This document shows positions 1 through 64,000 of a stretch of 64,000 nucleotides of DNA, in pieces. The stretch covers positions 1-64,000 of the forward strand of contig OY282444.1 in assembly GCA_958296125.1 (NCBI GenBank), written 5' to 3'. Below the pieces are notes generated by a model, which made no database searches, was not told where the DNA came from, and saw only the letters and a list, made by a program, of their open reading frames with translations. How positions within the stretch are numbered: the stretch's first letter is position 1; every line of letters begins with the position of its first letter. This DNA comes from an uncultured Poribacteria bacterium (lineage in GTDB: Bacteria; Poribacteria; WGA-4E; PCPOR2b). Position numbers and translations under genes: made by a program.

Positions 1-2
1 GG

Positions 3-122
3 AGTCAACTGGAACCGACCTTGCATCAAGGGGGGATTTCGGTGGAAGTGGAGATCGCAGCCCTATTGGAAATCCTGTTTCCACAACGAGAGGTTATCTT
101 CTGGGGGCCAGACCATTATTGA
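3..122 (+). CDS. 3' end of an unidentified gene (partial)
   Basis: The first bases hold an open frame that enters from outside the window and stops at a TGA at 120-122. The 39 visible codons have ordinary protein composition, rich in Glu, Leu and Ile with an aromatic tail ending in Asp-His-Tyr; the other two forward frames look less protein-like. It ends 49 bp before the next gene on the same strand, so the two may be co-transcribed. No family can be recognised from this tail. Confidence 0.5.
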   Translation, partial: SQLEPTLHQGGISVEVEIAALLEILFPQREVIFWGPDHY

Positions 123-171
123 ATAGTAGGGAACAACGATCGGTGTTTCCTACTCCACACAGGAGACAAAT

Positions 172-963
172 ATGAAAATCGGTGTAACACAAATTATTCT
201 TGGAACGATGTCACTGGACGATACGCTTAACCTCTGTCAGGATGCGGGCTATGAGACGGTGGAACTGACGTTCAGGGACGGAAAAGATCTAAATGCGGAC
301 ATGAGCACATCAGAAATTGAACGTGTCGGTGAGAAATGCAGCGAAGCGGGTATCGAAATCGGCAGCGTCATCGCTAGCTATGCAGACCGTGGAAATCTGC
401 TCAGTCCAGATGCGACGGAGCGGGAGAGCGGCATCAAATCCCTTGTCCGCAACCTCGAAATCGCAGGCATACTCGGTGTGGGCGGAATCCTCTTGCACCC
501 CGGACAGCTTACCGTTTCCGGCACCTATCAATCGGTTTGGGATAACCTGATCGGAATCCTGAAAGAGGTTGCCCCGATTGCTGCCCGCAACACAGCCGCA
601 GTTGGGCTCGAAAATGTGTGGAACAAATTCCTACTGAGCCCGAAAGAGATGCGCGAATTTGTCGATGAAGTTGGGAGTGAATGGGTGGGGGTCTATCTTG
701 ACACCGCCAATATGATGGCTTACGGCTATCCTGAACACTGGATTCGTGAATTAGGGACTCGGATTCGGCGCGTTCATTTTAAGGACTTTGACCGGCAGGC
801 ACACCAATTCGTCAATCTACTTGATGGCGATACCGATTGGCACACTGTGGTTCATGAACTCCGCGCGATTGGATACGATGGGCCTGTTATCCACGAGATT
901 GGCGGCGATCACGCTGCTCAGGTTGACCTCGCTGAACGGATGCGGAAGATTGTTGCGATGTGA
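172..963 (+). CDS. Sugar phosphate isomerase/epimerase (xylose isomerase-like TIM barrel)
   Basis: A 263-residue protein of the AP_endonuc_2 / xylose-isomerase-like TIM barrel superfamily, which isomerises or epimerises sugars and related polyols using a divalent metal. Typical features are the N-terminal start MKIGVTQ, a mid-protein GGILLHPG strand, the metal-ligand strand LENVWNKF, the YLDTANMMAYG segment and the late RRVHFKDFD strand followed by a final Glu (VIHEIGG). A GGAG ribosome site lies just upstream of the ATG. It converges on an aldo/keto reductase gene with a 44 bp gap that carries a tandem repeat. Substrate is not predictable. A second member of the superfamily begins at the far end of the window. 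Confidence 0.9.
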   Translation: MKIGVTQIILGTMSLDDTLNLCQDAGYETVELTFRDGKDLNADMSTSEIERVGEKCSEAGIEIGSVIASYADRGNLLSPDATERESGIKSLVRNLEIAGILGVGGILLHPGQLTVSGTYQSVWDNLIGILKEVAPIAARNTAAVGLENVWNKFLLSPKEMREFVDEVGSEWVGVYLDTANMMAYGYPEHWIRELGTRIRRVHFKDFDRQAHQFVNLLDGDTDWHTVVHELRAIGYDGPVIHEIGGDHAAQVDLAERMRKIVAM

Positions 964-981
964 TCCGATTCCGTTCAGCGG

Positions 982-1013
982 GTTGTCAGGTTCAACGGTT
1001 GTCAGGTTCAACG
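982..1013. repeat. Tandem 16-bp direct repeat
   Basis: Two exact copies of GTTGTCAGGTTCAACG lie head to tail between two convergent genes. The second copy overlaps the stop codon of the aldo/keto reductase. Each unit is partly self-complementary (GTTG and CAAC arms), so the pair could fold as a weak bidirectional terminator; that role is inference. Confidence 0.75.
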
Positions 1014-1919
1014 ATCGTCAAACTCTACATTCGCAGGGCGGACACCGAATTCAGCGTCAAAGTCACGCCAAATTTCGGCAGGAACATTTGCGGTTGCCGC
1101 TTCGTATGCCTCCTCAACCTGCACTTTATTAGCGGGTCCCACCATCACAATACCGTCTATGGGGGCAGCTAAACAGAATTGAAGCGCGAGGTGGCGGATG
1201 TTTACGCCGCGTTCTTGGCACCACTGCCACATCATGTGCGCCCTCGGCTTAGCATCGGGGTGGCGACGCTGCTCAGTCTCCACGTCCGGCTCCACGCCAG
1301 TCAATGATCCCATACCGAGAGGGCTTGCGAGAATGACCCCTACACCATATTCGCGGGCTAAGGGCAGCGTTGTTTGGGCAACTGACTGGTCGAGTAGATT
1401 GTAGTCCAGAAATGTGAGAACGACCTCGATATTGCCGGTTTCAATCGCGACCCGATGAAACTCGTGCGAGCGTATGCCGAGGCCGATATGTCGAACAACC
1501 CCCTCTTCCTTCATCTTCAGCAACTCATCCAGCGCACGACCCGATCCCAATGGATCCTCGATCGTAATCGGATCATGGATGAGGACTGAATCCAAATAAT
1601 CGGTCTTGAGCTGCTTGAGACTGTTCTCTACGCTCCACCGTGTGGCATCGGCAGAGAAGTCCTTACTTCGTTCCGGATGGGGACCGACCTTGGCTTGCAG
1701 ATAGATTTTCTCCCTCAAACCGCCGGCGAGTGCTACTCCCCAACGTTTCTCTGCATGGCCGGGGTAGGTGTCCAAATAATCGATGCCTAATTCTATCGCA
1801 CGGTGAATCGCTTCAATCGTTTCGCCTTCAGATCCTTGAGCTAACCAGGCAGCACCCAAACCGAGTGACTTTGGCCTCATCTCGGTGTGCCCCATCCGTC
1901 GGGTTTCCAGTTCTGCCAT
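1008..1919 (-). CDS. Aldo/keto reductase
   Basis: A 303-residue member of the aldo/keto reductase family, NAD(P)H-dependent TIM barrels that reduce carbonyls or oxidise alcohols. It begins MAELETRRMGHTEMRP, a common start for the L-galactose dehydrogenase/VEP1-like branch, and carries the catalytic region DYLDTYPGHAEKRWG with Asp and Tyr, the strand KTDYLDSVLIHDP and the late segment DGIVMVG before the C-terminal helices. The start is set at the ATG that follows a G-rich ribosome site; an upstream in-frame start seven codons earlier has no better site. It lies 41 bp downstream of a Gfo/Idh/MocA gene on the same strand, so a two-gene sugar or polyol oxidoreductase operon is likely. Confidence 0.9.
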   Translation of the reverse strand: MAELETRRMGHTEMRPKSLGLGAAWLAQGSEGETIEAIHRAIELGIDYLDTYPGHAEKRWGVALAGGLREKIYLQAKVGPHPERSKDFSADATRWSVENSLKQLKTDYLDSVLIHDPITIEDPLGSGRALDELLKMKEEGVVRHIGLGIRSHEFHRVAIETGNIEVVLTFLDYNLLDQSVAQTTLPLAREYGVGVILASPLGMGSLTGVEPDVETEQRRHPDAKPRAHMMWQWCQERGVNIRHLALQFCLAAPIDGIVMVGPANKVQVEEAYEAATANVPAEIWRDFDAEFGVRPANVEFDDR

Positions 1920-1960
1920 TATTCCCCCCCTGATATACAATTTTGTTAAATACTTTAGTG

Positions 1961-2959
1961 TTAACGCGGGGCGGGTATTGTGACCTTCCCGTTGTCCCGG
2001 CGTTGGGATTCCAAGAAGCCGATCATAATTTCCACAACCTTGTGCCCATCTCTGCCCGATGACGAGGATTCTCCCCCTTCATCAACGATACGCACCAGCT
2101 CTTGGACACCGGCGGGTATCCCCTCGACATCCCACTTAGGTGCCGTTATTGTCTGAGAGGTGCCATCCTTTTCGAGGATTGCTTTTTCATTATCAATAAG
2201 GATATAGCCCGCCGTGCCGACAATCTCAAGGCGAAAGTTGGGGGCGGGCGTATCCTTAGATCCACCTGCGTAATATCCGCGGACACCATTTGCGAAGTGG
2301 ATGTAACCACTTGCCGCAGGTTCCGTCTTGGGTTCATGTCCACCATCACCCCGATATTCCCAATAATCTTCGTACCCTGCCTCCAATTCAGCGATAACCC
2401 ACTCCGGGTCAGACTCAGCATAGTAGCAGATTGCATCGATAAGGTGGGTGCCGTTGCGGAATAGCATGGCACGCCCCCCGTTCAGTGTGCCGATGATATA
2501 TTTCACCTCCCCAATCTCGCCATTTCCAACAATCTCCTCCTTCGTATGTTGCCATAGCGGTTGCCACCGTCGGGTGTGGTCGATGGACAAAATTGTGCCG
2601 TTACGCTCAACCGCTTCGAGCATACGATCGGCATCGGCGAGGTTGGTCGCCATCGGCTTCTCGCAAAAAATTCCCTTTGCGCCGGCGTTTGCGGCGTTGA
2701 CCACTAGATCGGCGTGTCGATGATCGGACGTTGCTACCGTTACAATGTCTAGGTTTTCCTTTGCCAACATCTCTTGGTGATCTGTGTAGAGTGCGATGTT
2801 AGGCCAATGGTCTTTCCACTGCTCTTTGAAATCCGCGAGCGTGGTCTCTAATATATCACAGGCAGCGACCAACTCCGCGTTGGGCAGCCCCACCAAACCA
2901 GAGGTATGTCTGATACCGATACCTCTACATCCAATCACACCAACTCGATTTTTTGCCAT
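1961..2959 (-). CDS. Gfo/Idh/MocA family oxidoreductase
   Basis: A 332-residue NAD(P)-dependent dehydrogenase of the glucose-fructose oxidoreductase / inositol dehydrogenase / MocA family. The N-terminal Rossmann motif GVIGCRGIGIRH is followed by the EKPMA signature (FCEKPMATN near residue 100), whose Lys is catalytic, and by the typical C-terminal beta-sheet domain with the GTHLIDAICYY helix. A ribosome site (GGAG) precedes the ATG. It lies directly upstream of the aldo/keto reductase, which suggests both act on the same sugar or cyclitol. The substrate cannot be assigned. Confidence 0.92.
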   Translation of the reverse strand: MAKNRVGVIGCRGIGIRHTSGLVGLPNAELVAACDILETTLADFKEQWKDHWPNIALYTDHQEMLAKENLDIVTVATSDHRHADLVVNAANAGAKGIFCEKPMATNLADADRMLEAVERNGTILSIDHTRRWQPLWQHTKEEIVGNGEIGEVKYIIGTLNGGRAMLFRNGTHLIDAICYYAESDPEWVIAELEAGYEDYWEYRGDGGHEPKTEPAASGYIHFANGVRGYYAGGSKDTPAPNFRLEIVGTAGYILIDNEKAILEKDGTSQTITAPKWDVEGIPAGVQELVRIVDEGGESSSSGRDGHKVVEIMIGFLESQRRDNGKVTIPAPR

Positions 2960-2985
2960 GATAGCTTCTCCAATCTTCTTGTGTT

Positions 2986-3000
2986 ATGCAAGTTGCTACC
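2986..3000 (-). repeat. TAGCAACTTG dispersed intergenic motif, copy 1
   Basis: On the minus strand this reads GGTAGCAACTTGCAT and contains the exact 10-mer TAGCAACTTG found at four other intergenic sites in this window. A larger inverted repeat lies 6 bp away on its 5' side. Confidence 0.7.
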
Positions 3001-3006
3001 TATTTG

Positions 3007-3073
3007 AGTGCTCATAAATATCCGCTGTAGGAGTGGCATCCTTGCCACGATTACCCTCGATTTTATGAGCACT
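3007..3073. repeat. MITE-like foldback with 12-bp perfect terminal inverted repeats
   Basis: AGTGCTCATAAA at 3007-3018 is the exact reverse complement of TTTATGAGCACT at 3062-3073. Between them lies a second hairpin, GTGGCA-TCCT-TGCCAC. The whole 67 bp can fold as one long stem with an internal hairpin. It sits between the Gfo/Idh/MocA gene and the TonB receptor, next to the first TAGCAACTTG motif. No transposase is present. Confidence 0.8.
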
Positions 3074-3146
3074 ACTCACCTATCTGTTCTGACCAAGGCT
3101 TGGTTAAAGGGCATGAGACGGTGTGCTCAATTCTATCGTTAAGGCG

Positions 3147-5636
3147 TTAAAACGTCTGCTCCCAACCGATATAGTAAAGCCCACCGTTAAAGCCAAACGG
3201 CGCAGAACGGCGCGAATAGGTGAACACGCCCGGCGAATCAACCACGACATTCCCCCAAGCATCCACAATTTTTCCACCTCGGGATTGGCCAATGTGATTT
3301 TCGTCAGGGGTGACATTGAACAGGTTATTCGCACCAATTTTGATTCGACCATATTCACCCAATCCATAGCTCAGTTGAATATCAGTCAGATATTTAGGCG
3401 CGTAGGTTTGGCTCTTGCCGCCATCAATCACGGTGTATGCCCCGTACCGATGCACCGAGTAGTCCACAGTGATAGCGTCGTCCAAATATTGGGTTGACAT
3501 CGAAACGCGGTCTTTCGGCTGCCATGTCTCAATAATGGAGCGGTCTTGCTCGGTGAACAATGATTCCGGGAGATTAGCGGGGAGATTTACGTCAGTAATC
3601 TCTGTTTCTGTGTAGTTGGCAGCAAAGCTAAACGTGAGTGTTCCCTGCTCAAACACTGGATACGCATAGGAGGCAACAACATCTATGCCTTGGGTTTGGG
3701 TGTCCGCGGCGTTCATGAAAAATTGAGCACCTGCAACGCCTGAATCTTCAAGGCTCTTTCTAATGCCTGACGGAATATCTTCATTACCACTTGCCAACCG
3801 GCCGCTAATGATAATACGGTCGCTGATGGTGGCACGATAGAAATCTGTCGTGAGCGTCAACCGATCCAGCGGTTGAAGAATGAATCCCGCGGTGACATTG
3901 AGCGCGGTCTCTTCCGTCAGATCAGGAATGCCAACTGCTTTAGCAATTTCGCTATCGTTTCGGAACGTACCGATTTCTTGAGCAATTGACTGGCCATTAA
4001 CCGTGTTGAATTGCGTGCTGACGTTGTTGAAGTACAGTTGCTGCATTGAAGGGGCACGAAACCCTGTGCTCGCCGAACCTCGCAGGGCAAGCCTTTCAAT
4101 CGGTTCATAGCGCAATGCCAATTTTCCGTTGATCGTGGATCCGAAATCGCTGTAGTTTTCGATGCGAGCTGCTGGATTGATAAGCACCGCCTTGATTGGA
4201 CGGAGTTCAACATCGGTGTAGAACGCAAAAGCGGTTCGGAGCTCGTCCACCTCATTTGAAGGTTGGAATCCGGGGAACACTTGGATACCGGGCGACGCAC
4301 CGCCGGGTCCGTCGTAGTCATGATAGGAGAGTTTTTCACCAGCCCGGATTTGGTAAATGTCGTTACGGAATCCGCCACCGGCTGCAATGTTTCCCCAGTC
4401 CATCGGAAGTGAGAAATCAAGCCCCACCGTATTGAGAAAAAGCCGCAGGTCGCCCGCATCGGCAGATGATGGGCTAGCCCCCTCCGCAGCGACGAGCGAA
4501 GCGTTGTGCGAATTGCTAACATTGAACGCGAAAGTATTGCCCCCTGTAACGACACTGGCATCCATCAACAAACCGTTAGCAAACGTTCGCTTCAGACCGA
4601 CTCCGATGGAGTAATCGAGTATGTCTGTGTTAATCAATGGGAGGAAACCGTCAGGATAGGCGGACCCTTCCGGGTTGCGGTCCAGTTGATTGGCTCTTCG
4701 GTAGAACCCTGCACTTGTGTTTCGGCGATTGGAAAAATCAAGAAAACTGTAAAAAGTTGCAGCTTTCCAAATGCTATCAATAGGTTTATCCAAGTTCAAG
4801 ACAAGGGCAAGCTGACGGGATTCCGCATCCCCGATCCGGAAATTCTGGCGGTCAAAATTGTGTTCTTTGTTGCCAGGGTCTTTCACGATTTGGACAGGGG
4901 AGCCCTCCCCAACTTCAGTGCTGGGATACTGAACCACACCAGTCAAGCCGGCACGGTTAGTCGGTTGTCTATCGCGGTATTCAAACGCTCCATGCAGCGT
5001 GCCATCTCCACCGACTTTAAAACCCTTATTAGCACCCAATACGAATGTCGCTCCGTCGCCCCCGTAAGCGGACCCGTAGGAAGATCGGAACCCGCCTTCG
5101 TAGCCCTCCTTGAGCACAACGTTGATGACACCGGCGAGCGCATCTGAGCCGTACTGGGCCGAAGCCCCATCGCGGAGGACTTCGATCCGCTTAATAGCAC
5201 TTGCAGGAATCGTGTTCATGTCGACTCCCGCCGTGCCACGCCCAACGGAGGTATTGACGTGAATCAACGCACTGCCGTGCCGCCGTTTCCCGTTGACAAG
5301 CACAAGCACCTGGTCCGGACCTAAGCCTCGGAGCGTTGCGGGCCGTAGTGCATCCGTCCCATCGCTAATTGAGGAACTCGAAAAGTTAAACGAGGGGGCT
5401 AAGGCCTGCAAGACACGCCCCACCTCAGTATGCCCCGTCTTGCGGATTTCGTCTTCACCGATGACATCAACGGGCACCGGTGAATCGAGCCGACTCCGCT
5501 CAGGGGCTCGAGTGCCGAGGGTAACAATTTCTTCAAGTTCAATAACTGGAGCTGTGTCTTCTTCTGCCTCCTGGGCTATAAGTGGAGACACACAGCATAC
5601 AACGATTGAAAGTAAAATGCAAAATGTGAATTTCAT
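3147..5636 (-). CDS. TonB-dependent outer membrane receptor
   Basis: An 829-residue TonB-dependent receptor. A signal peptide (about residues 1-22, ending near LIAQ) leads to a TonB-box-like acidic stretch and a VTLGTRAPER segment. The plug domain carries VDVIGEDEIRKTGHTEVGRVLQ, RGLGPDQVLVLVNGKRRH and SAIKRIEVLRDGASAQYGSDALAGVINVVLKE. The long C-terminal part is a beta barrel ending in a terminal Phe (GWEQTF). Such proteins import siderophores, cobalamin, nickel or carbohydrates with energy from TonB-ExbBD; the ligand is unknown. The start is placed at the second of two near ATGs because AAGGAG lies 6 bp before it. A strong promoter and two palindromes lie directly upstream. Confidence 0.93.
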   Translation of the reverse strand: MKFTFCILLSIVVCCVSPLIAQEAEEDTAPVIELEEIVTLGTRAPERSRLDSPVPVDVIGEDEIRKTGHTEVGRVLQALAPSFNFSSSSISDGTDALRPATLRGLGPDQVLVLVNGKRRHGSALIHVNTSVGRGTAGVDMNTIPASAIKRIEVLRDGASAQYGSDALAGVINVVLKEGYEGGFRSSYGSAYGGDGATFVLGANKGFKVGGDGTLHGAFEYRDRQPTNRAGLTGVVQYPSTEVGEGSPVQIVKDPGNKEHNFDRQNFRIGDAESRQLALVLNLDKPIDSIWKAATFYSFLDFSNRRNTSAGFYRRANQLDRNPEGSAYPDGFLPLINTDILDYSIGVGLKRTFANGLLMDASVVTGGNTFAFNVSNSHNASLVAAEGASPSSADAGDLRLFLNTVGLDFSLPMDWGNIAAGGGFRNDIYQIRAGEKLSYHDYDGPGGASPGIQVFPGFQPSNEVDELRTAFAFYTDVELRPIKAVLINPAARIENYSDFGSTINGKLALRYEPIERLALRGSASTGFRAPSMQQLYFNNVSTQFNTVNGQSIAQEIGTFRNDSEIAKAVGIPDLTEETALNVTAGFILQPLDRLTLTTDFYRATISDRIIISGRLASGNEDIPSGIRKSLEDSGVAGAQFFMNAADTQTQGIDVVASYAYPVFEQGTLTFSFAANYTETEITDVNLPANLPESLFTEQDRSIIETWQPKDRVSMSTQYLDDAITVDYSVHRYGAYTVIDGGKSQTYAPKYLTDIQLSYGLGEYGRIKIGANNLFNVTPDENHIGQSRGGKIVDAWGNVVVDSPGVFTYSRRSAPFGFNGGLYYIGWEQTF

Positions 5637-5675
5637 TAACATCTCCTTCTATTTTGAAAATAAAGTGCATTACCT

Positions 5676-5703
5676 GAGTCGCGACTTAGGAGTCGCGACT
5701 TAG
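5676..5703. promoter_or_regulatory. Tandem AGTCGCGACT palindromes at the TonB receptor promoter
   Basis: A 14-bp unit, GAGTCGCGACTTAG, is repeated exactly twice in tandem, and each copy contains the perfect 10-bp palindrome AGTCGCGACT (5677-5686 and 5691-5700). They fall about 3-26 bp downstream of the expected transcription start of the receptor gene, where a bound repressor would block RNA polymerase. Operator function is inference; a dispersed repeat family is the alternative. Confidence 0.55.
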
Positions 5704-5709
5704 GCTATC

Positions 5710-5738
5710 ATAATAAAATAGCACTAATACTCCGTCAA
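5710..5738 (-). promoter_or_regulatory. Sigma-70-type promoter for the TonB receptor gene
   Basis: On the minus strand TTGACG is followed after 17 bp by TATTAT. It is placed about 75 bp upstream of the receptor start codon, with the tandem palindromes between it and the gene. Confidence 0.6.
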
Positions 5739-5810
5739 ATAGCTTATGCTGGTGTATTAGGATAAAATCGGTCGAACTTCTGCCGCGCCCGATTGAGACT
5801 AAACTGCTTA

Positions 5811-6665
5811 TCACGACGCAGCACTCTCAATCGCCCGACGGGTATAGACTTTCGCCAAGTTCTGGCGATACGCCTGACTGGCGTGGATATCTTCCAGCGC
5901 ATCTATCCCGTCAACCGATCTCTCAGCAGCGGCAGCGATGTTCTCAGCGTCCAGTGCCGCCCCTGTCAGTTCGGACTCGACGGCCGACGCTCGATACGGA
6001 GCATCCGAAACACCGGTGATACCCACAGCAACGCTCTGGCAGGTATCTCCAGATTTTGTCAAGACGACAGCTACACCAGTGAGGGCAAATCCTGATGCTA
6101 CTTGGTGCAGCTTTAGATATGTCCCTTTGGTGTTAGCATCTGGAATCGACACATGGATTGCAGTAAGGATTTCATCGTCTCCGAGGTCTGTCTCGTACAG
6201 TCCTTGGAAGAAATCGGTTGCTTTGACGCTGCGCTCGCCATTGGGACCGGCGATTTGGAGATCGGCATCAAGTGCGAGAATCGCCGCGGGCCAATCAGCA
6301 GCTGGATCCGCGTGTGCAAGGCTTCCGCCGATTGTGCCTTTGTTGCGCACTTGCACATCGCCAATTTCAGCAGCGGTCTGTGCGAGCAGCGGCACTTTCT
6401 GCTGAACCAGATCTGAACTCTCCAATTCATGATGCGTCGTCAGCGCACCGATAACCAATTTTCCGTCAGACTCGGAAATCCCTTTCAAGCCACCGATGCG
6501 CCCAATATCGATGATGACCGCCGGTTCAGCCAAGCGTAATTTCATCGTCGGGATCAGGCTATGTCCACCAGCGAGCACCTTCGCATCGTCTCCATGTTCC
6601 TGCAAAAGTGACAACGCTTCATCAAGGGCTGTTGGTGCAAAGTATTCAAAACTTCCCGGAATCAT
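5811..6665 (-). CDS. coxM: FAD-binding subunit of a molybdenum hydroxylase (CoxM-like)
   Basis: A 284-residue medium subunit of the xanthine dehydrogenase / CO dehydrogenase family. It carries the two FAD signatures of the family near the N terminus (AGGHSLIPTMKLRL) and at about residues 110-118 (TIGGSLAHADP), then the CO_deh_flav_C domain. It passes electrons from the iron-sulfur subunit to the acceptor. It is the last gene of an S-L-M set; the large-subunit gene ends 67 bp upstream. The start has a strong GAAGGAGG site. The role depends on the large subunit, which is of the form II type. Confidence 0.92.
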   Translation of the reverse strand: MIPGSFEYFAPTALDEALSLLQEHGDDAKVLAGGHSLIPTMKLRLAEPAVIIDIGRIGGLKGISESDGKLVIGALTTHHELESSDLVQQKVPLLAQTAAEIGDVQVRNKGTIGGSLAHADPAADWPAAILALDADLQIAGPNGERSVKATDFFQGLYETDLGDDEILTAIHVSIPDANTKGTYLKLHQVASGFALTGVAVVLTKSGDTCQSVAVGITGVSDAPYRASAVESELTGAALDAENIAAAAERSVDGIDALEDIHASQAYRQNLAKVYTRRAIESAAS

Positions 6666-6732
6666 TCGTTATTTCCTCCTTCCTTCACTTGAGCATAACT
6701 TTCCGAAGGTTTCAAGGCTTCGGAAAATTATC

Positions 6733-9069
6733 TTAACCTTTCGCATCTTGGATCGCTTGCCACACACGGTTAGGTGTCAACGGCATCTCAATATCCTTCA
6801 CCCCAAACGGTGATAAAGCGTCCACAACGGCATTGACCATACACGGTGTCGAGCCAATCGTCCCGGCTTCGCCGACCCCTTTGACCCCCATCGGATTTAC
6901 AGGTGACGGTGTCACCGTATGGTCTGTTTCAAAGTGGGGCATCTGTGTCGCCTTGGGAACGGCATAGTCCATAAATGAGCCGGTCAAAAGCTGCCCACTT
7001 TCATCGTAGACTGCGCCTTCGTATAGTGCCTGCCCCAAGCCTTGTGCAATGCCGCCATGTACCTGTCCCGCAACGAGTAAGGGGTTGATAATATTGCCGA
7101 TATCGTCAACGCATACATATCGCTGAATATCAATCTCGCCGGTATCGGTATCAACCTCAACCACTGCGATGTGGGCACCAAATGGATAGGTAAAATTCGA
7201 CGGTTCAAAGAAATGAGTCGCTTCGAGCCCCGGCGTCGTGTCCGGCGGCAGATTCTTGGCGACGTGCGCTTCTAGGGCAACCGCCACAAAGTCAACCGCT
7301 TGATCCGGTGAACCTTCGACCAAGATGCTTCCCTCTTCAAAGACAAGGTCATCGGGGTTCGCTTCCATCAGGTGCGCTGCGAACTTTGCCATCTTTTCCT
7401 TTACCTGACCCGCAGCGATAACCATCGCGGTTCCACCAACAGCCGTCGCCCGACTACCAAAGGTGCCGATGCCATAGGGTTGCCTGCCTGTGTCGCCATG
7501 GATGACTGCGACATCGTCAATATCGACCCCAAACTCATCGGCAATCATCTGTGCAAAGGTGGTCTCTTGCCCCTGACCGTGTGGCGAAACACCAGTCAAC
7601 ACCGTAATCTTTCCAGTCGGTTCGACCCGGACAGTACTACTTTCCCAACCGCCGGCGGGCATCGCTATGGATGGTCCCATCCCACAGATTTCTGCGTAGG
7701 TGGAGATGCCAATTCCTAGATATCTGCCCTGCTGACGAAGTTGCACCTGCTGATTTCGCAAGCTATCGTAGTCAACAATTCCCAACGCCTTATTAAAGCT
7801 TTCTTGGTAATTGCCACTGTCGTAGATAATTCCAGTGGGGATTTCAAGCGGGAACTCATCCGGTTGCGGGAAGTTCTTGAATCGAATATCTTTCGCATCC
7901 ATTCCGACCTGCGCCGCCGCCAAATCAACCATGCGCTCGATAATATAGGTTGCTTCGGGACGGCCCGCCCCACGATACGCATCCGTCGCCATCTTGTTCG
8001 TTAAGACACCGACCAGTTCGATCTGAACATTCGGAATCTTGTAACAGCCGACAATCATGAGGTTTGTCAACGTGGGAATAAGCGGGGTGAGCAGCTGATA
8101 GGACGCGCCAAGGTCGGCAAGGATTTTTGCACGAATCCCCGTGATTGTCCCATCGTTGTTGACCGCGACATCCACATAGTTGACTTGATCCCTACCATGG
8201 ATTGTCGTCGTGAAATTCTCAGTCCGCTTCTCCGTCCATTTCACCGGTTTGCGTAATTGAATCGCCAGATGCGAGACAACGACTTCTTCAGGGTAAACAT
8301 TTAACTTGCTACCGAAGCCGCCGCCAACTTCCGGGGCGATGACGCGAACTTTCTGTTCCGGCACGTTGGCGATAAGAGCCAACTGAGTTTTAAGGATATG
8401 GGGCACCTGCGTCGATGACCAGACGGTTAAGGTGCCTTCGCCCGGTAGGTATTCAGCTAATACCCCACGCGTTTCCATCGCATTCGGAATCAGACGTTGA
8501 TTGACGAAACGCTGAGATACCACATGGTCTGCTTCCGCGAAAGCTGCATCCACATCCCCTGCCTCTAGCGGCATCGTGAAGCCGATGTTGTCGCCAAAGT
8601 CGTCGTAAATCAACGGCGAGTCCGCCTCGACCGCCTTATCAAGATTGGTAACAGCGGGCAGTTCCTCGTAATCAACTTCAATGAGGTCCAGCGCATCTCT
8701 GGCAATATACGCATCCGTCGCTACAACCGCAGCAACTGCCTCCCCAACGAAACGGACACGCCCTACTGCGAGCGCGGGGTGACCTGGAACTTTAAGGTCC
8801 GGAATCTCCGCGCCACAAGGGATGTCCCCGACCTCCCCTAGGTCTTCGGCGGTAATCACCGTGACGACACCGGGCAATTCTTTCGCTGCTGATGTATCAA
8901 TGCTGTTGATTGCTGCGTGTGCATAGTCGCTGCGCAGGAATGCACAGTGAAGGGTGCCCACCAACCTAATGTCGTCAACGTAATGGGATAACCCTTGAAT
9001 TAACCGTGGATCTTCGCGTCGCTTAATCGGGGCACCCACCATCCGAGTCGGTGCTGCTATTGTCGCCAT
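6733..9069 (-). CDS. coxL: Form II molybdenum hydroxylase large subunit (CoxL-like)
   Basis: A 778-residue molybdopterin-binding subunit. The aldehyde oxidase a/b hammerhead domain covers roughly residues 20-135; the molybdopterin domain follows with GGGFGSK (249-255) and AYRGAGR (364-370), and a late GVGEAGTIGS bears the catalytic Glu. AYRGAGR is the form II signature; true aerobic CO dehydrogenases (form I) have a Cys-containing AYRCSFR loop. The enzyme therefore probably hydroxylates an aldehyde, purine or other N-heterocycle rather than CO. A ribosome site (AGGAGG) precedes the ATG. Neighbours encode the iron-sulfur and FAD subunits. The substrate is unknown. Confidence 0.93.
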   Translation of the reverse strand: MATIAAPTRMVGAPIKRREDPRLIQGLSHYVDDIRLVGTLHCAFLRSDYAHAAINSIDTSAAKELPGVVTVITAEDLGEVGDIPCGAEIPDLKVPGHPALAVGRVRFVGEAVAAVVATDAYIARDALDLIEVDYEELPAVTNLDKAVEADSPLIYDDFGDNIGFTMPLEAGDVDAAFAEADHVVSQRFVNQRLIPNAMETRGVLAEYLPGEGTLTVWSSTQVPHILKTQLALIANVPEQKVRVIAPEVGGGFGSKLNVYPEEVVVSHLAIQLRKPVKWTEKRTENFTTTIHGRDQVNYVDVAVNNDGTITGIRAKILADLGASYQLLTPLIPTLTNLMIVGCYKIPNVQIELVGVLTNKMATDAYRGAGRPEATYIIERMVDLAAAQVGMDAKDIRFKNFPQPDEFPLEIPTGIIYDSGNYQESFNKALGIVDYDSLRNQQVQLRQQGRYLGIGISTYAEICGMGPSIAMPAGGWESSTVRVEPTGKITVLTGVSPHGQGQETTFAQMIADEFGVDIDDVAVIHGDTGRQPYGIGTFGSRATAVGGTAMVIAAGQVKEKMAKFAAHLMEANPDDLVFEEGSILVEGSPDQAVDFVAVALEAHVAKNLPPDTTPGLEATHFFEPSNFTYPFGAHIAVVEVDTDTGEIDIQRYVCVDDIGNIINPLLVAGQVHGGIAQGLGQALYEGAVYDESGQLLTGSFMDYAVPKATQMPHFETDHTVTPSPVNPMGVKGVGEAGTIGSTPCMVNAVVDALSPFGVKDIEMPLTPNRVWQAIQDAKG

Positions 9070-9107
9070 AATATCATTCCTCCTATTTGCGGCCTGTATC
9101 CTGCTTG

Positions 9108-9581
9108 TTAGCCCTGCATTTTCTCCGCAGCGTACTGAACTGCCTCAACGATATGCTGATAGCCGGTACAGCGGCAGAGATTTCCTTCCAACCCGTGCCG
9201 AATCTCGTCTTCCGTTGGGTTAGGATTCCGCGTTAGCAACTGATGTGCAGCCATAATCATCCCGGGTGTGCAGAAACCACACTGCAAGCCGTGACGTTCC
9301 CAGAACCCATCTTGGATGGGGTGGAGATCTCCATTTTGCGCCAAGCCTTCGATGGTTGTAATTTCCGCACCATCTGCTTGGACGGCTAGCATCGTACACG
9401 ATTTGACTGCTTGTTCGTTGACTGTAACTGTACAAGCACCACACAGACTCGTTTCACAACCAACATGTGAGCCGGTCAAACCAACGATATCTCGGATGTA
9501 GTGAATCAAAAGCATCCGCGGCTCAACTTCGTGTGTGTGTGCCTCTCCATTAATTGTCGTATGAATGACTTTCTTAGCCAA
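9108..9581 (-). CDS. coxS: 2Fe-2S subunit of a molybdenum hydroxylase (CoxS-like)
   Basis: A small subunit of 157 residues, the usual family length. The N-terminal plant-type ferredoxin cluster is seen as [12 protein letters not shown] with a following Cys, and the C-terminal [2Fe-2S]-binding domain as QCGFCTPGM and GNLCRCTGY. The start is set at a TTG because a full AAGGAGG lies 8 bp upstream. A farther upstream ATG (at 9659) would overlap the -10 box of the promoter found at 9658-9686 and add 26 residues not usual for the family. First gene of the S-L-M operon. Confidence 0.92.
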
Positions 9582-9657
9582 GGGTACTGCCTCCTTTTCG
9601 ACATGTCGCCCCTTGACGGGACGGACAAAAATCCAACTTTCCTTTGAATTAGATGGC

Positions 9658-9686
9658 ATTATATCAAAACCGTTTTTTTACTGCAA
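9658..9686 (-). promoter_or_regulatory. Promoter of the coxS-L-M operon
   Basis: Minus-strand TTGCAG, a 17 bp spacer and a perfect TATAAT. The expected start point gives a leader of about 70 nt to the TTG start codon of the iron-sulfur subunit. Confidence 0.65.
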
Positions 9687-9772
9687 CCAAAAAAAGGGAA
9701 GATTCTCGCTCCACGAAATATTGCGGAGAAGTCAACCTCGGTTGAAAGATTTTTCGTTAGCTTTTCTATTGT

Positions 9773-9800
9773 TTGCAAAAAAGTAACAAAATGATAAAAT
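9773..9800 (+). promoter_or_regulatory. Candidate promoter in the divergent 9660-10093 gap
   Basis: TTGCAA, 16 bp, TAAAAT in a very AT-rich stretch, facing the histidine-rich gene at 10094. About 290 bp of leader would remain. The rest of this 434 bp gap shows no gene. Confidence 0.35.
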
Positions 9801-10093
9801 AAACTCTATTTTTTACACGGATTATCTTAAGCAACCAAAAGCGAAAATTCATGTCTCACTGCATAAGATTCGGAAAGAAAATGGGGTGTGGCGGATTTAT
9901 GATCGGACGTAGTAACTCAACCCAACCAACTCGCAGCTCTATTCCGCAAGATTTCATTAATACGCTCTTGTATATTTCTATTGCCTTCTGTTCTACATCA
10001 TGATAATATCTATAATGTCTCAGTTTCAAGTGAACGTATTGGAAATCACACAGTGTGAATCGTCTCATCTAGAACTCCAAAGGGAGGTCTGTT

Positions 10094-11509
10094 ATGTACA
10101 CGAGTGTCCAATATCCCGATACTATAGAACCTCAAGTGCAATTTATAGAGGAAACCGCACCTGAAGACATTGTGGAAAGGACGATAGAAAAACTCCACGC
10201 TGGGGTTTCGATAAAGGAAATGTGCACCGCCTCTGCGCTAGCGGTTGTCCGTTCATCAGAGATGCCTTTCTTTGCGAACGGGCAGTGGGGCCATCACGGC
10301 GGACACATGCATCCCGTTTCTGGGATACATGCGGTGAAAGAGATAACCTCAAGGCTTTCTGGGGACAATCGCTTTCTGCCCGTGGTGCAAAACGTCGCTT
10401 TAGCTAATAAGCATATCCATCACCCCTCTATGGGTCCCTATCTGTTGCCAGCATTTGAACCGCTTGATGCCGGTGGGGTTGAGGGGACCAAACGGGCGTT
10501 CTTTGATGCGGTGCGGCGTGGCTCTGTCAATGATGCCGACCATCACTTTCTTTGGCTCGTTCAAAACTTACCGCACGAAGAAGCACTGGATATACTTCTG
10601 ACGGTCGCCACCCCAAAGAATCTGATGGATGACCATAAGTTCATCTACCCGGTCTATACTTGGCGGTTACTCGAATGGCTCGATTGGGAGCACCTTCAAG
10701 TACTCACTCGCGGGCCGGTACGCTATATCTCGCAGCCGCCCTCAGCGAAACCTGTGAAAGAAATTACCGAGTTGATTGAGAAATATCAACTGCTTTCAAC
10801 CCCACTGCGCCAAACGACGGGAGCCGATGAAACCGAAGCTATCGTTCGATTGCGTGCAGTGCTAAATGACTGCGCCTTCACCGACATTCCTGAAATGACC
10901 GCCCGGGCACTCGCGGAAGGGCTTTCCTTAGAGGGAGCCGGTGAAGCACTTTCATTCGCTGCCTCAGACCTTTTCTTGCGTCTAGACACCGGCAATCCGA
11001 TGGATGTCCACATGCACACCGGTATCAATGCGAGACGTCACGTCCTGCGGGTCAATGGGATCTGCGAAGAAAACAAGATATTAGCCCTCCTGCTATGGAA
11101 TTCGGGCCCCGAGGTCAGAAATGCGAAAGACCGTATCGATGCCCGACCTTATCCTTCTCCCGATGCTGTGGCTGCAATTCCCCAACAAACCCAACCCCAA
11201 CTATTGTCTGCTATTGAGGAAGTCATCGCCGCCAACGACGTTGACGGAGCGGCAACACTCACGGCAAGGTATGGAGCGTTAGAACATGAGTCGCAGGCAT
11301 TAATCACTCGTCTCACCGAAATCGTCTGCCGGGATAACGCAACAGAGATGCACGCGTTGAAGCACCATCAGGCAACGATTGAAGAATTCCAAACAACCCG
11401 CCCTCCACTCCGTTTTCGCCACTTGGTTGCCGCAGCAAAAGCCGCAGCCATCTCGTATGGGAGAGCCCAAGAGGTATATGAGAGGGCGAAACAGTTTTTG
11501 AATAACTGA
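10094..11509 (+). CDS. Unknown histidine-rich protein, possibly metal-binding
   Basis: A 471-residue protein I cannot assign to a family. The N-terminal half has clustered histidines in conserved-looking motifs: GQWGHHGGHMHPVSG and ANKHIHHPSMGP near residues 65-120, DADHHFLWLVQNLPHEEA near 150, and DDHKFIYPVYTWRLLEW near 180. A later DVHMHTGINARRHV adds more. The spacing suggests a mainly helical fold with one or more metal sites, perhaps an iron oxygenase or hydrolase, but this is inference. There is no signal peptide, so it is probably cytoplasmic. A GGGAGG ribosome site precedes the ATG. It is transcribed away from the cox-like operon. Confidence 0.75.
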   Translation: MYTSVQYPDTIEPQVQFIEETAPEDIVERTIEKLHAGVSIKEMCTASALAVVRSSEMPFFANGQWGHHGGHMHPVSGIHAVKEITSRLSGDNRFLPVVQNVALANKHIHHPSMGPYLLPAFEPLDAGGVEGTKRAFFDAVRRGSVNDADHHFLWLVQNLPHEEALDILLTVATPKNLMDDHKFIYPVYTWRLLEWLDWEHLQVLTRGPVRYISQPPSAKPVKEITELIEKYQLLSTPLRQTTGADETEAIVRLRAVLNDCAFTDIPEMTARALAEGLSLEGAGEALSFAASDLFLRLDTGNPMDVHMHTGINARRHVLRVNGICEENKILALLLWNSGPEVRNAKDRIDARPYPSPDAVAAIPQQTQPQLLSAIEEVIAANDVDGAATLTARYGALEHESQALITRLTEIVCRDNATEMHALKHHQATIEEFQTTRPPLRFRHLVAAAKAAAISYGRAQEVYERAKQFLNN

Positions 11510-11660
11510 TACCGTTTACAGATCCAATGTTTCCTTCGCGTCGTTTTCAACCGCTGAAGCGAGTGAATAGCAACGCGGAGGACGAGGTGGGAAAGAGAGG
11601 CAACGGCGGTGTTCGCCTTTTTCTGCTGACTTGCCTGATAGCACCAACAGGAGATTTTAG

Positions 11661-11870
11661 ATGAGACACCTCGCGTCTCTCTTTCTCCCACTTCTTATGC
11701 TTAGTAGCACAGCGAACGCGCAACCACAAAACGGTCTCGAATCTATATCATTGGGGGTTCTGAAAGAAACCTTTGCCGTATTGTTCCTTAATAATCTATC
11801 TCCCGGAGCCACCCCGCGCTCCGAATGCGTTGATAGGCCGACAGAATCGATCGAAAAAGATCCGGGATAA
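11661..11870 (+). CDS. Small secreted protein or 5' remnant of an exported protein gene
   Basis: Sixty-nine codons with an AGGAG site 7 bp before the ATG. The product opens with a clear signal peptide (hydrophobic LFLPLLML, cleavage near ANA-QP), but the mature part is only about 48 residues and becomes Pro/Glu/Arg-rich without visible domain. It may be the surviving front end of a larger exported protein, or a genuine small secreted protein. The remainder of the 11510-11945 gap shows nothing recognisable. Confidence 0.35.
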   Translation: MRHLASLFLPLLMLSSTANAQPQNGLESISLGVLKETFAVLFLNNLSPGATPRSECVDRPTESIEKDPG

Positions 11871-11945
11871 GGAAATGCAATAGCCGTGAGTGCAGCCTAA
11901 GACCAAATAGACTCGAATTACGCTTCTGAAAGGGAATCATTAGTT

Positions 11946-12923
11946 ATGTCTGAAATCAAACTCCGTCCTGACCGTAAGGATACCACCGCTGCTGCTCGCG
12001 TGATCGCCCAGCACGTTGAACCCACCCCTTTGAGGAAAGAGAGTGCCTTTAGCGAGCCCCTAAACGCCAATGTATTTGTCAAATATGAATTCCTGAATCC
12101 TGTCAGATCCTTCAAGATTCGGGGGGCATTGAATCTTGCCAATGCGCTCGCGAACGGTAAAAGCGTATCGAGACTCATCACCGTTTCTACCGGGAATCAC
12201 GGTGCGGCCATGGCGTTTGCCTGTCAGGAGTACAACCTTCCGCTCACCGTTGGTGTCCCCATCAATTGTGATCAGAGCAAACTCGAATTGATTCGTCAAT
12301 TTGGCGGGGAGTTAGAAATGATTGGTCGAGATTTGGACGAAACCAAAGAGTTGCTGCAACAACGCCCGCTCTCACCAGATATCCACTTTATTGAGGATGG
12401 TTCCTGCCCTGAAATAGTCGCCGGCACTTCCACGATCGGCTGGGAAATTGTTCAGGAACTTCCCAACGTGGAGGTTGTCATTGTACCGGTTGGGAATGGT
12501 GCATTGATCGGCGGAATTGGAACGGCACTCAAAGAATTCAACCCATCGATCCGGGTGATTGGGGTCCAATCCGATTTGGCACCTTGTATGGCATTGTCGT
12601 TTCAAGCGGGGCACGCTGTGGACACGGACAATTGTGACACCTTTGCTAGCGGCATGGCAGTACGGGTCTCAATTCCAGAGGCGGTGGATCTGATGCTAGC
12701 GGTTGTCGATGAAATGTGCGTGGTTTCCGAGACGGATTTGAAAAAGGCGATGGGTGCCTTCTATAATCACACGGGCCACTTGCCGGAAGGTGCTGGGGTT
12801 GCACCTTTAGCCGCAGCATTGAAGATGCGTAGCACGCTAGAAGGTAAGACGGTCTGTCTAATCGCTTCAGGTGCGAATGTAGATGACATACTGCAGCAGG
12901 AAATTAAAGAAAAATTTGTGTAA
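11946..12923 (+). CDS. PLP-dependent threonine/serine dehydratase-like protein
   Basis: A 325-residue fold-type II PLP enzyme of the serine/threonine dehydratase and threo-3-hydroxyaspartate ammonia-lyase group. The PLP lysine is in SFKIRGA (K57), the phosphate-contacting loop is STGNHGAAMA, and a glycine-rich VPVGNGALIGG and C-terminal IASGANVD complete the site. No regulatory ACT domain is present, which fits a catabolic dehydratase or a related eliminase. It is followed by an SDR gene 66 bp downstream and a TauD-like oxygenase, suggesting a small catabolic unit. Substrate uncertain. Confidence 0.88.
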   Translation: MSEIKLRPDRKDTTAAARVIAQHVEPTPLRKESAFSEPLNANVFVKYEFLNPVRSFKIRGALNLANALANGKSVSRLITVSTGNHGAAMAFACQEYNLPLTVGVPINCDQSKLELIRQFGGELEMIGRDLDETKELLQQRPLSPDIHFIEDGSCPEIVAGTSTIGWEIVQELPNVEVVIVPVGNGALIGGIGTALKEFNPSIRVIGVQSDLAPCMALSFQAGHAVDTDNCDTFASGMAVRVSIPEAVDLMLAVVDEMCVVSETDLKKAMGAFYNHTGHLPEGAGVAPLAAALKMRSTLEGKTVCLIASGANVDDILQQEIKEKFV

Positions 12924-12989
12924 TCTGAATAAATCTAACCCTGCGAATGTTCAACGCCTTCACAGGGTTGTAAAAGGAGCAATACCATT

Positions 12990-13787
12990 ATGTCAGATTT
13001 CAAAGATAAAATCGTAATTGTCACCGGCGGTGCCAGAGGCATCGGCGGCGGTATCAGCCGGGCTTTCGCCGAGGAGGGTGCTCGGGTTCTTTGCGCGGAC
13101 CTAGATGACGACTCAGGGGCACAACTCGTAGAAGAATCCTCAAGCATGGAAGGAACTGTTCGTTTCCTGCGGGCAGATGTTGCCCACAGCAGCGAGTGCC
13201 AAGAGGTTGTCGAAACAGCGGTGTCAGAATGGGGTGGCGTGGATGTCCTCTGCAACAACGTTGGCATCCAGCCTGCGAATAGCTACCTACCCGCTCATGA
13301 GTTTCCGGAGGAGATGTGGGATCGCATCATTGATGTTAATCTCAAGAGTTTTTTCCTCATGACCAAATACTGTGTGCCGGAGATGAAGAAGCGCGGGGGC
13401 GGCACTATTATCAATACCGCTAGTGTTCAGGGATTACAGTCGATGCAGGGCGTGTCAGCTTATGCAGCCAGTAAGGGCGGTGCTCTCTCCCTGACACGCC
13501 AGCTCGCTCTGGAGTATGCCGAAGACAATATTCGGGTGCTGGCAGTCAATCCCGGAACAATCGATACACCGCTGGTAGCAGAAGCTGTGGACTTCATGGG
13601 AGGCGACTTGGAGAGCCTAAAAAAACTGTGGGGCAAGGCGCACCCGATGGGACGCATCGGTCAACCCAGAGAGATTGCCAACGTCGTTCTGTTCCTTGCC
13701 AGTGACAAAGCGTCCTTCATGACCGGCGAATACGTTTGTGTTGATGGCGGTATGATGGCAAAGGGGGCTTGGGCGGATAGCGAGTAA
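12990..13787 (+). CDS. Short-chain dehydrogenase/reductase (SDR)
   Basis: A 265-residue classical SDR with the cofactor motif TGGARGIGGG near the N terminus, NNVG (variant of NNAG) at about residue 90, a catalytic Ser in the NTASVQG strand and the YAASK catalytic pair. It ends with a typical GEYVCVDGGM dinucleotide-family tail. An AAGGAG site precedes the ATG. It lies 30 bp upstream of a TauD-like dioxygenase, likely the same operon. Substrate unknown. Confidence 0.92.
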   Translation: MSDFKDKIVIVTGGARGIGGGISRAFAEEGARVLCADLDDDSGAQLVEESSSMEGTVRFLRADVAHSSECQEVVETAVSEWGGVDVLCNNVGIQPANSYLPAHEFPEEMWDRIIDVNLKSFFLMTKYCVPEMKKRGGGTIINTASVQGLQSMQGVSAYAASKGGALSLTRQLALEYAEDNIRVLAVNPGTIDTPLVAEAVDFMGGDLESLKKLWGKAHPMGRIGQPREIANVVLFLASDKASFMTGEYVCVDGGMMAKGAWADSE

Positions 13788-13817
13788 AGGCGAACCTGGG
13801 GATGAGGAGGCGCGACA

Positions 13818-14777
13818 ATGAATGGTTCCCAGATGTTGACCGACAGGGTTTCCGATGAACGAGCTTGGCGAGCGAGTAGCATCGATGATGCTACGGCTTG
13901 GTCCTATCCTCTGTCCGAGGATTGTCTCTCCAGCTTTGAGTGCATTATCCGTGACGCACAGCGTCAGTCCCGACCGATTACGGAGATTATCCGTCCGAGT
14001 GCCTCCCTCAATGGCTGCAGCGAATATCTTCAACCGGTAAGTAACGCGCTCAATTTCGGGCGTGGTTTTGCTATCGTCGAACGGGTGCCGGTCGAACGGT
14101 ATGCGATTGAAGAGGGGCTGTCAATGTATTGGTTGATTGGTCAGTGCCTTGGCATCCCCATGGAGCAGAATATTGAGGGAACGCTGTTGTACAATGTCCG
14201 AGATACGGGTCAAAATGTGGCGCAAGGGGCTCGGTTTTCAGTGACCAATGCCGAAAGCTCGTTTCATAACGACAATTCTTTCGGTGAGCTGCTACCCAAT
14301 CTTGTAGGACTGCTCTGCTTGCACACGGCAAAATCTGGTGGGCAGAGTCAACTTATCAGCGGTTACACCCTCCACAATGAACTGCTGGAAAATCACCCTG
14401 ATACTCTCGAAACCCTCTATCAACTGTTCTGTTTTGATCGTCGAGGACAGGTCACAGTCGGGGAGTCGCCAACGTCTCAATTCCCAATCTTCCAGTGGAG
14501 TGAGGGTGAGTTGACTCTCCGATACCTGCATTACTACATCCAAGTGGGGCACGAGCGTGCGGACAAAACACTGACCGCAGATCAGAGAAGGGCATTGGAA
14601 GTTGTGGAAGGGTTGTTATGCCGTGCAGATTTCCGGGTGGAGTTCAACCTACAACCCGGACAGATGCTATTCACCAACAACCGTTGGGTTCTGCACAACC
14701 GCACCGCATTTAAGGACTATCCCGATCCAGAACGTCGGCGGCATTATGTGCGACTCTGGTTGCAACAGCACGGCTAA
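13818..14777 (+). CDS. TauD/TfdA-family 2-oxoglutarate/Fe(II) dioxygenase
   Basis: A 319-residue TauD/TfdA-type non-haem iron oxygenase. The facial triad is visible as SFHNDNSF (HxD, about residue 150) and a C-terminal His in NNRWVLHNRTAF, with the following Arg-rich YPDPERRRHYVRLW likely binding 2-oxoglutarate. These enzymes hydroxylate small organic acids, amines or sulfonates. A GAGGAGG ribosome site precedes the ATG. With the upstream SDR and PLP dehydratase it may form a degradation route for a hydroxylated amino compound; that is inference. Confidence 0.88.
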   Translation: MNGSQMLTDRVSDERAWRASSIDDATAWSYPLSEDCLSSFECIIRDAQRQSRPITEIIRPSASLNGCSEYLQPVSNALNFGRGFAIVERVPVERYAIEEGLSMYWLIGQCLGIPMEQNIEGTLLYNVRDTGQNVAQGARFSVTNAESSFHNDNSFGELLPNLVGLLCLHTAKSGGQSQLISGYTLHNELLENHPDTLETLYQLFCFDRRGQVTVGESPTSQFPIFQWSEGELTLRYLHYYIQVGHERADKTLTADQRRALEVVEGLLCRADFRVEFNLQPGQMLFTNNRWVLHNRTAFKDYPDPERRRHYVRLWLQQHG

Positions 14778-14876
14778 ATGATCGAGAACTTTGTTTTCAT
14801 TTTGATCTGCCTTGAAAAGCTTGCGAAGATTTGAAGCCTTTGCAAGGGGTTCTAGTGATGTAGAAAGGAAAAGGAT

Positions 14877-15674
14877 ATGATTCGTGTTATCATTGATGGT
14901 GCCTGCGGGCGCATGGGTAAGATGATTACGCAAGGCGTTTCACAGCAAGAAGATATGCAGATTGTCGGTGCCGTTGAATTCTCTGAACATCCACAACTCG
15001 GGCAGGATGTAGGGGAAGTAGCTGGAATTGGAGCAATCGGTGTGCCTGTCACCAGCGATCTCCCTGCAATTCTAGATGGGGGGGACGTTGTAATTGAGTT
15101 CACAACACCGAGTGCAACAGTTGAGCACCTCCAGAACGTTGTCGATGCCGGAAAGCGAATGGTCATCGCAACGACAGGATATGATGAAGAGGAGTTGGCG
15201 CAGGTACACGCACTCGCACCGCAAATCCCATGCGTGATCGCCTCCAACATGAGCGTCGGCATCAATGTCATGTTGCAAGCGATTCAGCTCGTCGCAGATG
15301 TGCTTGGGGACGACTACGATGTTGAGGTCATTGAAGCACACCATAATCAAAAAGTCGATTCGCCGAGTGGGACTGCCCTACGGATGGCGGAGGTCCTCGC
15401 TCAAACACTGGGCAGAAATCTTCCAGAAGTCGGCGTGTATGGTAGGCACGGCATTGTTGGAACTCGTCCCAAGAAGGAGATCGGTATCCACGCCATTCGA
15501 GGGGGAGACCTTGCCGGCGATCATACCGTCTTATTTGTCGGTGCGGGCGATCGCCTTGAAATAACACATCGTGGCCAAAACCGTGAACCTCTTGCGCGGG
15601 GAGCGATTCGTGCGGCAAGGTGGGTGATAAACGCGCCGAAGGGCTTGCATGACATCGCGGAAGTCCTGTTCTAA
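14877..15674 (+). CDS. dapB: 4-hydroxy-tetrahydrodipicolinate reductase
   Basis: A 265-residue DapB, the NAD(P)H-dependent reductase of the diaminopimelate/lysine pathway. The nucleotide-binding GACGRMGK is at the N terminus, the EFTTPSAT and ATTGYDEEE segments follow, and the substrate/catalytic signature EAHHNQKVDSPSGTA lies near residue 155. The C-terminal HRGQNREPLARGA is also typical. A GAAAGGA site precedes the ATG. It follows the TauD-like gene after a 99 bp gap with a weak hairpin, so it may have its own promoter. Confidence 0.96.
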   Translation: MIRVIIDGACGRMGKMITQGVSQQEDMQIVGAVEFSEHPQLGQDVGEVAGIGAIGVPVTSDLPAILDGGDVVIEFTTPSATVEHLQNVVDAGKRMVIATTGYDEEELAQVHALAPQIPCVIASNMSVGINVMLQAIQLVADVLGDDYDVEVIEAHHNQKVDSPSGTALRMAEVLAQTLGRNLPEVGVYGRHGIVGTRPKKEIGIHAIRGGDLAGDHTVLFVGAGDRLEITHRGQNREPLARGAIRAARWVINAPKGLHDIAEVLF

Positions 15675-15732
15675 GGTGTGAACGCGATCGACAGATATCC
15701 TCTCTGCGGTTGGTGGCGAGTGACGAGTGATT

Positions 15733-16383
15733 TCACTTGTGCATTTGTTTGTCTCGCAGATTAGCGATTTCCTGCATAATCTGTTCACCCATGCGCCGGT
15801 ATAGCTCACGTTTGTCCGTAATTTGTTGAACTTCTGTGAAATCAATGGGTGTCCCAAAGGTTACAGTCAGTTGGGCAGGATGAATCCATTTCGCATTGCG
15901 GGGTAATATCGTTCCTTTGAGATAAGCGGGAATCGCGGGGACCCCCGCGTTATGAGCGATGAAACTGACACCGCCATGGGGTTTGCCCAGCGTACCATCG
16001 ACACTGCGTGTCCCTTCGGGAAAGATGAGGACACCTTTTCCTGATTTCAGAAGGGAGATGGTATGTCGAAGTGCAGCGCGATCTGCTGTGCCACGCCGTA
16101 CCGGGTACGCATTATGTGCAGTGATCAGACTGCCTATCACCGGCACCTCAAAGGAATCGTGCCTTGCCATAAAGTACAACTCTCGACTCGCCGCGGAAGC
16201 GACGATGAAGGGATCGAGGTAGCTCACGTGGTTGCATAAAATTAAAGCACCACCGTGTCGCGGAATATTCTCATAGCCATGAGATTCCAATTTGCCGAAA
16301 AGATTAAAGACAAAATTAGTAATTCGGTGTGACCAGCGATATGGGAGTTGATCTGTCCAGAATCCGAAATTGCGACGTCGCAT
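15733..16383 (-). CDS. plsC: 1-acyl-sn-glycerol-3-phosphate acyltransferase
   Basis: A 216-residue PlsC-type acyltransferase that makes phosphatidic acid at the inner membrane. The NHVSYLDP motif (HX4D) and FPEGTRS motif, with a GVPAIPAYL segment, are all present. Its ATG shares one base with the stop of cmk, showing tight translational coupling in a tyrA-cmk-plsC operon. A similar cmk-plsC pairing occurs in Firmicutes and other bacteria; rpsA, often next, is absent here. Confidence 0.94.
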   Translation of the reverse strand: MRRRNFGFWTDQLPYRWSHRITNFVFNLFGKLESHGYENIPRHGGALILCNHVSYLDPFIVASAASRELYFMARHDSFEVPVIGSLITAHNAYPVRRGTADRAALRHTISLLKSGKGVLIFPEGTRSVDGTLGKPHGGVSFIAHNAGVPAIPAYLKGTILPRNAKWIHPAQLTVTFGTPIDFTEVQQITDKRELYRRMGEQIMQEIANLRDKQMHK

Positions 16384-17048
16384 TAGCTTTCCTCTACTCG
16401 ATTCAGAACGAAGTCCACAGCTTGGTTGATAGTCATGCTAGTCGTGTCTACGATAATTGCATCTTCGGCCGTTCGCAACGGACTATGCTCACGAGATTCG
16501 TCCATCTGATCTCGGCTGCGAATCTCTTTTTCGACCTGTTCCAATGTTGTCTCAATGCCCTTTGCTTTCTGTTCCGCATAACGGCGTTTTGCGCGCTCTT
16601 CAACGGAGGCATTGATGTAAAACTTCAGGTCCGCATCCGGGAACACAACGGTCGTTACGTCACGTCCCTCGACGATGATGCCGCCGCTCTCACCAATCCG
16701 ACGTTGTTGCTTCACCATTTCATGCCGTATTTCAGGAACTTTTGCAATGTTGATAATGGCACGGTCAATTTCTGGGGTGCGAAGGGCAGCCGACACATCT
16801 TCGCCATTCAACAGGGTAATTTTACCATTGTCTAAGAAATCAATCCGGCAGTTCTTCGCCAGCTCGATTAACATAGACACATTCGTCGGAGTGCCCCCTT
16901 CTTGGATGGATAAAAGCGTCATCGCGCGATACATCGAGCCTGAATTCAGATAAAGATAGTCCAACCTCTCGGCGAGACGTTGGGCGATTGTGCTTTTTCC
17001 TGAACCAGCGGGCCCATCCATTGCAATCGTCAAGCGTTCCTTCATCAT
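16383..17048 (-). CDS. cmk: Cytidylate kinase
   Basis: A 221-residue CMP/dCMP kinase. The P-loop GPAGSGKST is at the N terminus, followed by LNSGSMYRAMTLL, the EGRDVTTVVFPDA segment and RRYAEQKAKG with the LID arginines. It phosphorylates CMP and dCMP during nucleotide recycling. Its start overlaps the tyrA stop by 4 bp (ATGA) and its stop overlaps the plsC start. Confidence 0.96.
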   Translation of the reverse strand: MMKERLTIAMDGPAGSGKSTIAQRLAERLDYLYLNSGSMYRAMTLLSIQEGGTPTNVSMLIELAKNCRIDFLDNGKITLLNGEDVSAALRTPEIDRAIINIAKVPEIRHEMVKQQRRIGESGGIIVEGRDVTTVVFPDADLKFYINASVEERAKRRYAEQKAKGIETTLEQVEKEIRSRDQMDESREHSPLRTAEDAIIVDTTSMTINQAVDFVLNRVEES

Positions 17049-17941
17049 CCTTCCAATGTATCCCTGAGCATTTTTGCGTGTGCCAAGACTCGTTCAATTT
17101 CAACATCGTCTTGGTTTTCAAGTAGGCCTTTGAATTCAGTTAGATTTTCGATTGTTGAATCAATCATCGGTAGCAGGGAGCGGGCATTCTGCATGAAGAT
17201 TGCCCTCCAAATTTGTGGAGCCCCCGCAGCAATTCGGGTTGTATCGCGGAAACCGGTTGCAGCGAAATCCAACGCTCTTGCCCTGTCATTACCGATTTCT
17301 CCCACCGTTTTTGTTAAGATGGAAGCGATGAGGTGCGGCAAGTGGCTTGCGCCTGCGATGAGCAAATCGTGTTCGGTTGGAGAGAGGTGGCAGACCTGGG
17401 TGTCAACAGATGTCCAGAGGGTTGTGACGAGTTGCAGCGCCTGCGGGTGAGTTTTGTCCGTTGGGGTCAGAATACATTTCGCGCCGTCAAACAGATTTGC
17501 ACGTGCCGCTGCAACGCTTGTCTTTTCGGAACCAGCCATCGGGTGCGATCCAACAAAATGCAGATGACCATATTCAGGAACGGTCAAAAAGCTCTCAATT
17601 TCCTCAACGATTTGGCTCTTGATACTGCCAACATCGGTAATCAATAAAGGTCGGGCATCAGCGGTCCGGATTGCTGCGATACGCTGCACCATTTCAGGGA
17701 TGAGATCTACCGGTGTTCCAATGACCACCAAATCTGCGCCATGAATCCCATCTTGAAAATCGGTGGTCGCATTGTCAACCACATGACGTTCGAGCGCGAT
17801 GTCGAGCGTGTGCGTCCGCCTTCCGAGTCCGGTGATTTCTCCGCGGAAACCCTTGGCTTTCAACGCCAATCCAAGAGATCCACCGATTAAGCCGACACCC
17901 AAGATGGTAATGTTCTTAATTTGACTGAAGTCCTCAAACAT
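17045..17941 (-). CDS. tyrA: Prephenate/arogenate dehydrogenase
   Basis: A 298-residue TyrA of the stand-alone type, converting prephenate (or arogenate) to 4-hydroxyphenylpyruvate (or tyrosine) with NAD(P)+. The Rossmann motif is GVGLIGGSLGLALKAKG, followed by GTPVDLIPEM, the DVGSIK loop, the GSHPMAGSEK catalytic signature and the SHLPHL helix. There is no fused chorismate mutase or ACT domain. It leads the tyrA-cmk-plsC operon behind a strong promoter at 17979-18007. Confidence 0.94.
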   Translation of the reverse strand: MFEDFSQIKNITILGVGLIGGSLGLALKAKGFRGEITGLGRRTHTLDIALERHVVDNATTDFQDGIHGADLVVIGTPVDLIPEMVQRIAAIRTADARPLLITDVGSIKSQIVEEIESFLTVPEYGHLHFVGSHPMAGSEKTSVAAARANLFDGAKCILTPTDKTHPQALQLVTTLWTSVDTQVCHLSPTEHDLLIAGASHLPHLIASILTKTVGEIGNDRARALDFAATGFRDTTRIAAGAPQIWRAIFMQNARSLLPMIDSTIENLTEFKGLLENQDDVEIERVLAHAKMLRDTLEG

Positions 17942-17978
17942 ATTCTCCTATGCCCGTTCTCCGTGATGTACTGTGGGA

Positions 17979-18007
17979 ATTTTATAAATTACTGGCGTTT
18001 TTGTCAA
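17979..18007 (-). promoter_or_regulatory. Promoter of the tyrA-cmk-plsC operon
   Basis: Minus-strand perfect TTGACA, 17 bp spacer, TAAAAT, about 35 bp before the tyrA start codon. Confidence 0.7.
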
Positions 18008-18112
18008 GCGATTTTTCAATATGATACATAATCTACGAAATGCGAAATCTGGTCTATTGAAATCACGCAATTTTTAGCGATTTTTTATAAGAGGGAGTTT
18101 CCTAAAAGGACA

Positions 18113-18610
18113 TTGAAAAACCTAGAATTCAAAGCAATTTGTGATTCACTTGATGTGCTCCGCGGACGACTGGTCAATCTCCAAGCTGAGCACCGCCGTA
18201 CAATGAAACAGCTTGATACCTATTTTAACGTTCCCCAAGGCAGGTTGAAGCTGCGGGAAATTAATACCCATGAAGTGCAGCTCATTTATTACGAACGTTC
18301 CGACCTAGCGGAATCACGTTATAGCAATTATCAGGTATGCGATATCTCTGAGCCGATGGTTTTCAAGCAGCTTGCGACAAGGGCTTGGGGTGTGAGGGGC
18401 GTTGTTGAGAAGCAGCGGGAGTTGTGGATGTTTGGCAACACGCGCATTCATCTGGATGAGGTCAGAGATCTCGATCAGTTTGTTGAATTAGAGACGGTGA
18501 TTCACAACCAAACAGAGGGGGAGGCACAAGCGGAACATCAACTTGTAAAGGATGCGCTTGGAATTAAGGAGGAAGATCTACTCTCTGTATCGTATAGCGA
18601 TCTGGTTTGA
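18113..18610 (+). CDS. CYTH-domain protein (class IV adenylate cyclase / triphosphatase-like)
   Basis: A 165-residue CYTH protein. The N-terminal NLEFKA supplies the ExK signature, the TYFNVPQGRLKLR strand pair supplies basic triphosphate-binding residues, and the late IHLDEVRDLDQFVELET gives the acidic metal-binding strand. Family members are adenylate cyclases, thiamine triphosphatases or inorganic triphosphatases acting within a beta-barrel tunnel. The start is a TTG behind AAAGGA with short spacing, or GAGGGAG farther away, so the exact start is uncertain. Confidence 0.85.
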   Translation: MKNLEFKAICDSLDVLRGRLVNLQAEHRRTMKQLDTYFNVPQGRLKLREINTHEVQLIYYERSDLAESRYSNYQVCDISEPMVFKQLATRAWGVRGVVEKQRELWMFGNTRIHLDEVRDLDQFVELETVIHNQTEGEAQAEHQLVKDALGIKEEDLLSVSYSDLV

Positions 18611-18690
18611 AAATCGCCGGTATATACCTAGCAGGAGTTAGTGCAGATGCTGTAAGTGCTGCCTACTAGCAGGCTGAATTGGAGGCCAAC

Positions 18691-19812
18691 GTGATTGATT
18701 GGAACAAGTGGCAAAAACAGTTTCCAGTGACAGAGAAATATATCTACCTGAATCACGCAGGAGTTGCCCCGCTCCCGCTGCGTGTCCATCAAGCGATGGG
18801 GCATTTTTTGGACGATGCGACCAATAACGGTGCAGTCAATTCCAAGCGTTGGGAGGTTACGGCTGAAGCGTGTCGCGCAAACGCAGCCAAACTGATTAAC
18901 AGTGATATTGGCGAGATCGCGTTTATGAAGAACACCTCACAAGGCATCATCATCGCTGCAAACGGAATTGAATGGCGTGAGGGCGATAACGTTGTGACAA
19001 CGGCTGTGGAATTTCCCGCGAATGTGTACCCGTGGTTGAACCTGAAACGTCTCGGTGTGGAAACGCGGATGGTGCCGGAGCGAGAAAAGCGCATTCACAT
19101 TGAGGACATCGAAGCGGCGATTGACGAGCGGACACGGTGCGTAACGATTAGCCACATCGAGTTTGCATCAGGGTTTCGGAACGATATCGCGGCAATCGGT
19201 GACATCTGCCGAAAAAGGGGGCTCTGGTTTGTGGTGGATGCCATACAGAGTGTGGGCGCGATTAACTTGGACGTGAAGGCTTGCAACGTTGACATCCTTG
19301 CTGCTGACGGTCATAAGTGGCTGCTCGCACCTGAAGGCGCGGCAATCTTCTACTGTGCAAAGGAGAAACAGGATGCGCTGATCAACACAAACGTCGGTTG
19401 GGCGGGTGTTGTCAATCCGAGAGATTTTCTGAACTATGATTTCACGCCCCAACCGGCTGCAACACGCTTTGAGGAGGGATCGTATAACAGCGTTGGCTTG
19501 TATGGACTCAATGCAGCGATCCAACTGCTGCTGGAAATTGGGATTTCAAATATCGAGCAGCGAATCTTAGACCTGACAGATTACCTCATCGAAGGGCTCC
19601 GATCAAAGAATTACCGGCTGCTGACACCAACGGGAGAATTCGAGCGTTCCGGTATTGTGGTGTTTGAAAGCGACCGATATACATCAGCCGATCTGGTTGA
19701 ACGACTCAGACGAGAAAACGTCATCGGGGCAGAGCGAGCTGGCATCCGTCTATCGCCACATTTCTATAACTCGGAGGCGGAGATAGATCAGGTTTTGGCA
19801 TTGCTGCCATAG
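18691..19812 (+). CDS. Class V aminotransferase / cysteine desulfurase-like PLP enzyme
   Basis: A 373-residue fold-type I PLP enzyme. It opens WNKWQKQFPVTEKYIYLNHAGVAPLP, typical of isopenicillin N epimerase-like and selenocysteine lyase-like proteins, and carries the PLP lysine in AADGHKWLLAPEG with the upstream VDAIQSVGA aspartate. The start is set at the GTG that follows GGAGG by 5 bp; a TTG four codons earlier would lie inside or before that ribosome site. Cysteine desulfurase, epimerase or kynureninase-like activity cannot be separated from the sequence. Because the window also encodes selenocysteine machinery, a role in selenium supply is possible but unsupported. Confidence 0.88.
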   Translation: MIDWNKWQKQFPVTEKYIYLNHAGVAPLPLRVHQAMGHFLDDATNNGAVNSKRWEVTAEACRANAAKLINSDIGEIAFMKNTSQGIIIAANGIEWREGDNVVTTAVEFPANVYPWLNLKRLGVETRMVPEREKRIHIEDIEAAIDERTRCVTISHIEFASGFRNDIAAIGDICRKRGLWFVVDAIQSVGAINLDVKACNVDILAADGHKWLLAPEGAAIFYCAKEKQDALINTNVGWAGVVNPRDFLNYDFTPQPAATRFEEGSYNSVGLYGLNAAIQLLLEIGISNIEQRILDLTDYLIEGLRSKNYRLLTPTGEFERSGIVVFESDRYTSADLVERLRRENVIGAERAGIRLSPHFYNSEAEIDQVLALLP

Positions 19813-19847
19813 TTGAGAAATGGCTTTCTCTCAGGCAGAGATTTCCG

Positions 19848-19876
19848 TTGCAGAAAGATGGCGATTGGCGTATAAT
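19848..19876 (+). promoter_or_regulatory. Promoter upstream of the TolB-like remnant and uxuA
   Basis: TTGCAG, 17 bp, perfect TATAAT. It drives first a decayed exported-protein gene and then uxuA. The 19813-20150 gap holds only this promoter and the remnant. Confidence 0.6.
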
Positions 19877-19980
19877 AACTTGAGTTGCAACCTTGATTGG
19901 AAAGGGGTTGCCAACACAAGTTGAAGTCCATCAACCCGAAAGGATAAGAAACCGATTTGGGAACAGATGAGGCAGGGCAG

Positions 19981-20130
19981 ATGCAACGGAGATACAATCT
20001 TGTACATTTCATTTTAGCTAGCATTGTAGCCTGGGGTCTGACGATGCTGATGGTAGGCGTTGACGCACACGCACAGATTGCCTTTGCTTCCAATAGGGAT
20101 GGGCAGCATAAAATTTACGTGATGGGCACC
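19981..20130 (+). pseudogene. 5' remnant of a TolB-like/WD40-type beta-propeller gene
   Basis: About fifty codons encode a signal peptide (LVHFILASIVAWGLTMLMVG, cleavage near AHA) followed by IAFASNRDGQHKIYVM, the first blade of a PD40/TolB-type propeller. The propeller repeats that should follow are missing: the reading frame runs straight into the ribosome site and start of uxuA. This is what a large deletion between a propeller gene and uxuA would leave. The promoter of the lost gene survives. Confidence 0.6.
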
Positions 20131-20150
20131 GAGCAATCGGAGGGGACTTT

Positions 20151-21119
20151 ATGTACATTCAGGATCTGCTCAGTTGGGAACAGTTTAACGATGAGAATCT
20201 AAGTTTTTTTAACGCTATTGGCATTGATCGCCTCTGCCTTGACATTCGTGGTATGCACCGCGTTGACCCCTCACTGGATCTGCGAGATGGGGTGGATAGG
20301 ACAGATTTCTTTGAGGCGGCAAAGGCGAAAACAGAGGCTCACGGACTAGAGCTATACAGCATTTTTATGGCGGGCTGGGATGAAATTGCACTCGCGATGC
20401 CGGATCGGGATGAGAAAATCGAGGCGTGGTGTACGATGCTTCGGGGCATCAGCGCGGCCGGTATCCCTGCACTGGGATACAATTTCAAACCGATGGGGAA
20501 TTTCCGCACAACCTCCGCCAAAGGCAGAGGGGGCACCTCGTACAGCACCTTTGATTACGATGAGTTCTCACAGAACCGCCCCAAACCGCACGACCCACCG
20601 GTCTCGGAGGAGGAGATGTGGAAGCATATGACGTACTTCCTCAAAGGGGTGATTCCGGTAGCCGACAAAGTTGGGGTGCGGATGGCACTGCACCCAGATG
20701 ATCCACCGATTCCTGAATCGTTAGCGGGGGTAGCGCAGATTGTATCGACCCTTGACCAGTATCGGCGAATTTTCGACATTGCCCCATCCGACACCAATGG
20801 AATGCTATTCTGTCAGGGGTGCGTCACCGAGATGGGGGTAAATGTGTATGAAGCGATTCGGGAGATGGCTACTAAAAACAAAATCGTTTTTGTTCACTTC
20901 CGTAATGTCCGCGGATGCCTGCCAAGTTTCCAAGAGGTTTTTCTTGATGAAGGCGATATAGATATGCACCGAGCCATGTCGATTTATCGAGATGCAGGTT
21001 TTAACGGACCCTTTATGATGGATCACACACCAGGATTTCCGCGAATGGATGCAGGCAGAGCGGGACAGGCATACGCAGTCGGATATATTCGGGGCGTGAT
21101 TCAATCAGTGTATCGATGA
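20151..21119 (+). CDS. uxuA: Mannonate dehydratase-like protein
   Basis: A 322-residue UxuA-family protein. The enzyme dehydrates D-mannonate to 2-keto-3-deoxygluconate in hexuronate breakdown and needs a divalent metal. Visible signatures are ALHPDDPP, LFCQGCVTEMG, VHFRNVRG, FLDEGDIDM and the final FMMDHTPG. The ATG follows GGAGGGG. It is shorter than E. coli UxuA (about 390) but near the length of many homologues. Through the upstream deletion it appears to have acquired the promoter at 19848. It could act on another uronate derivative. Confidence 0.88.
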   Translation: MYIQDLLSWEQFNDENLSFFNAIGIDRLCLDIRGMHRVDPSLDLRDGVDRTDFFEAAKAKTEAHGLELYSIFMAGWDEIALAMPDRDEKIEAWCTMLRGISAAGIPALGYNFKPMGNFRTTSAKGRGGTSYSTFDYDEFSQNRPKPHDPPVSEEEMWKHMTYFLKGVIPVADKVGVRMALHPDDPPIPESLAGVAQIVSTLDQYRRIFDIAPSDTNGMLFCQGCVTEMGVNVYEAIREMATKNKIVFVHFRNVRGCLPSFQEVFLDEGDIDMHRAMSIYRDAGFNGPFMMDHTPGFPRMDAGRAGQAYAVGYIRGVIQSVYR

Positions 21120-21357
21120 AATGTTGGGCGCGCGGAGCGATCATGACGAAACCGAAAAGAGTAATGCGTAACGAGTGATGCGTTAGATCTTTTCTTTACG
21201 CCTCTTTACACATTGCGTATAGGACTTAGGGACTTCCGTTGCGGCAGTCTGTCCTATGGGGGCGCAGGTTTCCGAACCTGGGATCGCCTCGCTTTCAGTT
21301 TCCGGTGCTTTTGTCGGCGGCAGATTGGCAGCTGGAATGTCTCTCCCATTGAAGGAG

Positions 21358-22218
21358 CTATTCCCCTGACACACGAACGAACTTATGCAGCAGATTCTCA
21401 ACGCCTACTTCACCGATATATATGTCCCCGTGCCGGTCTACCCAGATGCCGTGGGCACCATGGTTCACATCGTCCGGTCCTCCCAACACGTTCCAGCAGG
21501 TAAGTAGCTTTCCATTTCGGTTAAAGATGCTGACACCGCCCCCCTCGGCGATGTAAACGGTATCGTCTGCGTCAATGTATAACCCGCAAGGGAATAGGCG
21601 GCCACTCCACTCGGATAGGAAACCCCCGTCCGGATCAAAAATTTGGATGCGATTATTCGGCTCTCTGTCAGCGACCAAAACCCTGCCCTCTCGGTCCATA
21701 AAGACATTATGGGGGAGGGTGAATTGCCCCGGCGCTGCCCCTTCTTTGCCCCAGGTATTTAGCAGGGTTCCATCGGGTGAAAACTGATGTATCTGATTTT
21801 GACCGTAACCGTCCGAAACATAAATATCACCCGATGGGGAAAGAACAGCACGAGTCGGCATGTTGAATGGTTCGCCGGGGGTGCCTGCCTTACCGGGTGT
21901 CCCAAGTGTTTTTAGGACCTGACCCTCTGTGGTGCAGATCCGTACCGTGTGGTCGCCGCAGTCGGCGATATAGAGCCGATCCTCTGAATCAATAAAAATA
22001 TCGTGAGGCAGACTGAGGAGGTCCTCGCCCCATGATGAGAGAAAGCGACCATCTCGGTCGTAGACCACAATGGCTGGGTTCGGCTCGCGGTCTACAACAT
22101 AGACCTTGTCCTGTGAGTCAACGGCAACACCTGAGGCGATGCCTAGCTTGCGACCGTCGGGCCCCTGTCCCCAACCCTTAACGACTTGGTAACAATATTC
22201 ACCACTTCCTAATACCAT
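21358..22218 (-). CDS. NHL-repeat six-bladed beta-propeller protein
   Basis: A 286-residue NHL-repeat protein related to the peptidyl-alpha-hydroxyglycine lyase fold. Repeats such as SGVAVDSQDKVYVVDR, LPHDIFIDSEDRLYIAD and LPHNVFMDREGRVLVADR recur about every 45 residues. There is no clear signal peptide, so location is uncertain. The start is placed at the ATG 6 bp after GGAGGTG rather than three codons upstream. Proteins of this type are common in this lineage near PhyH and sugar-enzyme genes; the function is unknown. Confidence 0.88.
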   Translation of the reverse strand: MVLGSGEYCYQVVKGWGQGPDGRKLGIASGVAVDSQDKVYVVDREPNPAIVVYDRDGRFLSSWGEDLLSLPHDIFIDSEDRLYIADCGDHTVRICTTEGQVLKTLGTPGKAGTPGEPFNMPTRAVLSPSGDIYVSDGYGQNQIHQFSPDGTLLNTWGKEGAAPGQFTLPHNVFMDREGRVLVADREPNNRIQIFDPDGGFLSEWSGRLFPCGLYIDADDTVYIAEGGGVSIFNRNGKLLTCWNVLGGPDDVNHGAHGIWVDRHGDIYIGEVGVENLLHKFVRVSGE

Positions 22219-22388
22219 AATTAACACCTCCGGCTTTAATTTGCGGATACCGAGTTCCTCAACTGGGACTTGGGAACGGAAAAATCTGATTCATCTAAAG
22301 GCGGATATTATAGCACACATGTCCAAATACCCGGCTCTAAAAAATCCAAGATTTCTTCATCAGGGCCAGACCTCTTAGGATTGCCTAA

Positions 22389-23177
22389 ATGAGAATACAG
22401 GAGATGTTTGAACTTCATGATCGTGTTGCCATCGTTACCGGCGGTGCAACGCACTTGGGACGTGCAATGACAACCGCGCTCGGTGAGCTAGGGGCTGCTA
22501 CAATTATTGCTAGCCGCCGGAAAGCCCTGTGCGAACAGGTTGCAGCGGAGCTGCAGGCAGCCGGCATCAGATGCGTCGGGCTTGGCTGCGATGTCACTGA
22601 CGAAGCACAGGTCAACGGACTTGTGGACGATGTGGTCAAGATGCACGGGCGGTTGGATATAATGGTGTGCAACGCCGGCGGGGCTGCGACAACGAGTTAT
22701 ATCCCCAATGCTTCGATTGATGAGTTCACCCGCACATGGGAAATGAACGTCAAAAGCACCTATATGTGTGCACAAGCCGCAGCCCGCGTGATGATTCCTC
22801 AACGCAGCGGTGCAATAATCACCCTCGGCTCCATCCACGGCTCCCTGAGTGCTGACAAACGTCTCTACGAAGGGTTGGATTTCAATCGTTCGGGTCCCCC
22901 GTATCAGGCAGCGAAGGGCGGCATAGTGAATCTGACTCGGGCACTCGCAGCTGAGCTCGGTGAGTATGGTATCACCGTCAACTGTATCAGCCCGGGACAG
23001 ATTCCAAAATCGACGACAGATCCAGAAATGGTAGAACGGTGTCGCCTGAGTAACCCGCTTGAACGCACAGGGGGTGCCGATGACATCAAGGGTTCTGTTG
23101 CTCTGCTCGCCTCACGCGCTGGCAGCTGGATTACTGGACATAACCTTGTGGTGGATGGCGGTTGGAGTCTCTGGTGA
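22389..23177 (+). CDS. Short-chain dehydrogenase/reductase (SDR)
   Basis: A 262-residue classical SDR with TGGATHLGRA for cofactor binding, CNAGG at about residue 97, a catalytic Ser in LGSIHGS and YQAAK as the Tyr/Lys pair, ending in GHNLVVDGGWSLW. It is the first gene of a plus-strand run that continues with an acetamidase, an AMDase-like protein, PhyH and amidohydrolases up to 28.3 kb. It probably oxidises an alcohol in that pathway. Confidence 0.92.
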   Translation: MRIQEMFELHDRVAIVTGGATHLGRAMTTALGELGAATIIASRRKALCEQVAAELQAAGIRCVGLGCDVTDEAQVNGLVDDVVKMHGRLDIMVCNAGGAATTSYIPNASIDEFTRTWEMNVKSTYMCAQAAARVMIPQRSGAIITLGSIHGSLSADKRLYEGLDFNRSGPPYQAAKGGIVNLTRALAAELGEYGITVNCISPGQIPKSTTDPEMVERCRLSNPLERTGGADDIKGSVALLASRAGSWITGHNLVVDGGWSLW

Positions 23178-23282
23178 ACGGCAAGACATAGATCCATTTT
23201 GGATGACCTACGTGTTCTGACAAAGTGAGATTCGCAACATTCTACGAAATCCACACGACTACACAAACGAAAGAGGTGCAAC

Positions 23283-24170
23283 ATGAAAAGACTCCCCCTT
23301 GGCCCGCTTTACTATGAGTTCAGTCGCCATAACGAGCCTCGATTACGAATCATGCCAGGCGAGACCGTGTTGGTGGAGGCAGAGGATGCCTTTTCGGGCC
23401 AGATCCGTACCAACGCCGATCGGCGGGATAAGACCAAGAAACCTTACGGCAACCCACAGACAGGGCCAATCTGGATCGAGGGTGCCGAACCGGGAGACGC
23501 GTTGATGGTTAAAATTGAGGAGATCCGACCGAGTATCGGCCAATGTGCCACCCGAACCTCGGACCCCAGACAGCTGGCTGAGTGGTTAGGCGACGACTGT
23601 CCACACGGTGTGCATGTCTGTCCCATCCGCGACGGGCAGATCTACTGGAGCGACGAGGTTACCATTCCCTACACCCCCATGCTCGGTTGTATCGGGACGG
23701 CACCGGATACCGGCATACCGACAACCGGCCCGGCGGGCCCTCATGGCGGGAATATGGATATCATCGAAACCTGTCCCGGCAATACCGTTTACTTGCCGGT
23801 ATTTGTATCAGGGGGGTATCTGTATTTGGGCGATGCACACGCCGCGATGGGGCACGGTGAGCTTTCCGCTTCCGGGTTGGAAATGCCCTCAGAGACGAGG
23901 ATTACCGTCGATCTCATCAAGGACAAGCACCTGCCGGGCCCACGAATCGAATCTCCGACAGAGATTATGACCGTCGCCACCGGCTGCCCGATGGAGCGTT
24001 CGACCGCTCAGGCTTATGCATGGTTAATCCTATGGATGGAAGAAGAATTTGGCTGGGATCGTTGGAAGGCGTATGACATCTTGACACATGTCGGACAAAT
24101 CTCGGTCGGTTACTACCAGATTGGGACAGTGGCAACAAAGATTGCCAAACGATATTTGGAAAACGGTTGA
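23283..24170 (+). CDS. Acetamidase/formamidase family protein
   Basis: A 295-residue FmdA/AmdA-family amidohydrolase that releases ammonia from short amides. The family pattern is seen in the pair of beta-rich halves, the segment GPIWIEGAEPGDALMVKIEEI, the PHGGNMDI motif and the LGDAHAAMGHGELSASGLEM metal/active-site region. An AGAGGTG site precedes the ATG. Next to it lies a maleate-isomerase-like gene, a combination that recalls degradation of a maleamate-like intermediate, but this is inference. Confidence 0.92.
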   Translation: MKRLPLGPLYYEFSRHNEPRLRIMPGETVLVEAEDAFSGQIRTNADRRDKTKKPYGNPQTGPIWIEGAEPGDALMVKIEEIRPSIGQCATRTSDPRQLAEWLGDDCPHGVHVCPIRDGQIYWSDEVTIPYTPMLGCIGTAPDTGIPTTGPAGPHGGNMDIIETCPGNTVYLPVFVSGGYLYLGDAHAAMGHGELSASGLEMPSETRITVDLIKDKHLPGPRIESPTEIMTVATGCPMERSTAQAYAWLILWMEEEFGWDRWKAYDILTHVGQISVGYYQIGTVATKIAKRYLENG

Positions 24171-24205
24171 AACCAGAGAATCAGCGTAAATAAGAGGCGA
24201 TAAAA

Positions 24206-24928
24206 ATGTACGGACAGAACGGACGAATTGGCTTGTTAGTGCCATCGGTCAATACAGTCGTCGAACCAGAGTTTAACCGATTGATTCCAGAGGGTATCGG
24301 TGTCTATGCGGCCCGGATGCGGAATACGCGGTCGGATGTAGACGACTCCAAGGCGATGCTTCAACATGTGGAGCGGGCCGCCGATGAACTTGGTAGTGCA
24401 CATGCAGACGTGATAGCTTTTGCCTGCACCGCGAGCAGTTTCGTGGCGGGTGTTGAAGGCGAAATCGAATTACGAGACCGGATCGAACGGGCAGGAGAAG
24501 CAAAGGCGGTTACGACATCGGGTTCCGTTGCAGGGGCGTTGCAGACACTCGGCATTCGGCGCGTCGCGGTCGCTACACCTTACCCGGACGAACTCAACGT
24601 GCTAGAGAAACAATTCTTGGAGGCCGAGGGCATTCAAGTCCTGACAATTGCCGGCATGGACATCGTGGATGCATTCAGCATCGGCAAAGTGACACCGCAG
24701 GAGACGTATGAATTTGCTCGGCGTGTCTGGCAGGACGATGCCGATGGAATGTTTCTCAGCTGCACCAACCTGCGTACCATTGATGTGCTGGCGCGACTGG
24801 AAGCAGAACTCGGCGTGCCGGTCATCTCCAGCAACTTGGCGACGTGCTGGGGGTGTTTGCGAGCCTTAGGATGTCAGGATTCGATTGACGGGTACGGGAG
24901 GCTTTTGACAGAGCGGCCTGATGTGTAA
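24206..24928 (+). CDS. Maleate isomerase / arylmalonate decarboxylase-family protein
   Basis: A 240-residue member of the Asp/Glu racemase superfamily closest in pattern to maleate cis-trans isomerase and AMDase. It opens RIGLLVPSVNTVVEPE, the dicarboxylate-binding loop. Two cysteine sites suited to catalysis appear as FACTASSF and FLSCTNLRT. Maleate isomerase would convert maleate to fumarate, which fits the amidase just upstream (35 bp). Racemase activity is a less likely alternative. Confidence 0.85.
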   Translation: MYGQNGRIGLLVPSVNTVVEPEFNRLIPEGIGVYAARMRNTRSDVDDSKAMLQHVERAADELGSAHADVIAFACTASSFVAGVEGEIELRDRIERAGEAKAVTTSGSVAGALQTLGIRRVAVATPYPDELNVLEKQFLEAEGIQVLTIAGMDIVDAFSIGKVTPQETYEFARRVWQDDADGMFLSCTNLRTIDVLARLEAELGVPVISSNLATCWGCLRALGCQDSIDGYGRLLTERPDV

Positions 24929-25021
24929 AGGAAAGGACTGCTCGTCAGCTCTTATCTGAGACACATCAGATCAAGGACCCTCGGAACAGAGATAGGTTCA
25001 ATTTGAGAAGGAAAACATATC

Positions 25022-25789
25022 ATGCAGCTGTCTAATGAACGAGTGAAACGGTTCTGGGAAGACGGATTCATCATTGTGAAAAATTTGCTCGCCCCCGATA
25101 AGGTCGCAGCGCTCCTTGCCCACGCCGAATGGGTAGCAAGCGGGAAAGCCACCCACATCCCGAAAGGGCAACTCCAGATCGAGCCCGGTGTAGTAGCAGG
25201 GAAGGCTCAGGCGGAGAACTACGCTGATTCCCTTCGGAAGATGAGCCATCTTGCCTTCTACGATGAAGGGTTTCAGAATCATGCTCGCAATCCGAAGATT
25301 CTGGACGTTATCGAATCGCTGCTAGGGCCCGACATCAAACTCTACCAGGATCAGCTTTTTATGAAGCCACCGCGGATCGGCTCCCGACAACGCTACCATC
25401 AGGATATGCCGCTCGGATTCTACATTGACCCACCTGACATGGTGACCTGTTGGGCGGCACTTACCGATTCAACGATCGAGAACGGGTGCGTCTGGATGCT
25501 GCCCGGCACGCACCAGTTTGGCATCATAGAAAAGTCGAAATGGGGAGAATATGAGCAGATGTCGGTTGAGGGAAACCTAGCCGAGGAGCGTCCGCTAGAG
25601 TTGAAGGCGGGCGATTGCAGCTTCCACCACGGCCTCATTCTCCACAGCAGTCGCCCCAACCAGACGAATCAACGGCGGCGAGGTTACGCGACGCACTACG
25701 TCAGTGCCAAGTGCCGATATACGGGTCCGTCGGAGAGAGAGAACGATGCGATGCTGATGCGGGGTCAGTCGATGCCGGGCTGCATCTAA
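25022..25789 (+). CDS. Phytanoyl-CoA dioxygenase (PhyH) family protein
   Basis: A 255-residue PhyH-type Fe(II)/2-oxoglutarate oxygenase. The iron triad is RYHQDMPLG (HxD) and FHHGLILHSS, and an Arg/Lys-rich RRRGYATHY follows for 2-oxoglutarate. The N-terminal helix pattern, FWEDGFIIVKNLL, is typical. A GAGAAGGA site precedes the ATG. This is one of four PhyH genes in the window; such oxygenases act on diverse small molecules. Its place in the amidase/amidohydrolase run suggests it opens a substrate by hydroxylation. Confidence 0.92.
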   Translation: MQLSNERVKRFWEDGFIIVKNLLAPDKVAALLAHAEWVASGKATHIPKGQLQIEPGVVAGKAQAENYADSLRKMSHLAFYDEGFQNHARNPKILDVIESLLGPDIKLYQDQLFMKPPRIGSRQRYHQDMPLGFYIDPPDMVTCWAALTDSTIENGCVWMLPGTHQFGIIEKSKWGEYEQMSVEGNLAEERPLELKAGDCSFHHGLILHSSRPNQTNQRRRGYATHYVSAKCRYTGPSERENDAMLMRGQSMPGCI

Positions 25790-25848
25790 AAATTCGTCCC
25801 CTTTGCTCCCCCAATGATAGCACACAAAAAAAGGCGAAACGGTAAACT

Positions 25849-26759
25849 ATGCACACGAGTAAATTGCTAAGAGCTTCAGATTTTCAATATTGGCGACTCG
25901 CTGAGGAGGGGCGCATCAGCGTTGACTTTAGGACATTCTGCCCGGATTACCACGAACTGGACCGCGTCGGTGTCATCTCTCCTTGTCTCGAAGACGGTAT
26001 TCTCTACACCGGGGATGCCCTGCTGGCGTTGACAACGGCATTCTATGATGTCCTCCGCTCACGTACGACCGATTTCTTCGACTACCCACAACATTTTGCG
26101 TTTATCGGTGCAAGTGAAGCCACTGTTCATACACGGGGTGAACGACTACCACTTGACCGCGCTGGGACGAGCTGGGGAAATCTTGATGTTTGGCCCAATT
26201 CAAAATGGATTCCAACACCGAGAAGTCTTACAGAGATGCTGAAGAAGGTTTTCGATTTTCAGATAAATCGACTGTTCTTGCCGCAAAATTTCAAACCGGG
26301 GCCCGACGAATCCCCGCTCCCCGCTTATGCGCGTAAGATGCTCGGCACTCGGCTTAAAGCTGTTTACTATTACAACACACCGATTCCCAACGTAGAGATT
26401 CGCGCCTCTCAACAGGTAGCAGATCTCGTTCAGAAGAGCATCGCCCAACTCCCCAACGCCGAAAGTGCAGCAGAGCACCAAGCACAGGGACATAAGGCTG
26501 AATACGCCGCGCCGAGCAGCTTCCCCTCTGTCGAGCGGTATCGGCAGGTGAGTGTCGATGATTTTCTCGAAGATATGGCGAGTTGTTTCGACGGGAGTTG
26601 AAGGAACGGATAGACGGTGCCTACGACAAAATCATTGTACGGTTAGGCGGACTAGAAGATATGCCGCTACGCCTGCTCTCGCCGTACCAAAGCTTCACAG
26701 AAACGGAGTATCAGGCGTGTAAACGGATACTCCATGAAAAATACCCAGATTGGGGTTAG
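25849..26759 (+). pseudogene. Unknown 303-residue protein gene with a one-base frameshift
   Basis: The first frame runs 25849-26601 and stops at TGA, but a coding-like frame continues without a break in the -1 phase to a TAG at 26757-26759. Restoring one G in the GGG at 26593-26595 would join FDG to ELKERIDGAYDKIIVRLGG and give a single protein of about 303 residues. No slippery heptamer is present, so this is an indel in the genome or the assembly rather than programmed frameshifting. I do not recognise the family; conserved-looking stretches are VGVISPCLEDGILYTGDALLAL and GPDESPLPAYARKMLG (parts). Possible start site is weak. Confidence 0.65.
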
Positions 26760-26767
26760 AGGGAGTT

Positions 26768-27526
26768 ATGACATCACTCAATTTCAAATCCAAAGTACCT
26801 GTCTTTGATGCCAACGTGAGGGTTGGCGATTTACTGGACGAACCTGCCCCCTACCGCGACCGGGCGGGGTTGTTAGCAGAAATGGATCGGCATGGCGTGG
26901 AGCGAGCACTCATCTACCACGCACACGCTGAGAATGTTAGTCCCATTGAAGGCAACAACTACCTTGAAGCGTGGTTGGGTGATGATGGGCGCACCCATCC
27001 GCAATGGATGATGATTCCCACAGCGGACTCGCTTTCGCAGATTCAATCACTACATGCTGAAGGAAGGGTCGATTGTGTGCGATTGTTTGATACCGGGCAA
27101 CGGGACTTGCCCTTCCGTCCTTGGGCTTACGATACGCAATTATCTTGGCTCAGTGAGGCGCGCATTCCTGTATGGATCCTCCTGCCGGATGCCGATGCAG
27201 ATACGTTGGTCACAACACTTCAGGCTTACCCGGATCTGGTATCGGTCTTGGTGGGAGCGCATTACGTCCATGCCCTTTGGTTGCGTCCAATGTTAGCCGC
27301 TTTACCAAACGCCTACTTGGAGCTAAGTCGCTACGAACCAATCTGCGAGATAGAAGCCTTGCGCGACGAATTAGGCCCCGATCGATTGGTCTACGGATCG
27401 TGGTATTCACGCTATGCAATGGGACCGATGTTGTTTTACCTGCACCACACCAACCTGACCGATGCTGAACTTGCATCGATTTGTGCTGGGAATCTTGAGC
27501 GTATTCTACAAGGAGGGACACCATGA
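26768..27526 (+). CDS. Amidohydrolase-2-like protein lacking metal ligands
   Basis: A 252-residue TIM-barrel protein that resembles the Amidohydro_2 protein encoded just downstream, but the usual metal-binding residues are absent. The first-strand HxH is replaced by FDANVRVG. The later His strand is VWILLPDAD, and the terminal GSD aspartate is changed to YGSWYSR. It may be a non-catalytic partner of the downstream enzyme or have a different activity. The start is set at the ATG after GAGG; a TTG six codons earlier has no site. Its stop overlaps the next start by 4 bp. Confidence 0.78.
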   Translation: MTSLNFKSKVPVFDANVRVGDLLDEPAPYRDRAGLLAEMDRHGVERALIYHAHAENVSPIEGNNYLEAWLGDDGRTHPQWMMIPTADSLSQIQSLHAEGRVDCVRLFDTGQRDLPFRPWAYDTQLSWLSEARIPVWILLPDADADTLVTTLQAYPDLVSVLVGAHYVHALWLRPMLAALPNAYLELSRYEPICEIEALRDELGPDRLVYGSWYSRYAMGPMLFYLHHTNLTDAELASICAGNLERILQGGTP

Positions 27527-28272
27527 TTGATGGAACACAGGTCATTGATTTTCATGGGCATGTTGGTCGCTGGGATCCGCTTGGCATGAAAGATGATCCA
27601 AAGTTGATGCTCCACGCGATGGACTCGGCAGGTATTGACAAATCCTGCGTGTTTGGCATCTTCCATCCCGACGGCACAACGAGTAATGACCAAGCCGCTC
27701 GTTTTATCGCGCAGCATCCGGATCGCATCATCGGCTTTGCCTATGTCTCACCGATGATGCCGGAGCGCATGATACCGGAGTTGACCCGCGCGATTGACGA
27801 ATTGAAATTTGCCGCCGTTAAGCTTTATCCGCCCTACACCCTTTGGCCATTCAATCAACCGCAGTGGCATCCTATCTACGAGTTCGCGAACGAGCGGGGA
27901 CTGGCGGTCCTTTTTCATACCGATGGCGGCGAATTGAGCAGGCCCCGGTATCTGTCCGAGATTGCACCGCAATATCCGAACGCTAAGTTTGTCGCCGGGC
28001 ATGCTGGCAACCTCATCGAACCTCGCGCTGAGGCTATCGCTGCCGCGCAGGCGCATCCCAACGTCTATCTCGAAACCTGCTCGACCTATCGTACACCCGG
28101 CGTGATTGAGCAGTTGGTGAATGAGGCAGGTGCCGATCGGGTGCTGTTTGGATCGGATACGCCCTTGATGGACCCGCGCCCTCAGATCGGTAAAATTATC
28201 ACCGCGGATATTTCCGACGAAGCTAAGCGGCTAATCTTGGGGGCTAACGCTCGCCGTTTGTTGGGAATTTAG
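27523..28272 (+). CDS. Amidohydrolase-2 family metal-dependent hydrolase
   Basis: A 249-residue TIM-barrel amidohydrolase. Metal ligands are visible as DFHGHVG (HxH), LFHTDGG, AGHAGN and the terminal catalytic Asp in LFGSDTP. Family members are decarboxylases or hydrolases of aromatic or lactone substrates. Its ATG overlaps the stop of a paralogue that lacks these residues, which implies paired expression and maybe a heterodimer. It ends the plus-strand catabolic run and converges with the transketolase-like gene. Confidence 0.9.
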   Translation: MIDGTQVIDFHGHVGRWDPLGMKDDPKLMLHAMDSAGIDKSCVFGIFHPDGTTSNDQAARFIAQHPDRIIGFAYVSPMMPERMIPELTRAIDELKFAAVKLYPPYTLWPFNQPQWHPIYEFANERGLAVLFHTDGGELSRPRYLSEIAPQYPNAKFVAGHAGNLIEPRAEAIAAAQAHPNVYLETCSTYRTPGVIEQLVNEAGADRVLFGSDTPLMDPRPQIGKIITADISDEAKRLILGANARRLLGI

Positions 28273-28302
28273 TCCGCTTGTCATTCGGGGTAATATGTGC
28301 CA

Positions 28303-30834
28303 TCAATCCAGTGTTGTTAGCCACTCACGCTGACGTGATAGACGCTGGTCCCTCTCATTGGCAAAGTGTTTAATCCCAGCAAAGATTGACTCGGCATCGA
28401 GACGTGCTTCCGCGATTACATCCGGTTCGGTTCCACCGGTGAGCCACTGGTTATCCCAATCTGCGGTCAGCGAATAGTCATCTGTCAACGGTCCTACATT
28501 TCTGATTGGCCAGACGCGCTGTGTTCCAGTGCTCACCACCATTAAATCGTAGCTTGCTCCTGGGGGCAACACCGAATGGCGATAGGCATCGGACTGTCGA
28601 TCGAACAACTCTTCGCTCACAGCCGCGATGATTTTCACATTTATACCCTCAGCCTCTAGACGGGGTATAATCTGGACCAGATTGACGGTAGAGTTAGAGC
28701 CTTGAACAACCACATAGCCGTGCTTGGGGCGGTCCGGGTTAAAATCGCGGATAACATATAGCCCTTTGGCTGCCGCTGTGAGATCACTATCTGCAAACGT
28801 GCTCCGATCAGCCACCGGGAAATCTGGTCGGGCGACTTCGATGATAATGATTCCGACCCGCGGATCGCGAGCGGCAATCGCAGCAGCGGCAAAATAGCCT
28901 GGGGCGACATCGTTGTAATCCCAGAAACTGACATGTATCGCCTGGCCCCGTGGAAAGAGTTTCCACACCTGTGGCGCAAAGATACCGAAGTGCGTCCGTG
29001 CATCGGCCGCGGTCTCTGGTCCTGAATGCCCAGCGAGAACGTTAAGAACACCCATTCGGAAACAGCTGTCTTGGTTCTGCTGGCTCCATACGCGGGCAGG
29101 AAGGTACATCAGCGGTGTAAAAGCACCATAAGTGCCACTCAGGGCCCAGACCCCAGCGAACTTCTCCGGGTCAAGCGATGCACTTTGGCCAACCAGCCCA
29201 ATCGCACTTGACACGTTCCCTGCCTCTTGGATAGGGGCTTTGAATCTTGTAGCGGCTGGATTGGTGTCTGGGTTGTAGTGTCCCCAGAGGCTCCCGTGTT
29301 CAACATTTATGGATTCCGAGAGATCCGCAGAGAGGGTGATAAATCGGTTATCTGTCACATAATTCATCCACTTGATAATTTCTGAAATTGCTCGCCGGGT
29401 CCCAGCAATCTCCCCGGGTTTCTTGAACAGGCTAATCTGCACCTCCTGCTCATCGCCTGACACCGGATTCTTCGCGGTGAGCGTCTGTGGTTCGACCGGG
29501 AGATTTTCCACCCGAAGCCGATCGGCCAGAAACGGATCACGTTGGGTATCAACACGCAGCGACAAATCATCCTGAACTGCATCGCCAATATCAACGAGGC
29601 GATTGGCAAGCCAGTCTCCGAGCCCGTTTTGGTCGAGCAACGACATCACCACATCAATGTTAGTCTTGAACTGTATCAGCCGCTCGCGCTCATCGGTTAC
29701 CGGTCCCTGGCGAATGCCTTTGAATTCTACCCCATAACGCTTCTCGAAGGTTTCAGCCAGGGCGACAAAATACTCTGAGTTCATTTTTAAGGCGTATGGG
29801 TGGCTTGGGTAGCTGACCAACTGATCGCCATACCCCTCAATCTTGCCAGCCACCGCACTGGGCCAATATCCCTTGACCGTCCTGCCGATAACAATCATAG
29901 GGCGGCGGTCGTCGGCATCCCAGTCTTCCATGGTTTTGAGAACCGCAAGAATCTGATCGTAATCATTGCCGTTCTCAAGGGCAAACACATTCCAGCCGTA
30001 GGAGGCCCACTGCTCCTCAAGCTGGTATTGCTTATACTTGGAATCGATTACCCCACCCACTAACGTGTCGTCAATGCCAGCATTATTATAAGAGAGTAGG
30101 ATACGCAGGCGTTTCCCCACCTGCATTGCGAGTGCCTGCGTTTTTAGTTCTTGGGCGTGTCCCTCGGTCATGGCAAATTCGCCCTCAAGTGCGAGCACTT
30201 TCAGTGATTCAGGGGCCCCTAGAAAGTTCCAGAACGCTGCCTTACCAGCAGCCGTTGCGATACCAATACCTGAGGGGCCCCCGTTGACATCGTTAGTCAA
30301 ATCGGTCGTTTCGGAATGCCCCGCCAGCGAGCGGATGCCGCGTAATTGTGCTTGCGCGAAAAGTGGATGGTCTTCCAAGTCGTTTTCTTTCAGCAAAGTC
30401 TTTAACGCCCCTGCACCGCGTCGAAAACCGAGTGTGTCGATCGGCAACATGGCAACTTCCGGGGCAACTTTGTAACGTGGATCTCCCGTAGCTGCGTGCT
30501 TACGCGCCATCGCTTCGCCCATAATCATCCACAACGCATACGCGGTAGGAATGTTATGCCCGCCGGCGAGCATGAACTTGTCGCAGAACGGATGCTTGGG
30601 GTTGCGGTAGTCGTAACATAAACCTCCAAGTTCTCGACCCGCTAAATGGATCGCGACATTGTAAGGCGTGTAAGCCAATGGGCCTCCAAAATGCCCCGTC
30701 TGGGCATAATTACCAAGTAGCACCAGCGTCATACAGGTCATGTGACCGATATCCTCGAAGCACTCTCGATCGTATGGCGCAGTTAATGCCTCAACAGGTG
30801 ATAGTAAAGTGTTCGCATTGAGCGTATTTTGCAT
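28303..30834 (-). CDS. Transketolase-like thiamine diphosphate enzyme
   Basis: An 843-residue protein of the transketolase / AceE-type ThDP superfamily. The N-terminal half holds the substrate-channel LAGGHNIPTAYALW, the GHSETTDLTNDVNGGPSG segment and a ThDP-binding LALEGEFAMTEGH...YNNAGID motif (GE in place of GD). A pyrimidine-binding domain follows with the catalytic-Glu region, and a C-terminal transketolase domain ends the protein. It is about 180 residues longer than a normal transketolase and near the length of pyruvate dehydrogenase E1 (about 890), so the exact activity is open. It is a single gene; no E2/E3 genes are nearby. Confidence 0.82.
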   Translation of the reverse strand: MQNTLNANTLLSPVEALTAPYDRECFEDIGHMTCMTLVLLGNYAQTGHFGGPLAYTPYNVAIHLAGRELGGLCYDYRNPKHPFCDKFMLAGGHNIPTAYALWMIMGEAMARKHAATGDPRYKVAPEVAMLPIDTLGFRRGAGALKTLLKENDLEDHPLFAQAQLRGIRSLAGHSETTDLTNDVNGGPSGIGIATAAGKAAFWNFLGAPESLKVLALEGEFAMTEGHAQELKTQALAMQVGKRLRILLSYNNAGIDDTLVGGVIDSKYKQYQLEEQWASYGWNVFALENGNDYDQILAVLKTMEDWDADDRRPMIVIGRTVKGYWPSAVAGKIEGYGDQLVSYPSHPYALKMNSEYFVALAETFEKRYGVEFKGIRQGPVTDERERLIQFKTNIDVVMSLLDQNGLGDWLANRLVDIGDAVQDDLSLRVDTQRDPFLADRLRVENLPVEPQTLTAKNPVSGDEQEVQISLFKKPGEIAGTRRAISEIIKWMNYVTDNRFITLSADLSESINVEHGSLWGHYNPDTNPAATRFKAPIQEAGNVSSAIGLVGQSASLDPEKFAGVWALSGTYGAFTPLMYLPARVWSQQNQDSCFRMGVLNVLAGHSGPETAADARTHFGIFAPQVWKLFPRGQAIHVSFWDYNDVAPGYFAAAAIAARDPRVGIIIIEVARPDFPVADRSTFADSDLTAAAKGLYVIRDFNPDRPKHGYVVVQGSNSTVNLVQIIPRLEAEGINVKIIAAVSEELFDRQSDAYRHSVLPPGASYDLMVVSTGTQRVWPIRNVGPLTDDYSLTADWDNQWLTGGTEPDVIAEARLDAESIFAGIKHFANERDQRLSRQREWLTTLD

Positions 30835-31195
30835 CTTTATTCCCGGTGTGTTAAAGGTTTGTGAGTGAATGTATTGAAGAATCCCGAACCTTGATAAAGC
30901 CCTGTTTTGATGGTGTTGTGCAGCGGTTATCTCGTCGAGGTTTGGCAGGTTGAGGGTGCTGAAATTCCGAGTTACCGAGAAAACAGTGGCAGAAATTTAA
31001 GGTAGGAAGATTTCTCAACGAAAACCGCTTTGTCAAATGAGTTTAATTGGTTTGCCAGTTATTTCGACCAAGATGAAAGTAAATTGAAGTGAATTCCCTA
31101 GCGATAATCCGATCGATAATTCTCTCCGTTATGCTCGTTGGATTGAAAACCGTAGTCAACCGAATAAAGCGTGGTTGAGGCTTTGATTATGAAAA
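30835..31195. other. Intergenic stretch with no recognisable gene
   Basis: This 361 bp gap between two minus-strand genes holds no convincing frame. A TTGACA at 31031-31036 (minus strand) has no good -10 partner. It shows no strong hairpin. Confidence 0.4.
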
Positions 31196-32179
31196 CTAAC
31201 CGCCTAAACGGCCCGTCACATGAGCCAAGTTATCACCGACGTGGACACGATGAATGCGTCTCAACATAATGACAACGCCGGGGCTCTCGGTCGTGATTTC
31301 CGCCATGACCTTACCGAAAGGGTCGCGAACAGTGCCCAAGCGTTGACCGGCACTAACTTCGTCCAGCAGGGCTACATCCGATCGGAAGTAGCCAGCGGCC
31401 GGTGTCGAAATGACGCTGTCCATATTCCCATCCCCGGACAGGTGATGTGTTATAGGTTGGAGTTGGGGCTGACCGTCCAGCATATCGAGATGCTTCATCA
31501 CATTGATTACGCCGGTGGTAAAGCAGCTGACATCGGACGGGTGGGCATAGCCTCCGCCGCCAGCTTCAGTATAGATCGCCGGCACCCCTAGGTCTATGGC
31601 AGCTGACAAACTTCGACCGGGCGGCATTGGCGGCGGATGCTCCCAAACCACCGAGGCACCGAAGGCAAGCGCACCGGCTCGTGAGCGTCTACCCAGTTCA
31701 TTGTCACTTTGGGTGAAACCAATGAGTGATGGGATTTCGGCGGTCACACCTCCGCTGTGCAGGTCAATAACGAAGTCGGCGGGTTTGATCAGCTTCTGAG
31801 TGATCCAGTAAGCAATCCGTTGCGTAATAGTACCGTTGGGGTCGCCTGGGAAGACGCGTGCCAGATTCAACCCGTCAATAGGGCTACTGCGGAGAACAGC
31901 TTCATAGGCAGGCACGTTACAAATTGGCACCATCAATAATGCACCGCGTAGCACATCGGGGGCTACACGCCGGAAAACTTCGGGGATAGTCTCAACCCCT
32001 TCGTATTCGTCGCCGTGCACCGCTCCGAGGACAAGCAAGGTAGGACCAGCGGTCACGCCCATCACGTAAAGAAAGGGCAAGCACCAGTCACCTCCATCTG
32101 CCCGTGGGCCGACTGCTAACCATGCGGACGCTTTGGAATCACGGGCCAATCGCGAAATGTCGAGTTCTTGAAAACGCAT
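31196..32179 (-). CDS. Succinylglutamate desuccinylase/aspartoacylase-like M14 zinc enzyme
   Basis: A 327-residue AstE/AspA-family protein of the M14 carboxypeptidase clan. The zinc motif is GAVHGDEYEG (HxxE) with the third ligand in VIDLHSGG; a later YTEAGGGG holds a likely catalytic Glu. Family members remove acyl groups from amino acids. A biotin/lipoyl-like C-terminal extension, with VSAGQRLGTVRDPFG, is present as in many homologues. It lies 5 bp downstream of an ABC ATPase gene and so is probably co-transcribed with the exporter. Confidence 0.9.
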   Translation of the reverse strand: MRFQELDISRLARDSKASAWLAVGPRADGGDWCLPFLYVMGVTAGPTLLVLGAVHGDEYEGVETIPEVFRRVAPDVLRGALLMVPICNVPAYEAVLRSSPIDGLNLARVFPGDPNGTITQRIAYWITQKLIKPADFVIDLHSGGVTAEIPSLIGFTQSDNELGRRSRAGALAFGASVVWEHPPPMPPGRSLSAAIDLGVPAIYTEAGGGGYAHPSDVSCFTTGVINVMKHLDMLDGQPQLQPITHHLSGDGNMDSVISTPAAGYFRSDVALLDEVSAGQRLGTVRDPFGKVMAEITTESPGVVIMLRRIHRVHVGDNLAHVTGRLGG

Positions 32180-32184
32180 CGCTC

Positions 32185-32913
32185 CTAGTGGCCTCCGACT
32201 TCGCCAACCTGAATCTCAATTTCATCCCGATTTCGGATCCGTTCGACCAATCCATCGCGGATATCAACAATCCGGTCGGAAACGTCGAGCATCTTTAAAT
32301 CGTGGGTTGCTGAAATCACGGTTACGCCCTGATCGACGTTAAGTTGTTTAATTAAATCGATAATTTCGCGTCCGATAACCGTGTCGAGGTTTGCCGTCGG
32401 TTCATCCGCCAAAATAATACTTGGACCATTGGCGAACGCACGTGCAATGGCGACACGCTGCCGCTGTCCGCCAGATAATTCATCGGGTCTATGGTGAATC
32501 CGCTCGCCTAATCCGACTCGATCCAGCAGCTCTGCACCTTTATCGCGACGTTCGCTTGTTGATAAACCTGCGAAAATCATCGGCAGGGTTACGTTTTCGA
32601 GCGCCGTCATGACGTGTAGCAGATTGTAGCTTTGGAAGATGTAGCCGACTCTGTGACAGCGGAACCAAGCGATTTGCGACTGACTGAGCCTTCCCATATC
32701 TTGACCATCGATGAAAACCCTGCCTGCGGTCGGAAGATCTAAGGCACCGATCATATTGAAGAGGGTTGATTTCCCTGAACCCGATGGCCCCATCAACGAG
32801 ATATACTCTCCGCTATAAATCTCCAAATCAATTCCGTCAAGTGCTCTGAGCACATTGGTGCCCATACGGTATTCCTTAACAACCTTTTCAGTCTTAACAA
32901 CAACGTCTGCCAT
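32185..32913 (-). CDS. ABC transporter ATPase (LolD/MacB type)
   Basis: A 242-residue ATPase of the LolD/MacB/FtsE group. Walker A is GPSGSGKST, the Q-loop is IFQSYNLL, the signature is LSGGQRQRVAIARA, and Walker B is ILADEPTANLD. It powers the FtsX-like permease encoded 11 bp upstream. The substrate may be a peptide, lipid or lipoprotein. The ATG follows AGGAGGG. Confidence 0.96.
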   Translation of the reverse strand: MADVVVKTEKVVKEYRMGTNVLRALDGIDLEIYSGEYISLMGPSGSGKSTLFNMIGALDLPTAGRVFIDGQDMGRLSQSQIAWFRCHRVGYIFQSYNLLHVMTALENVTLPMIFAGLSTSERRDKGAELLDRVGLGERIHHRPDELSGGQRQRVAIARAFANGPSIILADEPTANLDTVIGREIIDLIKQLNVDQGVTVISATHDLKMLDVSDRIVDIRDGLVERIRNRDEIEIQVGEVGGH

Positions 32914-32924
32914 TCATGTCCCTC

Positions 32925-33605
32925 CTAAACTTCAGTCCGCATTGCTTCCGCTGGGGGTAGCTTTGCAGCGCGCCACGCTGGAAATGCTGCGCCGATAACG
33001 GATAGAATCATGCCGAGCACACAACCAGCAAGAATAATCAGTAGCACCCCGAATCTAGCAGGCTGTTCGTTCAGCACCGGTAGCATGGGGAAGTAAAAGA
33101 ACAGATCTAAACCGTAATCCTTGAGCCCCAGGAGAAGCGATCCGAGGCAACCGATTAGGGCTCCGATGAGAGCACCGGCGAGCCCTTGGAATCCAGATTC
33201 CAATAGGAATAGCCTCACGACGAAGCGATCCAAGGCACCGAGACACTTCATCGTGCCGATTTCTTGAAAACGCTCCGTGACTGCCATCAGCATGGAATTG
33301 GCGATTCCTACGACGCAGACAATTAAGGACATGATAATCAACCATTTATCTTTCATAGAAATCCCTTTGGGTTCTTCTGCTTCAAAGGTGGTGATCTCCT
33401 GTTTTGAGCCGCTTTCTTTCATTGCCACACTCACCTCGTTGTTCACCAACACCGACACTAGAAATGCGATGCCCAACGTAATGCCTGCGGTCGTAATGAC
33501 AGATCGCCCGAAGCGGATCATCAAACTCTGAAAACTAATCCTCACGGATTCCATGAATGGGAGCTCAATCTGCTGCCCAATTGTTCCTCGTGTTTGTTGT
33601 TCCAA
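32925..33605 (-). CDS. Compact FtsX-like ABC permease without the large periplasmic domain
   Basis: A 226-residue FtsX/MacB-type permease. One transmembrane helix near residues 35-55 (VITTAGITLGIAFLVSVLV) is followed by only about 35 residues of linker, then three helices of the FtsX core with the typical RFQEIGTMKCLGA loop and a C-terminal FPAWRAAKLPPAEAMR. MacB-like permeases are about 400 residues with a large periplasmic domain; here it is missing. The start is TTG after a strong AGGAGG. It is co-transcribed with the ATPase and the M14 enzyme from the promoter at 33641-33669. Confidence 0.88.
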   Translation of the reverse strand: MEQQTRGTIGQQIELPFMESVRISFQSLMIRFGRSVITTAGITLGIAFLVSVLVNNEVSVAMKESGSKQEITTFEAEEPKGISMKDKWLIIMSLIVCVVGIANSMLMAVTERFQEIGTMKCLGALDRFVVRLFLLESGFQGLAGALIGALIGCLGSLLLGLKDYGLDLFFYFPMLPVLNEQPARFGVLLIILAGCVLGMILSVIGAAFPAWRAAKLPPAEAMRTEV

Positions 33606-33640
33606 ATTATATTCCTCCTAATTTCTAAAATTGCAGAGTC

Positions 33641-33669
33641 ATTTTATCATTTTGCGAAGATAAAGTCAA
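33641..33669 (-). promoter_or_regulatory. Promoter of the compact ABC exporter operon
   Basis: Minus-strand TTGACT, 17 bp, TAAAAT, about 35 bp before the permease start. Confidence 0.65.
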
Positions 33670-33720
33670 GCTTTGCATTAGCGAATTTGGGATATTAAAC
33701 TTTTTGCATTTTTTTATGAG

Positions 33721-33860
33721 CCCCGTCGGTCGGGGAGCCCCGTGGGTCGGGCTTCCTAGCCCGACTGCACCCATGAACATAAGGTTTTCACGTCCCGACT
33801 CGTCAAGAATGCTCTCCGTTCCGGTTGCCCTCGGAACGGGGAGAGCCCCGCGAACGGGCC
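33721..33860. repeat. Cluster of GC-rich hairpins in the 33606-33943 gap
   Basis: Three hairpins stand in a row: CCCCG/CGGGG (33721-33735), the perfect GTCGGGCT-TCCT-AGCCCGAC (33746-33765), and a long stem with GCTCTCCGTTCCG arms (33811-33846). The 15-mer CCCCGCGAACGGGCC at 33846-33860 recurs in reverse orientation inside the split thiamine-diphosphate gene at 41570-41584. No gene is seen here. The cluster looks like composite intergenic repeat DNA rather than a simple terminator. Confidence 0.7.
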
Positions 33861-33943
33861 AGATAGACAAGCGGAACGGCATTTTGCACATCACGTTTCA
33901 CGCGCGTTGCGTTTTGCACTTTCTTTTTACATGAGCAGTGGGG

Positions 33944-35401
33944 TCAACCGTGCAATCCCACCGGATAGGCACCGTATTCAACGAGGATTTCTACATCCTC
34001 GACAGTTACTCCACCTACAAAACCAGCGGGACGTTCCTTCAACGCAACCTCTAACACGTTTGCCCCCTTTTGCGGACGCACCCGCTCTAGGTGAAATTCC
34101 AACCATTGACCGGCATACGGATCTCGCGATCTGATAATGCTACGTGTGCACCGCTCCCCTGCCAACGATTGCCCGTTCAACAGCACCTCAAATGTGTCCG
34201 CGCTCACTAGGTTGGTCACACCAAGCCGGAGCTGAACACCCTGCACCCGATCATTCTGGGTGTCGTCGGCGATGGAAAAGGGGATCCGATAACGTGCCCC
34301 CGCATCCGCCGATGGGATTTCAACTGGTAGAAAGGCTTCGTAATCGTGCCCGCTTGTCGCCTCGGAACGTCGACGCAAAAAGTAGTGTTTATCGCCCTCC
34401 TTGACCAATTCCGGGTCGCCTAACTCTGTGAGGGTGTGGCGTTCCGCATCGCCCAGGGGCCAGGGCAGAAACCAAGTGTAGAGCCCATCAACCCCACATT
34501 CCCAAAAGTTAGCGGCGGCTGCCCGCATCATGGCGGGTGTCGCATCTTCTACCGAATAGAATCGCCGGTTCTCTTCGCTGTAGTAGGGTTGCAGCATAGC
34601 GTATATCGAAATATCGTTTTCATGTGCCTCCTGTATCAACCAATCAATGGGCATGTTAGCGTCAAGGACAAAAAACGCATAAACCATCGGGACCACAAAG
34701 TCGACCAGTCCCTCTCGGAGCCAAGTTTGTACATCCAACCCTGTTTTCCGATTCAGTTCTAGGGTAGGATATATCCGCGCACCAATTTGCCCGGGCCCGC
34801 CCGGTCGGTTTCGTACCATCTCAGCGACACTCCGGACGAAATCGGTCATGACCGGAGTATACTCCGGTGCGTCTTCGGGTTTAAGCCAGAAGGGACTTCC
34901 ACCCGGGGCAGCAGCGAAATCCAACTCCACCCCCTCTACGGGATACTGCGTGGCGAGTTCTTCCAGCACAGCAAACTGATGGTCGCGAACTTCGGGATGG
35001 ACGAATCCTCGTCCACCGTTTGCCAGCGTGTGCTGCGGATCCATACCACCGTAGCCGCCCATGCGCAGGCTAGCGAAAAAATCCATCCCTTTCTTGTGCG
35101 CCCGATCGATGAGGAGGGTTAGTGGATCGATCCCTCGGTCTATCAAGCTTTGCATGTTTTCCCAAATACGCCAGTAAGGAGCACTGTCAAAAGGGTGGAT
35201 GTCCTCTCCAAACTGCATGCCGACTTTGGAGGGGTAGAATAACCCATCGGCGCGCGACACCCCGTAGATAAAGGTATCGCAGCTTGTGCCAGCGACCTCG
35301 TCCACGGCGGACCATGCCTCTTCCAACCGTATCGGCGGCTCGAAGACGAATAGATAGTAATGACGTGCATCATTGAAGTAGACTGTTCTATGTTTTCTCA
35401 T
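33944..35401 (-). CDS. Glycoside hydrolase-like TIM-barrel protein, unknown substrate
   Basis: A 485-residue protein with a barrel resembling glycosyl-hydrolase-like family 10 / DUF187-type domains. Characteristic stretches are THKKGMDFFASLRMGGYGG-like (residues about 103-120), EGVELDFAAAPGG with likely acidic catalytic residues, WLREGLVDFVVPMVYAF and GVDGLYTWFLPWPLG. A C-terminal beta-rich module (about residues 340-485) looks like a carbohydrate-binding or accessory domain. There is no signal peptide, so it is probably cytoplasmic. It may act on an oligosaccharide or glycoside. Confidence 0.72.
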   Translation of the reverse strand: MRKHRTVYFNDARHYYLFVFEPPIRLEEAWSAVDEVAGTSCDTFIYGVSRADGLFYPSKVGMQFGEDIHPFDSAPYWRIWENMQSLIDRGIDPLTLLIDRAHKKGMDFFASLRMGGYGGMDPQHTLANGGRGFVHPEVRDHQFAVLEELATQYPVEGVELDFAAAPGGSPFWLKPEDAPEYTPVMTDFVRSVAEMVRNRPGGPGQIGARIYPTLELNRKTGLDVQTWLREGLVDFVVPMVYAFFVLDANMPIDWLIQEAHENDISIYAMLQPYYSEENRRFYSVEDATPAMMRAAAANFWECGVDGLYTWFLPWPLGDAERHTLTELGDPELVKEGDKHYFLRRRSEATSGHDYEAFLPVEIPSADAGARYRIPFSIADDTQNDRVQGVQLRLGVTNLVSADTFEVLLNGQSLAGERCTRSIIRSRDPYAGQWLEFHLERVRPQKGANVLEVALKERPAGFVGGVTVEDVEILVEYGAYPVGLHG

Positions 35402-35468
35402 GGTGGATATACCTTCTTGTACCCTTCACAGAGGTGGAGGTTGGTAGTGTTCGCTGTTTTTTTCGCTC

Positions 35469-35497
35469 TTGACATTCAATCCTTAACCTATTATAAT
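35469..35497 (+). promoter_or_regulatory. Consensus sigma-70 promoter for thiO
   Basis: Perfect TTGACA, 17 bp spacer and perfect TATAAT, 68 bp before the ATG of the downstream FAD oxidase. Confidence 0.8.
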
Positions 35498-35565
35498 CGA
35501 AGATTCAGGCATAGTCACGCTAATTTTATATTTTTTTAGGCATTCTTACGCAATTGAACGGGATC

Positions 35566-36669
35566 ATGAATAAAGAATCTCTCCGCACAGATGTGATTAT
35601 TATTGGCGGCGGCGTAATCGGTTGTGCAATCGCGTATAATCTCGCCAAAGCACAGATTAAGACACTAGTTATTGATAAAGCGGACACCGTTGGACGAGAG
35701 GCATCATGGGCGGGTGCCGGCATCTTGGCATCTCACGCATCAACGCACGAACCTTATGCCGAACTCTGCCGTGCGAGCCTGGCACTTTATCCGGCGTTGG
35801 CAGAGGCGTTGCACGCGGAGACACAACTCGATATTGAGTTTATCCGGTCTGGCTCAATCTCGATATGCTTCACCGATGAAGAGAAGCGAGGATTGACAGG
35901 GTTGGCTGCACGGCGGTTGGATCGGGGTTTTTCCGCAGAGGTACTGACATCTGAGGAGGTCTGGGAATTGGAGCCCGCGATGGCGCGATCGATTGTCGGC
36001 GGGATTCGCTTCCCGCACGATGCACAGGTCAGAAATCCCAAACTGGTGCGAGCACTGGCAAAAGGGGCGGCACTGTTGGGAACGGAGTTTCTGTTCGGTA
36101 ATCCTGTAACTGCGTTTCTACGAAAAGGGGAACGGGTAGTTGGAGTTGAAGTCAACGGCGAGCGCATTTACGGGGACACATTGGTAATCGCATCAGGGTG
36201 TTGGTCAGGGGTAGTAGCTGCCCAACTCGGCGGCTCGCTGCCGATGGAGCCGGCGCGCGGACAGATGGTATTAGCGGAAGCGATGCCGCCAATCCTGCGG
36301 CACGTCATTGATGGACTGGGGGTTTATCTGGTTCCACGGTCTGATGGGAAGATCTTGATCGGTGCTACTGTTGAATTTGTTGGCTATGACAAGCGGACAA
36401 CGCTGGAAGGTACGCGACAAATGATTGAAGCCGGCATCGGGTTAATGCCAACCCTCGCCGAGAAATCCTTTGTACAGACGTGGGCGGGGCTACGTCCCTA
36501 CGCGAAGGGCGGTCCATATCTTGGGGTGCTGCCCGGCTTTGACAATGTGTTTGTTGCCGCCGGGCACTTCAAAAACGGTATTCTGCTTGCACCGATCACG
36601 GGGACATTGATTAGTGAATTGATTACAACGGGGAATCCGTCAATGTCGCTAGAGCCATTTCGCTTGTAA
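35566..36669 (+). CDS. thiO: Glycine oxidase-like FAD-dependent amine oxidase
   Basis: A 367-residue DAO-family oxidase. The FAD motif is DVIIIGGGVIGCAIAYNLA, followed by GREASWAGAGILASH, the ThiO-type WELEPAMARSIVGG and the C-terminal VQTWAGLRPYAKGGPYLG...GHFKNGILLAPITG. ThiO oxidises glycine to the imine used to build the thiazole of thiamine. No other thi gene is adjacent, so a more general D-amino-acid or amine oxidase is possible. The ATG is chosen over a TTG four codons upstream. Confidence 0.85.
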   Translation: MNKESLRTDVIIIGGGVIGCAIAYNLAKAQIKTLVIDKADTVGREASWAGAGILASHASTHEPYAELCRASLALYPALAEALHAETQLDIEFIRSGSISICFTDEEKRGLTGLAARRLDRGFSAEVLTSEEVWELEPAMARSIVGGIRFPHDAQVRNPKLVRALAKGAALLGTEFLFGNPVTAFLRKGERVVGVEVNGERIYGDTLVIASGCWSGVVAAQLGGSLPMEPARGQMVLAEAMPPILRHVIDGLGVYLVPRSDGKILIGATVEFVGYDKRTTLEGTRQMIEAGIGLMPTLAEKSFVQTWAGLRPYAKGGPYLGVLPGFDNVFVAAGHFKNGILLAPITGTLISELITTGNPSMSLEPFRL

Positions 36670-36703
36670 TAAATCCACTCGCCAAACATAGGAGGAAGAA
36701 CTC

Positions 36704-37300
36704 ATGGACTTAATATCCATGCCCACAACCGAAGCCGCGAAAAAGAAAATCTCCTTTGAAGACTATCTGCTGATGCCTGAAATCAATCACCCGTATGAGA
36801 TCATTGATGGAGAATTTATGCCGTCCCCAGCTCCGCTACCTGTACATCAAAGAATAGCTTTGAAAATCGTTATGGCACTTAATCCGCATGTGGAAGCAGA
36901 AGACCTCGGCATAGTGCTGTTTGCGCCGGTTGATATTATCCTCCAACGTCATCCATTGCGTACTCGCCAACCCGATGTGTTATTTATTCACAAAGACAAG
37001 CTCTCTGGCACCGGTTTTGATGTGATTGAAGAACTACAGATGCTTGAAATTGCACCAGACCTAGTCATCGAAGTGCTTTCGTCCTCGGACACCGAAAAAG
37101 TGCTGTCAGGGAAATTGTCGGATTACCAGCAGATCGGCATCAAGGAGTGCTGGGTGGTCAGTCGCGAATCTCGATCCGTCGAGGTGCTTCAATTGATGCA
37201 GAAACAATTCCAACGGTTGGGGCACGTTGGTCTCGGCGAAACCATCCGGAGTAAAGTCCTTCCAGACTTTCGACTGACTGTGAACGCGATCTTTACCTGA
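36704..37300 (+). CDS. Uma2-family PD-(D/E)XK protein
   Basis: A 198-residue Uma2 (DUF820) protein with a restriction-endonuclease-like fold. The N-terminal FEDYLLMP is followed by YEIIDGEF (active Glu), QPDVLFI and APDLVIEVLSSSDT, then a Lys/Tyr helix GKLSDYQQIGIKECWVV. The family is widely expanded in cyanobacteria and some other lineages; its function is unclear, though transposon or repeat-related roles have been proposed. A GGAGGAAG site precedes the ATG. Confidence 0.9.
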   Translation: MDLISMPTTEAAKKKISFEDYLLMPEINHPYEIIDGEFMPSPAPLPVHQRIALKIVMALNPHVEAEDLGIVLFAPVDIILQRHPLRTRQPDVLFIHKDKLSGTGFDVIEELQMLEIAPDLVIEVLSSSDTEKVLSGKLSDYQQIGIKECWVVSRESRSVEVLQLMQKQFQRLGHVGLGETIRSKVLPDFRLTVNAIFT

Positions 37301-37380
37301 TATCATTAGCGTTCACCAGCGGTACCTTATGTTTGACGTATGGGAATAAGTTGTTACTGGCTTAAATCAACCACAAAAAC

Positions 37381-37400
37381 GCAGAATGCACAGAGTTTTT
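37381..37400 (+). repeat. GCAGARTGCACAGAGTTTTT repeat, copy 1
   Basis: This 20-mer recurs with a single mismatch at 51545-51564, also between genes. Together with the hairpin at 37455-37469 it fills much of the 275 bp gap between Uma2 and the permease gene. Confidence 0.6.
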
Positions 37401-37454
37401 AAGGGAATTGTATGAAAATCTTCGATTGTCATCAGTTCTTTTTTTTTATCCTTC

Positions 37455-37469
37455 CCCGATAAAATTGGG
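37455..37469. repeat. CCCGAT-type REP-like hairpin, copy 1
   Basis: CCCGAT-AAA-ATTGGG, followed by ATTCAAA. The same pattern, including the trailing TCAAA, occurs at 55957 and 61218, and stem-only versions at 41347, 41554 and 41770. Confidence 0.65.
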
Positions 37470-37575
37470 ATTCAAAACTTGACAAAAACTTGGGGGCTCT
37501 TTACCCTTTCTTTTTCTCTGAACCCTACACTAATACACAAATGGTTTTCACGTTTCACGCCTCACGTTTTACGCG

Positions 37576-38814
37576 CTATGTATGTCTCAGGGCCTCAATC
37601 GGTGTGAGCTTCGCGGCGCGGCTTGCGGGATAGTATCCGAAAAATATGCCAACACCCCCGCCGGCGCATACGGCAGTCAACACGGATTCGAGGGTAATGA
37701 CAGAGGGCCACTCGATAAAGCCCTTCATAAACTTGCTGACAGCCCACGCAAAGCCGCTGCCTAATGCCGCTCCCAGAGCGATGCCAATCAGACTACTGAT
37801 GAGACACAGGATAACCGATTCGATGAGAAACTGTGTGCGTATATTCCAGCTCTTCGCGCCAACAGCTTTACGCAGCCCAATTTCAGGGATGCGCTCCGTA
37901 ACGGACACCAGCATGATATTCAGGATGCCGATTCCGCCAACAATTAAAGAAACAGAGGCAATAATGACGAGGATGAGCTCAATAATCATGATAATTCGGT
38001 TCGCAGATTTTAACTCCTCCTTCATCACCCAGGTCTCAAAGAACTCCTCGCCATCGTGGTTTCGCTTCAAGACAGTCTTGACCTCCTTCACTGCCTGATC
38101 AACAGCTTGATGGTCTTTGGCGCGGATCAGGATATGCCCTACACGATCATTTCCCCAAAAATGGGTCTGCGCGGTGGTAATCGGAATAAATACTTGGTTG
38201 TCTTCACTATTCTCCGTATCGAGCCCTTTGCCTCTTGACTCCATCACCCCCACGACGGTAAATCGTTGATTGTTAATTTTTATCTCTCTCCCGATTGGGT
38301 CAAGTTCCGCAAACAGATCCCTCCAGAGCTCCTCGCCGATCACACAGACCTTGCTCCAGAGACTGAGATCGTCATCAGATAGGAATCTGCCATATCCGCT
38401 GTACCATTTGCGTGCAATCTGATACTCATGGGCGGTAGCTTGCATCCTAGAGAACTTGCGTTTCCCTCCAACCGAAATCGTCGCACTAGCCCCAGCTTCC
38501 GGGGTTGCCACATCAACGGAAGGGCACTCGGTTTGGATCGCACGCACATCCTCCATCTTCAGATAGTGCTTGCTTGGATTTCGTATCCACTTCTCGTTCT
38601 TACGAATCGATTCGCGTCGATATACTCCGAACATGCTCGGCCCGCCGACCTTTTCGACCTCCCACATCAGGAGTTTCTTCGCACCCGCCCCGAAAGACAT
38701 CATCGCAATGACACCCGCAATGCCAATCACGATGCCCAACATCGTCAAAAATGACCTCAATTTGTTTGCCACTAAAATTGAGAATGCAGTGAACACCCCT
38801 TCTAACAGTTTCAT
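37576..38814 (-). CDS. MacB-type ABC transporter permease
   Basis: A 412-residue FtsX-family permease with the full MacB layout: one N-terminal helix (LRSFLTMLGIVIGIAGVIAMM), a periplasmic MacB_PCD domain of about 220 residues, and three C-terminal helices with the ERIPEIGLRKAVGA loop and a final PASRAAKLTPIEALR. It pairs with an ATPase to export peptides, macrolides or lipids. No ATPase or membrane-fusion gene is next to it here. It differs from the compact permease at 32.9 kb. Confidence 0.93.
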   Translation of the reverse strand: MKLLEGVFTAFSILVANKLRSFLTMLGIVIGIAGVIAMMSFGAGAKKLLMWEVEKVGGPSMFGVYRRESIRKNEKWIRNPSKHYLKMEDVRAIQTECPSVDVATPEAGASATISVGGKRKFSRMQATAHEYQIARKWYSGYGRFLSDDDLSLWSKVCVIGEELWRDLFAELDPIGREIKINNQRFTVVGVMESRGKGLDTENSEDNQVFIPITTAQTHFWGNDRVGHILIRAKDHQAVDQAVKEVKTVLKRNHDGEEFFETWVMKEELKSANRIIMIIELILVIIASVSLIVGGIGILNIMLVSVTERIPEIGLRKAVGAKSWNIRTQFLIESVILCLISSLIGIALGAALGSGFAWAVSKFMKGFIEWPSVITLESVLTAVCAGGGVGIFFGYYPASRAAKLTPIEALRHT

Positions 38815-38909
38815 TTGATTTTCTTTCTTTTAGAATTTTATGTTGACATTTCAAGGATTTTGTATGAAAACATCAATCATAGTCCGATAGTGATTTCCCC
38901 TTTTTATCC

Positions 38910-39078
38910 CTAGTTTCCGAGAGGTGGATTTTCCCCGTTACGAATCTGATCCATAACTTTTCCATTGATCGCTATGACATCGCTAATACGCTTACCTATT
39001 GTGCCAGCCGGCTTTTTGCACTGCTCCCATTCGACATAGGCGACATCGGGATACAAGCACCTTTTTCCAAAGACATCT
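38910..39078 (-). pseudogene. 3' fragment of an unknown gene
   Basis: A minus-strand frame of about 56 codons starts right after a TAA and ends at a TAG, with no good start codon. Its product, containing LYPDVAYVEWEQCKKPAGT and ending IRNGENPPLGN, has strongly protein-like composition, so it looks like the C-terminal end of a lost gene. The family is not recognised. It lies in the 532 bp gap between the MacB-type permease and the glycosidase-like gene. Confidence 0.45.
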
Positions 39079-39085
39079 TAGCCCT

Positions 39086-39201
39086 TTGGTGCACGCGCTA
39101 ATTTTCTGACGCTTTCAAAAAAAGGTCAGGTTTTCGTAGTAACCCAAGTCGCTCCCGATGAGGCTTTGAACGTTCACCTGCGTAAGTCCTATCTGATTTA
39201 A
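39086..39201 (+). pseudogene. Possible C-terminal gene fragment
   Basis: A plus-strand frame reads through FLTLSKKGQVFVVTQVAPDE and on to a TAA, with protein-like composition and no start. It almost abuts the minus-strand fragment at 38910-39078. The gap may therefore hold the joined tails of two lost convergent or inverted genes. Function unknown. Confidence 0.3.
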
Positions 39202-39346
39202 CGCTGAGTTGCCAAGTTGAAAACTCTCGGTACGGAGGAGAAACTCCAGCTGCTTTTTTATTGCGACGTTAAACCCTGTGTGATAGAATAGCCCTCAATT
39301 ATGGAACAGTGATAGCCTTATTCATTCAGACGGAAAACGATCTTCA

Positions 39347-41230
39347 ATGTTTAGAAATCGTGGAGAAGTATTGCTCCCATTCCCTCGCCTCGCTACCCGT
39401 AAAGAGATTGATACCCATCGCGTAAAACTCCAGCAGTTTAAGCGTGCGAACATAGCCACTTGGCTTTTGCTAGATACCGTGACAGCTGGAACCCGCTTCT
39501 GGCTCAACTTTATCGAACATACATTCCATCAAACCCAAGGGCGAGCAGCCATCCAGAAGCACCTCCGGGGATGGGCCCGCACAGCCCAAACCTCTGACCG
39601 CATTTACCTGCTCGCGGAGGCAAACGCGGACGCGCCCTGCTACGATATAACCGATTACATCCAGCGTTGTTTGGACGGTGATCTCTCCGTTGCGGACCGG
39701 TTGAAAGGCCGGACAATCTTTCGATTGTATCAAACGGAGAGGCAGGGATATGACCTATTGAGCTCACAGGGCATCGGTGCACTCGCTCACCAAGTTTTGG
39801 AGAGATATGTCCACGAATTTTACGATCTGATAGAACATCCCGTCGTGGGATTCTGCTGCGAATTCCCAACGTTTCTCTCTCCTCTCAAGGTGCCGTCGAC
39901 CTCAATTCCTTGGAGCGCTGCGTTTGAGAAAACTTTAGCCCCAGAGCTGCTATCTCACCTGCCGTTAATTCATTACGAAACCTACGACTCCGCGACAATC
40001 CGCAGTCGTTTTTGGGAGCGACTGACCCAACAGTTTGCGAAGGTTTGCGTTGAAGGGTTGAGGGAATTCGCTCACCAATGGAATCTGCAATTCGCCATCA
40101 ACTTCCCATCAACAGCGAAAGCGTTAGAGGTCGATATTGGAACAATTCTAAAAGCTGCGGACCGGCCCATTCTCAACACCGATAAGCTTGATAAACCCAA
40201 GCAGTTCTTAATCGCAAAGCAGATTGCCAGTTGCTTTGAATCACCCCGCTGGAATCGGGACAGACTGAAAAACCGTAATCAGGAGGGAGGCGGTTCAAGG
40301 CAAATCAGCTTGTGCCGATCTGACTCGCACTCAAATCAATTTATCGCTGATAGTGCGTTGGGATTCAATTCGTGGATGTATGTCGAGGACTCTCGGAACA
40401 GAGACGGGATTCATAACGCCAGTCGGTTTGCAGCCGGGGGCAATGAGACACATTACTTTAGTCAATTTCTATCAATTGGCGTTCCGAAAAGACAAGTTCT
40501 TATCCTCTCGCCAATCCACAGTTTATGGACGAAACCCGATCCAAAGGGGTGGAATTGGCTGGTGAAAGAGTGGAGTTGGCTCTGTCAGACGTTATGGGCA
40601 CTTGGATACGATTTTGATATCGCCTCCGAAACGGTGCTCGCTACGGCAGAGATGGATAAACCCGCTCGCGCCTTGCACCTTAACGGGGGATATTATTCAT
40701 CGGTTTTGCTTCCATCATGTTTAGCTCTTCAGGAGGGGACGATTGAGGTATTGACCCAGTTTGTCAAGGCACGGGGGGGACTAATCGCCATAGATCCGGT
40801 CCCGTATCTGCTCAACGGTCGAATTGGCTTAGACCCTTACCCGCTTGAACGACTGCTTTATCGATGGCGCACCTCCATCCTGCGGGGAACGCCGGGCGAA
40901 AGAATTGCAGCCCTTGAACGACTGCTACGGAAACGAATTAAGCGACCGATACAAATTTACACTAGACCCGATAATACGCCAACACGGACCATCGTTGCTC
41001 AACACCGCGGATTGGCGGATCTGGACCTGTTCTATCTGTTCAATCGCGGCGAACAGCCAATCGAGACGCTGATTGAGATTCAATGGGAATCGATCGTTGA
41101 GGAGTGGGATACAATAAACGGCGAACACCATGCGCGATGCCATTGGCACGCAGATAGAAAGACGTACGCGCAGCTATCCTTTGATGGTGGGCAGAGTCGA
41201 TTTATCGTTACACGCCGAGGGGGCTCGTAA
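39347..41230 (+). CDS. Large glycosidase-like protein (possibly GH106-like)
   Basis: A 627-residue protein without a signal peptide. The N-terminal two thirds resemble a TIM-barrel glycosidase: CCEFPTFLSPLKVPS has a possible catalytic acid, and HYETYDSATIRSRFWERLTQQFA precedes a conserved-looking barrel helix. The region VLILSPIHSLWTKPDPKGWNWLVKEW followed by a glutaminase-like flavodoxin fold resembles the beta-galactosidase/rhamnosidase (GH106 or GH42-like) trimerisation domain, and a small beta domain ends the protein. These parallels are from recollection of family layout, not a search. The ribosome site is weak. Confidence 0.6.
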   Translation: MFRNRGEVLLPFPRLATRKEIDTHRVKLQQFKRANIATWLLLDTVTAGTRFWLNFIEHTFHQTQGRAAIQKHLRGWARTAQTSDRIYLLAEANADAPCYDITDYIQRCLDGDLSVADRLKGRTIFRLYQTERQGYDLLSSQGIGALAHQVLERYVHEFYDLIEHPVVGFCCEFPTFLSPLKVPSTSIPWSAAFEKTLAPELLSHLPLIHYETYDSATIRSRFWERLTQQFAKVCVEGLREFAHQWNLQFAINFPSTAKALEVDIGTILKAADRPILNTDKLDKPKQFLIAKQIASCFESPRWNRDRLKNRNQEGGGSRQISLCRSDSHSNQFIADSALGFNSWMYVEDSRNRDGIHNASRFAAGGNETHYFSQFLSIGVPKRQVLILSPIHSLWTKPDPKGWNWLVKEWSWLCQTLWALGYDFDIASETVLATAEMDKPARALHLNGGYYSSVLLPSCLALQEGTIEVLTQFVKARGGLIAIDPVPYLLNGRIGLDPYPLERLLYRWRTSILRGTPGERIAALERLLRKRIKRPIQIYTRPDNTPTRTIVAQHRGLADLDLFYLFNRGEQPIETLIEIQWESIVEEWDTINGEHHARCHWHADRKTYAQLSFDGGQSRFIVTRRGGS

Positions 41231-41346
41231 TGAATCTGAGTATGCCATACCTCAACCAACGTTTTGCACTTGTGTTTTAATCTGTGTAGTGATATTCTGC
41301 ACAAGTTACCACAAAGTAGTAGGTATACTCCGTATGTCGTAACCTC

Positions 41347-41392
41347 TGTCCCAATCTTATCGGGGCAGGGCGACAAATAGCAACTTGAGTTA
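41347..41392 (+). repeat. Hairpin plus TAGCAACTTG motif, copy 2
   Basis: An imperfect hairpin (41347-41367, TGTCCCAAT / ATCGGGGCA arms around CTT) is followed 10 bp later by TAGCAACTTGAGTTA (41378-41392). This is the same hairpin-then-motif order seen at 3.0, 53.0 and 61.2 kb. It ends 27 bp before the thiamine-diphosphate gene. Confidence 0.65.
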
Positions 41393-41530
41393 AAAGAATC
41401 AATCCAAAGGAGTACATTAATGATAGGTGGAGAACTTTTTGTCGAATGTCTGAAAGCACAAGGCGTTAAGGATATCTTTGGTATACCGGGCGGGCACTTA
41501 GACCCGGTTTATGAAAGCAATTCGCACAAT

Positions 41531-41607
41531 CCCAATGCTTTCCTGCCTGTCCCCGATTCCATCGGGACAGGCCCGTTCGCGGGGGTCTCGGCACGGACAG
41601 CATTGGG
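41531..41607. repeat. Foldback inside the split ThDP gene
   Basis: Outer arms CCCAATGCT (41531-41539) and AGCATTGGG (41599-41607) are perfectly complementary. Inside lie the hairpin CCTGTCCC...GGGACAGG (41546-41571) and GGCCCGTTCGCGGGG (41570-41584), the reverse complement of the 15-mer at 33846. This nested structure starts where the coding sequence loses its resemblance to the enzyme family. Confidence 0.7.
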
Positions 41608-41628
41608 TCAAATGGTGTGATTTTTACC

Positions 41629-41657
41629 TTGGATACCCCTTAGAAATGGGTTATAAT
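41629..41657 (+). promoter_or_regulatory. Promoter-like sequence within the inserted DNA
   Basis: TTGGAT, 17 bp, perfect TATAAT, pointing into the surviving ThDP-binding half of the split gene. It could drive expression of the C-terminal fragment. Confidence 0.4.
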
Positions 41658-41769
41658 TAGTTTGCATCCAGATGTGATTTACCTCCACCTCATAATTGAA
41701 GGTGCAGCCCATATCTGGACAAAGTATCAGGGTTATCGATTTAACCCTGTAGTTGTCCGTTCCAGCCTG

Positions 41770-41785
41770 CCCCGATCTATCGGGG
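41770..41785. repeat. Perfect CCCCGAT/ATCGGGG palindrome
   Basis: CCCCGAT-CT-ATCGGGG is a perfect 7-bp stem with a 2-nt centre, another member of the CCCGAT family. It lies in the DNA that interrupts the ThDP gene. Confidence 0.65.
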
Positions 41786-42567
41786 AGACCAGGGGCGGTG
41801 TGGCATCGCCCGTAGGCGTGAGATACTCTGTTCACATCTATGTCGCTTGGACTCGTGGTCGCCCTTTCGGGGACTCATATCCAAGAAGCCTGTCAAGAAC
41901 AGGTGAGAAGCCCAAGCATTGTCCGTTCCGAGACCAGGTATGCTTGGGAGTATGTCACTACTGAACTCAAGGAGCGACCTGACGGTTGGGGTGAGCGATT
42001 GAGCGAACTGCACAGGGAGGCAGCTTATGCGGAACATTCACCGATTATTGAACAACTCCGCGCTGCGATGCCTCCCGATTCCATCTTGAGTGTTGATGTC
42101 AATATCACTGGATATGCCGCCCTCCAAGATTTCACAGTTTACGGACCGGGTATGTACATCTTCTCCGGGATTTCCGTTGCGATGGGAATTGGTTTGCCGG
42201 GAGCAATTGGTGCACAGGTCGCCCATCCAAACCGTAAAGTGGTTGCCCTCTGCGGCGATGGTGGCTTCCTAATGAACAGTCCGGAACTGGCAACGGCTGT
42301 GAAATATAATTTGCCAATCGTCACAATCGTCATGAACGATAACACCTTCAGTTCGATTGAACGGACTCAGGTCGGGCGGTTTGGGATATCGTTGGGTGTC
42401 AATGTGGTCAATCCTGACTTCGTCAAATTTGCAGAATCATTCGGTGCAATCGGTTTTTACGTTGAAGATGAAGTAGATTTCAAGCCGACAGTTGATAAGG
42501 CGTTGACGCTGGATAAGCCCTCCCTGATTGAAGTTGTTAAGCGTAAGATGTAACGCAATAACAGGTA

Positions 42568-43740
42568 CTAAGCACGGTTGCCGCCATAGGTAGAGGACAG
42601 ATGCGTTTCCTCTGTGAAACGCGCTCCCTGCAACGGGGTAATATCGACCGTACCGGCGGCACCGTCTGCAATGAGTTCCGCCATACATAGCCCAATGGCT
42701 GGCGAGATCTTAAAAGAGTGACCACTGCCGCCCACGGCAAGGTAGAGCCCTTCGACATCGGGGCTCTTGTCCAAGATCATGTTCCAGTCGGGGGTAACGG
42801 TGTACAAACCGCTCCACCCCTTAACGAATAGTGCCTGTCCCATTGCCGGCAGGCGGTGGGTCAGACGACGGGTGATGTCCTCAACGAAATCGCGGGAGAC
42901 ATCGCGTGAGTAATGGTCGGGATCTGTCAGCTCGTTTTCCTTAGGGTGACCGACACCGACGAGGAGCATCCCGCGCTGCTCAGGACGCCAGTAGGTACGG
43001 TCTACCATGTTGGAAACGGCGTGTCGCATGGGGGGCAAATCCGCGGGTATCCGGGCGACGACTTCTGATTCCCGCGTGATTTCCAGAGGCAGGTCTAACC
43101 CCACCCACCGTCCCACCGATTTTGCCCAGGGGCCTGCGGCATTGACGACAACGGGTGTGCTAATCTCCCCCTGATCCGTGACTACGGCGGAGACGCGACC
43201 ATTGTTCAGCTTGATGTCGCGGGCGGGTGTCTGGAGGTAGATTTGCGCGCCATTGCTTTTGGCTTTGGCGGCGAAGGCACTTGCCATACCGTGGGGATTT
43301 GCATAGCCGGAATCTGGCTCGAAAGCCACACAACCGATGCCTTCCATGTTTAAGCCCGGTAGTGCCTCGGCGGCATCCGCCACTGAAACCTCCCAAGTCC
43401 GCACCCCCAACCGCTTCAACCGTGCCATGTTGTTGTTGAAAATATCGGCAGCCTCCGGTGGAACCAAGAAATACCAGCCGACGTTATGAAAGACCTCCGC
43501 TCCATCAAACATGTCGGGAAAGTTCTGGAAGATTTCGACACTCTTCCTAACGAGATGGATGCCGACTTCGTTGGAGTAGTGCTGCCGCACAATTGCCGCC
43601 GAATCGCCTGTGGAGCCAGCACAGAGCAGCCCCTTCTCTAGGAGCACCACGTTTCGCAGTCCTTTAGCGGTCAGATGATACAGAAGGCTTGTACCGATGG
43701 CTCCTCCCCCAATGATGACTACATCAGCTGTCTTAAGCAT
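42568..43740 (-). CDS. FAD-dependent oxidoreductase (sarcosine oxidase / DadA type)
   Basis: A 390-residue DAO-family enzyme. It opens with the FAD motif DVVIIGGGAIGTSLLYHL, followed by LLCAGSTGDSAAIVRQHYSNEVG, in which the Ser/His region is near the flavin in sarcosine oxidase beta subunits. The C-terminal GWSGLYTVTPDWNMILDKSPDVEGLYLAVGGSGHSFKISP is typical. The start is set at the ATG 8 bp after AAAGGAG; an upstream ATG adds 19 unusual residues. Last gene of a Gfo/Idh-PhyH-oxidase operon, so it may oxidise the N-methyl or amino product of the PhyH step. Confidence 0.9.
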   Translation of the reverse strand: MLKTADVVIIGGGAIGTSLLYHLTAKGLRNVVLLEKGLLCAGSTGDSAAIVRQHYSNEVGIHLVRKSVEIFQNFPDMFDGAEVFHNVGWYFLVPPEAADIFNNNMARLKRLGVRTWEVSVADAAEALPGLNMEGIGCVAFEPDSGYANPHGMASAFAAKAKSNGAQIYLQTPARDIKLNNGRVSAVVTDQGEISTPVVVNAAGPWAKSVGRWVGLDLPLEITRESEVVARIPADLPPMRHAVSNMVDRTYWRPEQRGMLLVGVGHPKENELTDPDHYSRDVSRDFVEDITRRLTHRLPAMGQALFVKGWSGLYTVTPDWNMILDKSPDVEGLYLAVGGSGHSFKISPAIGLCMAELIADGAAGTVDITPLQGARFTEETHLSSTYGGNRA

Positions 43741-43813
43741 TGATGTTTCTCCTTTACCAATAATCTCTTTTTCCCTTAGAAGGAGTTTACTCTGCATCTT
43801 AAAGTCCGCTTTC

Positions 43814-44578
43814 TTATGCCTCCGGTGTCGGATTGATGCCGTGCACCATCAGCCCGTGTCCGGGGGAGATGTGGGCATCCTTGAGCCGTCGATCGGTGGC
43901 AGAGCAGAATTGGAATAGGGCGATTCGTCTTGGGTGATCTGTCCGATTTAGATATGAGCCGTGTGGGGTGAGGTAGCTAAAGAGAAGCACATCACCTGCG
44001 CTCCCTTCGCACGGTGTCGCGTTTTCAATGGGGTATTTCTGTGGCGAGAGGTAAAGCCCATCGGGTTCATGGGGTAATGGTCCCTGTTTATGGACACCCG
44101 GCATGACACACAAACAGCCACTTTCCACCGTTGCGTCTTCAAGATAGATTACCGCAGCGATCATTGTATCTTGTTCGTATGGAAAGTAGTAGTAATCTTG
44201 GTGCATCGGAAAAGGGGAGCCTTTTTCGGGTGGCTTGACGTGCAGTTTTGTGTGGTGCAGTTGCACGTTGGGCCCAATCAAATCGGCAACAGCTCCAGCC
44301 AACTTCGGATTCACCAGCATTCTGGTGAAAATTGCCGAATGGTATTGCATGTTATGAATACTGAGTACCGATGTTTTGCCAAGTTCTTCTTTCGGAATTT
44401 GGGCTTCCCGCCATTTACCGCCCCAGGTGGCTTCGATTCGATGTCCGCCCTGCTGGACACGGTCGAACATCGCGTCAGTTTCACGGACACATTCCTCAAT
44501 CTCTCCATGTGTGAAAACCTGTTCGGCGAGCAGGTAGCCGTTGTCTTCGTAAAATTGAATCTGTTCAGTTGTCAGCAT
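43814..44578 (-). CDS. Phytanoyl-CoA dioxygenase (PhyH) family protein
   Basis: A 254-residue PhyH oxygenase. It begins LTTEQIQFYEDNGYLLAEQVF, the family's usual start. The iron ligands are FPMHQDYYYFPYE (HxD) and the distal His in FSYLTPHGSYLNRTDHPRR, which also supplies the 2-oxoglutarate Arg. The start is placed at the ATG following GGAG by 7 bp; an upstream ATG overlapping the Gfo/Idh stop would add 18 residues. It lies between a Gfo/Idh gene and an FAD oxidase, an arrangement that suggests a sugar- or polyol-amine pathway. Confidence 0.92.
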   Translation of the reverse strand: MLTTEQIQFYEDNGYLLAEQVFTHGEIEECVRETDAMFDRVQQGGHRIEATWGGKWREAQIPKEELGKTSVLSIHNMQYHSAIFTRMLVNPKLAGAVADLIGPNVQLHHTKLHVKPPEKGSPFPMHQDYYYFPYEQDTMIAAVIYLEDATVESGCLCVMPGVHKQGPLPHEPDGLYLSPQKYPIENATPCEGSAGDVLLFSYLTPHGSYLNRTDHPRRIALFQFCSATDRRLKDAHISPGHGLMVHGINPTPEA

Positions 44579-44628
44579 GGGCTCACTCCAATTGCGTTGG
44601 GTTGGATTCAACTGTTTTGAGTTACCTT

Positions 44629-45627
44629 TCAAATCTGATCCGACTCGATCATCAGCTCTAGCGGCGACTCTTCCGTTTCGAGGGGTAAGTAGATAACGCG
44701 GTGAAGGCGCGACGACTCCATAATTGCCATAAGGACCTCCATCGTTGATCGACCGTTTTCTCCACGCGATCGGTGAGGGGGGCCACCTTCAATCCACGCA
44801 ATCAGTTCCTCCACCTGCGCCTGCTTGGGATTAATTTCTTCAAGGGGCATGTCAAGTTCGCCATTTTTGGTGATGACTTGCAGCTGATCACCTTGGGGCG
44901 CATTGACGCTGATGATTCCGGCGGTGCCACAAAGCTGGAAGGCATAGCCGCTTGGGGCAAGCTCGCCCTGCGCGAGCATCGCGTGGGGGCCGTTTTCAAA
45001 TTGCCAATGCCCAATGGCGTTATGTTCAACGCGATGTCCAAAGTCAACCTTATCCGATGGGCGGTCGATCTGCCCCATGACCCACCTGACCGGCAAATCA
45101 TCGACAAAATAACGGATGAGGTCAACAACATGGGTGCCATTGGTGAGCAGGTCTTTACTACTGCAATAACCGAAGATCGATTGCAATTTACCGATGGCGT
45201 TGCCCTTGACAAGCTCTATCGCGTTCACCGTTTGCGGGTCGAAGCGGTGTTGATGCCCGATGACAAGCTTTGCTCCAGCCTCCTCGCAGGCTGCCAGCAT
45301 CCTATCTGCTTCCCCCAAGTTAAGGGCCATCGGTTTTTCGCAAAGTATCGCTTTTACACCGCTTTCGGCGGCAGCAACCGTCATTTCGCAATGAAGCGGG
45401 GGCCATGTGCAGATGCTAATAATATCCAAATCTTCATTTGCAAACATCTCACGATAATTTTCATAAAAGCTCGTGATACTGTAAGTCTCATCAAATTTTA
45501 GCCGACGTTCCGGATTCGGTTCTGCGGCTGTAACGAGTTCGGTGGACTCGATTGCTGCATACGCATTGGCATGTGCTGCCGCGACTCTTCCACACCCGAT
45601 GATGCCAACTCTATAACGTTGTGACAT
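44629..45627 (-). CDS. Gfo/Idh/MocA family oxidoreductase
   Basis: A 332-residue NAD(P)-dependent oxidoreductase with GIIGCGRVAAAHANAY at the N terminus, the LCEKPMALN catalytic-lysine signature near residue 95, and a GTHVVDLIRYF segment in the C-terminal domain. A GGAGG site precedes the ATG. First gene of the operon with PhyH and the FAD oxidase. It resembles the enzyme at 1961-2959 in architecture; the substrate is unknown. Confidence 0.92.
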   Translation of the reverse strand: MSQRYRVGIIGCGRVAAAHANAYAAIESTELVTAAEPNPERRLKFDETYSITSFYENYREMFANEDLDIISICTWPPLHCEMTVAAAESGVKAILCEKPMALNLGEADRMLAACEEAGAKLVIGHQHRFDPQTVNAIELVKGNAIGKLQSIFGYCSSKDLLTNGTHVVDLIRYFVDDLPVRWVMGQIDRPSDKVDFGHRVEHNAIGHWQFENGPHAMLAQGELAPSGYAFQLCGTAGIISVNAPQGDQLQVITKNGELDMPLEEINPKQAQVEELIAWIEGGPPHRSRGENGRSTMEVLMAIMESSRLHRVIYLPLETEESPLELMIESDQI

Positions 45628-45750
45628 CGAACTTTGCCTCCACTAACGTAAGTAAATCTTTGAAAATCTTGATAATCATTTTCCAACTTTTCCCACAACA
45701 ATTCATTTCCAAAATACTACATAGCGATGAGTGTCACCCTATCTGTCCAA

Positions 45751-47634
45751 TCAGCGCCGCTTAAACCGGCTCTCCAACTCATTTCGATGCATCTTCACAA
45801 TGATGGGACGAGCGTGTGGACAGTTAAACGGCAACTTTGCCTGAGAGAGATCTTTGATTAGGTGGACCATCTCCTCCATCGTCAGCACATCCCCGGCTTT
45901 CACAGCGGACTTGCAAGCGAGCATGATGAGTGCTTTGTCCCGCATTTCGAGAGGCTCTAGCGTCGGTGTTACGGCACTTCCAATCCCATCCAGCAAATCG
46001 GTGACCGTCACATTGACGAGCCGTGTGGGGAGCGTTGCAGGGATAGATCGGACAAGAATCGTTCTCCCACCGAATCGCTCCACATCGAAACCGAGTCTTT
46101 CAAATAATTCGCTGTGGGCATCGAGGACTGTTAGCTGTTGGGGGGTGGCTTCGATGGTTACGGGGAGCAGCAACCCCTGCACAGGAATACCGTCTGCATT
46201 CAGTTGTTCGACAAAACGTTCATAAAGCACGCGCTCGGCTGCGACGTGCTGATCAATCAAAAACACCTGATCCACGCCTTCCGCAACGATATAGGTATTA
46301 AACAGATTAGTTTTTAGCTGGACACCTTCAAAGTCGAGGAGTTGAAGCTCTGTCCCCTCAGGGATTGGGTGTTGCGGCAGCTGCACCGATTCGACCGGAA
46401 GGGGTTCCTGCTGTGCACCAGTTTCCTCAGGGCGCAGCGGTGTGGTGGTAGGAGCAGGGGTTGGGTCCGGCTGCATAGATTCGCGGCATGCTACGGGAAA
46501 GCTAGAGGGGCGTGCGGCTGGCGTATCCACCTCAATCTGCGGTTGTTGAGGAGGGAAATTCGTGGAATCATCTCTGCCTTCGGGCGTGGAATCTTGTGCC
46601 GATTTCGTTTTTCCATTTTGCGCTCCCATTTTGGGGATGTATTTGTTTTTGTAGATGCCGCTGTGCAGCAGGCGCACTACCCCGCTGTAAATGGTGCGCT
46701 CATTCTGGAATCGCACCTCGATCTTGGCTGGGTGGACATTGACATCAACCTGCTGGCCACTCATTGTTAGGAACAGAAACGCAACCACATACCGATCTTT
46801 CGGCACCATGGATCGCATCGCCTCATTGAGGGCTGCGCCGAGAACTTTACTCCGGATGGGTCTCCGGTTCAAGAAAAAGAGTTGGTAGTTACGGTTTGCC
46901 TTGGTGAAATCGGGTTTGCCGATAAAGCAGTGGAGATGGAGGTTCGGGAGGGCGGTGTCAAACTCGATGAGATTTTCGGCGAACTCTTTCCCGTATAGAA
47001 GGCGTATGCGCTCAATATAGGATTCGCACGCTCGGACATCAACCAAAGAGCGGGTGTTGTGTGACAGGGAAAACTGGGTCTTCGGGTTGGCAAGTGCTGC
47101 CCACATCACCTGATTTGTGATGTGATTTAACTCTGTCGCTTCACTTTTGAGGAATTTCAACCGTGCGGGCACATTATAAAACAGGTTGTTAATCGTGATG
47201 TGTGTTCCCGGTGAACAACCGCTTGCTTGTACCGGGCGAACCACGCCGCCTTCAACCGTAATCTTTGTGCCTTCCACCGCATCAGGGGTTCGTGTCAGCA
47301 GTTCAAACTGCGATACCGATGCAATACTCGGAAGCGCCTCCCCACGAAATCCAAAGGTTTGGATAGTCTCTAGGTCCTCAACGGTGTTGATTTTACTGGT
47401 CGCGTGGCGTTCTATCGCGATAAGCGCATCCTCACGGCTCATACCACCCCCGTTATCTGAGACAGAGATGAGTCGCTTGCCGCCCGCTTGTATCTTGACA
47501 TTAATGTTCGTGCTCTCCGCATCGATTGCATTTTCGACCAACTCTTTAACAACAGATGCGGGACGTTCAACGACCTCGCCGGCGGCAATCTTATTAGAAA
47601 TGTCGAGGGGTAGGATTTTGATTGGCATAGTCAA
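45751..47634 (-). CDS. mutL: DNA mismatch repair protein MutL
   Basis: A 627-residue MutL. The N-terminal GHKL ATPase has ENAIDAES, DNGGGM and GFRGEALPSIASV; a Pro/Thr-rich linker covers about residues 340-430. The C-terminal dimerisation domain retains the endonuclease motifs DQHVAAERVLYE, ACKSAVKAGD and CPHARP, typical of MutL in bacteria without MutH. The first motif has Val where Ala is usual (DQHA), a mild change. It nicks the new strand after MutS recognises a mismatch. mutS is not next to it. Confidence 0.96.
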   Translation of the reverse strand: MTMPIKILPLDISNKIAAGEVVERPASVVKELVENAIDAESTNINVKIQAGGKRLISVSDNGGGMSREDALIAIERHATSKINTVEDLETIQTFGFRGEALPSIASVSQFELLTRTPDAVEGTKITVEGGVVRPVQASGCSPGTHITINNLFYNVPARLKFLKSEATELNHITNQVMWAALANPKTQFSLSHNTRSLVDVRACESYIERIRLLYGKEFAENLIEFDTALPNLHLHCFIGKPDFTKANRNYQLFFLNRRPIRSKVLGAALNEAMRSMVPKDRYVVAFLFLTMSGQQVDVNVHPAKIEVRFQNERTIYSGVVRLLHSGIYKNKYIPKMGAQNGKTKSAQDSTPEGRDDSTNFPPQQPQIEVDTPAARPSSFPVACRESMQPDPTPAPTTTPLRPEETGAQQEPLPVESVQLPQHPIPEGTELQLLDFEGVQLKTNLFNTYIVAEGVDQVFLIDQHVAAERVLYERFVEQLNADGIPVQGLLLPVTIEATPQQLTVLDAHSELFERLGFDVERFGGRTILVRSIPATLPTRLVNVTVTDLLDGIGSAVTPTLEPLEMRDKALIMLACKSAVKAGDVLTMEEMVHLIKDLSQAKLPFNCPHARPIIVKMHRNELESRFKRR

Positions 47635-47690
47635 CTCCTGATATGTGAAACGTGAAACGTAGAAAGTATATTAACGCAAGTTATCACCTG

Positions 47691-47864
47691 TTACCCCTTA
47701 AAGCGGCTCAATTCCGTCTCGGTTAAGGGTTGGGCATCCGGGTCAGCCTGAGCCGTTTTGTATAGGTCTTCCTCCGTCATCTTGTCAACCCGTTCCCAAT
47801 CCGTCTCATCAATCTGTCCTGTGATTTCCTCAAGGGTATACGAGGAGATGTTTTCGGCTTTCAT
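47691..47864 (-). CDS. Small BrnA-like protein (orphan antitoxin-like)
   Basis: A 57-residue minus-strand protein between mutL and tRNA-Sec. The sequence TDWERVDKMTEEDLYKTAQ followed by DPDAQPLTETELSRFKG is close to a pattern common in BrnA-type antitoxins and their orphan relatives (TDWxRLxxMTDEDI...DPDAPPLT). No BrnT-like toxin frame is adjacent on either side. It may be an orphan antitoxin or a small regulator. The ribosome site is weak. Assignment is from pattern only. Confidence 0.65.
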   Translation of the reverse strand: MKAENISSYTLEEITGQIDETDWERVDKMTEEDLYKTAQADPDAQPLTETELSRFKG

Positions 47865-47912
47865 CTTTCGTAGCCTTTTTCAAGGTGATTGACATAATGA
47901 GATGAAATAGTG

Positions 47913-48006
47913 TGGCGGGAGAGGGTGGGAGTCGAACCCACCTACCCACTTGCATGGGCAAGCTGGTTTTGAAGACCAGTAGAGCCACCGGACCCTATCC
48001 CCTCCC
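47913..48006 (-). tRNA. selC: tRNA-Sec (UCA anticodon)
   Basis: A 94-nt tRNA on the minus strand including an encoded CCA end. The acceptor stem has 8 pairs (GGGAGGGG with CCTCTCCC, one G-U), the anticodon stem is CTGGT/ACCAG around CTTCAAA with UCA at 47970-47972, the T arm is GTGGG/CCCAC, and there is a long variable arm with a CCCA/TGGG stem. The long acceptor, long variable arm and UCA anticodon define selenocysteine tRNA. It lies 109 bp downstream of selB, in the same direction. Confidence 0.97.
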
Positions 48007-48115
48007 ATATAGAGATTCAGGCAATATTTGCTTGATCCACCTGACTTTTTACGCTTTCCCATTTTACATCTGAAATTGTAGGCGTTTCCAAATTGATAGA
48101 AGGTGCTAGTGCTAG

Positions 48116-50038
48116 CTACGTCTTACGTTGAGATTTCCGCAGCCGTCGGTGATTCCCCTCGCGAATCGTCAACCCCTGACCGTCGCAGTATTCGAGAAAC
48201 GGGACAGCGTACTTCCTACTGGTTTGTGCAAATTCTCGAAATTCAGCAACAGTTATTATATCATTTTTCTGTAGGTAATCGGTAAGCGAATTCACAACTG
48301 CTTCAAACATTTGGCTATGAATAAAGAAGTCGTCCCCAATTTTAATGAATCGTCCGAGATTCAGCAACGCGTAAAAGGTCTGCTGAACCGACCGCGGCGG
48401 ATATTCGGACAACTGGGTGATCAACTCACTCATGGCTGGCGTATTGATGCCAGCGTCAAGGAAGAGACCTTCAACCTTTTCCTTAATATCTTCTTCCTCC
48501 GCCGAGAACTGGATTTGATGCGAGGACAGCCGTAGCAGATTCCCATCTGTGACAATCCGTTTCTGGCGAATTAGCTGATCAACAATCTTCTCAAAACCGA
48601 TTTCGTCTAGGCCGAGTTGGAGTCGGAGTTGAGAAGCGTTCTGACCGGGTGCAAGTGGTTGCTCTTCATGGAAAGTTTCTAAGGCATCAGTCAGATCCAC
48701 TTGCACCTGTTGCGCCCGGTCCATCGCAGAAACGAGTGGCGTGGATCCACCCCACCGCACAATCTCTTGGCGGTCCTCAAGGGCTTTGAGGAGCCTCCGA
48801 AAGTCTGCATCAGCATAAGGAAGGTAGTAGCGAAGGAAGTCTTCGGGCACACAGAGATCACGGCTTTGTGCCAATACCAGTCTCACAACTTCTGCATCAT
48901 CGGCACCTTCCCATACCGTTAGTATCTCCAGCGTTTCTTCCGTGAATCGCTTGTGGCGTGAGGCGAATGGGTTGATCACCCGCCCGCCGCCGACTGTATG
49001 TTGGGCTGAGAAATCGCGTATGATGAACCGATCCCCTTTGAAGGTCAAAATCGGTTTCTCAAAGCGTAACTGAAGCTGCGTCGAGTCCCCCGGCAAAACT
49101 CCCTCGTCCATCAGTAGGATTGCCCGGCAGAATGTCTCGCTTGTTCCGAGATAAAACCGCAGGCGCGTCCAGTGTTCAAGTAACCGCGGGAAAGAGGACA
49201 GGAGTTTAAGCGACACGTCGATATTGTCTGTGACCGCTGAAAACCCACTTGGACAGAGCACATTCCCACGTTCGATTTGGTCTTTGGTGATGCCTGACAG
49301 GTTTAGTGCGGTCCGTTGGCCTGACTGTGCACTTTCAGCCTGTTCGTTGTGAACTTGGACACCGCGGACACGTGCCGCCTGTCCCTGGGGTAGCATGACT
49401 AGCCGTTGTTCGCGGTGGATTGCGCCGCCCATCAACGTCCCCGTCACTACCGCGCCAAACCCCATCATCGAAAAAACACGATCCACGTATAGGCGTGGGA
49501 TGCCATTATGCCTCTCTGTTTGCGCTTCAGCGTTGACACAAGCCACAATCGCCCCCTTAAGTTCATCCAAGCCTTCGCCAGTCACCGCTGAGACGTGGAC
49601 GGTGGGTGAGCCTTCGAGAGTTGTTCCAACCAACATCTCCTGAGACATTTCAGCGGATTCCGCCAACTGGTCCGGCATCACCAGATCTACCTTCGTCATG
49701 ACAAGGATACCGGTCGAAATACCGAGCAGATCGAGAATCTCCAGATGTTCCAGCGTTTGCTCCTGCACACCCTCCTTTGCATCAACGACAAGCAGCACCA
49801 TGTCCATCCCATACGCCCCTGAGAGCATGTTTCGGATAAACCGCTCATGACCGGGAACATCAACGATTCCAGCACGCGAACCATCCGGCAGATCAAAGTA
49901 GGCAAATCCCAACTCGATTGACAGGCCACGCTCCTTCTCCTCTTTGAGCCGATCGGTTTCGATGCCGGTGAGGGCGTGTATTAACGCTGATTTTCCGTGA
50001 TCAACGTGTCCAGCGGTGCCGATGATGACATGTCGCAT
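48116..50038 (-). CDS. selB: Selenocysteine-specific elongation factor SelB
   Basis: A 640-residue SelB. The GTPase domain has GTAGHVDHGKSALIHALTG, DVPGHERFIRNML and MTKVDLV; EF-Tu-like domains II and III follow, and the C-terminal 250 residues form the winged-helix domains that bind the SECIS hairpin of selenoprotein mRNAs. It brings Sec-tRNA to in-frame UGA codons. It starts 15 bp after selA and is followed by tRNA-Sec. Confidence 0.97.
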   Translation of the reverse strand: MRHVIIGTAGHVDHGKSALIHALTGIETDRLKEEKERGLSIELGFAYFDLPDGSRAGIVDVPGHERFIRNMLSGAYGMDMVLLVVDAKEGVQEQTLEHLEILDLLGISTGILVMTKVDLVMPDQLAESAEMSQEMLVGTTLEGSPTVHVSAVTGEGLDELKGAIVACVNAEAQTERHNGIPRLYVDRVFSMMGFGAVVTGTLMGGAIHREQRLVMLPQGQAARVRGVQVHNEQAESAQSGQRTALNLSGITKDQIERGNVLCPSGFSAVTDNIDVSLKLLSSFPRLLEHWTRLRFYLGTSETFCRAILLMDEGVLPGDSTQLQLRFEKPILTFKGDRFIIRDFSAQHTVGGGRVINPFASRHKRFTEETLEILTVWEGADDAEVVRLVLAQSRDLCVPEDFLRYYLPYADADFRRLLKALEDRQEIVRWGGSTPLVSAMDRAQQVQVDLTDALETFHEEQPLAPGQNASQLRLQLGLDEIGFEKIVDQLIRQKRIVTDGNLLRLSSHQIQFSAEEEDIKEKVEGLFLDAGINTPAMSELITQLSEYPPRSVQQTFYALLNLGRFIKIGDDFFIHSQMFEAVVNSLTDYLQKNDIITVAEFREFAQTSRKYAVPFLEYCDGQGLTIREGNHRRLRKSQRKT

Positions 50039-50053
50039 AATATCCTGTCCTGT

Positions 50054-51502
50054 CTAAGTCGAATAGTTCAATTCTGCTTGACGTTTTTCCATCACACACT
50101 TTGCTACTTCGACAATCCACACCGACTCCTCCTCAAATACCGTCCGCACATCAAGCCGGAGCCGCTCATCCTGCACGCGCCCAATCACAGGTATTGGTTG
50201 TGATCGGAAGTGGGCAGCGAGGGCTTCGGCGGAAATCTGCGGGGAGTCCAAGCTGATTGCAAGGCTTGGCAGGGTGTCAACGGGGAGCGAACCGCTGCCA
50301 ATCTGCGCGGCACTTTCTTCAACCGTCACTTGGATTGCGTCGCCGAAGATTTGCCGGAGGTGATTGGCGAGTTTTTCAGCGACTTCCCGGAGCTCAGCAA
50401 TTGACCGGGTATAGCACTGAAGCATCGGCAGTTTCTCGGTCAATCCCTTTTCGTTGAGGTAGAGTCGTAAAGTCGCTTCGATCGCAGCAATGGTGAGTTT
50501 TCCCACGCGCAACGCCCGCATCAATGGATTTTTGCGAATTTTCTCGATCGCGTCCAGTCGACCCACGATAATCCCTGCCTGTGCTCCTCCAAGCAGCTTG
50601 TCGCCGCTGAATGTCACGACATTAACACCGGCACTTATCCGTTCACGAACTATCGGCTCATAGGGCAGACCGTAACGGGTCAAATCAATCAGCGAGCCGC
50701 TCCCGAGATCTTCCATCGTTGGGATTCCGTGTCGACCTCCAAGTTCGGTGATTTCCTCCATTGTAGGGGTTGAAGCGAATCCGACGACCTTGTAGTTACT
50801 TGGATGAACCTTGAGCAGCAACGCTGTATTTTCGTTGATTGCATTTTCGTAATCCCGAAGGTGGGTTCGGTTCGTCGTCCCTACCTCGCGCAAGATTGCC
50901 CCGCTCGCTTCCATCACATCGGGAATGCGAAATGCCCCACCAATCTCGATGAGTTCGCCGCGGGACACAATGACCTCTTTGCCGCGCGCTAACGTATTCA
51001 ACGCGAGTAACACAGCCGCCGCGTTGTTGTTCACTATTGTCGAGGCTTCACACCCCGTTAGTCGCTGCAATAGGGGTTCAGTCATCCGATCTCGGTGCCC
51101 GCGCGCCCCTGTATCAAGATCATATTCCAGATTCACATAGTTGGCAGCGGCTTGAGCAATGCTTTCAGATGCCGAAGCACTGAGCAGCGATCTGCCTAGA
51201 TTTGTGTGTGTAATTGTGCCGGTGACGTTGACAATCGGTCGAAGCGCAGGGGCAGTTAGGGATTCGAGTTCCGCGCGGGCAAGTGCTGCATACGCCGCTT
51301 CATCCGGAGGTTCCACAATCTTCGCGCCGTCAAGGATTTGCCTGCGAATCTCCGCGGCGACCGTGCGTAACGCTTCTGTTATTAGCTCGCGCGAATACTG
51401 TTCCTGCATACTGAGAAACGGTTCACGGGAGAGCAACTGCTCGATGGCGGGGATGCGGCGCAAAGCCGCACCCTGTTCTGGCGTTAATTTCTTTGCCGGC
51501 AT
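50054..51502 (-). CDS. selA: L-seryl-tRNA(Sec) selenium transferase
   Basis: A 482-residue SelA, a PLP enzyme that converts seryl-tRNA(Sec) to selenocysteinyl-tRNA using selenophosphate. The N-terminal helical domain binds tRNA, and the core has GTITHTNLGRSLLS, the Glu/Asp-rich MEDLGSGSLIDL and the PLP lysine in TFSGDKLLGGAQAGIIVG. It leads the selA-selB-selC cluster. The ribosome site is weak. selD, needed for selenophosphate, is not in the window. Confidence 0.97.
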   Translation of the reverse strand: MPAKKLTPEQGAALRRIPAIEQLLSREPFLSMQEQYSRELITEALRTVAAEIRRQILDGAKIVEPPDEAAYAALARAELESLTAPALRPIVNVTGTITHTNLGRSLLSASASESIAQAAANYVNLEYDLDTGARGHRDRMTEPLLQRLTGCEASTIVNNNAAAVLLALNTLARGKEVIVSRGELIEIGGAFRIPDVMEASGAILREVGTTNRTHLRDYENAINENTALLLKVHPSNYKVVGFASTPTMEEITELGGRHGIPTMEDLGSGSLIDLTRYGLPYEPIVRERISAGVNVVTFSGDKLLGGAQAGIIVGRLDAIEKIRKNPLMRALRVGKLTIAAIEATLRLYLNEKGLTEKLPMLQCYTRSIAELREVAEKLANHLRQIFGDAIQVTVEESAAQIGSGSLPVDTLPSLAISLDSPQISAEALAAHFRSQPIPVIGRVQDERLRLDVRTVFEEESVWIVEVAKCVMEKRQAELNYST

Positions 51503-51544
51503 CGCTTTCTTTTAATCCGAGATAATTTCTATGTTAAATCCATC

Positions 51545-51564
51545 GCAGAGTGCACAGAGTTTTT
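51545..51564 (+). repeat. GCAGARTGCACAGAGTTTTT repeat, copy 2
   Basis: Nineteen of 20 bases match the copy at 37381-37400. It lies in the 408 bp gap between selA and PhyH (51503-51910), which holds no gene. A TATACT with a poor -35 near 51690 is too weak to call. Confidence 0.6.
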
Positions 51565-51910
51565 TATTTCTCTCTGTGTTTTCCCGATAAGTCTGATATC
51601 ACAGTGATAAGTGTTGGCGCATCTTCTGGCTTGGGTATGTTTGAACAAATTTCTTTGAAAAGCGTGGTTGCTGAGAATCGCAGCATGTTATACTAGGCAT
51701 CGTATAAAATTGCGTTTTGAACATCCCGATTCGTCAGGAGATCTATCCGATACAAAATTCAATTTCTGACAGCAGGCAGTATACCATATCTAGCACCAAT
51801 CTGAAACCTATTTTTTTCAAAGCGAGTTTCTGTCGTGATGACTTCAGGGGTTCTTAGCGGTCCGGTTCTTAAATTCGGCTACACCCGCGCATGCAGAGGA
51901 GGAGATAACG

Positions 51911-52741
51911 ATGACCAAAGATTTAGATCAGCGTTTGGAAGAATACAAGGCAAATGGTTTCACCGTTTTTGAGGGTTTGTTTACCGAGACACAGATGCAG
52001 AGTTGGCGTGAGAGACATCAGGAGTTAATGGAGGATTATGATGGACAAACTTGGTTCGGTAACATGCTTGAATATGCCCCAAAGTTGATGTGGCCCGCGG
52101 TGAAGCATCCGACGATACTCGACTTTTTGGAGTCGGTGATGGGACCGTTTGTGCAACTCGATAATCTTACCCTCGCTGCTTTTCCAAGCGTTCCCAAAGA
52201 TCAAGCTGAAGGTCGTGCGTCCGGCTGGCACCGAGATCGGTGGGCGAAAGTGCCGCAAAAGGATATCTACGAGCGTCCACTCGCCGCGAACGCAATCAGT
52301 TATTTGCAGGATTTAACGGACGAATATGGTCCGTTGCGGGTGATTGTCGGGTCGCATCGGCAGCCGATTACGATAGCGCAGGAGGATAGGAATAAGCCGC
52401 ATCCAGATGAAACTTTGCTCTATATGAAGGCTGGTGATGTCGTTGTGACACACAACCACCTCATTCATTCAGGGACACCGAGTACAGCGGGTGATTTGCG
52501 CTACTTTTTCAGTATTTACTACAATTCGACGTGGCTCAAACACACCGATAATCACAGTGGGCCCTTGACACAACGCCTCCTTACAGAAGCCCGCGATCGT
52601 GACGACTACCGGCTGATGCGGCTTTTAGGGGTTGATACCCAACTGCAGCCACGCTGCAATTCCGGGTTCCTTGCTCCGGATGAGGCACGGTGGGAAGAGT
52701 GGATTGCTGCAGATCGCGTTGCAATTAAATCTGAGAGGTGA
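51911..52741 (+). CDS. Phytanoyl-CoA dioxygenase (PhyH) family protein
   Basis: A 276-residue PhyH oxygenase with GWHRDRWAK (HxD) and the distal His in HNHLIHSGTPSTAGDLRYFF, where the Arg may hold 2-oxoglutarate. N-terminal YKANGFTVFEGLF is the usual family start. A GAGGAGG site precedes the ATG. It stands alone, apart from a small remnant frame just behind it. Confidence 0.92.
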   Translation: MTKDLDQRLEEYKANGFTVFEGLFTETQMQSWRERHQELMEDYDGQTWFGNMLEYAPKLMWPAVKHPTILDFLESVMGPFVQLDNLTLAAFPSVPKDQAEGRASGWHRDRWAKVPQKDIYERPLAANAISYLQDLTDEYGPLRVIVGSHRQPITIAQEDRNKPHPDETLLYMKAGDVVVTHNHLIHSGTPSTAGDLRYFFSIYYNSTWLKHTDNHSGPLTQRLLTEARDRDDYRLMRLLGVDTQLQPRCNSGFLAPDEARWEEWIAADRVAIKSER

Positions 52742-52747
52742 TACAAC

Positions 52748-52843
52748 ATGCAGGTTCTCGTCGATAGGAAAGCCCATCAGGTGGTTGAGGATGACGACTC
52801 GGTCAATTCTCAGGCAATGGAAAAACCGTCGTTCTCAATCTGA
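52748..52843 (+). pseudogene. Short start-of-gene remnant
   Basis: Thirty-one codons begin at an ATG with a good AGGTGA site 7 bp upstream and stop early; protein-like sequence (GNGKTVVLNLITRQNGKIFS) continues in another frame for about 25 codons. This suggests a decayed gene that once followed PhyH. The family is not recognised. Confidence 0.3.
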
Positions 52844-52982
52844 TCACCCGTCAGAATGGGAAAATCTTTTCGGAAGGCCCTCTTAACTCAAGCATTTCTT
52901 GTCTCTTTTGCGTTGCGAGTTCATCTTCGCTATACAGAGACATAAAATTATTTTTTGCGCGCTGCACAATTCTTTCTTCGGG

Positions 52983-53040
52983 CGTAGGTCGATTTTCCAA
53001 AATCGACGTTTGGCTGCCGAGATATGAATCTCGACCTACG
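52983..53040. repeat. Nested foldback element
   Basis: Outer arms CGTAGGTCGA (52983-52992) and TCGACCTACG (53031-53040) are perfectly complementary. Inside are two alternative hairpins: GTCGATTTT-CC-AAAATCGAC (52988-53007) and CGAGAT-ATGA-ATCTCG (53018-53033). The arms can pair as one long stem or as a two-leaf cruciform. A TAGCAACTTG motif follows after 7 bp. Confidence 0.8.
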
Positions 53041-53047
53041 GGCTATC

Positions 53048-53062
53048 TAGCAACTTGCGTTA
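53048..53062 (+). repeat. TAGCAACTTG motif, copy 3
   Basis: TAGCAACTTGCGTTA, the form closest to the apparent consensus, 7 bp downstream of the foldback at 52983-53040. Confidence 0.7.
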
Positions 53063-53085
53063 GTTATCAGCATTGGAGGTTGTCA

Positions 53086-54138
53086 CTATTGGAAGCCTAG
53101 CGAGGCTGCAATGCCGTATTCCGTTGCCAAGGATTTGAGGCTATTCCATGTGGCATCCTCAATGAAAATACCTTCCAGTAATTTCTGCTGGGTTCGCAGA
53201 TGCTCTAACTCGCCGGGATAGAAAACTTCTGTGAAGCCGCTCGCTGGTGGACAACTCTTCAGGTAAGCGGCGAATTCTGCGACCTCTTGCTTGAACTCCG
53301 CAAGGGGACGGAAAGCATTGACGTTGAAGGCTGCCATGAAACAGCCATCGTTGTGCTTGCCCGACGGGTCATGCCCAAAACCGAGACCGGTGAGGATACC
53401 TGAGAAGATTTCAACCATCACCGAGAGTCCGTATCCCTTGTGCCCCTCTGGCCCCCCTAGTGGGAGTTGAACGCCGCCACGCCCCAAGTCTTCAGGGTCT
53501 GTAGTCTGATTGCCATCCTTATCAAGAATCCAGCCCTCTGGAATTTCAACGCCACGCGCCCGCGCCACACTGATTTTGCCTCCCGCGACAGCACTGGTCG
53601 CCATATCTATAAATAGGGTCCCTTCCAGATCGCTGGGCATCGCGATACAGATGGGATTCGTACCGAGACGTGCTTCTCTGCCGCCGAATGGTGCTACTGA
53701 TTTGCTAGTGCGTCCGGAATCGGCAGTCATCAAACCGATGAGATCTGCTTGGGCTGCCATGATGGGGTAATCTGCCACCCGCCCGACATGGCTCTGCCGG
53801 TAGACCGTGGTGGCTGCGACACCGTGCTGCTTGGCTTTGTCGATAGTAATCTGCATTGCCCGCTCGGAGACCACGTATCCGAATCCCCAGTTACCGTCAA
53901 TAACTGTGGTGACATTGGTTTCGCGGACAATCTCGAAGGGGGCACCCGGCACAATGTGCCCCTGTTTTATCCGATCGATGTAGCCGGGAATGGCAATAAT
54001 CCCGTGCGAGTCGTGACCCGCCAGATTGGCACCCATGGAGTGCCGGGAGATAATTGCCGCTTCCGCTGCGCTGGCACCGGCACCCTGAAGGAGTTGAGAG
54101 GCAATTTCTCTCAATTGTTTAGCTGGAATAGTTGGCAT
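53086..54138 (-). CDS. Malate/L-lactate dehydrogenase (Ldh2) family protein
   Basis: A 350-residue Ldh2-family NAD(P)-dependent dehydrogenase, a fold distinct from classical malate dehydrogenase. Signatures include SRHSMGANLAGHDSHGI near residue 30, ATTVYRQSHVGRVADYP, AGGKISVARARG and the GPEGHKGYGLSVMVEIFSGILTG segment. Family members oxidise malate, lactate, ureidoglycolate or sulfolactate, or reduce pyrroline carboxylates. An AGGAG site precedes the ATG, and a promoter lies at 54212-54240. Confidence 0.92.
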   Translation of the reverse strand: MPTIPAKQLREIASQLLQGAGASAAEAAIISRHSMGANLAGHDSHGIIAIPGYIDRIKQGHIVPGAPFEIVRETNVTTVIDGNWGFGYVVSERAMQITIDKAKQHGVAATTVYRQSHVGRVADYPIMAAQADLIGLMTADSGRTSKSVAPFGGREARLGTNPICIAMPSDLEGTLFIDMATSAVAGGKISVARARGVEIPEGWILDKDGNQTTDPEDLGRGGVQLPLGGPEGHKGYGLSVMVEIFSGILTGLGFGHDPSGKHNDGCFMAAFNVNAFRPLAEFKQEVAEFAAYLKSCPPASGFTEVFYPGELEHLRTQQKLLEGIFIEDATWNSLKSLATEYGIAASLGFQ

Positions 54139-54211
54139 GATATTCTCCTGATTCGGTATGAATGTGGTGCGTGTCTGATTTTCCTGCCTGTTTTACTGGC
54201 ATTCTAGTTCT

Positions 54212-54240
54212 AATCTAGCAAAGTCAAGATGCTTTGTCAA
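54212..54240 (-). promoter_or_regulatory. Promoter of the Ldh2-family gene
   Basis: Minus-strand perfect TTGACA, 17 bp, TAGATT, 73 bp before the start codon. Confidence 0.55.
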
Positions 54241-54767
54241 GTTGAAATTGAACGTAAAACGTCATGCGTAAGCGGTCAGATATCCATGGGTTCATTAGTT
54301 TATTGAGCTGATGGCGTTGGATTTCACAGTTCCTGTTCAACCCAACCTACAGTGATTGGACAATGCGGTTTTTAGTGGATCTCTCAAAGTGGCAACTTAG
54401 GTTAGCGTATTTAGTTGGGGTGATAATCTGCTTAAAAATTAGGTAGTTTGCTGCTTGAATTTTCAGCAGTTTGGTGGAAATCGTGTCAACTTTTCAGCAA
54501 TATCCCCTGAACTAATAATCCCAGAGGATTAAGCTGCCTGCCGTTTTTGCCTACCTTGCACAGGTTTTCTTTGAATAAAAAATCCGCCAGCCAATCTTTG
54601 GCACCTTTTTTGCCAACGCTTATTATCGTATCTTTTTCAGGTCGTTGACGAAGGCACCCATATCAAGTCAAGAGCAGGGTGTCTGGTTCGGCAATAGACT
54701 GGTTGAAAATAGACGCGGACACAATCCGTTCCAACGCTTTCAACATTATTTCAAAAATGGAGGTTAA
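54241..54767. other. Long intergenic stretch before the porin-like gene
   Basis: No convincing gene is present. It contains a diverged TAGCAACTTG-like site, TGGCAACTTAGGTTA, at 54390-54404. A minus-strand open stretch around 54486-54660 has no start and no recognisable product. No good promoter facing the porin-like gene was found. Confidence 0.4.
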
Positions 54768-55736
54768 TTGATGATTTTAGTGAGGTTAAACACTAGAGGT
54801 ATACAGTCGTATTTATGTGTTTTTGCTGTGTTGGCACTTACTTTCGCGCTCGGTTCCGCTTCTGCGGAGATTAAACTGAACGATAACCTATCGATCTCAG
54901 GTTTTCTGGATATGTCAACTGTTACCACTATGGGTGATGAGACCGAAACAAGCCTGTCTTTTGATCAGTTCGAGATAGATTTTAATCTGAACTACGGCTC
55001 AGTCACTGGACAGGTTGATATTGATAGCACAGATCTGGACCAAGGAATCAAACTGGAACAGGGGTTTGTGACATACATGCTCCCTAAAGATATGCTCCCC
55101 GGTGTGAGTATTACTGCGGGTCGCTTCCTCAGTTCCTTAGGTTTTGAAGCAGCAGAGCCGACAGGGCTCTATCAATATTCTTTTTCTGAGGGTACTCCCT
55201 ATCCTGGGTATCAGAACGGTGTTGCGGTCAATGTGAAACCGGTTAAAGAAGCGGGAATTTACGTCGCGTTTCTATCTAGCGTCTGGGATGTGAACGAAAC
55301 GGATGCGGGAACTCCTGGCATCGAAGCCCAGCTCGCATTGACTCCAGTTGAGCAGATTACTGCGAAGGTTGGCTATGCGTTAGACGCGATGGACGACTAT
55401 ACACAGACTGAGCTCAACGCTTGGTTGTCATTCGCACAGGGACCGTTGACCCTCGCTGGAGAGATTGATTTGCTGGGGAATTGGGGGGCTGACGGTAACA
55501 ATGGTACGCACTTTTTGGGGATGGCGAATGTTTCGCTGGCAGATATAATTTCAGTGCCAGTTGGTGTAACCCTCCGTTTCAGTGGTATTAGTCTGGATGA
55601 TTCAGACACCTCCACGGAGTTCACGTTTAGTCCCTCTTATACAGCGACGGACAACTGGTTACTTCTCGCCGAATTTAAACAGCGGCTTGATGCCGAAGAG
55701 ACAATCATTGCAGTTGAATCCCTCTTTACGTTCTAA
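54768..55736 (+). CDS. Outer membrane beta-barrel (porin-like) protein
   Basis: A 322-residue exported protein. A signal peptide covers about residues 1-34 (hydrophobic LCVFAVLALTFALGSASA). The mature part has alternating amphipathic strands such as FEIDFNLNYGSVTGQVDIDS, a conserved-looking AGRFLSSLGFEAAEPTGLYQYSFSEG region, and ends in the outer-membrane signature of a terminal Phe (ESLFTF). It resembles the OmpL-like or DUF1597-type putative porins. It probably forms a channel or lines the outer membrane. GGAGG precedes the ATG. Confidence 0.82.
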   Translation: MMILVRLNTRGIQSYLCVFAVLALTFALGSASAEIKLNDNLSISGFLDMSTVTTMGDETETSLSFDQFEIDFNLNYGSVTGQVDIDSTDLDQGIKLEQGFVTYMLPKDMLPGVSITAGRFLSSLGFEAAEPTGLYQYSFSEGTPYPGYQNGVAVNVKPVKEAGIYVAFLSSVWDVNETDAGTPGIEAQLALTPVEQITAKVGYALDAMDDYTQTELNAWLSFAQGPLTLAGEIDLLGNWGADGNNGTHFLGMANVSLADIISVPVGVTLRFSGISLDDSDTSTEFTFSPSYTATDNWLLLAEFKQRLDAEETIIAVESLFTF

Positions 55737-55956
55737 GTGAAAATCTGATAAACACACGGGCTTGTGGTCGCGGCACCTCGTTTTCTAACAGAACGTCGGA
55801 AACCAGGGAGCCATAATACCATCAGTTGACGAAGCACATCAAATACAGTCTGCATCGTAATCTCTCCTCTCATTAAGTGTACAGTTAGGAATTACATAGC
55901 TCTTGCTATACACATTGCGCCCCTTTGGAGCGCAGGTATTGGACGTATCGGTCCGC

Positions 55957-55971
55957 CCCGATAAGATCGGG
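55957..55971. repeat. CCCGAT-type REP-like hairpin, copy 2
   Basis: CCCGAT-AAG-ATCGGG, a perfect 6-bp stem, followed by ATTCAAAG as in the copies at 37455 and 61218. It lies within the 570 bp gap 55737-56306, which also holds two promoters and a TAGCAACTTG motif but no gene. Confidence 0.7.
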
Positions 55972-56036
55972 ATTCAAAGTAACTGGAGTGAAAGGCAGAG
56001 GCCTTCAGTTTTAACAGAAAACCGACGGATTTTCAA

Positions 56037-56066
56037 TTGACTGAACTTCCGCTGTGATACTATAAT
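56037..56066 (+). promoter_or_regulatory. Promoter 1 upstream of the small membrane protein and rpsT
   Basis: TTGACT, 18 bp, perfect TATAAT. The -10 box adjoins the reversed TAGCAACTTG motif at 56066-56080. Confidence 0.6.
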
Positions 56067-56080
56067 TACGCAAGTTGCTA
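56066..56080 (-). repeat. TAGCAACTTG motif, copy 4
   Basis: Minus-strand TAGCAACTTGCGTAA. It lies between two promoters. The CCCGAT hairpin is about 95 bp away on the other side, so this copy lacks the close 5' hairpin of the others. Confidence 0.65.
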
Positions 56081-56087
56081 GGACGTG

Positions 56088-56116
56088 TTGACATTAGAAC
56101 AACTATGTGATAAAAT
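56088..56116 (+). promoter_or_regulatory. Promoter 2 upstream of the small membrane protein and rpsT
   Basis: Perfect TTGACA, 17 bp, TAAAAT. With promoter 1 it gives a tandem arrangement suited to strong expression of a ribosomal protein operon. Confidence 0.65.
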
Positions 56117-56306
56117 CTACAGCGGTGTGGTAATGAGGGTCATAATAGCCCACCTATTATTATCATTTTATTGCTCCAGAGGAAGTCAGTCCGGGCGACA
56201 CCGTTGAATCACAAGTAATAACATAGATGTTCCTCAAGATGAGCCTGTGATTATCTATAAAATTGCTCACAAAGGACCTTATTTTGAGGTTTATGAGGAG
56301 GTTAAA

Positions 56307-56501
56307 ATGGACACAGTTGGAATGCACTTCGGGAGTATGGGCCCCTTTGCACTCATCGAATCACTGATTGGTTATTTCGTTGTGCTCTTTTGGATGTTTG
56401 TTGCTTGGCGTGCACTGCGGGTGCTTGAAAAACTCTCAAATACCTGCGACCGTCTGCTGCAACAGAAGAGATTCGACCAGCAGGATAGCGAAACTGAGTA
56501 G
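56307..56501 (+). CDS. Small single-pass membrane protein
   Basis: A 64-residue protein with a hydrophobic helix (IESLIGYFVVLFWMFVAWRAL, residues about 18-38) followed by a charged helical tail, EKLSNTCDRLLQQKRFDQQD. The start is set at the ATG 5 bp after GAGGAGG; an in-frame GTG twenty codons upstream has no site. It lies 157 bp before rpsT and probably shares its promoters. Function unknown; it could anchor a partner at the membrane. Confidence 0.7.
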   Translation: MDTVGMHFGSMGPFALIESLIGYFVVLFWMFVAWRALRVLEKLSNTCDRLLQQKRFDQQDSETE

Positions 56502-56658
56502 GCTAGTGCCACGTCTAGCATTTGCAGTTCCTCCCCACGTAAACGTCTCGTATCATCAAAAGGGATTGGACAAATGGGAGCAGATTATGCTATTATTACG
56601 GCAAATAACAGATTGTTCCCACAAGATGGGATTCAATAAGGAATAGAGGTGATTGGAA

Positions 56659-56928
56659 TTGCCCACAAGAAAGTCTGGTATGAAGCATGTCCGTGCGGAT
56701 AAAAAGAAGCGCGATCGTAACATGCGGCGCAAGTCTGCGTTAAGAACCATGCTCAAGCAAACCGAAGCTGCAATTGCAGATGGAGAGATGGATCAAGCAG
56801 AAGAATTGTATCGTCAAGCAGCTAGTCATCTGGATAGAGCTGCGGGGAAAGGGATTATCAAGAAGGGCATGGCAAATCGGAAGAAATCCCGCCTAGCACA
56901 CGATATCAATAAAATAGCAGCTGCGTGA
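56659..56928 (+). CDS. rpsT: Small ribosomal subunit protein bS20
   Basis: An 89-residue S20. The start PTRKSGMKHVRADKKKRDRN matches the family's basic N terminus, and TMLKQTEAAI...QLYRQAASHLDRAAGKGIIKKGMANRKKSRLA-type helices complete it. The TTG at 56659 is preferred over one two codons upstream because it gives the family start (M-P-T) with GAGGTG 7 bp before. Use of a TTG start is known for rpsT elsewhere, where weak starts help autoregulation. An inverted repeat follows the stop. Confidence 0.95.
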   Translation: MPTRKSGMKHVRADKKKRDRNMRRKSALRTMLKQTEAAIADGEMDQAEELYRQAASHLDRAAGKGIIKKGMANRKKSRLAHDINKIAAA

Positions 56929-56952
56929 TATAGACATGAGCTAATGTGTAAA

Positions 56953-56994
56953 GCGTAACGTAAAAAGAATTTGAGTTCTTTTCTTACGTTACGC
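56953..56994. terminator. Inverted repeat after rpsT
   Basis: GCGTAACGTAA at 56953 and TTACGTTACGC ending at 56994 are perfectly complementary, extended inward by AAAAGAA and TTCTTTT. The stem of about 17 bp with a short loop lies 25 bp after the rpsT stop. It lacks a clear U tract, so termination may be weak or it may be one of several ACGTAACGC-type repeats. Confidence 0.65.
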
Positions 56995-57083
56995 ATTATG
57001 TTGCTGCTTTTTGCAGGAGATTTACCCTGTTTTTCGCCTGTCTTTGCTGGCAACTAATATTTGAGACCATAACCAGAAGAATC

Positions 57084-57986
57084 ATGAAGTGGTCCCCCCG
57101 TGTAAAGCCCACCAAAATCCGCCGTCTCTATCGCGCCGCTCGATTAGGTCTGCACGATGATGATCTGCTACAGACTGTCGGGTGGGAGCTCTACGGCCGC
57201 TGTGCCGACATTGCACGGGTCGCCGATGTTTACCGAGATGGATTGGTGCCCTGCCCCCAATGCAGCACAAAGATAAAACGCCGAATTGATCCACTATTTC
57301 ACGCTAGCGACGGTGGCACACACGAAAACTGGTTTCACTGCCCGCACTGCACCAAACGCCTGCTCTGGCGCGACTGTCGTGAATCCCTGCGTGAGAATCC
57401 ACGTTGTTTTGATTGTCATGCCCTGCTGGATGGAACAGAGGAATTGCAGTGCCGTTGCGGTAAAATATGGGATCAGAAAGCCTACCATCGGTCGGTGAAA
57501 AATCGCGTCCGTCTGCCTTGTCCCCAGTGCAGCCTGATGATACGCAAACCGGCTCTTGAGGGGACCGGGCAAATCGTCGGACACCGGCGGTCTAGCCCTG
57601 AAATAGAATGCCCTAAATGCCAAGCAGCTGCGTTTCATGTGCGCGGCAATATCGAGTGCGCCGCATGCGGTTACAAACGCCGATGGCGGGATTACCGCAA
57701 AAGCCTGAAAAAGCGAGATGAAAGATTGGAGTGCACGAGCTGTGGACACATTTTCAGCTGGCAGGCATGGCGTCAACATGCTAGGTACTTGAGAACCGGT
57801 AATCCGAAGCCAGCGCGTGAGTTCGTTGAACGGTGGCCCAAGTGCCACACGCCACAAGCCCGCATGATCCAGATCGATTGCCTACTTCAGGCCCTGCACG
57901 GCCGGGGTGCCTTAGCCCCTCTGTTCATTGATGGCGATGCGCGCAGTATCCGCCAGATGCTCGATGAGTTCGCCTCACAGGTTTGA
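57084..57986 (+). CDS. Protein with four tandem zinc ribbons, unknown function
   Basis: A 300-residue protein with sixteen Cys arranged as paired CxxC (one CxC) knuckles: C57/60 with C86/89, C108/111 with C123/125, C146/149 with C176/179, and C192/195 with C217/220. After most ribbons comes a W-x-x-(x)-R-x-S helix: WRDCRES, WDQKAYHRS, WRDYRKS. The unit therefore looks duplicated. The N terminus is basic and the last 60 residues lack Cys. Zinc-ribbon strings often bind nucleic acid or scaffold a complex, but no catalytic domain is seen. Family not recognised. Confidence 0.75.
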   Translation: MKWSPRVKPTKIRRLYRAARLGLHDDDLLQTVGWELYGRCADIARVADVYRDGLVPCPQCSTKIKRRIDPLFHASDGGTHENWFHCPHCTKRLLWRDCRESLRENPRCFDCHALLDGTEELQCRCGKIWDQKAYHRSVKNRVRLPCPQCSLMIRKPALEGTGQIVGHRRSSPEIECPKCQAAAFHVRGNIECAACGYKRRWRDYRKSLKKRDERLECTSCGHIFSWQAWRQHARYLRTGNPKPAREFVERWPKCHTPQARMIQIDCLLQALHGRGALAPLFIDGDARSIRQMLDEFASQV

Positions 57987-58015
57987 ATTGAACGGTGCGG
58001 TAGTTGTTTCCAACT

Positions 58016-59371
58016 TCAATTTGTATTCGGGGGGAAGCCGTTGGCCGCTTCTGCCCGGATGAACTCATCTTCCAACGCCGTCAATTTCACTGGTAAAATT
58101 CGATTCACTGCTGAATCAGGCACATCCATCAGCACCCGCAGATAATTTTCCGTGAATCCCGCCAGATGCCCGTCCGTTCCTTCACGGCTTTCCTCAACCA
58201 GTACGTTCATCGTCTTGCCTAACATACGTTTCCGAAATTCGAGTCCGAGTCGTTTTCCCAATGCGATCATCGCCTTGCTGCGTTCAGCGGAGACGTGCGG
58301 TGGCACGTGATTCGGGTAATCCGCTGCGGGGGTGCCGCGTCGGGGAGAGTAGCGGAAAACGTGCAGCTGATTGAAACCGATAGCTTCGACAAATTGAAGC
58401 GAGTCCTCAAAATCGGTGTCGGTCTCGCCCGGAAAACCGACCATGACATCGGTGGTGATCCCGACATCCGGAAACGAGACGCGGAGTTTTTCGACGAGGC
58501 GCGAAAATTCTGCCCTCGTATAGCGACGGCGCATTTGGCGCAAAATCTTATCGCTGCCAGACTGTAACGGCAGGTGGAAGTGGAGCATACACTTGGACAA
58601 TGTCGCCATCCGATCGACCAAATCTGGTGGGAAATTCATCGCCTCGATCGAACTGAAGCGGATGCGCTCAATGCCATCAATGGGGTGGATGTGTTCCAAA
58701 ATGTCTGCAATAGTTGTCTGACGGCCGATATCCAGCCCGTAAGCCCCTAAATGCACACCGGTAATAACGAGTTCCTTGTATCCATTTGCGGCAATCTGTT
58801 TGGCTTCTTGCACGATGTCGGGTAGGGGACGGCTTGTCATGCGTCCTCGGACATAGGGGATAATGCAATAGGTACAAAAGGCACTGCACCCGTCTTGTAC
58901 CTTGATGAGTGCCCGTGTATGTTTGCCCGCTTCATCCACCGACATGCTGAAATTCGCATGTTCGCGGACAGCATCGTGATGGACAGGCTCAATCTGCAAC
59001 AGCGGTGAATCAGTCTTTTCTCTCCATGACTTGTGAATCAGCTCTATATACTTCTGGAGGTCCGCTTTCTCGCGATTTCCGAAGACGAGCGAGACACCCG
59101 GAATCGCCTCAATCGCTTCCCGATCATTTTCGGCGTAGCAACCCGTAACAAGGATTTCGGTATCGGGATTTTTCCGAACTGCTCGCCGGATGACTTGACG
59201 GGCTTTTTGATCCGCGGCATTGGTTACGGTGCAGGTGTTGATGATGCAAACGTCCGCGGAGGTGTTCTCCCCCACAATGGTATATCCGTTACGAAGCATA
59301 ACCTCCTGCATCGCTTGTGTATCGTATTGGTTCACCTTGCATCCCAAGGTGATGAGTGCCGCTGTTGGCAT
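58016..59371 (-). CDS. mtaB: tRNA t6A37 methylthiotransferase MtaB
   Basis: A 451-residue radical-SAM methylthiotransferase that converts t6A37 to ms2t6A in tRNAs decoding ANN codons. The N-terminal UPF0004 domain has GCKVNQYDTQAM and NTCTVTNAADQKARQ for the auxiliary cluster. The radical-SAM motif CSAFCTYCIIPYVRG (CxxxCxxC) follows, and a C-terminal TRAM domain ends the protein. Length and CKVNQYDT start distinguish MtaB from MiaB and RimO. A GGGAG site precedes the ATG. Confidence 0.96.
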   Translation of the reverse strand: MPTAALITLGCKVNQYDTQAMQEVMLRNGYTIVGENTSADVCIINTCTVTNAADQKARQVIRRAVRKNPDTEILVTGCYAENDREAIEAIPGVSLVFGNREKADLQKYIELIHKSWREKTDSPLLQIEPVHHDAVREHANFSMSVDEAGKHTRALIKVQDGCSAFCTYCIIPYVRGRMTSRPLPDIVQEAKQIAANGYKELVITGVHLGAYGLDIGRQTTIADILEHIHPIDGIERIRFSSIEAMNFPPDLVDRMATLSKCMLHFHLPLQSGSDKILRQMRRRYTRAEFSRLVEKLRVSFPDVGITTDVMVGFPGETDTDFEDSLQFVEAIGFNQLHVFRYSPRRGTPAADYPNHVPPHVSAERSKAMIALGKRLGLEFRKRMLGKTMNVLVEESREGTDGHLAGFTENYLRVLMDVPDSAVNRILPVKLTALEDEFIRAEAANGFPPNTN

Positions 59372-59396
59372 TTTCGTTCTCCCTTGATGGCTTGGG

Positions 59397-60191
59397 TCAA
59401 CATTCGGAAGGCTTTAGGGCATTTTTGCCGAAAATCACCGGAAATGTCTGACCCGTTGTCACATGTTTCGTCGCTGCATCCATATAGGCAGCACTGAATG
59501 CGCGTCGCTGTTTCCCGGTGGGATTCACCCCGGAACGGTGCAGCAGGAGGTTATTCAGCAGGACGACTCCCCCCCCCTCCACCTCCAAGTCAATGGCATT
59601 TTTCTCCCACTGATATTTTTCGGCATCCGCTTCCGTGGCAAAATGTCCTTCATTTATCACACCGTGTTTATGGATGCCCGGTACAATTTGCATACAACCG
59701 TTTTCGACTGTTGCGTCATCCAACGCCATCCAGACGGTGATGATTGGGTTACTGTCTAGCCCCCATCCGACTCCAACATCTTGATGCCACGGTAGGACCG
59801 TTCCCTGATTAGCGGGCTTATTCATGAACATCGCCCGGTAGATTGAAATATCTTCGCCGATATAGCGTCGTGTAATGTCGCGCAGGAGGGGATGCTGCAT
59901 ATAAGAGAGGAACAAGGGGTCTTGCTCAAGGTCCATAATCTTTCGATATTGGAGTGTTGCGCCCTTGTGCCCCACACTCTCCGGGGGTGCTTCGCGGTAG
60001 ATGCCGGTGGTGCTATCAAGTTGAAACCGCATATTCTCGTAGGGTATATCCCCCAGCATAATGTCATCAATCCGCTGCTGCAACGCAGCTAACTCTTTAT
60101 TTGACAGGAGGTGTCCGAGTCTCACGTAACCCTCCTCCATAAACTGGGTATGTTCTTGATGTCCAAATTTAACGGGTGATTTTGTTGACAT
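59397..60191 (-). CDS. Phytanoyl-CoA dioxygenase (PhyH) family protein
   Basis: A 264-residue PhyH oxygenase with LPWHQDVGVGWG (HxD), a distal His in LLLHRSGVNPTGKQRRAF and the Arg for 2-oxoglutarate just after. The start is set at the ATG in MSTKSPVKFG, preceded by AAAGGA; upstream in-frame codons add nearly fifty residues of low-quality sequence. It lies 25 bp downstream of nothing in particular: the gene converges on the mtaB promoter region and shares its strand. Confidence 0.92.
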   Translation of the reverse strand: MSTKSPVKFGHQEHTQFMEEGYVRLGHLLSNKELAALQQRIDDIMLGDIPYENMRFQLDSTTGIYREAPPESVGHKGATLQYRKIMDLEQDPLFLSYMQHPLLRDITRRYIGEDISIYRAMFMNKPANQGTVLPWHQDVGVGWGLDSNPIITVWMALDDATVENGCMQIVPGIHKHGVINEGHFATEADAEKYQWEKNAIDLEVEGGGVVLLNNLLLHRSGVNPTGKQRRAFSAAYMDAATKHVTTGQTFPVIFGKNALKPSEC

Positions 60192-60340
60192 CGGTTTTCC
60201 TTTCCGGGTTTGGCTTAGTAAGTGTGTGGACATTTGCCGACCCCAAATTGTATGGTATCCCCCGGGTGACTCCTTTGATACAAAAGGGGACGTTTGACAA
60301 ACGTAAGGAACGCAGATTTGCGTTCCCTGGAACAACAGGA

Positions 60341-61150
60341 TTAAAATTCTGGTGCTTCTGCCTGTTTCGGTGGCATCACAATAATCTCGATTCGACGATT
60401 TCTTGCTCTGCCTTTGGAGGTTTGGTTTGTATCAATTGGACGGTAGTAGGCATAACCGACTGCCACCAAACGAGCGGGATCCACATCCGCACGCGTTTGC
60501 AGATAACGAACGGCAGAGATCGCCCGTTGCGTGGATAGGCCCCAGTTGTTCAAGACAGAACCTCTGAACGGGACGTTGTCTGTATGTCCTTCAACCCGGA
60601 TTTCCCGGTCTGGATATCGGTTTAAAAAAGCCTTCGCGATTTTATCCAAAACGCGCTTTCCATCAGTCTTAATCTCGGCTCTTCCGGAGGCGAACAGAAT
60701 CTTATCCATGAGGTTGACTGTCAGTTGTCCTTTGAGTGTTGTAATGGTGATTTCTTTCGCTTCAATTTCCTTTTGGAGTTCCTCGCGGAGATCCTGAAAT
60801 TCTGCTTCTTTCCGTCTTAGTTCCTCTTGTCTCTGCTGTTTCTCCGAGAGAAGCTTCAGCGCGTCCGCTTCCGCTTGAGCTTTGGCTTTGGTCAAGTTGG
60901 TTGCACGCTTTTGGACTTCGTCAATTGTGTCCTCCAAGAGGTTAATTTTGTTTTTCTTTGCTTCAAGTTCGGCTTGGGTTGTGGTCAATTCACGCTGTAG
61001 CTGTTCAGACTGTTTTTCGTAGGTAATCCGGCTTGCCTGTTCCTCTTCAAAATTATCCTTAAATTTGAATATGTAGTAGCTCATAATGGTGACAAGAAGG
61101 AGCAGGACTGCCCCTGCAATACCGCCAATGAGATACAGTTGTTTTTTCAT
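60341..61150 (-). CDS. OmpA-domain coiled-coil membrane protein (MotB/Pal-like)
   Basis: A 269-residue protein. A transmembrane segment near residues 8-28 (LIGGIAGAVLLLLVTIMSYYI) anchors it in the inner membrane. A long coiled coil spans about residues 33-130 (QLQRELTTTQAELEAKKNKI and more). The C-terminal OmpA domain has LMDKILFASGRAEI, VEGHTDNVPFRG and GRARNRRIEI for peptidoglycan binding. The layout resembles MotB-like or envelope-tethering proteins. No MotA gene is adjacent, so a structural role linking membrane and cell wall is more likely than a motor. Confidence 0.9.
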   Translation of the reverse strand: MKKQLYLIGGIAGAVLLLLVTIMSYYIFKFKDNFEEEQASRITYEKQSEQLQRELTTTQAELEAKKNKINLLEDTIDEVQKRATNLTKAKAQAEADALKLLSEKQQRQEELRRKEAEFQDLREELQKEIEAKEITITTLKGQLTVNLMDKILFASGRAEIKTDGKRVLDKIAKAFLNRYPDREIRVEGHTDNVPFRGSVLNNWGLSTQRAISAVRYLQTRADVDPARLVAVGYAYYRPIDTNQTSKGRARNRRIEIIVMPPKQAEAPEF

Positions 61151-61217
61151 TTGTCGCTTTCGCCTCCAATCTCGCTTTCATTAGCTCATTGAATTGATGA
61201 ACCCTATAGGGGCTCCT

Positions 61218-61271
61218 CCCCGATAAAATTAGGACTCAAAGCAATATGCTTACTACTAGCAACTTGGGGTA
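61218..61271 (+). repeat. CCCGAT-type hairpin plus TAGCAACTTG motif, copy 5
   Basis: CCCCGAT-AAA-ATTAGG (61218-61233) is followed by ACTCAAAGC and then by TAGCAACTTGGGGTA at 61257-61271. The last bases of the motif run into a TATAAT at 61270. It lies upstream of the TPR lipoprotein gene. Confidence 0.65.
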
Positions 61272-61326
61272 TAATAGTAGCATAACGTGGATTAAATCTC
61301 AAAGAAATTTCTTCTGCAGAAAGTCA

Positions 61327-61354
61327 TTGACACTTTGGGTGGCTCTGTTATAAT
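61327..61354 (+). promoter_or_regulatory. Consensus promoter for the TPR lipoprotein gene
   Basis: Perfect TTGACA, 16 bp spacer, perfect TATAAT, 34 bp before the ATG at 61389. An in-frame TTG at 61335 would lie inside the spacer, which argues that translation starts at 61389. Confidence 0.8.
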
Positions 61355-61388
61355 TATTTCTAATGCTTGTCGTATTCGAGGTCTGCTG

Positions 61389-62192
61389 ATGAGAACACTT
61401 CCGGTTTTTCTCCTAATTTTCGTCCTTTTTTTGAGTTGCCAGCCTGCTGAGAAGAAACCACCGCGCAAAGAGGAACTGAGTCGTGAAGCGACCCGACTCA
61501 GGCTGGGAATGATGCTCACCCCGGAAGATCCGACGGGGTATCTGGAACTCGGCGAAGTTTACCACGAAATGGGGGAATATGAGAAAGCCATTGAGCAATT
61601 TCAGGAAGCATTGGCAATTGATGACGGGAATGCACAAGTGCACAACGCGCTCGGTTTAGTTTACATAGATATGCAACTAACGGATCCGGCAATTCAAGCA
61701 TTCCAAAAAGCAACCGAAATCTCCCCCGATAATCCAGCCTTCCACAACAATTTGGCTTATGCTTATGACACCGCGGATCAGTTTGGCGAGGCGATCGAAG
61801 CCTATCGCAAGGCAATTGAGGCAGATCCGACCTTTCAGGATGCCTATTTCAATCTGGCTGCCGCTTATCATGCGCGCGATCAGTTTGAGGAAGCGATTCG
61901 CTATTATCAACAAGCCATTGCGTTAGATGAGAGCGATTCGGATGCATACTATAACCTTGCACATGTCTATCAGGAGACGGAGCAGGTTGATCTGGCGATC
62001 CGTGCATACGAAAAGTCGCGGTCGCTTAACCCGGAGGATACGGAAGTCTACTACCACCTTGCGCGGATGTATCAGAAGCAGGAGGATCGCCTCACGATGA
62101 AACGCTATCTGGATCTTTTCCTAGAACGCGCAGCAGATCTGCCCCAGTTTCAAGATGAAATTGAGGTTGCTAAACAGATGTTGGCTCAATAG
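61389..62192 (+). CDS. TPR-repeat lipoprotein
   Basis: A 267-residue lipoprotein. The short signal peptide RTLPVFLLIFVLFLSC ends in a Cys suited for lipidation (the lipobox FLSC is a little atypical). Six or seven tetratricopeptide repeats follow, each about 34 residues, as in YLELGEVYHEMGEYEKAIEQ, VHNALGLVYIDMQLTDPAIQ and AYYNLAHVYQETEQVDLAIR. TPR lipoproteins act as assembly scaffolds, often in pili or envelope complexes. The start at 61389 has GAGGT 7 bp upstream and is fixed by the promoter position. Confidence 0.9.
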   Translation: MRTLPVFLLIFVLFLSCQPAEKKPPRKEELSREATRLRLGMMLTPEDPTGYLELGEVYHEMGEYEKAIEQFQEALAIDDGNAQVHNALGLVYIDMQLTDPAIQAFQKATEISPDNPAFHNNLAYAYDTADQFGEAIEAYRKAIEADPTFQDAYFNLAAAYHARDQFEEAIRYYQQAIALDESDSDAYYNLAHVYQETEQVDLAIRAYEKSRSLNPEDTEVYYHLARMYQKQEDRLTMKRYLDLFLERAADLPQFQDEIEVAKQMLAQ

Positions 62193-62332
62193 CAGAGTCG
62201 TCAGTTCATTCGGCGAACAGCGGCGAATGGCATCGTTGGTACTCTTGGGAGCTGTGAACGGTATGGTAGTGCCAAGGTGTTTACCGTCAGCTTGATTCTT
62301 TTGATTATTACAGATATTTACAGGCAGGTAGG

Positions 62333-63253
62333 ATGTTAGACAACCTCTCCAAACTTATCACCGAGCAACGAAATCCAAACTCAATCGATATTGACATCAA
62401 ATCAACGGAAGAGATTTTGCAGATTTTTCACGAAGAAGATCGGAAAGCCCTCGCGGCTGTAGAAGCCGAGTCCGTATCAATCGCGCAGGGGATAACGCTC
62501 ATTACAGAAGCGTTTCGGCGGGGTGGAAGGCTCTTTTATATCGGTGCAGGGACAAGTGGCAGGCTTGGTGTCCTTGATGCCTCCGAATGCCCACCGACGT
62601 TCAGCACCTCGCCGAGTATGGTCCAGGGAATCATCGCCGGTGGAGACCGGGCGTTGCGTCGCTCTGTTGAGACTGCCGAAGATAAGCCTGAGGTCGGCGC
62701 ACAAGCCCTCCATGATCACGATGTCACCAATCAAGATGTGGTCGTTGGCATTGCCGGCAGTGGTCGCACCCCCTATGTCCTTGGCGCATTGGAGGAAGCC
62801 CATCGAATCGGTGCCAAGACGATTTTCCTCTGCTGCACCCCGCCCGCTGATAGCTTGAGAGCGGTTGTGGATGTCTTTATCGTGCCGCTTGTGGGGCCAG
62901 AAATTATCACGGGCTCGACGCGGTTGAAAACTGGGACCGCAACGAAACTGGTATTAAATATGCTGACCACTGTCTCGATGATCCAGATCGGGAAGGTTTA
63001 CAACAACTTGATGGTCGATATTCAGGTGTCGAATGCAAAGCTCATTAATCGGGGGACGCGTATCATTATGGAGGTCGCGGGGACCGATTATGCGACAGCA
63101 CAAACGACATTGGAATGCGCCGGTGGCAGCGTAAAAACCGCGATTGTCATGCTTGTGAAGCGGGTCAATCGGATGGAAGCCGTTACGTTATTGGAGAAAA
63201 ACGATGGCTTTCTACGGCGGGTGTTGGAAGATACCTCGTGCACCGGGGCGTAA
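62333..63253 (+). CDS. murQ: N-acetylmuramic acid 6-phosphate etherase
   Basis: A 306-residue MurQ. The enzyme cleaves the lactyl ether of MurNAc-6-phosphate to GlcNAc-6-phosphate in cell-wall recycling. Signatures are TEQRNPNSIDID near the start, the SIS-domain YIGAGTSGRLGVLDASECPPTF and TGSTRLKTGTATKLVLNMLTT. Glu residues in the ASECPPTF and SIS helices fit the catalytic pair. It is followed 23 bp later by a sugar isomerase gene. This supports a peptidoglycan-containing cell. Confidence 0.95.
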   Translation: MLDNLSKLITEQRNPNSIDIDIKSTEEILQIFHEEDRKALAAVEAESVSIAQGITLITEAFRRGGRLFYIGAGTSGRLGVLDASECPPTFSTSPSMVQGIIAGGDRALRRSVETAEDKPEVGAQALHDHDVTNQDVVVGIAGSGRTPYVLGALEEAHRIGAKTIFLCCTPPADSLRAVVDVFIVPLVGPEIITGSTRLKTGTATKLVLNMLTTVSMIQIGKVYNNLMVDIQVSNAKLINRGTRIIMEVAGTDYATAQTTLECAGGSVKTAIVMLVKRVNRMEAVTLLEKNDGFLRRVLEDTSCTGA

Positions 63254-63276
63254 CTCTTTTATGGGGAGGCACAATA

Positions 63277-64000
63277 ATGGAAAATATTATCGCATGTAAT
63301 TTGAATAGCTATGGACAGTTTCGTGACGGGGCGTATCCGCATCTGGCGAAAATTGGGTTGACGAACGTCGAGATCGGCGCACCTGCATCGGGAGATGTCA
63401 ATAATGTGTTAGCTGAACTGAAATCCCACGGACTCACAGCGACTAGCGTCGCTGCTGCTTGCGATGTTCAGGATGAAAACATCGTCTCTGACTTTCAGGC
63501 TTGCTTGGACGCTGCAGACCGAGTCGGCGTGAAGACCATCTTTACTAGTGCCCATGCCGGCGACCACGATCGAAATATCATCTATGAACGGCTAAGACAG
63601 ATTGGCGAAAACGCAGCGCCGCTCGGAATCAAGGTCTGTTTGGAAACACATCTCGATCTCGCGCACAACGCCGATGTCGCTCTCGAAACCATGCAGGGGG
63701 TCAATCACCCGAACATCTGTATTAATTTTGACACCGGCAATATCTATTTCTACAATCATAACGTCACCGCTGTCGGGGAACTCAGGAAAATTATCAAGCA
63801 TGTTGGGGCCGTTCACCTCAAGGATACCAACGGTGGGTATCGGACGTGGCACTTTCCGGCACTCGGTGAAGGTGTGGTTGATTTCAAATCGGTTTTTCAA
63901 ATCTTGAACGACGCTGGCTTTTATGGTCCCTGCGCGATGGAATTGGAAGGGATTGAAGGCGAAGCTATAGATGAAGCAGGTATACAAGCACGAATAGAGC
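63277..64000 (+). CDS. Sugar phosphate isomerase/epimerase (partial, runs off the window)
   Basis: The first 241 codons of a xylose-isomerase-like TIM barrel. Expected strands are visible: IGLTNVEIGAP, KVCLETHLDL, CINFDTGNIYF, AVHLKDTNGG and FYGPCAMELEG with likely metal-ligand acidic and His residues. The ATG follows GGGGAGG by 7 bp. It is probably co-transcribed with murQ. The end lies outside the window. The substrate is unknown. Confidence 0.88.
   Translation, partial: MENIIACNLNSYGQFRDGAYPHLAKIGLTNVEIGAPASGDVNNVLAELKSHGLTATSVAAACDVQDENIVSDFQACLDAADRVGVKTIFTSAHAGDHDRNIIYERLRQIGENAAPLGIKVCLETHLDLAHNADVALETMQGVNHPNICINFDTGNIYFYNHNVTAVGELRKIIKHVGAVHLKDTNGGYRTWHFPALGEGVVDFKSVFQILNDAGFYGPCAMELEGIEGEAIDEAGIQARIE

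Follow-up and report, generated by a model that had tools for sequence, protein, structure and literature searches.

Seven open reading frames, g1 to g7, lie in operon order on the plus strand at positions 22389-28272 of the window, the 64,000-nucleotide stretch of DNA from an uncultured Poribacteria bacterium that was analyzed here (Table 1). The gaps from g1 to g7 are 105, 35, 93, 59, 148, and -4 bases; the g5-g6 gap grows to 166 bases when g6 is counted from its ATG, and the last value is a 4-base overlap of g6 and g7 (ATGA). A row of seven plus-strand genes with short gaps had been proposed in an initial annotation and was confirmed. Along the operon, the Pfam assignments run SDR, FmdA_AmdA, Amdase, PhyH, none (g5), Amidohydro_2, and Amidohydro_2.

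Table 1. Features of the operon and its surroundings, in window positions
Feature	Positions	Strand	Family match and remarks
UxuA-like/xylose-isomerase-type TIM barrel protein, 322 aa	20151..21119	+	PF03786, 164.9 bits; conserved upstream neighbour
NHL beta-propeller protein	21358..22227	-	PF01436; conserved divergent neighbour, in place in L011 to L013
g1, short-chain dehydrogenase/reductase	22389..23177	+	PF13561; motifs TGGxxxxG, NAG, TLGS, YxxxK
g2, acetamidase/formamidase-family protein	23283..24170	+	PF03069 (FmdA_AmdA), 100 bits
g3, arylmalonate decarboxylase/EutA/maleate isomerase superfamily	24206..24928	+	PF17645, 148 bits
g4, PhyH-family protein (Fe(II)/2-oxoglutarate oxygenase type)	25022..25789	+	PF05721, 123 bits; HxD motif
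g5, conserved protein	25849..26601	+	no Pfam match over cut-off
DHDPS-family (DapA/NanA-like) aldolase gene remnant	26604..26768	+	last 55 residues only, with stop
g6, degenerate amidohydrolase	26768..27526 (ORF 26750-27526)	+	without HxH, without strand-8 Asp
g7, amidohydrolase, predicted catalytic	27523..28272	+	PF04909, 139.2 bits (cut-off 26.4)
AstE/DoeB-like deacylase, wider module	31196..32179	-	PF24827

All seven genes were found in the same order and on the same strand, at 74-96% identity, in L011, L012, and L013, the loci of three further genomes from this Poribacteria genus, and the arrangement is therefore beyond chance. Six of the seven proteins are 85-96% identical to those of the relatives and g5 is 74-75% identical, and the UxuA-like gene upstream is in place in the same three loci (90-94%). 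Order and strand of the 3' part are also kept in L052. Outside the genus, the seven genes are not kept together; synteny thus supports the annotated uncharacterized catabolic operon within the genus only. Neither promoter-like sites (3 in the stretch versus 7.2 in shuffles) nor terminator-like sites (6 versus 7.5) rose above shuffles, and these sites thus do not speak for or against the operon.

The initial annotation had read these genes as the breakdown of an amide- or N-heterocycle-derived compound, in a combination recalling the late part of nicotinate-type pathways but with different oxygenases; such steps would convert maleamate through maleate to fumarate. Orthologues of g2 occur in the genomes G017, G020, G021, and G022 (92-96%), and its sequence marks it as a distant FmdA/AmdA member (72 bits on the formamidase model, cut-off 500). 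This gene adjoins g3, an Amdase-family gene with cysteines at both 74 and 186, and g3 is matched by the solved maleate isomerases 2xec (1.9e-22) and 4fq7 (3.7e-22), as the nicotinate-type reading would have it, although a hypothetical protein, 4ix1, matches better (9.8e-29). However, g3 fits the arylmalonate decarboxylase (NF052327, 136.7 of 225 bits) and EutA (TIGR02990, 136 of 318 bits) equivalog models equally and stays far under both cut-offs, so that its substrate is not fixed by these models. The label "maleate-isomerase-like" is thus right for the superfamily and the two cysteines, while the subfamily is not resolved. No pyridine-ring hydroxylase or ring-opening dioxygenase was seen among the 32 window proteins scanned, three of which fall in no family, and the extra genes of the relatives are of lyase and aldolase types. 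NicF-type maleamate amidases belong to a family other than PF03069, and g2, a PF03069 protein, is not one of them. The nicotinate-type chemistry is not supported, and we hold it to be very improbable.

For g4, a PhyH-family demethylase role was noted as a possibility from PMC12709175. The g5 protein gave no significant match in Pfam (over cut-off), NCBIfam, or PDB. Its 14 loci belong to genomes of Poribacteria, Chloroflexota, and the Latescibacterota type, and it is present in 8 of the 84 genomes of the phylum; the AlphaFold model used for it (A3) has a mean pLDDT of 48.5, too low for a fold search.

The operon of the relatives is larger, with a heparinase-II/III-like gene and a DHDPS-family aldolase gene inside, both of which are missing here. 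The aldolase remnant is 87% identical to residues 266-320 of L011:10735-11694, and no other DHDPS-family copy was found in the bacterium's own genome at E<=1e-20. The DHDPS gene is also broken in the genomes G019 and G021, and the heparinase-like gene is absent from its operon place here and in G021; a search of the bacterium's own genome found no copy elsewhere. A DHDPS gene lies at most about 2 kb from g5 in 11 of the 14 loci, several of which are near-identical strains. The AstE/DoeB-like gene accompanies the module in Chloroflexota: in L018, L019, and L020, a 62-65% homologue shares a gene run with g5, and in L018 and L019 this run also includes g6-g7. Its protein falls under the cut-off of the DoeB model (TIGR02994, 133.6 of 402.7 bits). 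Ectoine-type catabolism, with g3 as an EutA-like and AstE as a DoeB-like enzyme, was rejected, since the model cut-offs were not reached.

Such losses could mean that the operon is decaying here and has ceased to encode a functional pathway, as the 55-residue aldolase remnant, the broken copies in G019 and G021, and the missing heparinase-like gene would suggest. Against this, the seven remaining frames are all open and retain the identities to the relatives given above, and we regard decay as improbable. The heparinase-like and DHDPS-family genes of the relatives and the UxuA-like neighbour suggest a chemistry of sugar acids, not of nicotinate. A sugar-acid-type route is the one we favour for the whole operon, if tentatively and well short of an even chance. 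In it, g1 would catalyze an oxidation or reduction, the UxuA-like protein a dehydration, and g4 an oxygenation, the FmdA- and AstE-type enzymes would remove an amide or acyl group, g6/g7 would decarboxylate, hydrate, or hydrolyze an acidic intermediate, and a DHDPS-type cleavage would yield pyruvate, its gene being lost in this genome. As drawn, the route cannot run here, since several genomes of the genus lack the DHDPS and heparinase-like genes or carry them in broken form.

The sequences of the last two genes are unequal. For g6, the ATG at 26768 is judged a more likely start than the first base of the ORF, 26750, because the Chloroflexota homologues in L018 and L019 align from that residue and because the preceding bases are the tail of the deleted aldolase gene. 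The g6 protein scores 25.7-25.8 bits on PF04909 (Amidohydro_2), just below the cut-off of 26.4. Its predicted structure is of moderate quality (pLDDT 67, pTM 0.69) and was used for fold class only; the best Foldseek match of the model, 3irs, suggests an amidohydrolase-type TIM barrel, and COG3618 and pyrone-hydrolase structures are matched as well. Over 13 aligned g6 rows, E38 and E196 are invariant and N16, R105, E185, and R206 nearly so (E185 and R206 at 90% or more). At the strand-8 ligand position, the g6 domains surveyed below carry F, W, R, Y, G, N, K, or still other residues. In g7, the ligands HxH, H132, H160, and D212 follow the ACMSD pattern. Its profile matches ACMSD-, LigW-, and gamma-resorcylate-type enzymes, and decarboxylases and hydratases lead among the best 60 of its 115 solved matches. 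Among the same best 60 of 115, the probable pyrone hydrolase 4i6k reaches only E 0.033, and a sugar-lactonase role (COG3618) for g7 was lowered. Thus, of the "two amidohydrolases" annotated at the locus, g7 has the ligands of one and g6 has lost the HxH and the strand-8 Asp.

We then followed the pair through 102 loci. These include 30 loci from 101 profile matches and 20 from 67 (four repeats of earlier loci left out), with 22 regions hand-picked in addition, and the counts cover part of the listed matches. Among 97 domains that scored best on the g6 profile, 87 full-length ones were retained, after two under 60 bits, four whose lead over their own g7-profile score was below 15 bits, and four partial ones had been dropped; 14 of the 102 loci have no clear g6. 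The profile was seeded with 13 sequences from the same searches, 12 of them with a g7 neighbour and some among the 87 counted, and weaker per-genome g6 matches in two of the profile searches include some that score better on g7. A g7 lies downstream of g6 in 80 of the 87 (58 adjacent and 22 fused), and its ligands are intact (HHHHD) in 75 of these 80 partners. The HxH occurs in 0/87 g6 domains and the strand-8 Asp in 1/87. Pairing was first scored downstream only, and an upstream check added one case, L042, to which two g6 at contig edges and four without g7 (none within the flanks of L089, L093, L094, and L095) add up as the seven exceptions. The wider stretches of two such loci hold a weaker g7-like gene (92 bits) 1.9 kb off in L153 and none in L152.

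In a tree of 47 non-redundant pairs, kept from the 80 at 80% identity, g6 and g7 occupy opposite sides of one branch (support, 100/98), a split recovered in 100% of 200 bootstrap trees. The pair is also present in one Subdoligranulum record, and it is fused in the archaeon Halomontanus rarus (WP_276256065.1), where the fused form lies on a plasmid of strain TS33. In the phylum to which L014 belongs, titled Latescibacteria, 47 of 64 genomes contain a match to the g6 profile; g6 is not rare there. Gene order, ligand loss, pairing, fusion, and separate clades were all observed for the pair.

It could be argued that g6 and g7 are separate enzymes of consecutive steps, with g6 a metal-free PF04909 member acting alone and the fusion merely channelling an intermediate. 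Some characterized PF04909 enzymes are described as cofactor-free in PMC10811679, g6 retains well-conserved polar residues such as the invariant E38 and E196, and consecutive enzymes also become fused. On the other hand, the strand-8 ligand position of g6 varies freely, unlike a conserved new active site, and few g6 (7/87) are without a downstream g7. We consider separate enzymes unlikely, albeit the most serious of the rival readings.

From the analysis, we infer a complex of g6 with g7, an activity for g7, and a role for g6, such that the two would form a heteromeric amidohydrolase in which one partner is catalytically dead. In this proposal, g7 would carry the amidohydrolase metal site (HxH, H, H, D), and g6, a paralogous TIM barrel whose metal site was lost, would stay attached to g7, keep it in active form, and probably complete or cover its substrate pocket. 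An arginine donated in ACMSD style was rejected as a general rule for g6, as no post-strand-6 Arg is common to all 13 rows. Taken together, the results make it rather likely that two things hold jointly: the stretch is a conserved catabolic operon of Poribacteria in shortened form, and g6 and g7 are an enzyme with its dead partner.

The neighbours of the pair vary widely. PhyH alone among eight families tested was enriched near it (13/206 versus 4/267 genes, after removal of six of 46 loci in which no core gene was called), and SDR and DHDPS were not, which weakens the case for a single shared pathway. On a broader scale, we give slightly less than an even chance to the view that g6-g7 is an ancient, widespread split amidohydrolase class. 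One duplication would have yielded a metal enzyme and a barrel devoid of the metal site, which have divided the work permanently ever since. The pair would have spread through Poribacteria, Latescibacterota, and Chloroflexota, with single records from Bacillota and haloarchaea, and would have been fused repeatedly and reused with different partners on acidic products from the breakdown of host or dissolved organic matter. No description of the g6-g7 pair or of the operon was found in open-licence PMC papers. PF04909 "amidohydrolases" tend to be annotated gene by gene, as the initial annotation of this locus exemplifies. If many of them are pairs of an enzyme and a dead partner, assays of single proteins may fail or mislead, and fused forms such as the one on the TS33 plasmid make the question directly testable.

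A close known likeness is AibH1H2, the 2-aminoisobutyrate hydroxylase of Rhodococcus wratislaviensis (PMC7782822, PMC10401708), described in PMC7782822 as a heterotetramer with one non-catalytic subunit whose role the authors call unknown yet essential. Like g6-g7, it consists of adjoining PF04909 paralogues of low identity. AibH1 still binds one metal, through Asp24, His26, His201, Glu255, and Asp328 (PMC7782822), whereas in g6 both the HxH and the strand-8 Asp are gone; AibH2 is an oxygenase subunit with a two-metal site and ferredoxin partners, whereas g7 has the HxH/H/H/D set. One could then take g6-g7 for a dinuclear oxygenase of the amidohydrolase-related kind that AibH1H2 represents. 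Both are unequal PF04909 paralogue pairs, and AibH1H2 and SfbO are among the Foldseek matches of the g6 model. Moreover, five positions beyond the strand-8 Asp (+5), 9/13 g7 rows carry an Asp that AibH2 shares and that PMC7782822 links to two-metal sites. A single metal in g7 is therefore not certain, and the enzyme/dead-partner reading becomes slightly weaker and the oxygenase reading slightly stronger. However, the DxH and Glu of AibH2 correspond to HxH and His in g7, and the His at +3 is found in 0/13 rows. Of the set given for AROs and AibH1H2 in PMC7782822 and PMC12141560 (DxH, His, Glu, Asp-x2-His-x-Asp), that last Asp is all that g7 shares apart from the common His and the strand-8 Asp. 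Nor does the window contain a Rieske gene; the nearest of 12 genome matches starts at 603089 on the same contig. An oxygenase of this type is thus highly doubtful.

Returning to an enzyme with a dead partner, 3irs (BB4693) and 3cjp (CAC3332) are among the three best solved relatives of the g6 and g7 profiles and of the g6 model alike; both are titled uncharacterized amidohydrolases, no function is named in their records, and the reaction is not settled by them. LigW and gamma-resorcylate decarboxylase (COG2159-type) are known here as database matches of g7. At the level of the operon, uronic-acid and glycosaminoglycan degradation has been described for sponge Chloroflexi and Poribacteria (PMC6306507), that is, for the same organism groups and with lyase, dehydratase, and aldolase types, but the present gene set is not among what the excerpted text describes. 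ACMSD shares the ligand pattern of g7: the human enzyme uses His6, His8, His174, His224, and Asp291, and the ACMSD active site needs a neighbouring subunit, which supplies a substrate-binding arginine (PMC9021598). In that source, ACMSD is a homodimer of equal subunits, whereas g7 would pair with a dead paralogue.

The seven open reading frames described in the initial annotation were all found on the plus strand of a genome that consists of a single 5.16-Mb contig, and they form a real operon. Intergenic gaps are 35 to 166 bases, and the last two genes overlap by 4 bases (ATGA). In gene order, Pfam assigned SDR, FmdA_AmdA, Amdase, PhyH, no family (g5), a subthreshold Amidohydro_2 (g6), and a strong Amidohydro_2 (g7). 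Both the SDR and the PhyH protein show the motifs usual for their families, and cysteines occur at positions 74 and 186 of the Amdase-like protein. No description of the operon or of the g6-g7 pair was found in open-licence PMC papers. The likeness to late steps of nicotinate-type pathways, as proposed in that annotation, is not supported. Coordinates are listed in the table.

Location of the operon and associated features
Feature	Location	Strand	Remark
Seven-gene operon	window 22389-28272	+	
g6	window 26768-27526	+	degenerate amidohydrolase
g7	window 27523-28272	+	amidohydrolase with metal ligands
DHDPS remnant	window 26604-26768		
UxuA-like gene	window 20151-21119	+	conserved upstream of operon
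AstE homologue	window 31196-32179	-	opposite strand to operon; AstE-like gene of L018-L020 runs
Second cluster	window 11946-15674	+	PALP, SDR, TauD-type oxygenase, DapB genes
tRNA-Sec gene	window 47913-48006	-	
SelA gene	window 50054-51502	-	
OYE-type reductase and homocysteine S-methyltransferase-family genes	L193 (genome G017) 1181-4348		upstream of FmdA orthologue
Two fused amidohydrolases in a row	L217 (Halomontanus rarus plasmid) 7992-11379		
Distant g5 relatives	L049 5786-6457; L050 9281-9958; L051 3003-3728		about 25% identity; other Poribacteria of the order

The genome belongs to a group of 84 members of its phylum. Synteny of the set held within the genus but not outside it, where the set splits. 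Order and strand of all seven genes are conserved in the contigs titled Candidatus Poribacteria L011, L012, and L013, which correspond by matching places to the same-genus genomes G022, G020, and G021, respectively; in L052, a contig that begins inside the Amdase gene, only the 3' part is conserved, from the end of that gene to g7. G018 (88% complete) has neither g5 nor close homologues of the Amdase gene and g6. Outside the genus, G017 retains Amdase-g6-g7 and carries, at a different contig edge, an FmdA orthologue that follows an OYE-type reductase gene and one of the homocysteine methyltransferase family; we infer that the two contigs adjoin, and the two preceding genes hint at methylated substrates in this relative. 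G025 retains the g6-g7 pair alone, and the PhyH genes adjoining it are about 24% alike.

The operon is larger in relatives than in the window. In L011, L012, and L052 the Amdase and PhyH genes are separated by a heparinase II/III-like gene (744 residues); used as a query, its protein gave no match in the genome under study, while it does match L012 and L052. Between g5 and g6, a DHDPS-family gene is intact in L011 and L012, interrupted in L052, and reduced to two short scraps in L013. The corresponding gap in the window holds its last 55 residues (87% identity), the sole DHDPS match in the genome at E<=1e-20. The genes of the Chloroflexota loci L018 and L019 run g5, DegT, DHDPS, g6, g7, Ala_racemase_N/D-ser_dehydrat, and AstE-like, and L020 has the same order minus g6-g7. 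Since an AstE homologue is present in the window, this gene is tied to the module.

A dehydrogenase, a dehydratase, and a pyruvate-type aldolase together recall the non-phosphorylative sugar-acid route. That the whole operon encodes a route of this type is a tentative reading, to which we give rather less than even weight. One fixed pathway is made less likely by the varied neighbours of the pair and by the fact that several genomes have lost the aldolase. Of eight families tested, PhyH alone was enriched among the pair's neighbours (13 of 206 genes, controls 4 of 267; Fisher p 0.005 without correction). Sponge Chloroflexi and Poribacteria are described as degraders of uronic acids and glycosaminoglycans (PMC6306507). 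The second cluster in the window resembles the operon in flavour. As tRNA-Sec and SelA genes also lie in the window, about 2 kb apart, selenocysteine appears to be used by this genome.

For the g5 protein, no Pfam family exceeded its cut-off, NCBIfam gave no match, and nothing significant was found in the PDB. It was found in 8 of the 84 phylum genomes; the genome collection yielded 14 loci, of which 3 belong to Poribacteria, 4 to Chloroflexota, and 7 to genomes with the titles Latescibacteria, Latescibacterota, or, in one case, Gemmatimonadota. Eleven of the 14 loci, several of them near-identical strains, have a DHDPS-family gene no more than about 2 kb away; Pfam was used to check the families for L011, L014, and L018. 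A Gfo/Idh-type gene, judged by eye, neighbours the distant relative in L049 and L050.

The part worth following is the pairing of a predicted enzyme with a putatively dead partner. The g7 ligands comprise HxH (11, 13), H132, H160, and D212; g6 has Asn-x-Arg in place of HxH and Trp in place of Asp. Matches to a g6 query or profile occurred in 15/84 Poribacteria-phylum genomes (E<=1e-3), 45/301 genomes sampled from the L018 phylum (E<=1e-10), and 47/64 from the L014 phylum (E<=1e-25), some weaker matches fitting g7 better. Filtering of 102 loci left 87 full-length g6 domains; 58 of them immediately precede a g7 on the same strand, and 22 form the N-terminal half of a protein with g7 as the C-terminal half. 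HxH was found in none of the 87, while 75 of 80 g7 partners have complete ligands. Among the seven g6 domains lacking a downstream g7, one has g7 upstream and two lie at contig edges; the other four (L089, L093, L094, L095) come from one Chloroflexota-phylum genome set with nearly identical ligand-site letters, including His and Gly at two ligand places, have no adjoining g7, and may have acquired a separate function. In these loci, 71 g7 domains of at least 150 bits were paired versus 3 unpaired, a count biased by the loci having been found with g6.

In a tree of 47 pairs, a single branch (support 100/98) separates all g6 from all g7; within the g6 clade fused and unfused forms do not sort apart, and the two subtrees look broadly parallel. 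We read these sequences as pointing to one old duplication retained as a unit. Plasmid records contain an adjacent pair, in a Subdoligranulum variabile record, and a fused pair, in Halomontanus rarus; in the latter, the next gene encodes a second fused amidohydrolase that seems to be arranged in reverse, its intact domain preceding the degenerate one.

The predicted g6 model alternates strands and helices in a barrel-like manner. Its top Foldseek match was 3irs (E 1.5e-7, TM 0.57/0.52); AibH1H2, SfbO, and COG3618 members were among the other amidohydrolases ranked after it. The g7 profile matched decarboxylases and hydratases (LigW, gamma-resorcylate decarboxylase, ACMSD, LigJ) ahead of any lactonase. 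The ACMSD monomer is reported to be inactive because its substrate-binding arginine comes from the neighbouring subunit (PMC9021598). Two PF04909 proteins, one of them the non-catalytic AibH1, are reported to form the AibH1H2 heterotetramer (PMC7782822), and a review proposes maintenance of the catalytic complex as the role of AibH1 (PMC12141560). By analogy, g6 would keep g7 in the active form. The ligands differ, being HxH and His in g7 but DxH and Glu in AibH2; 9 of 13 g7 rows share with AibH2 the Asp at +5 relative to the strand-8 Asp. No Rieske gene lies in the window, and the genome has 12 matches. In the ligand and Rieske-gene tests the g6-g7 pair falls outside the AibH1H2 oxygenase group, yet by analogy it would work like AibH1H2.
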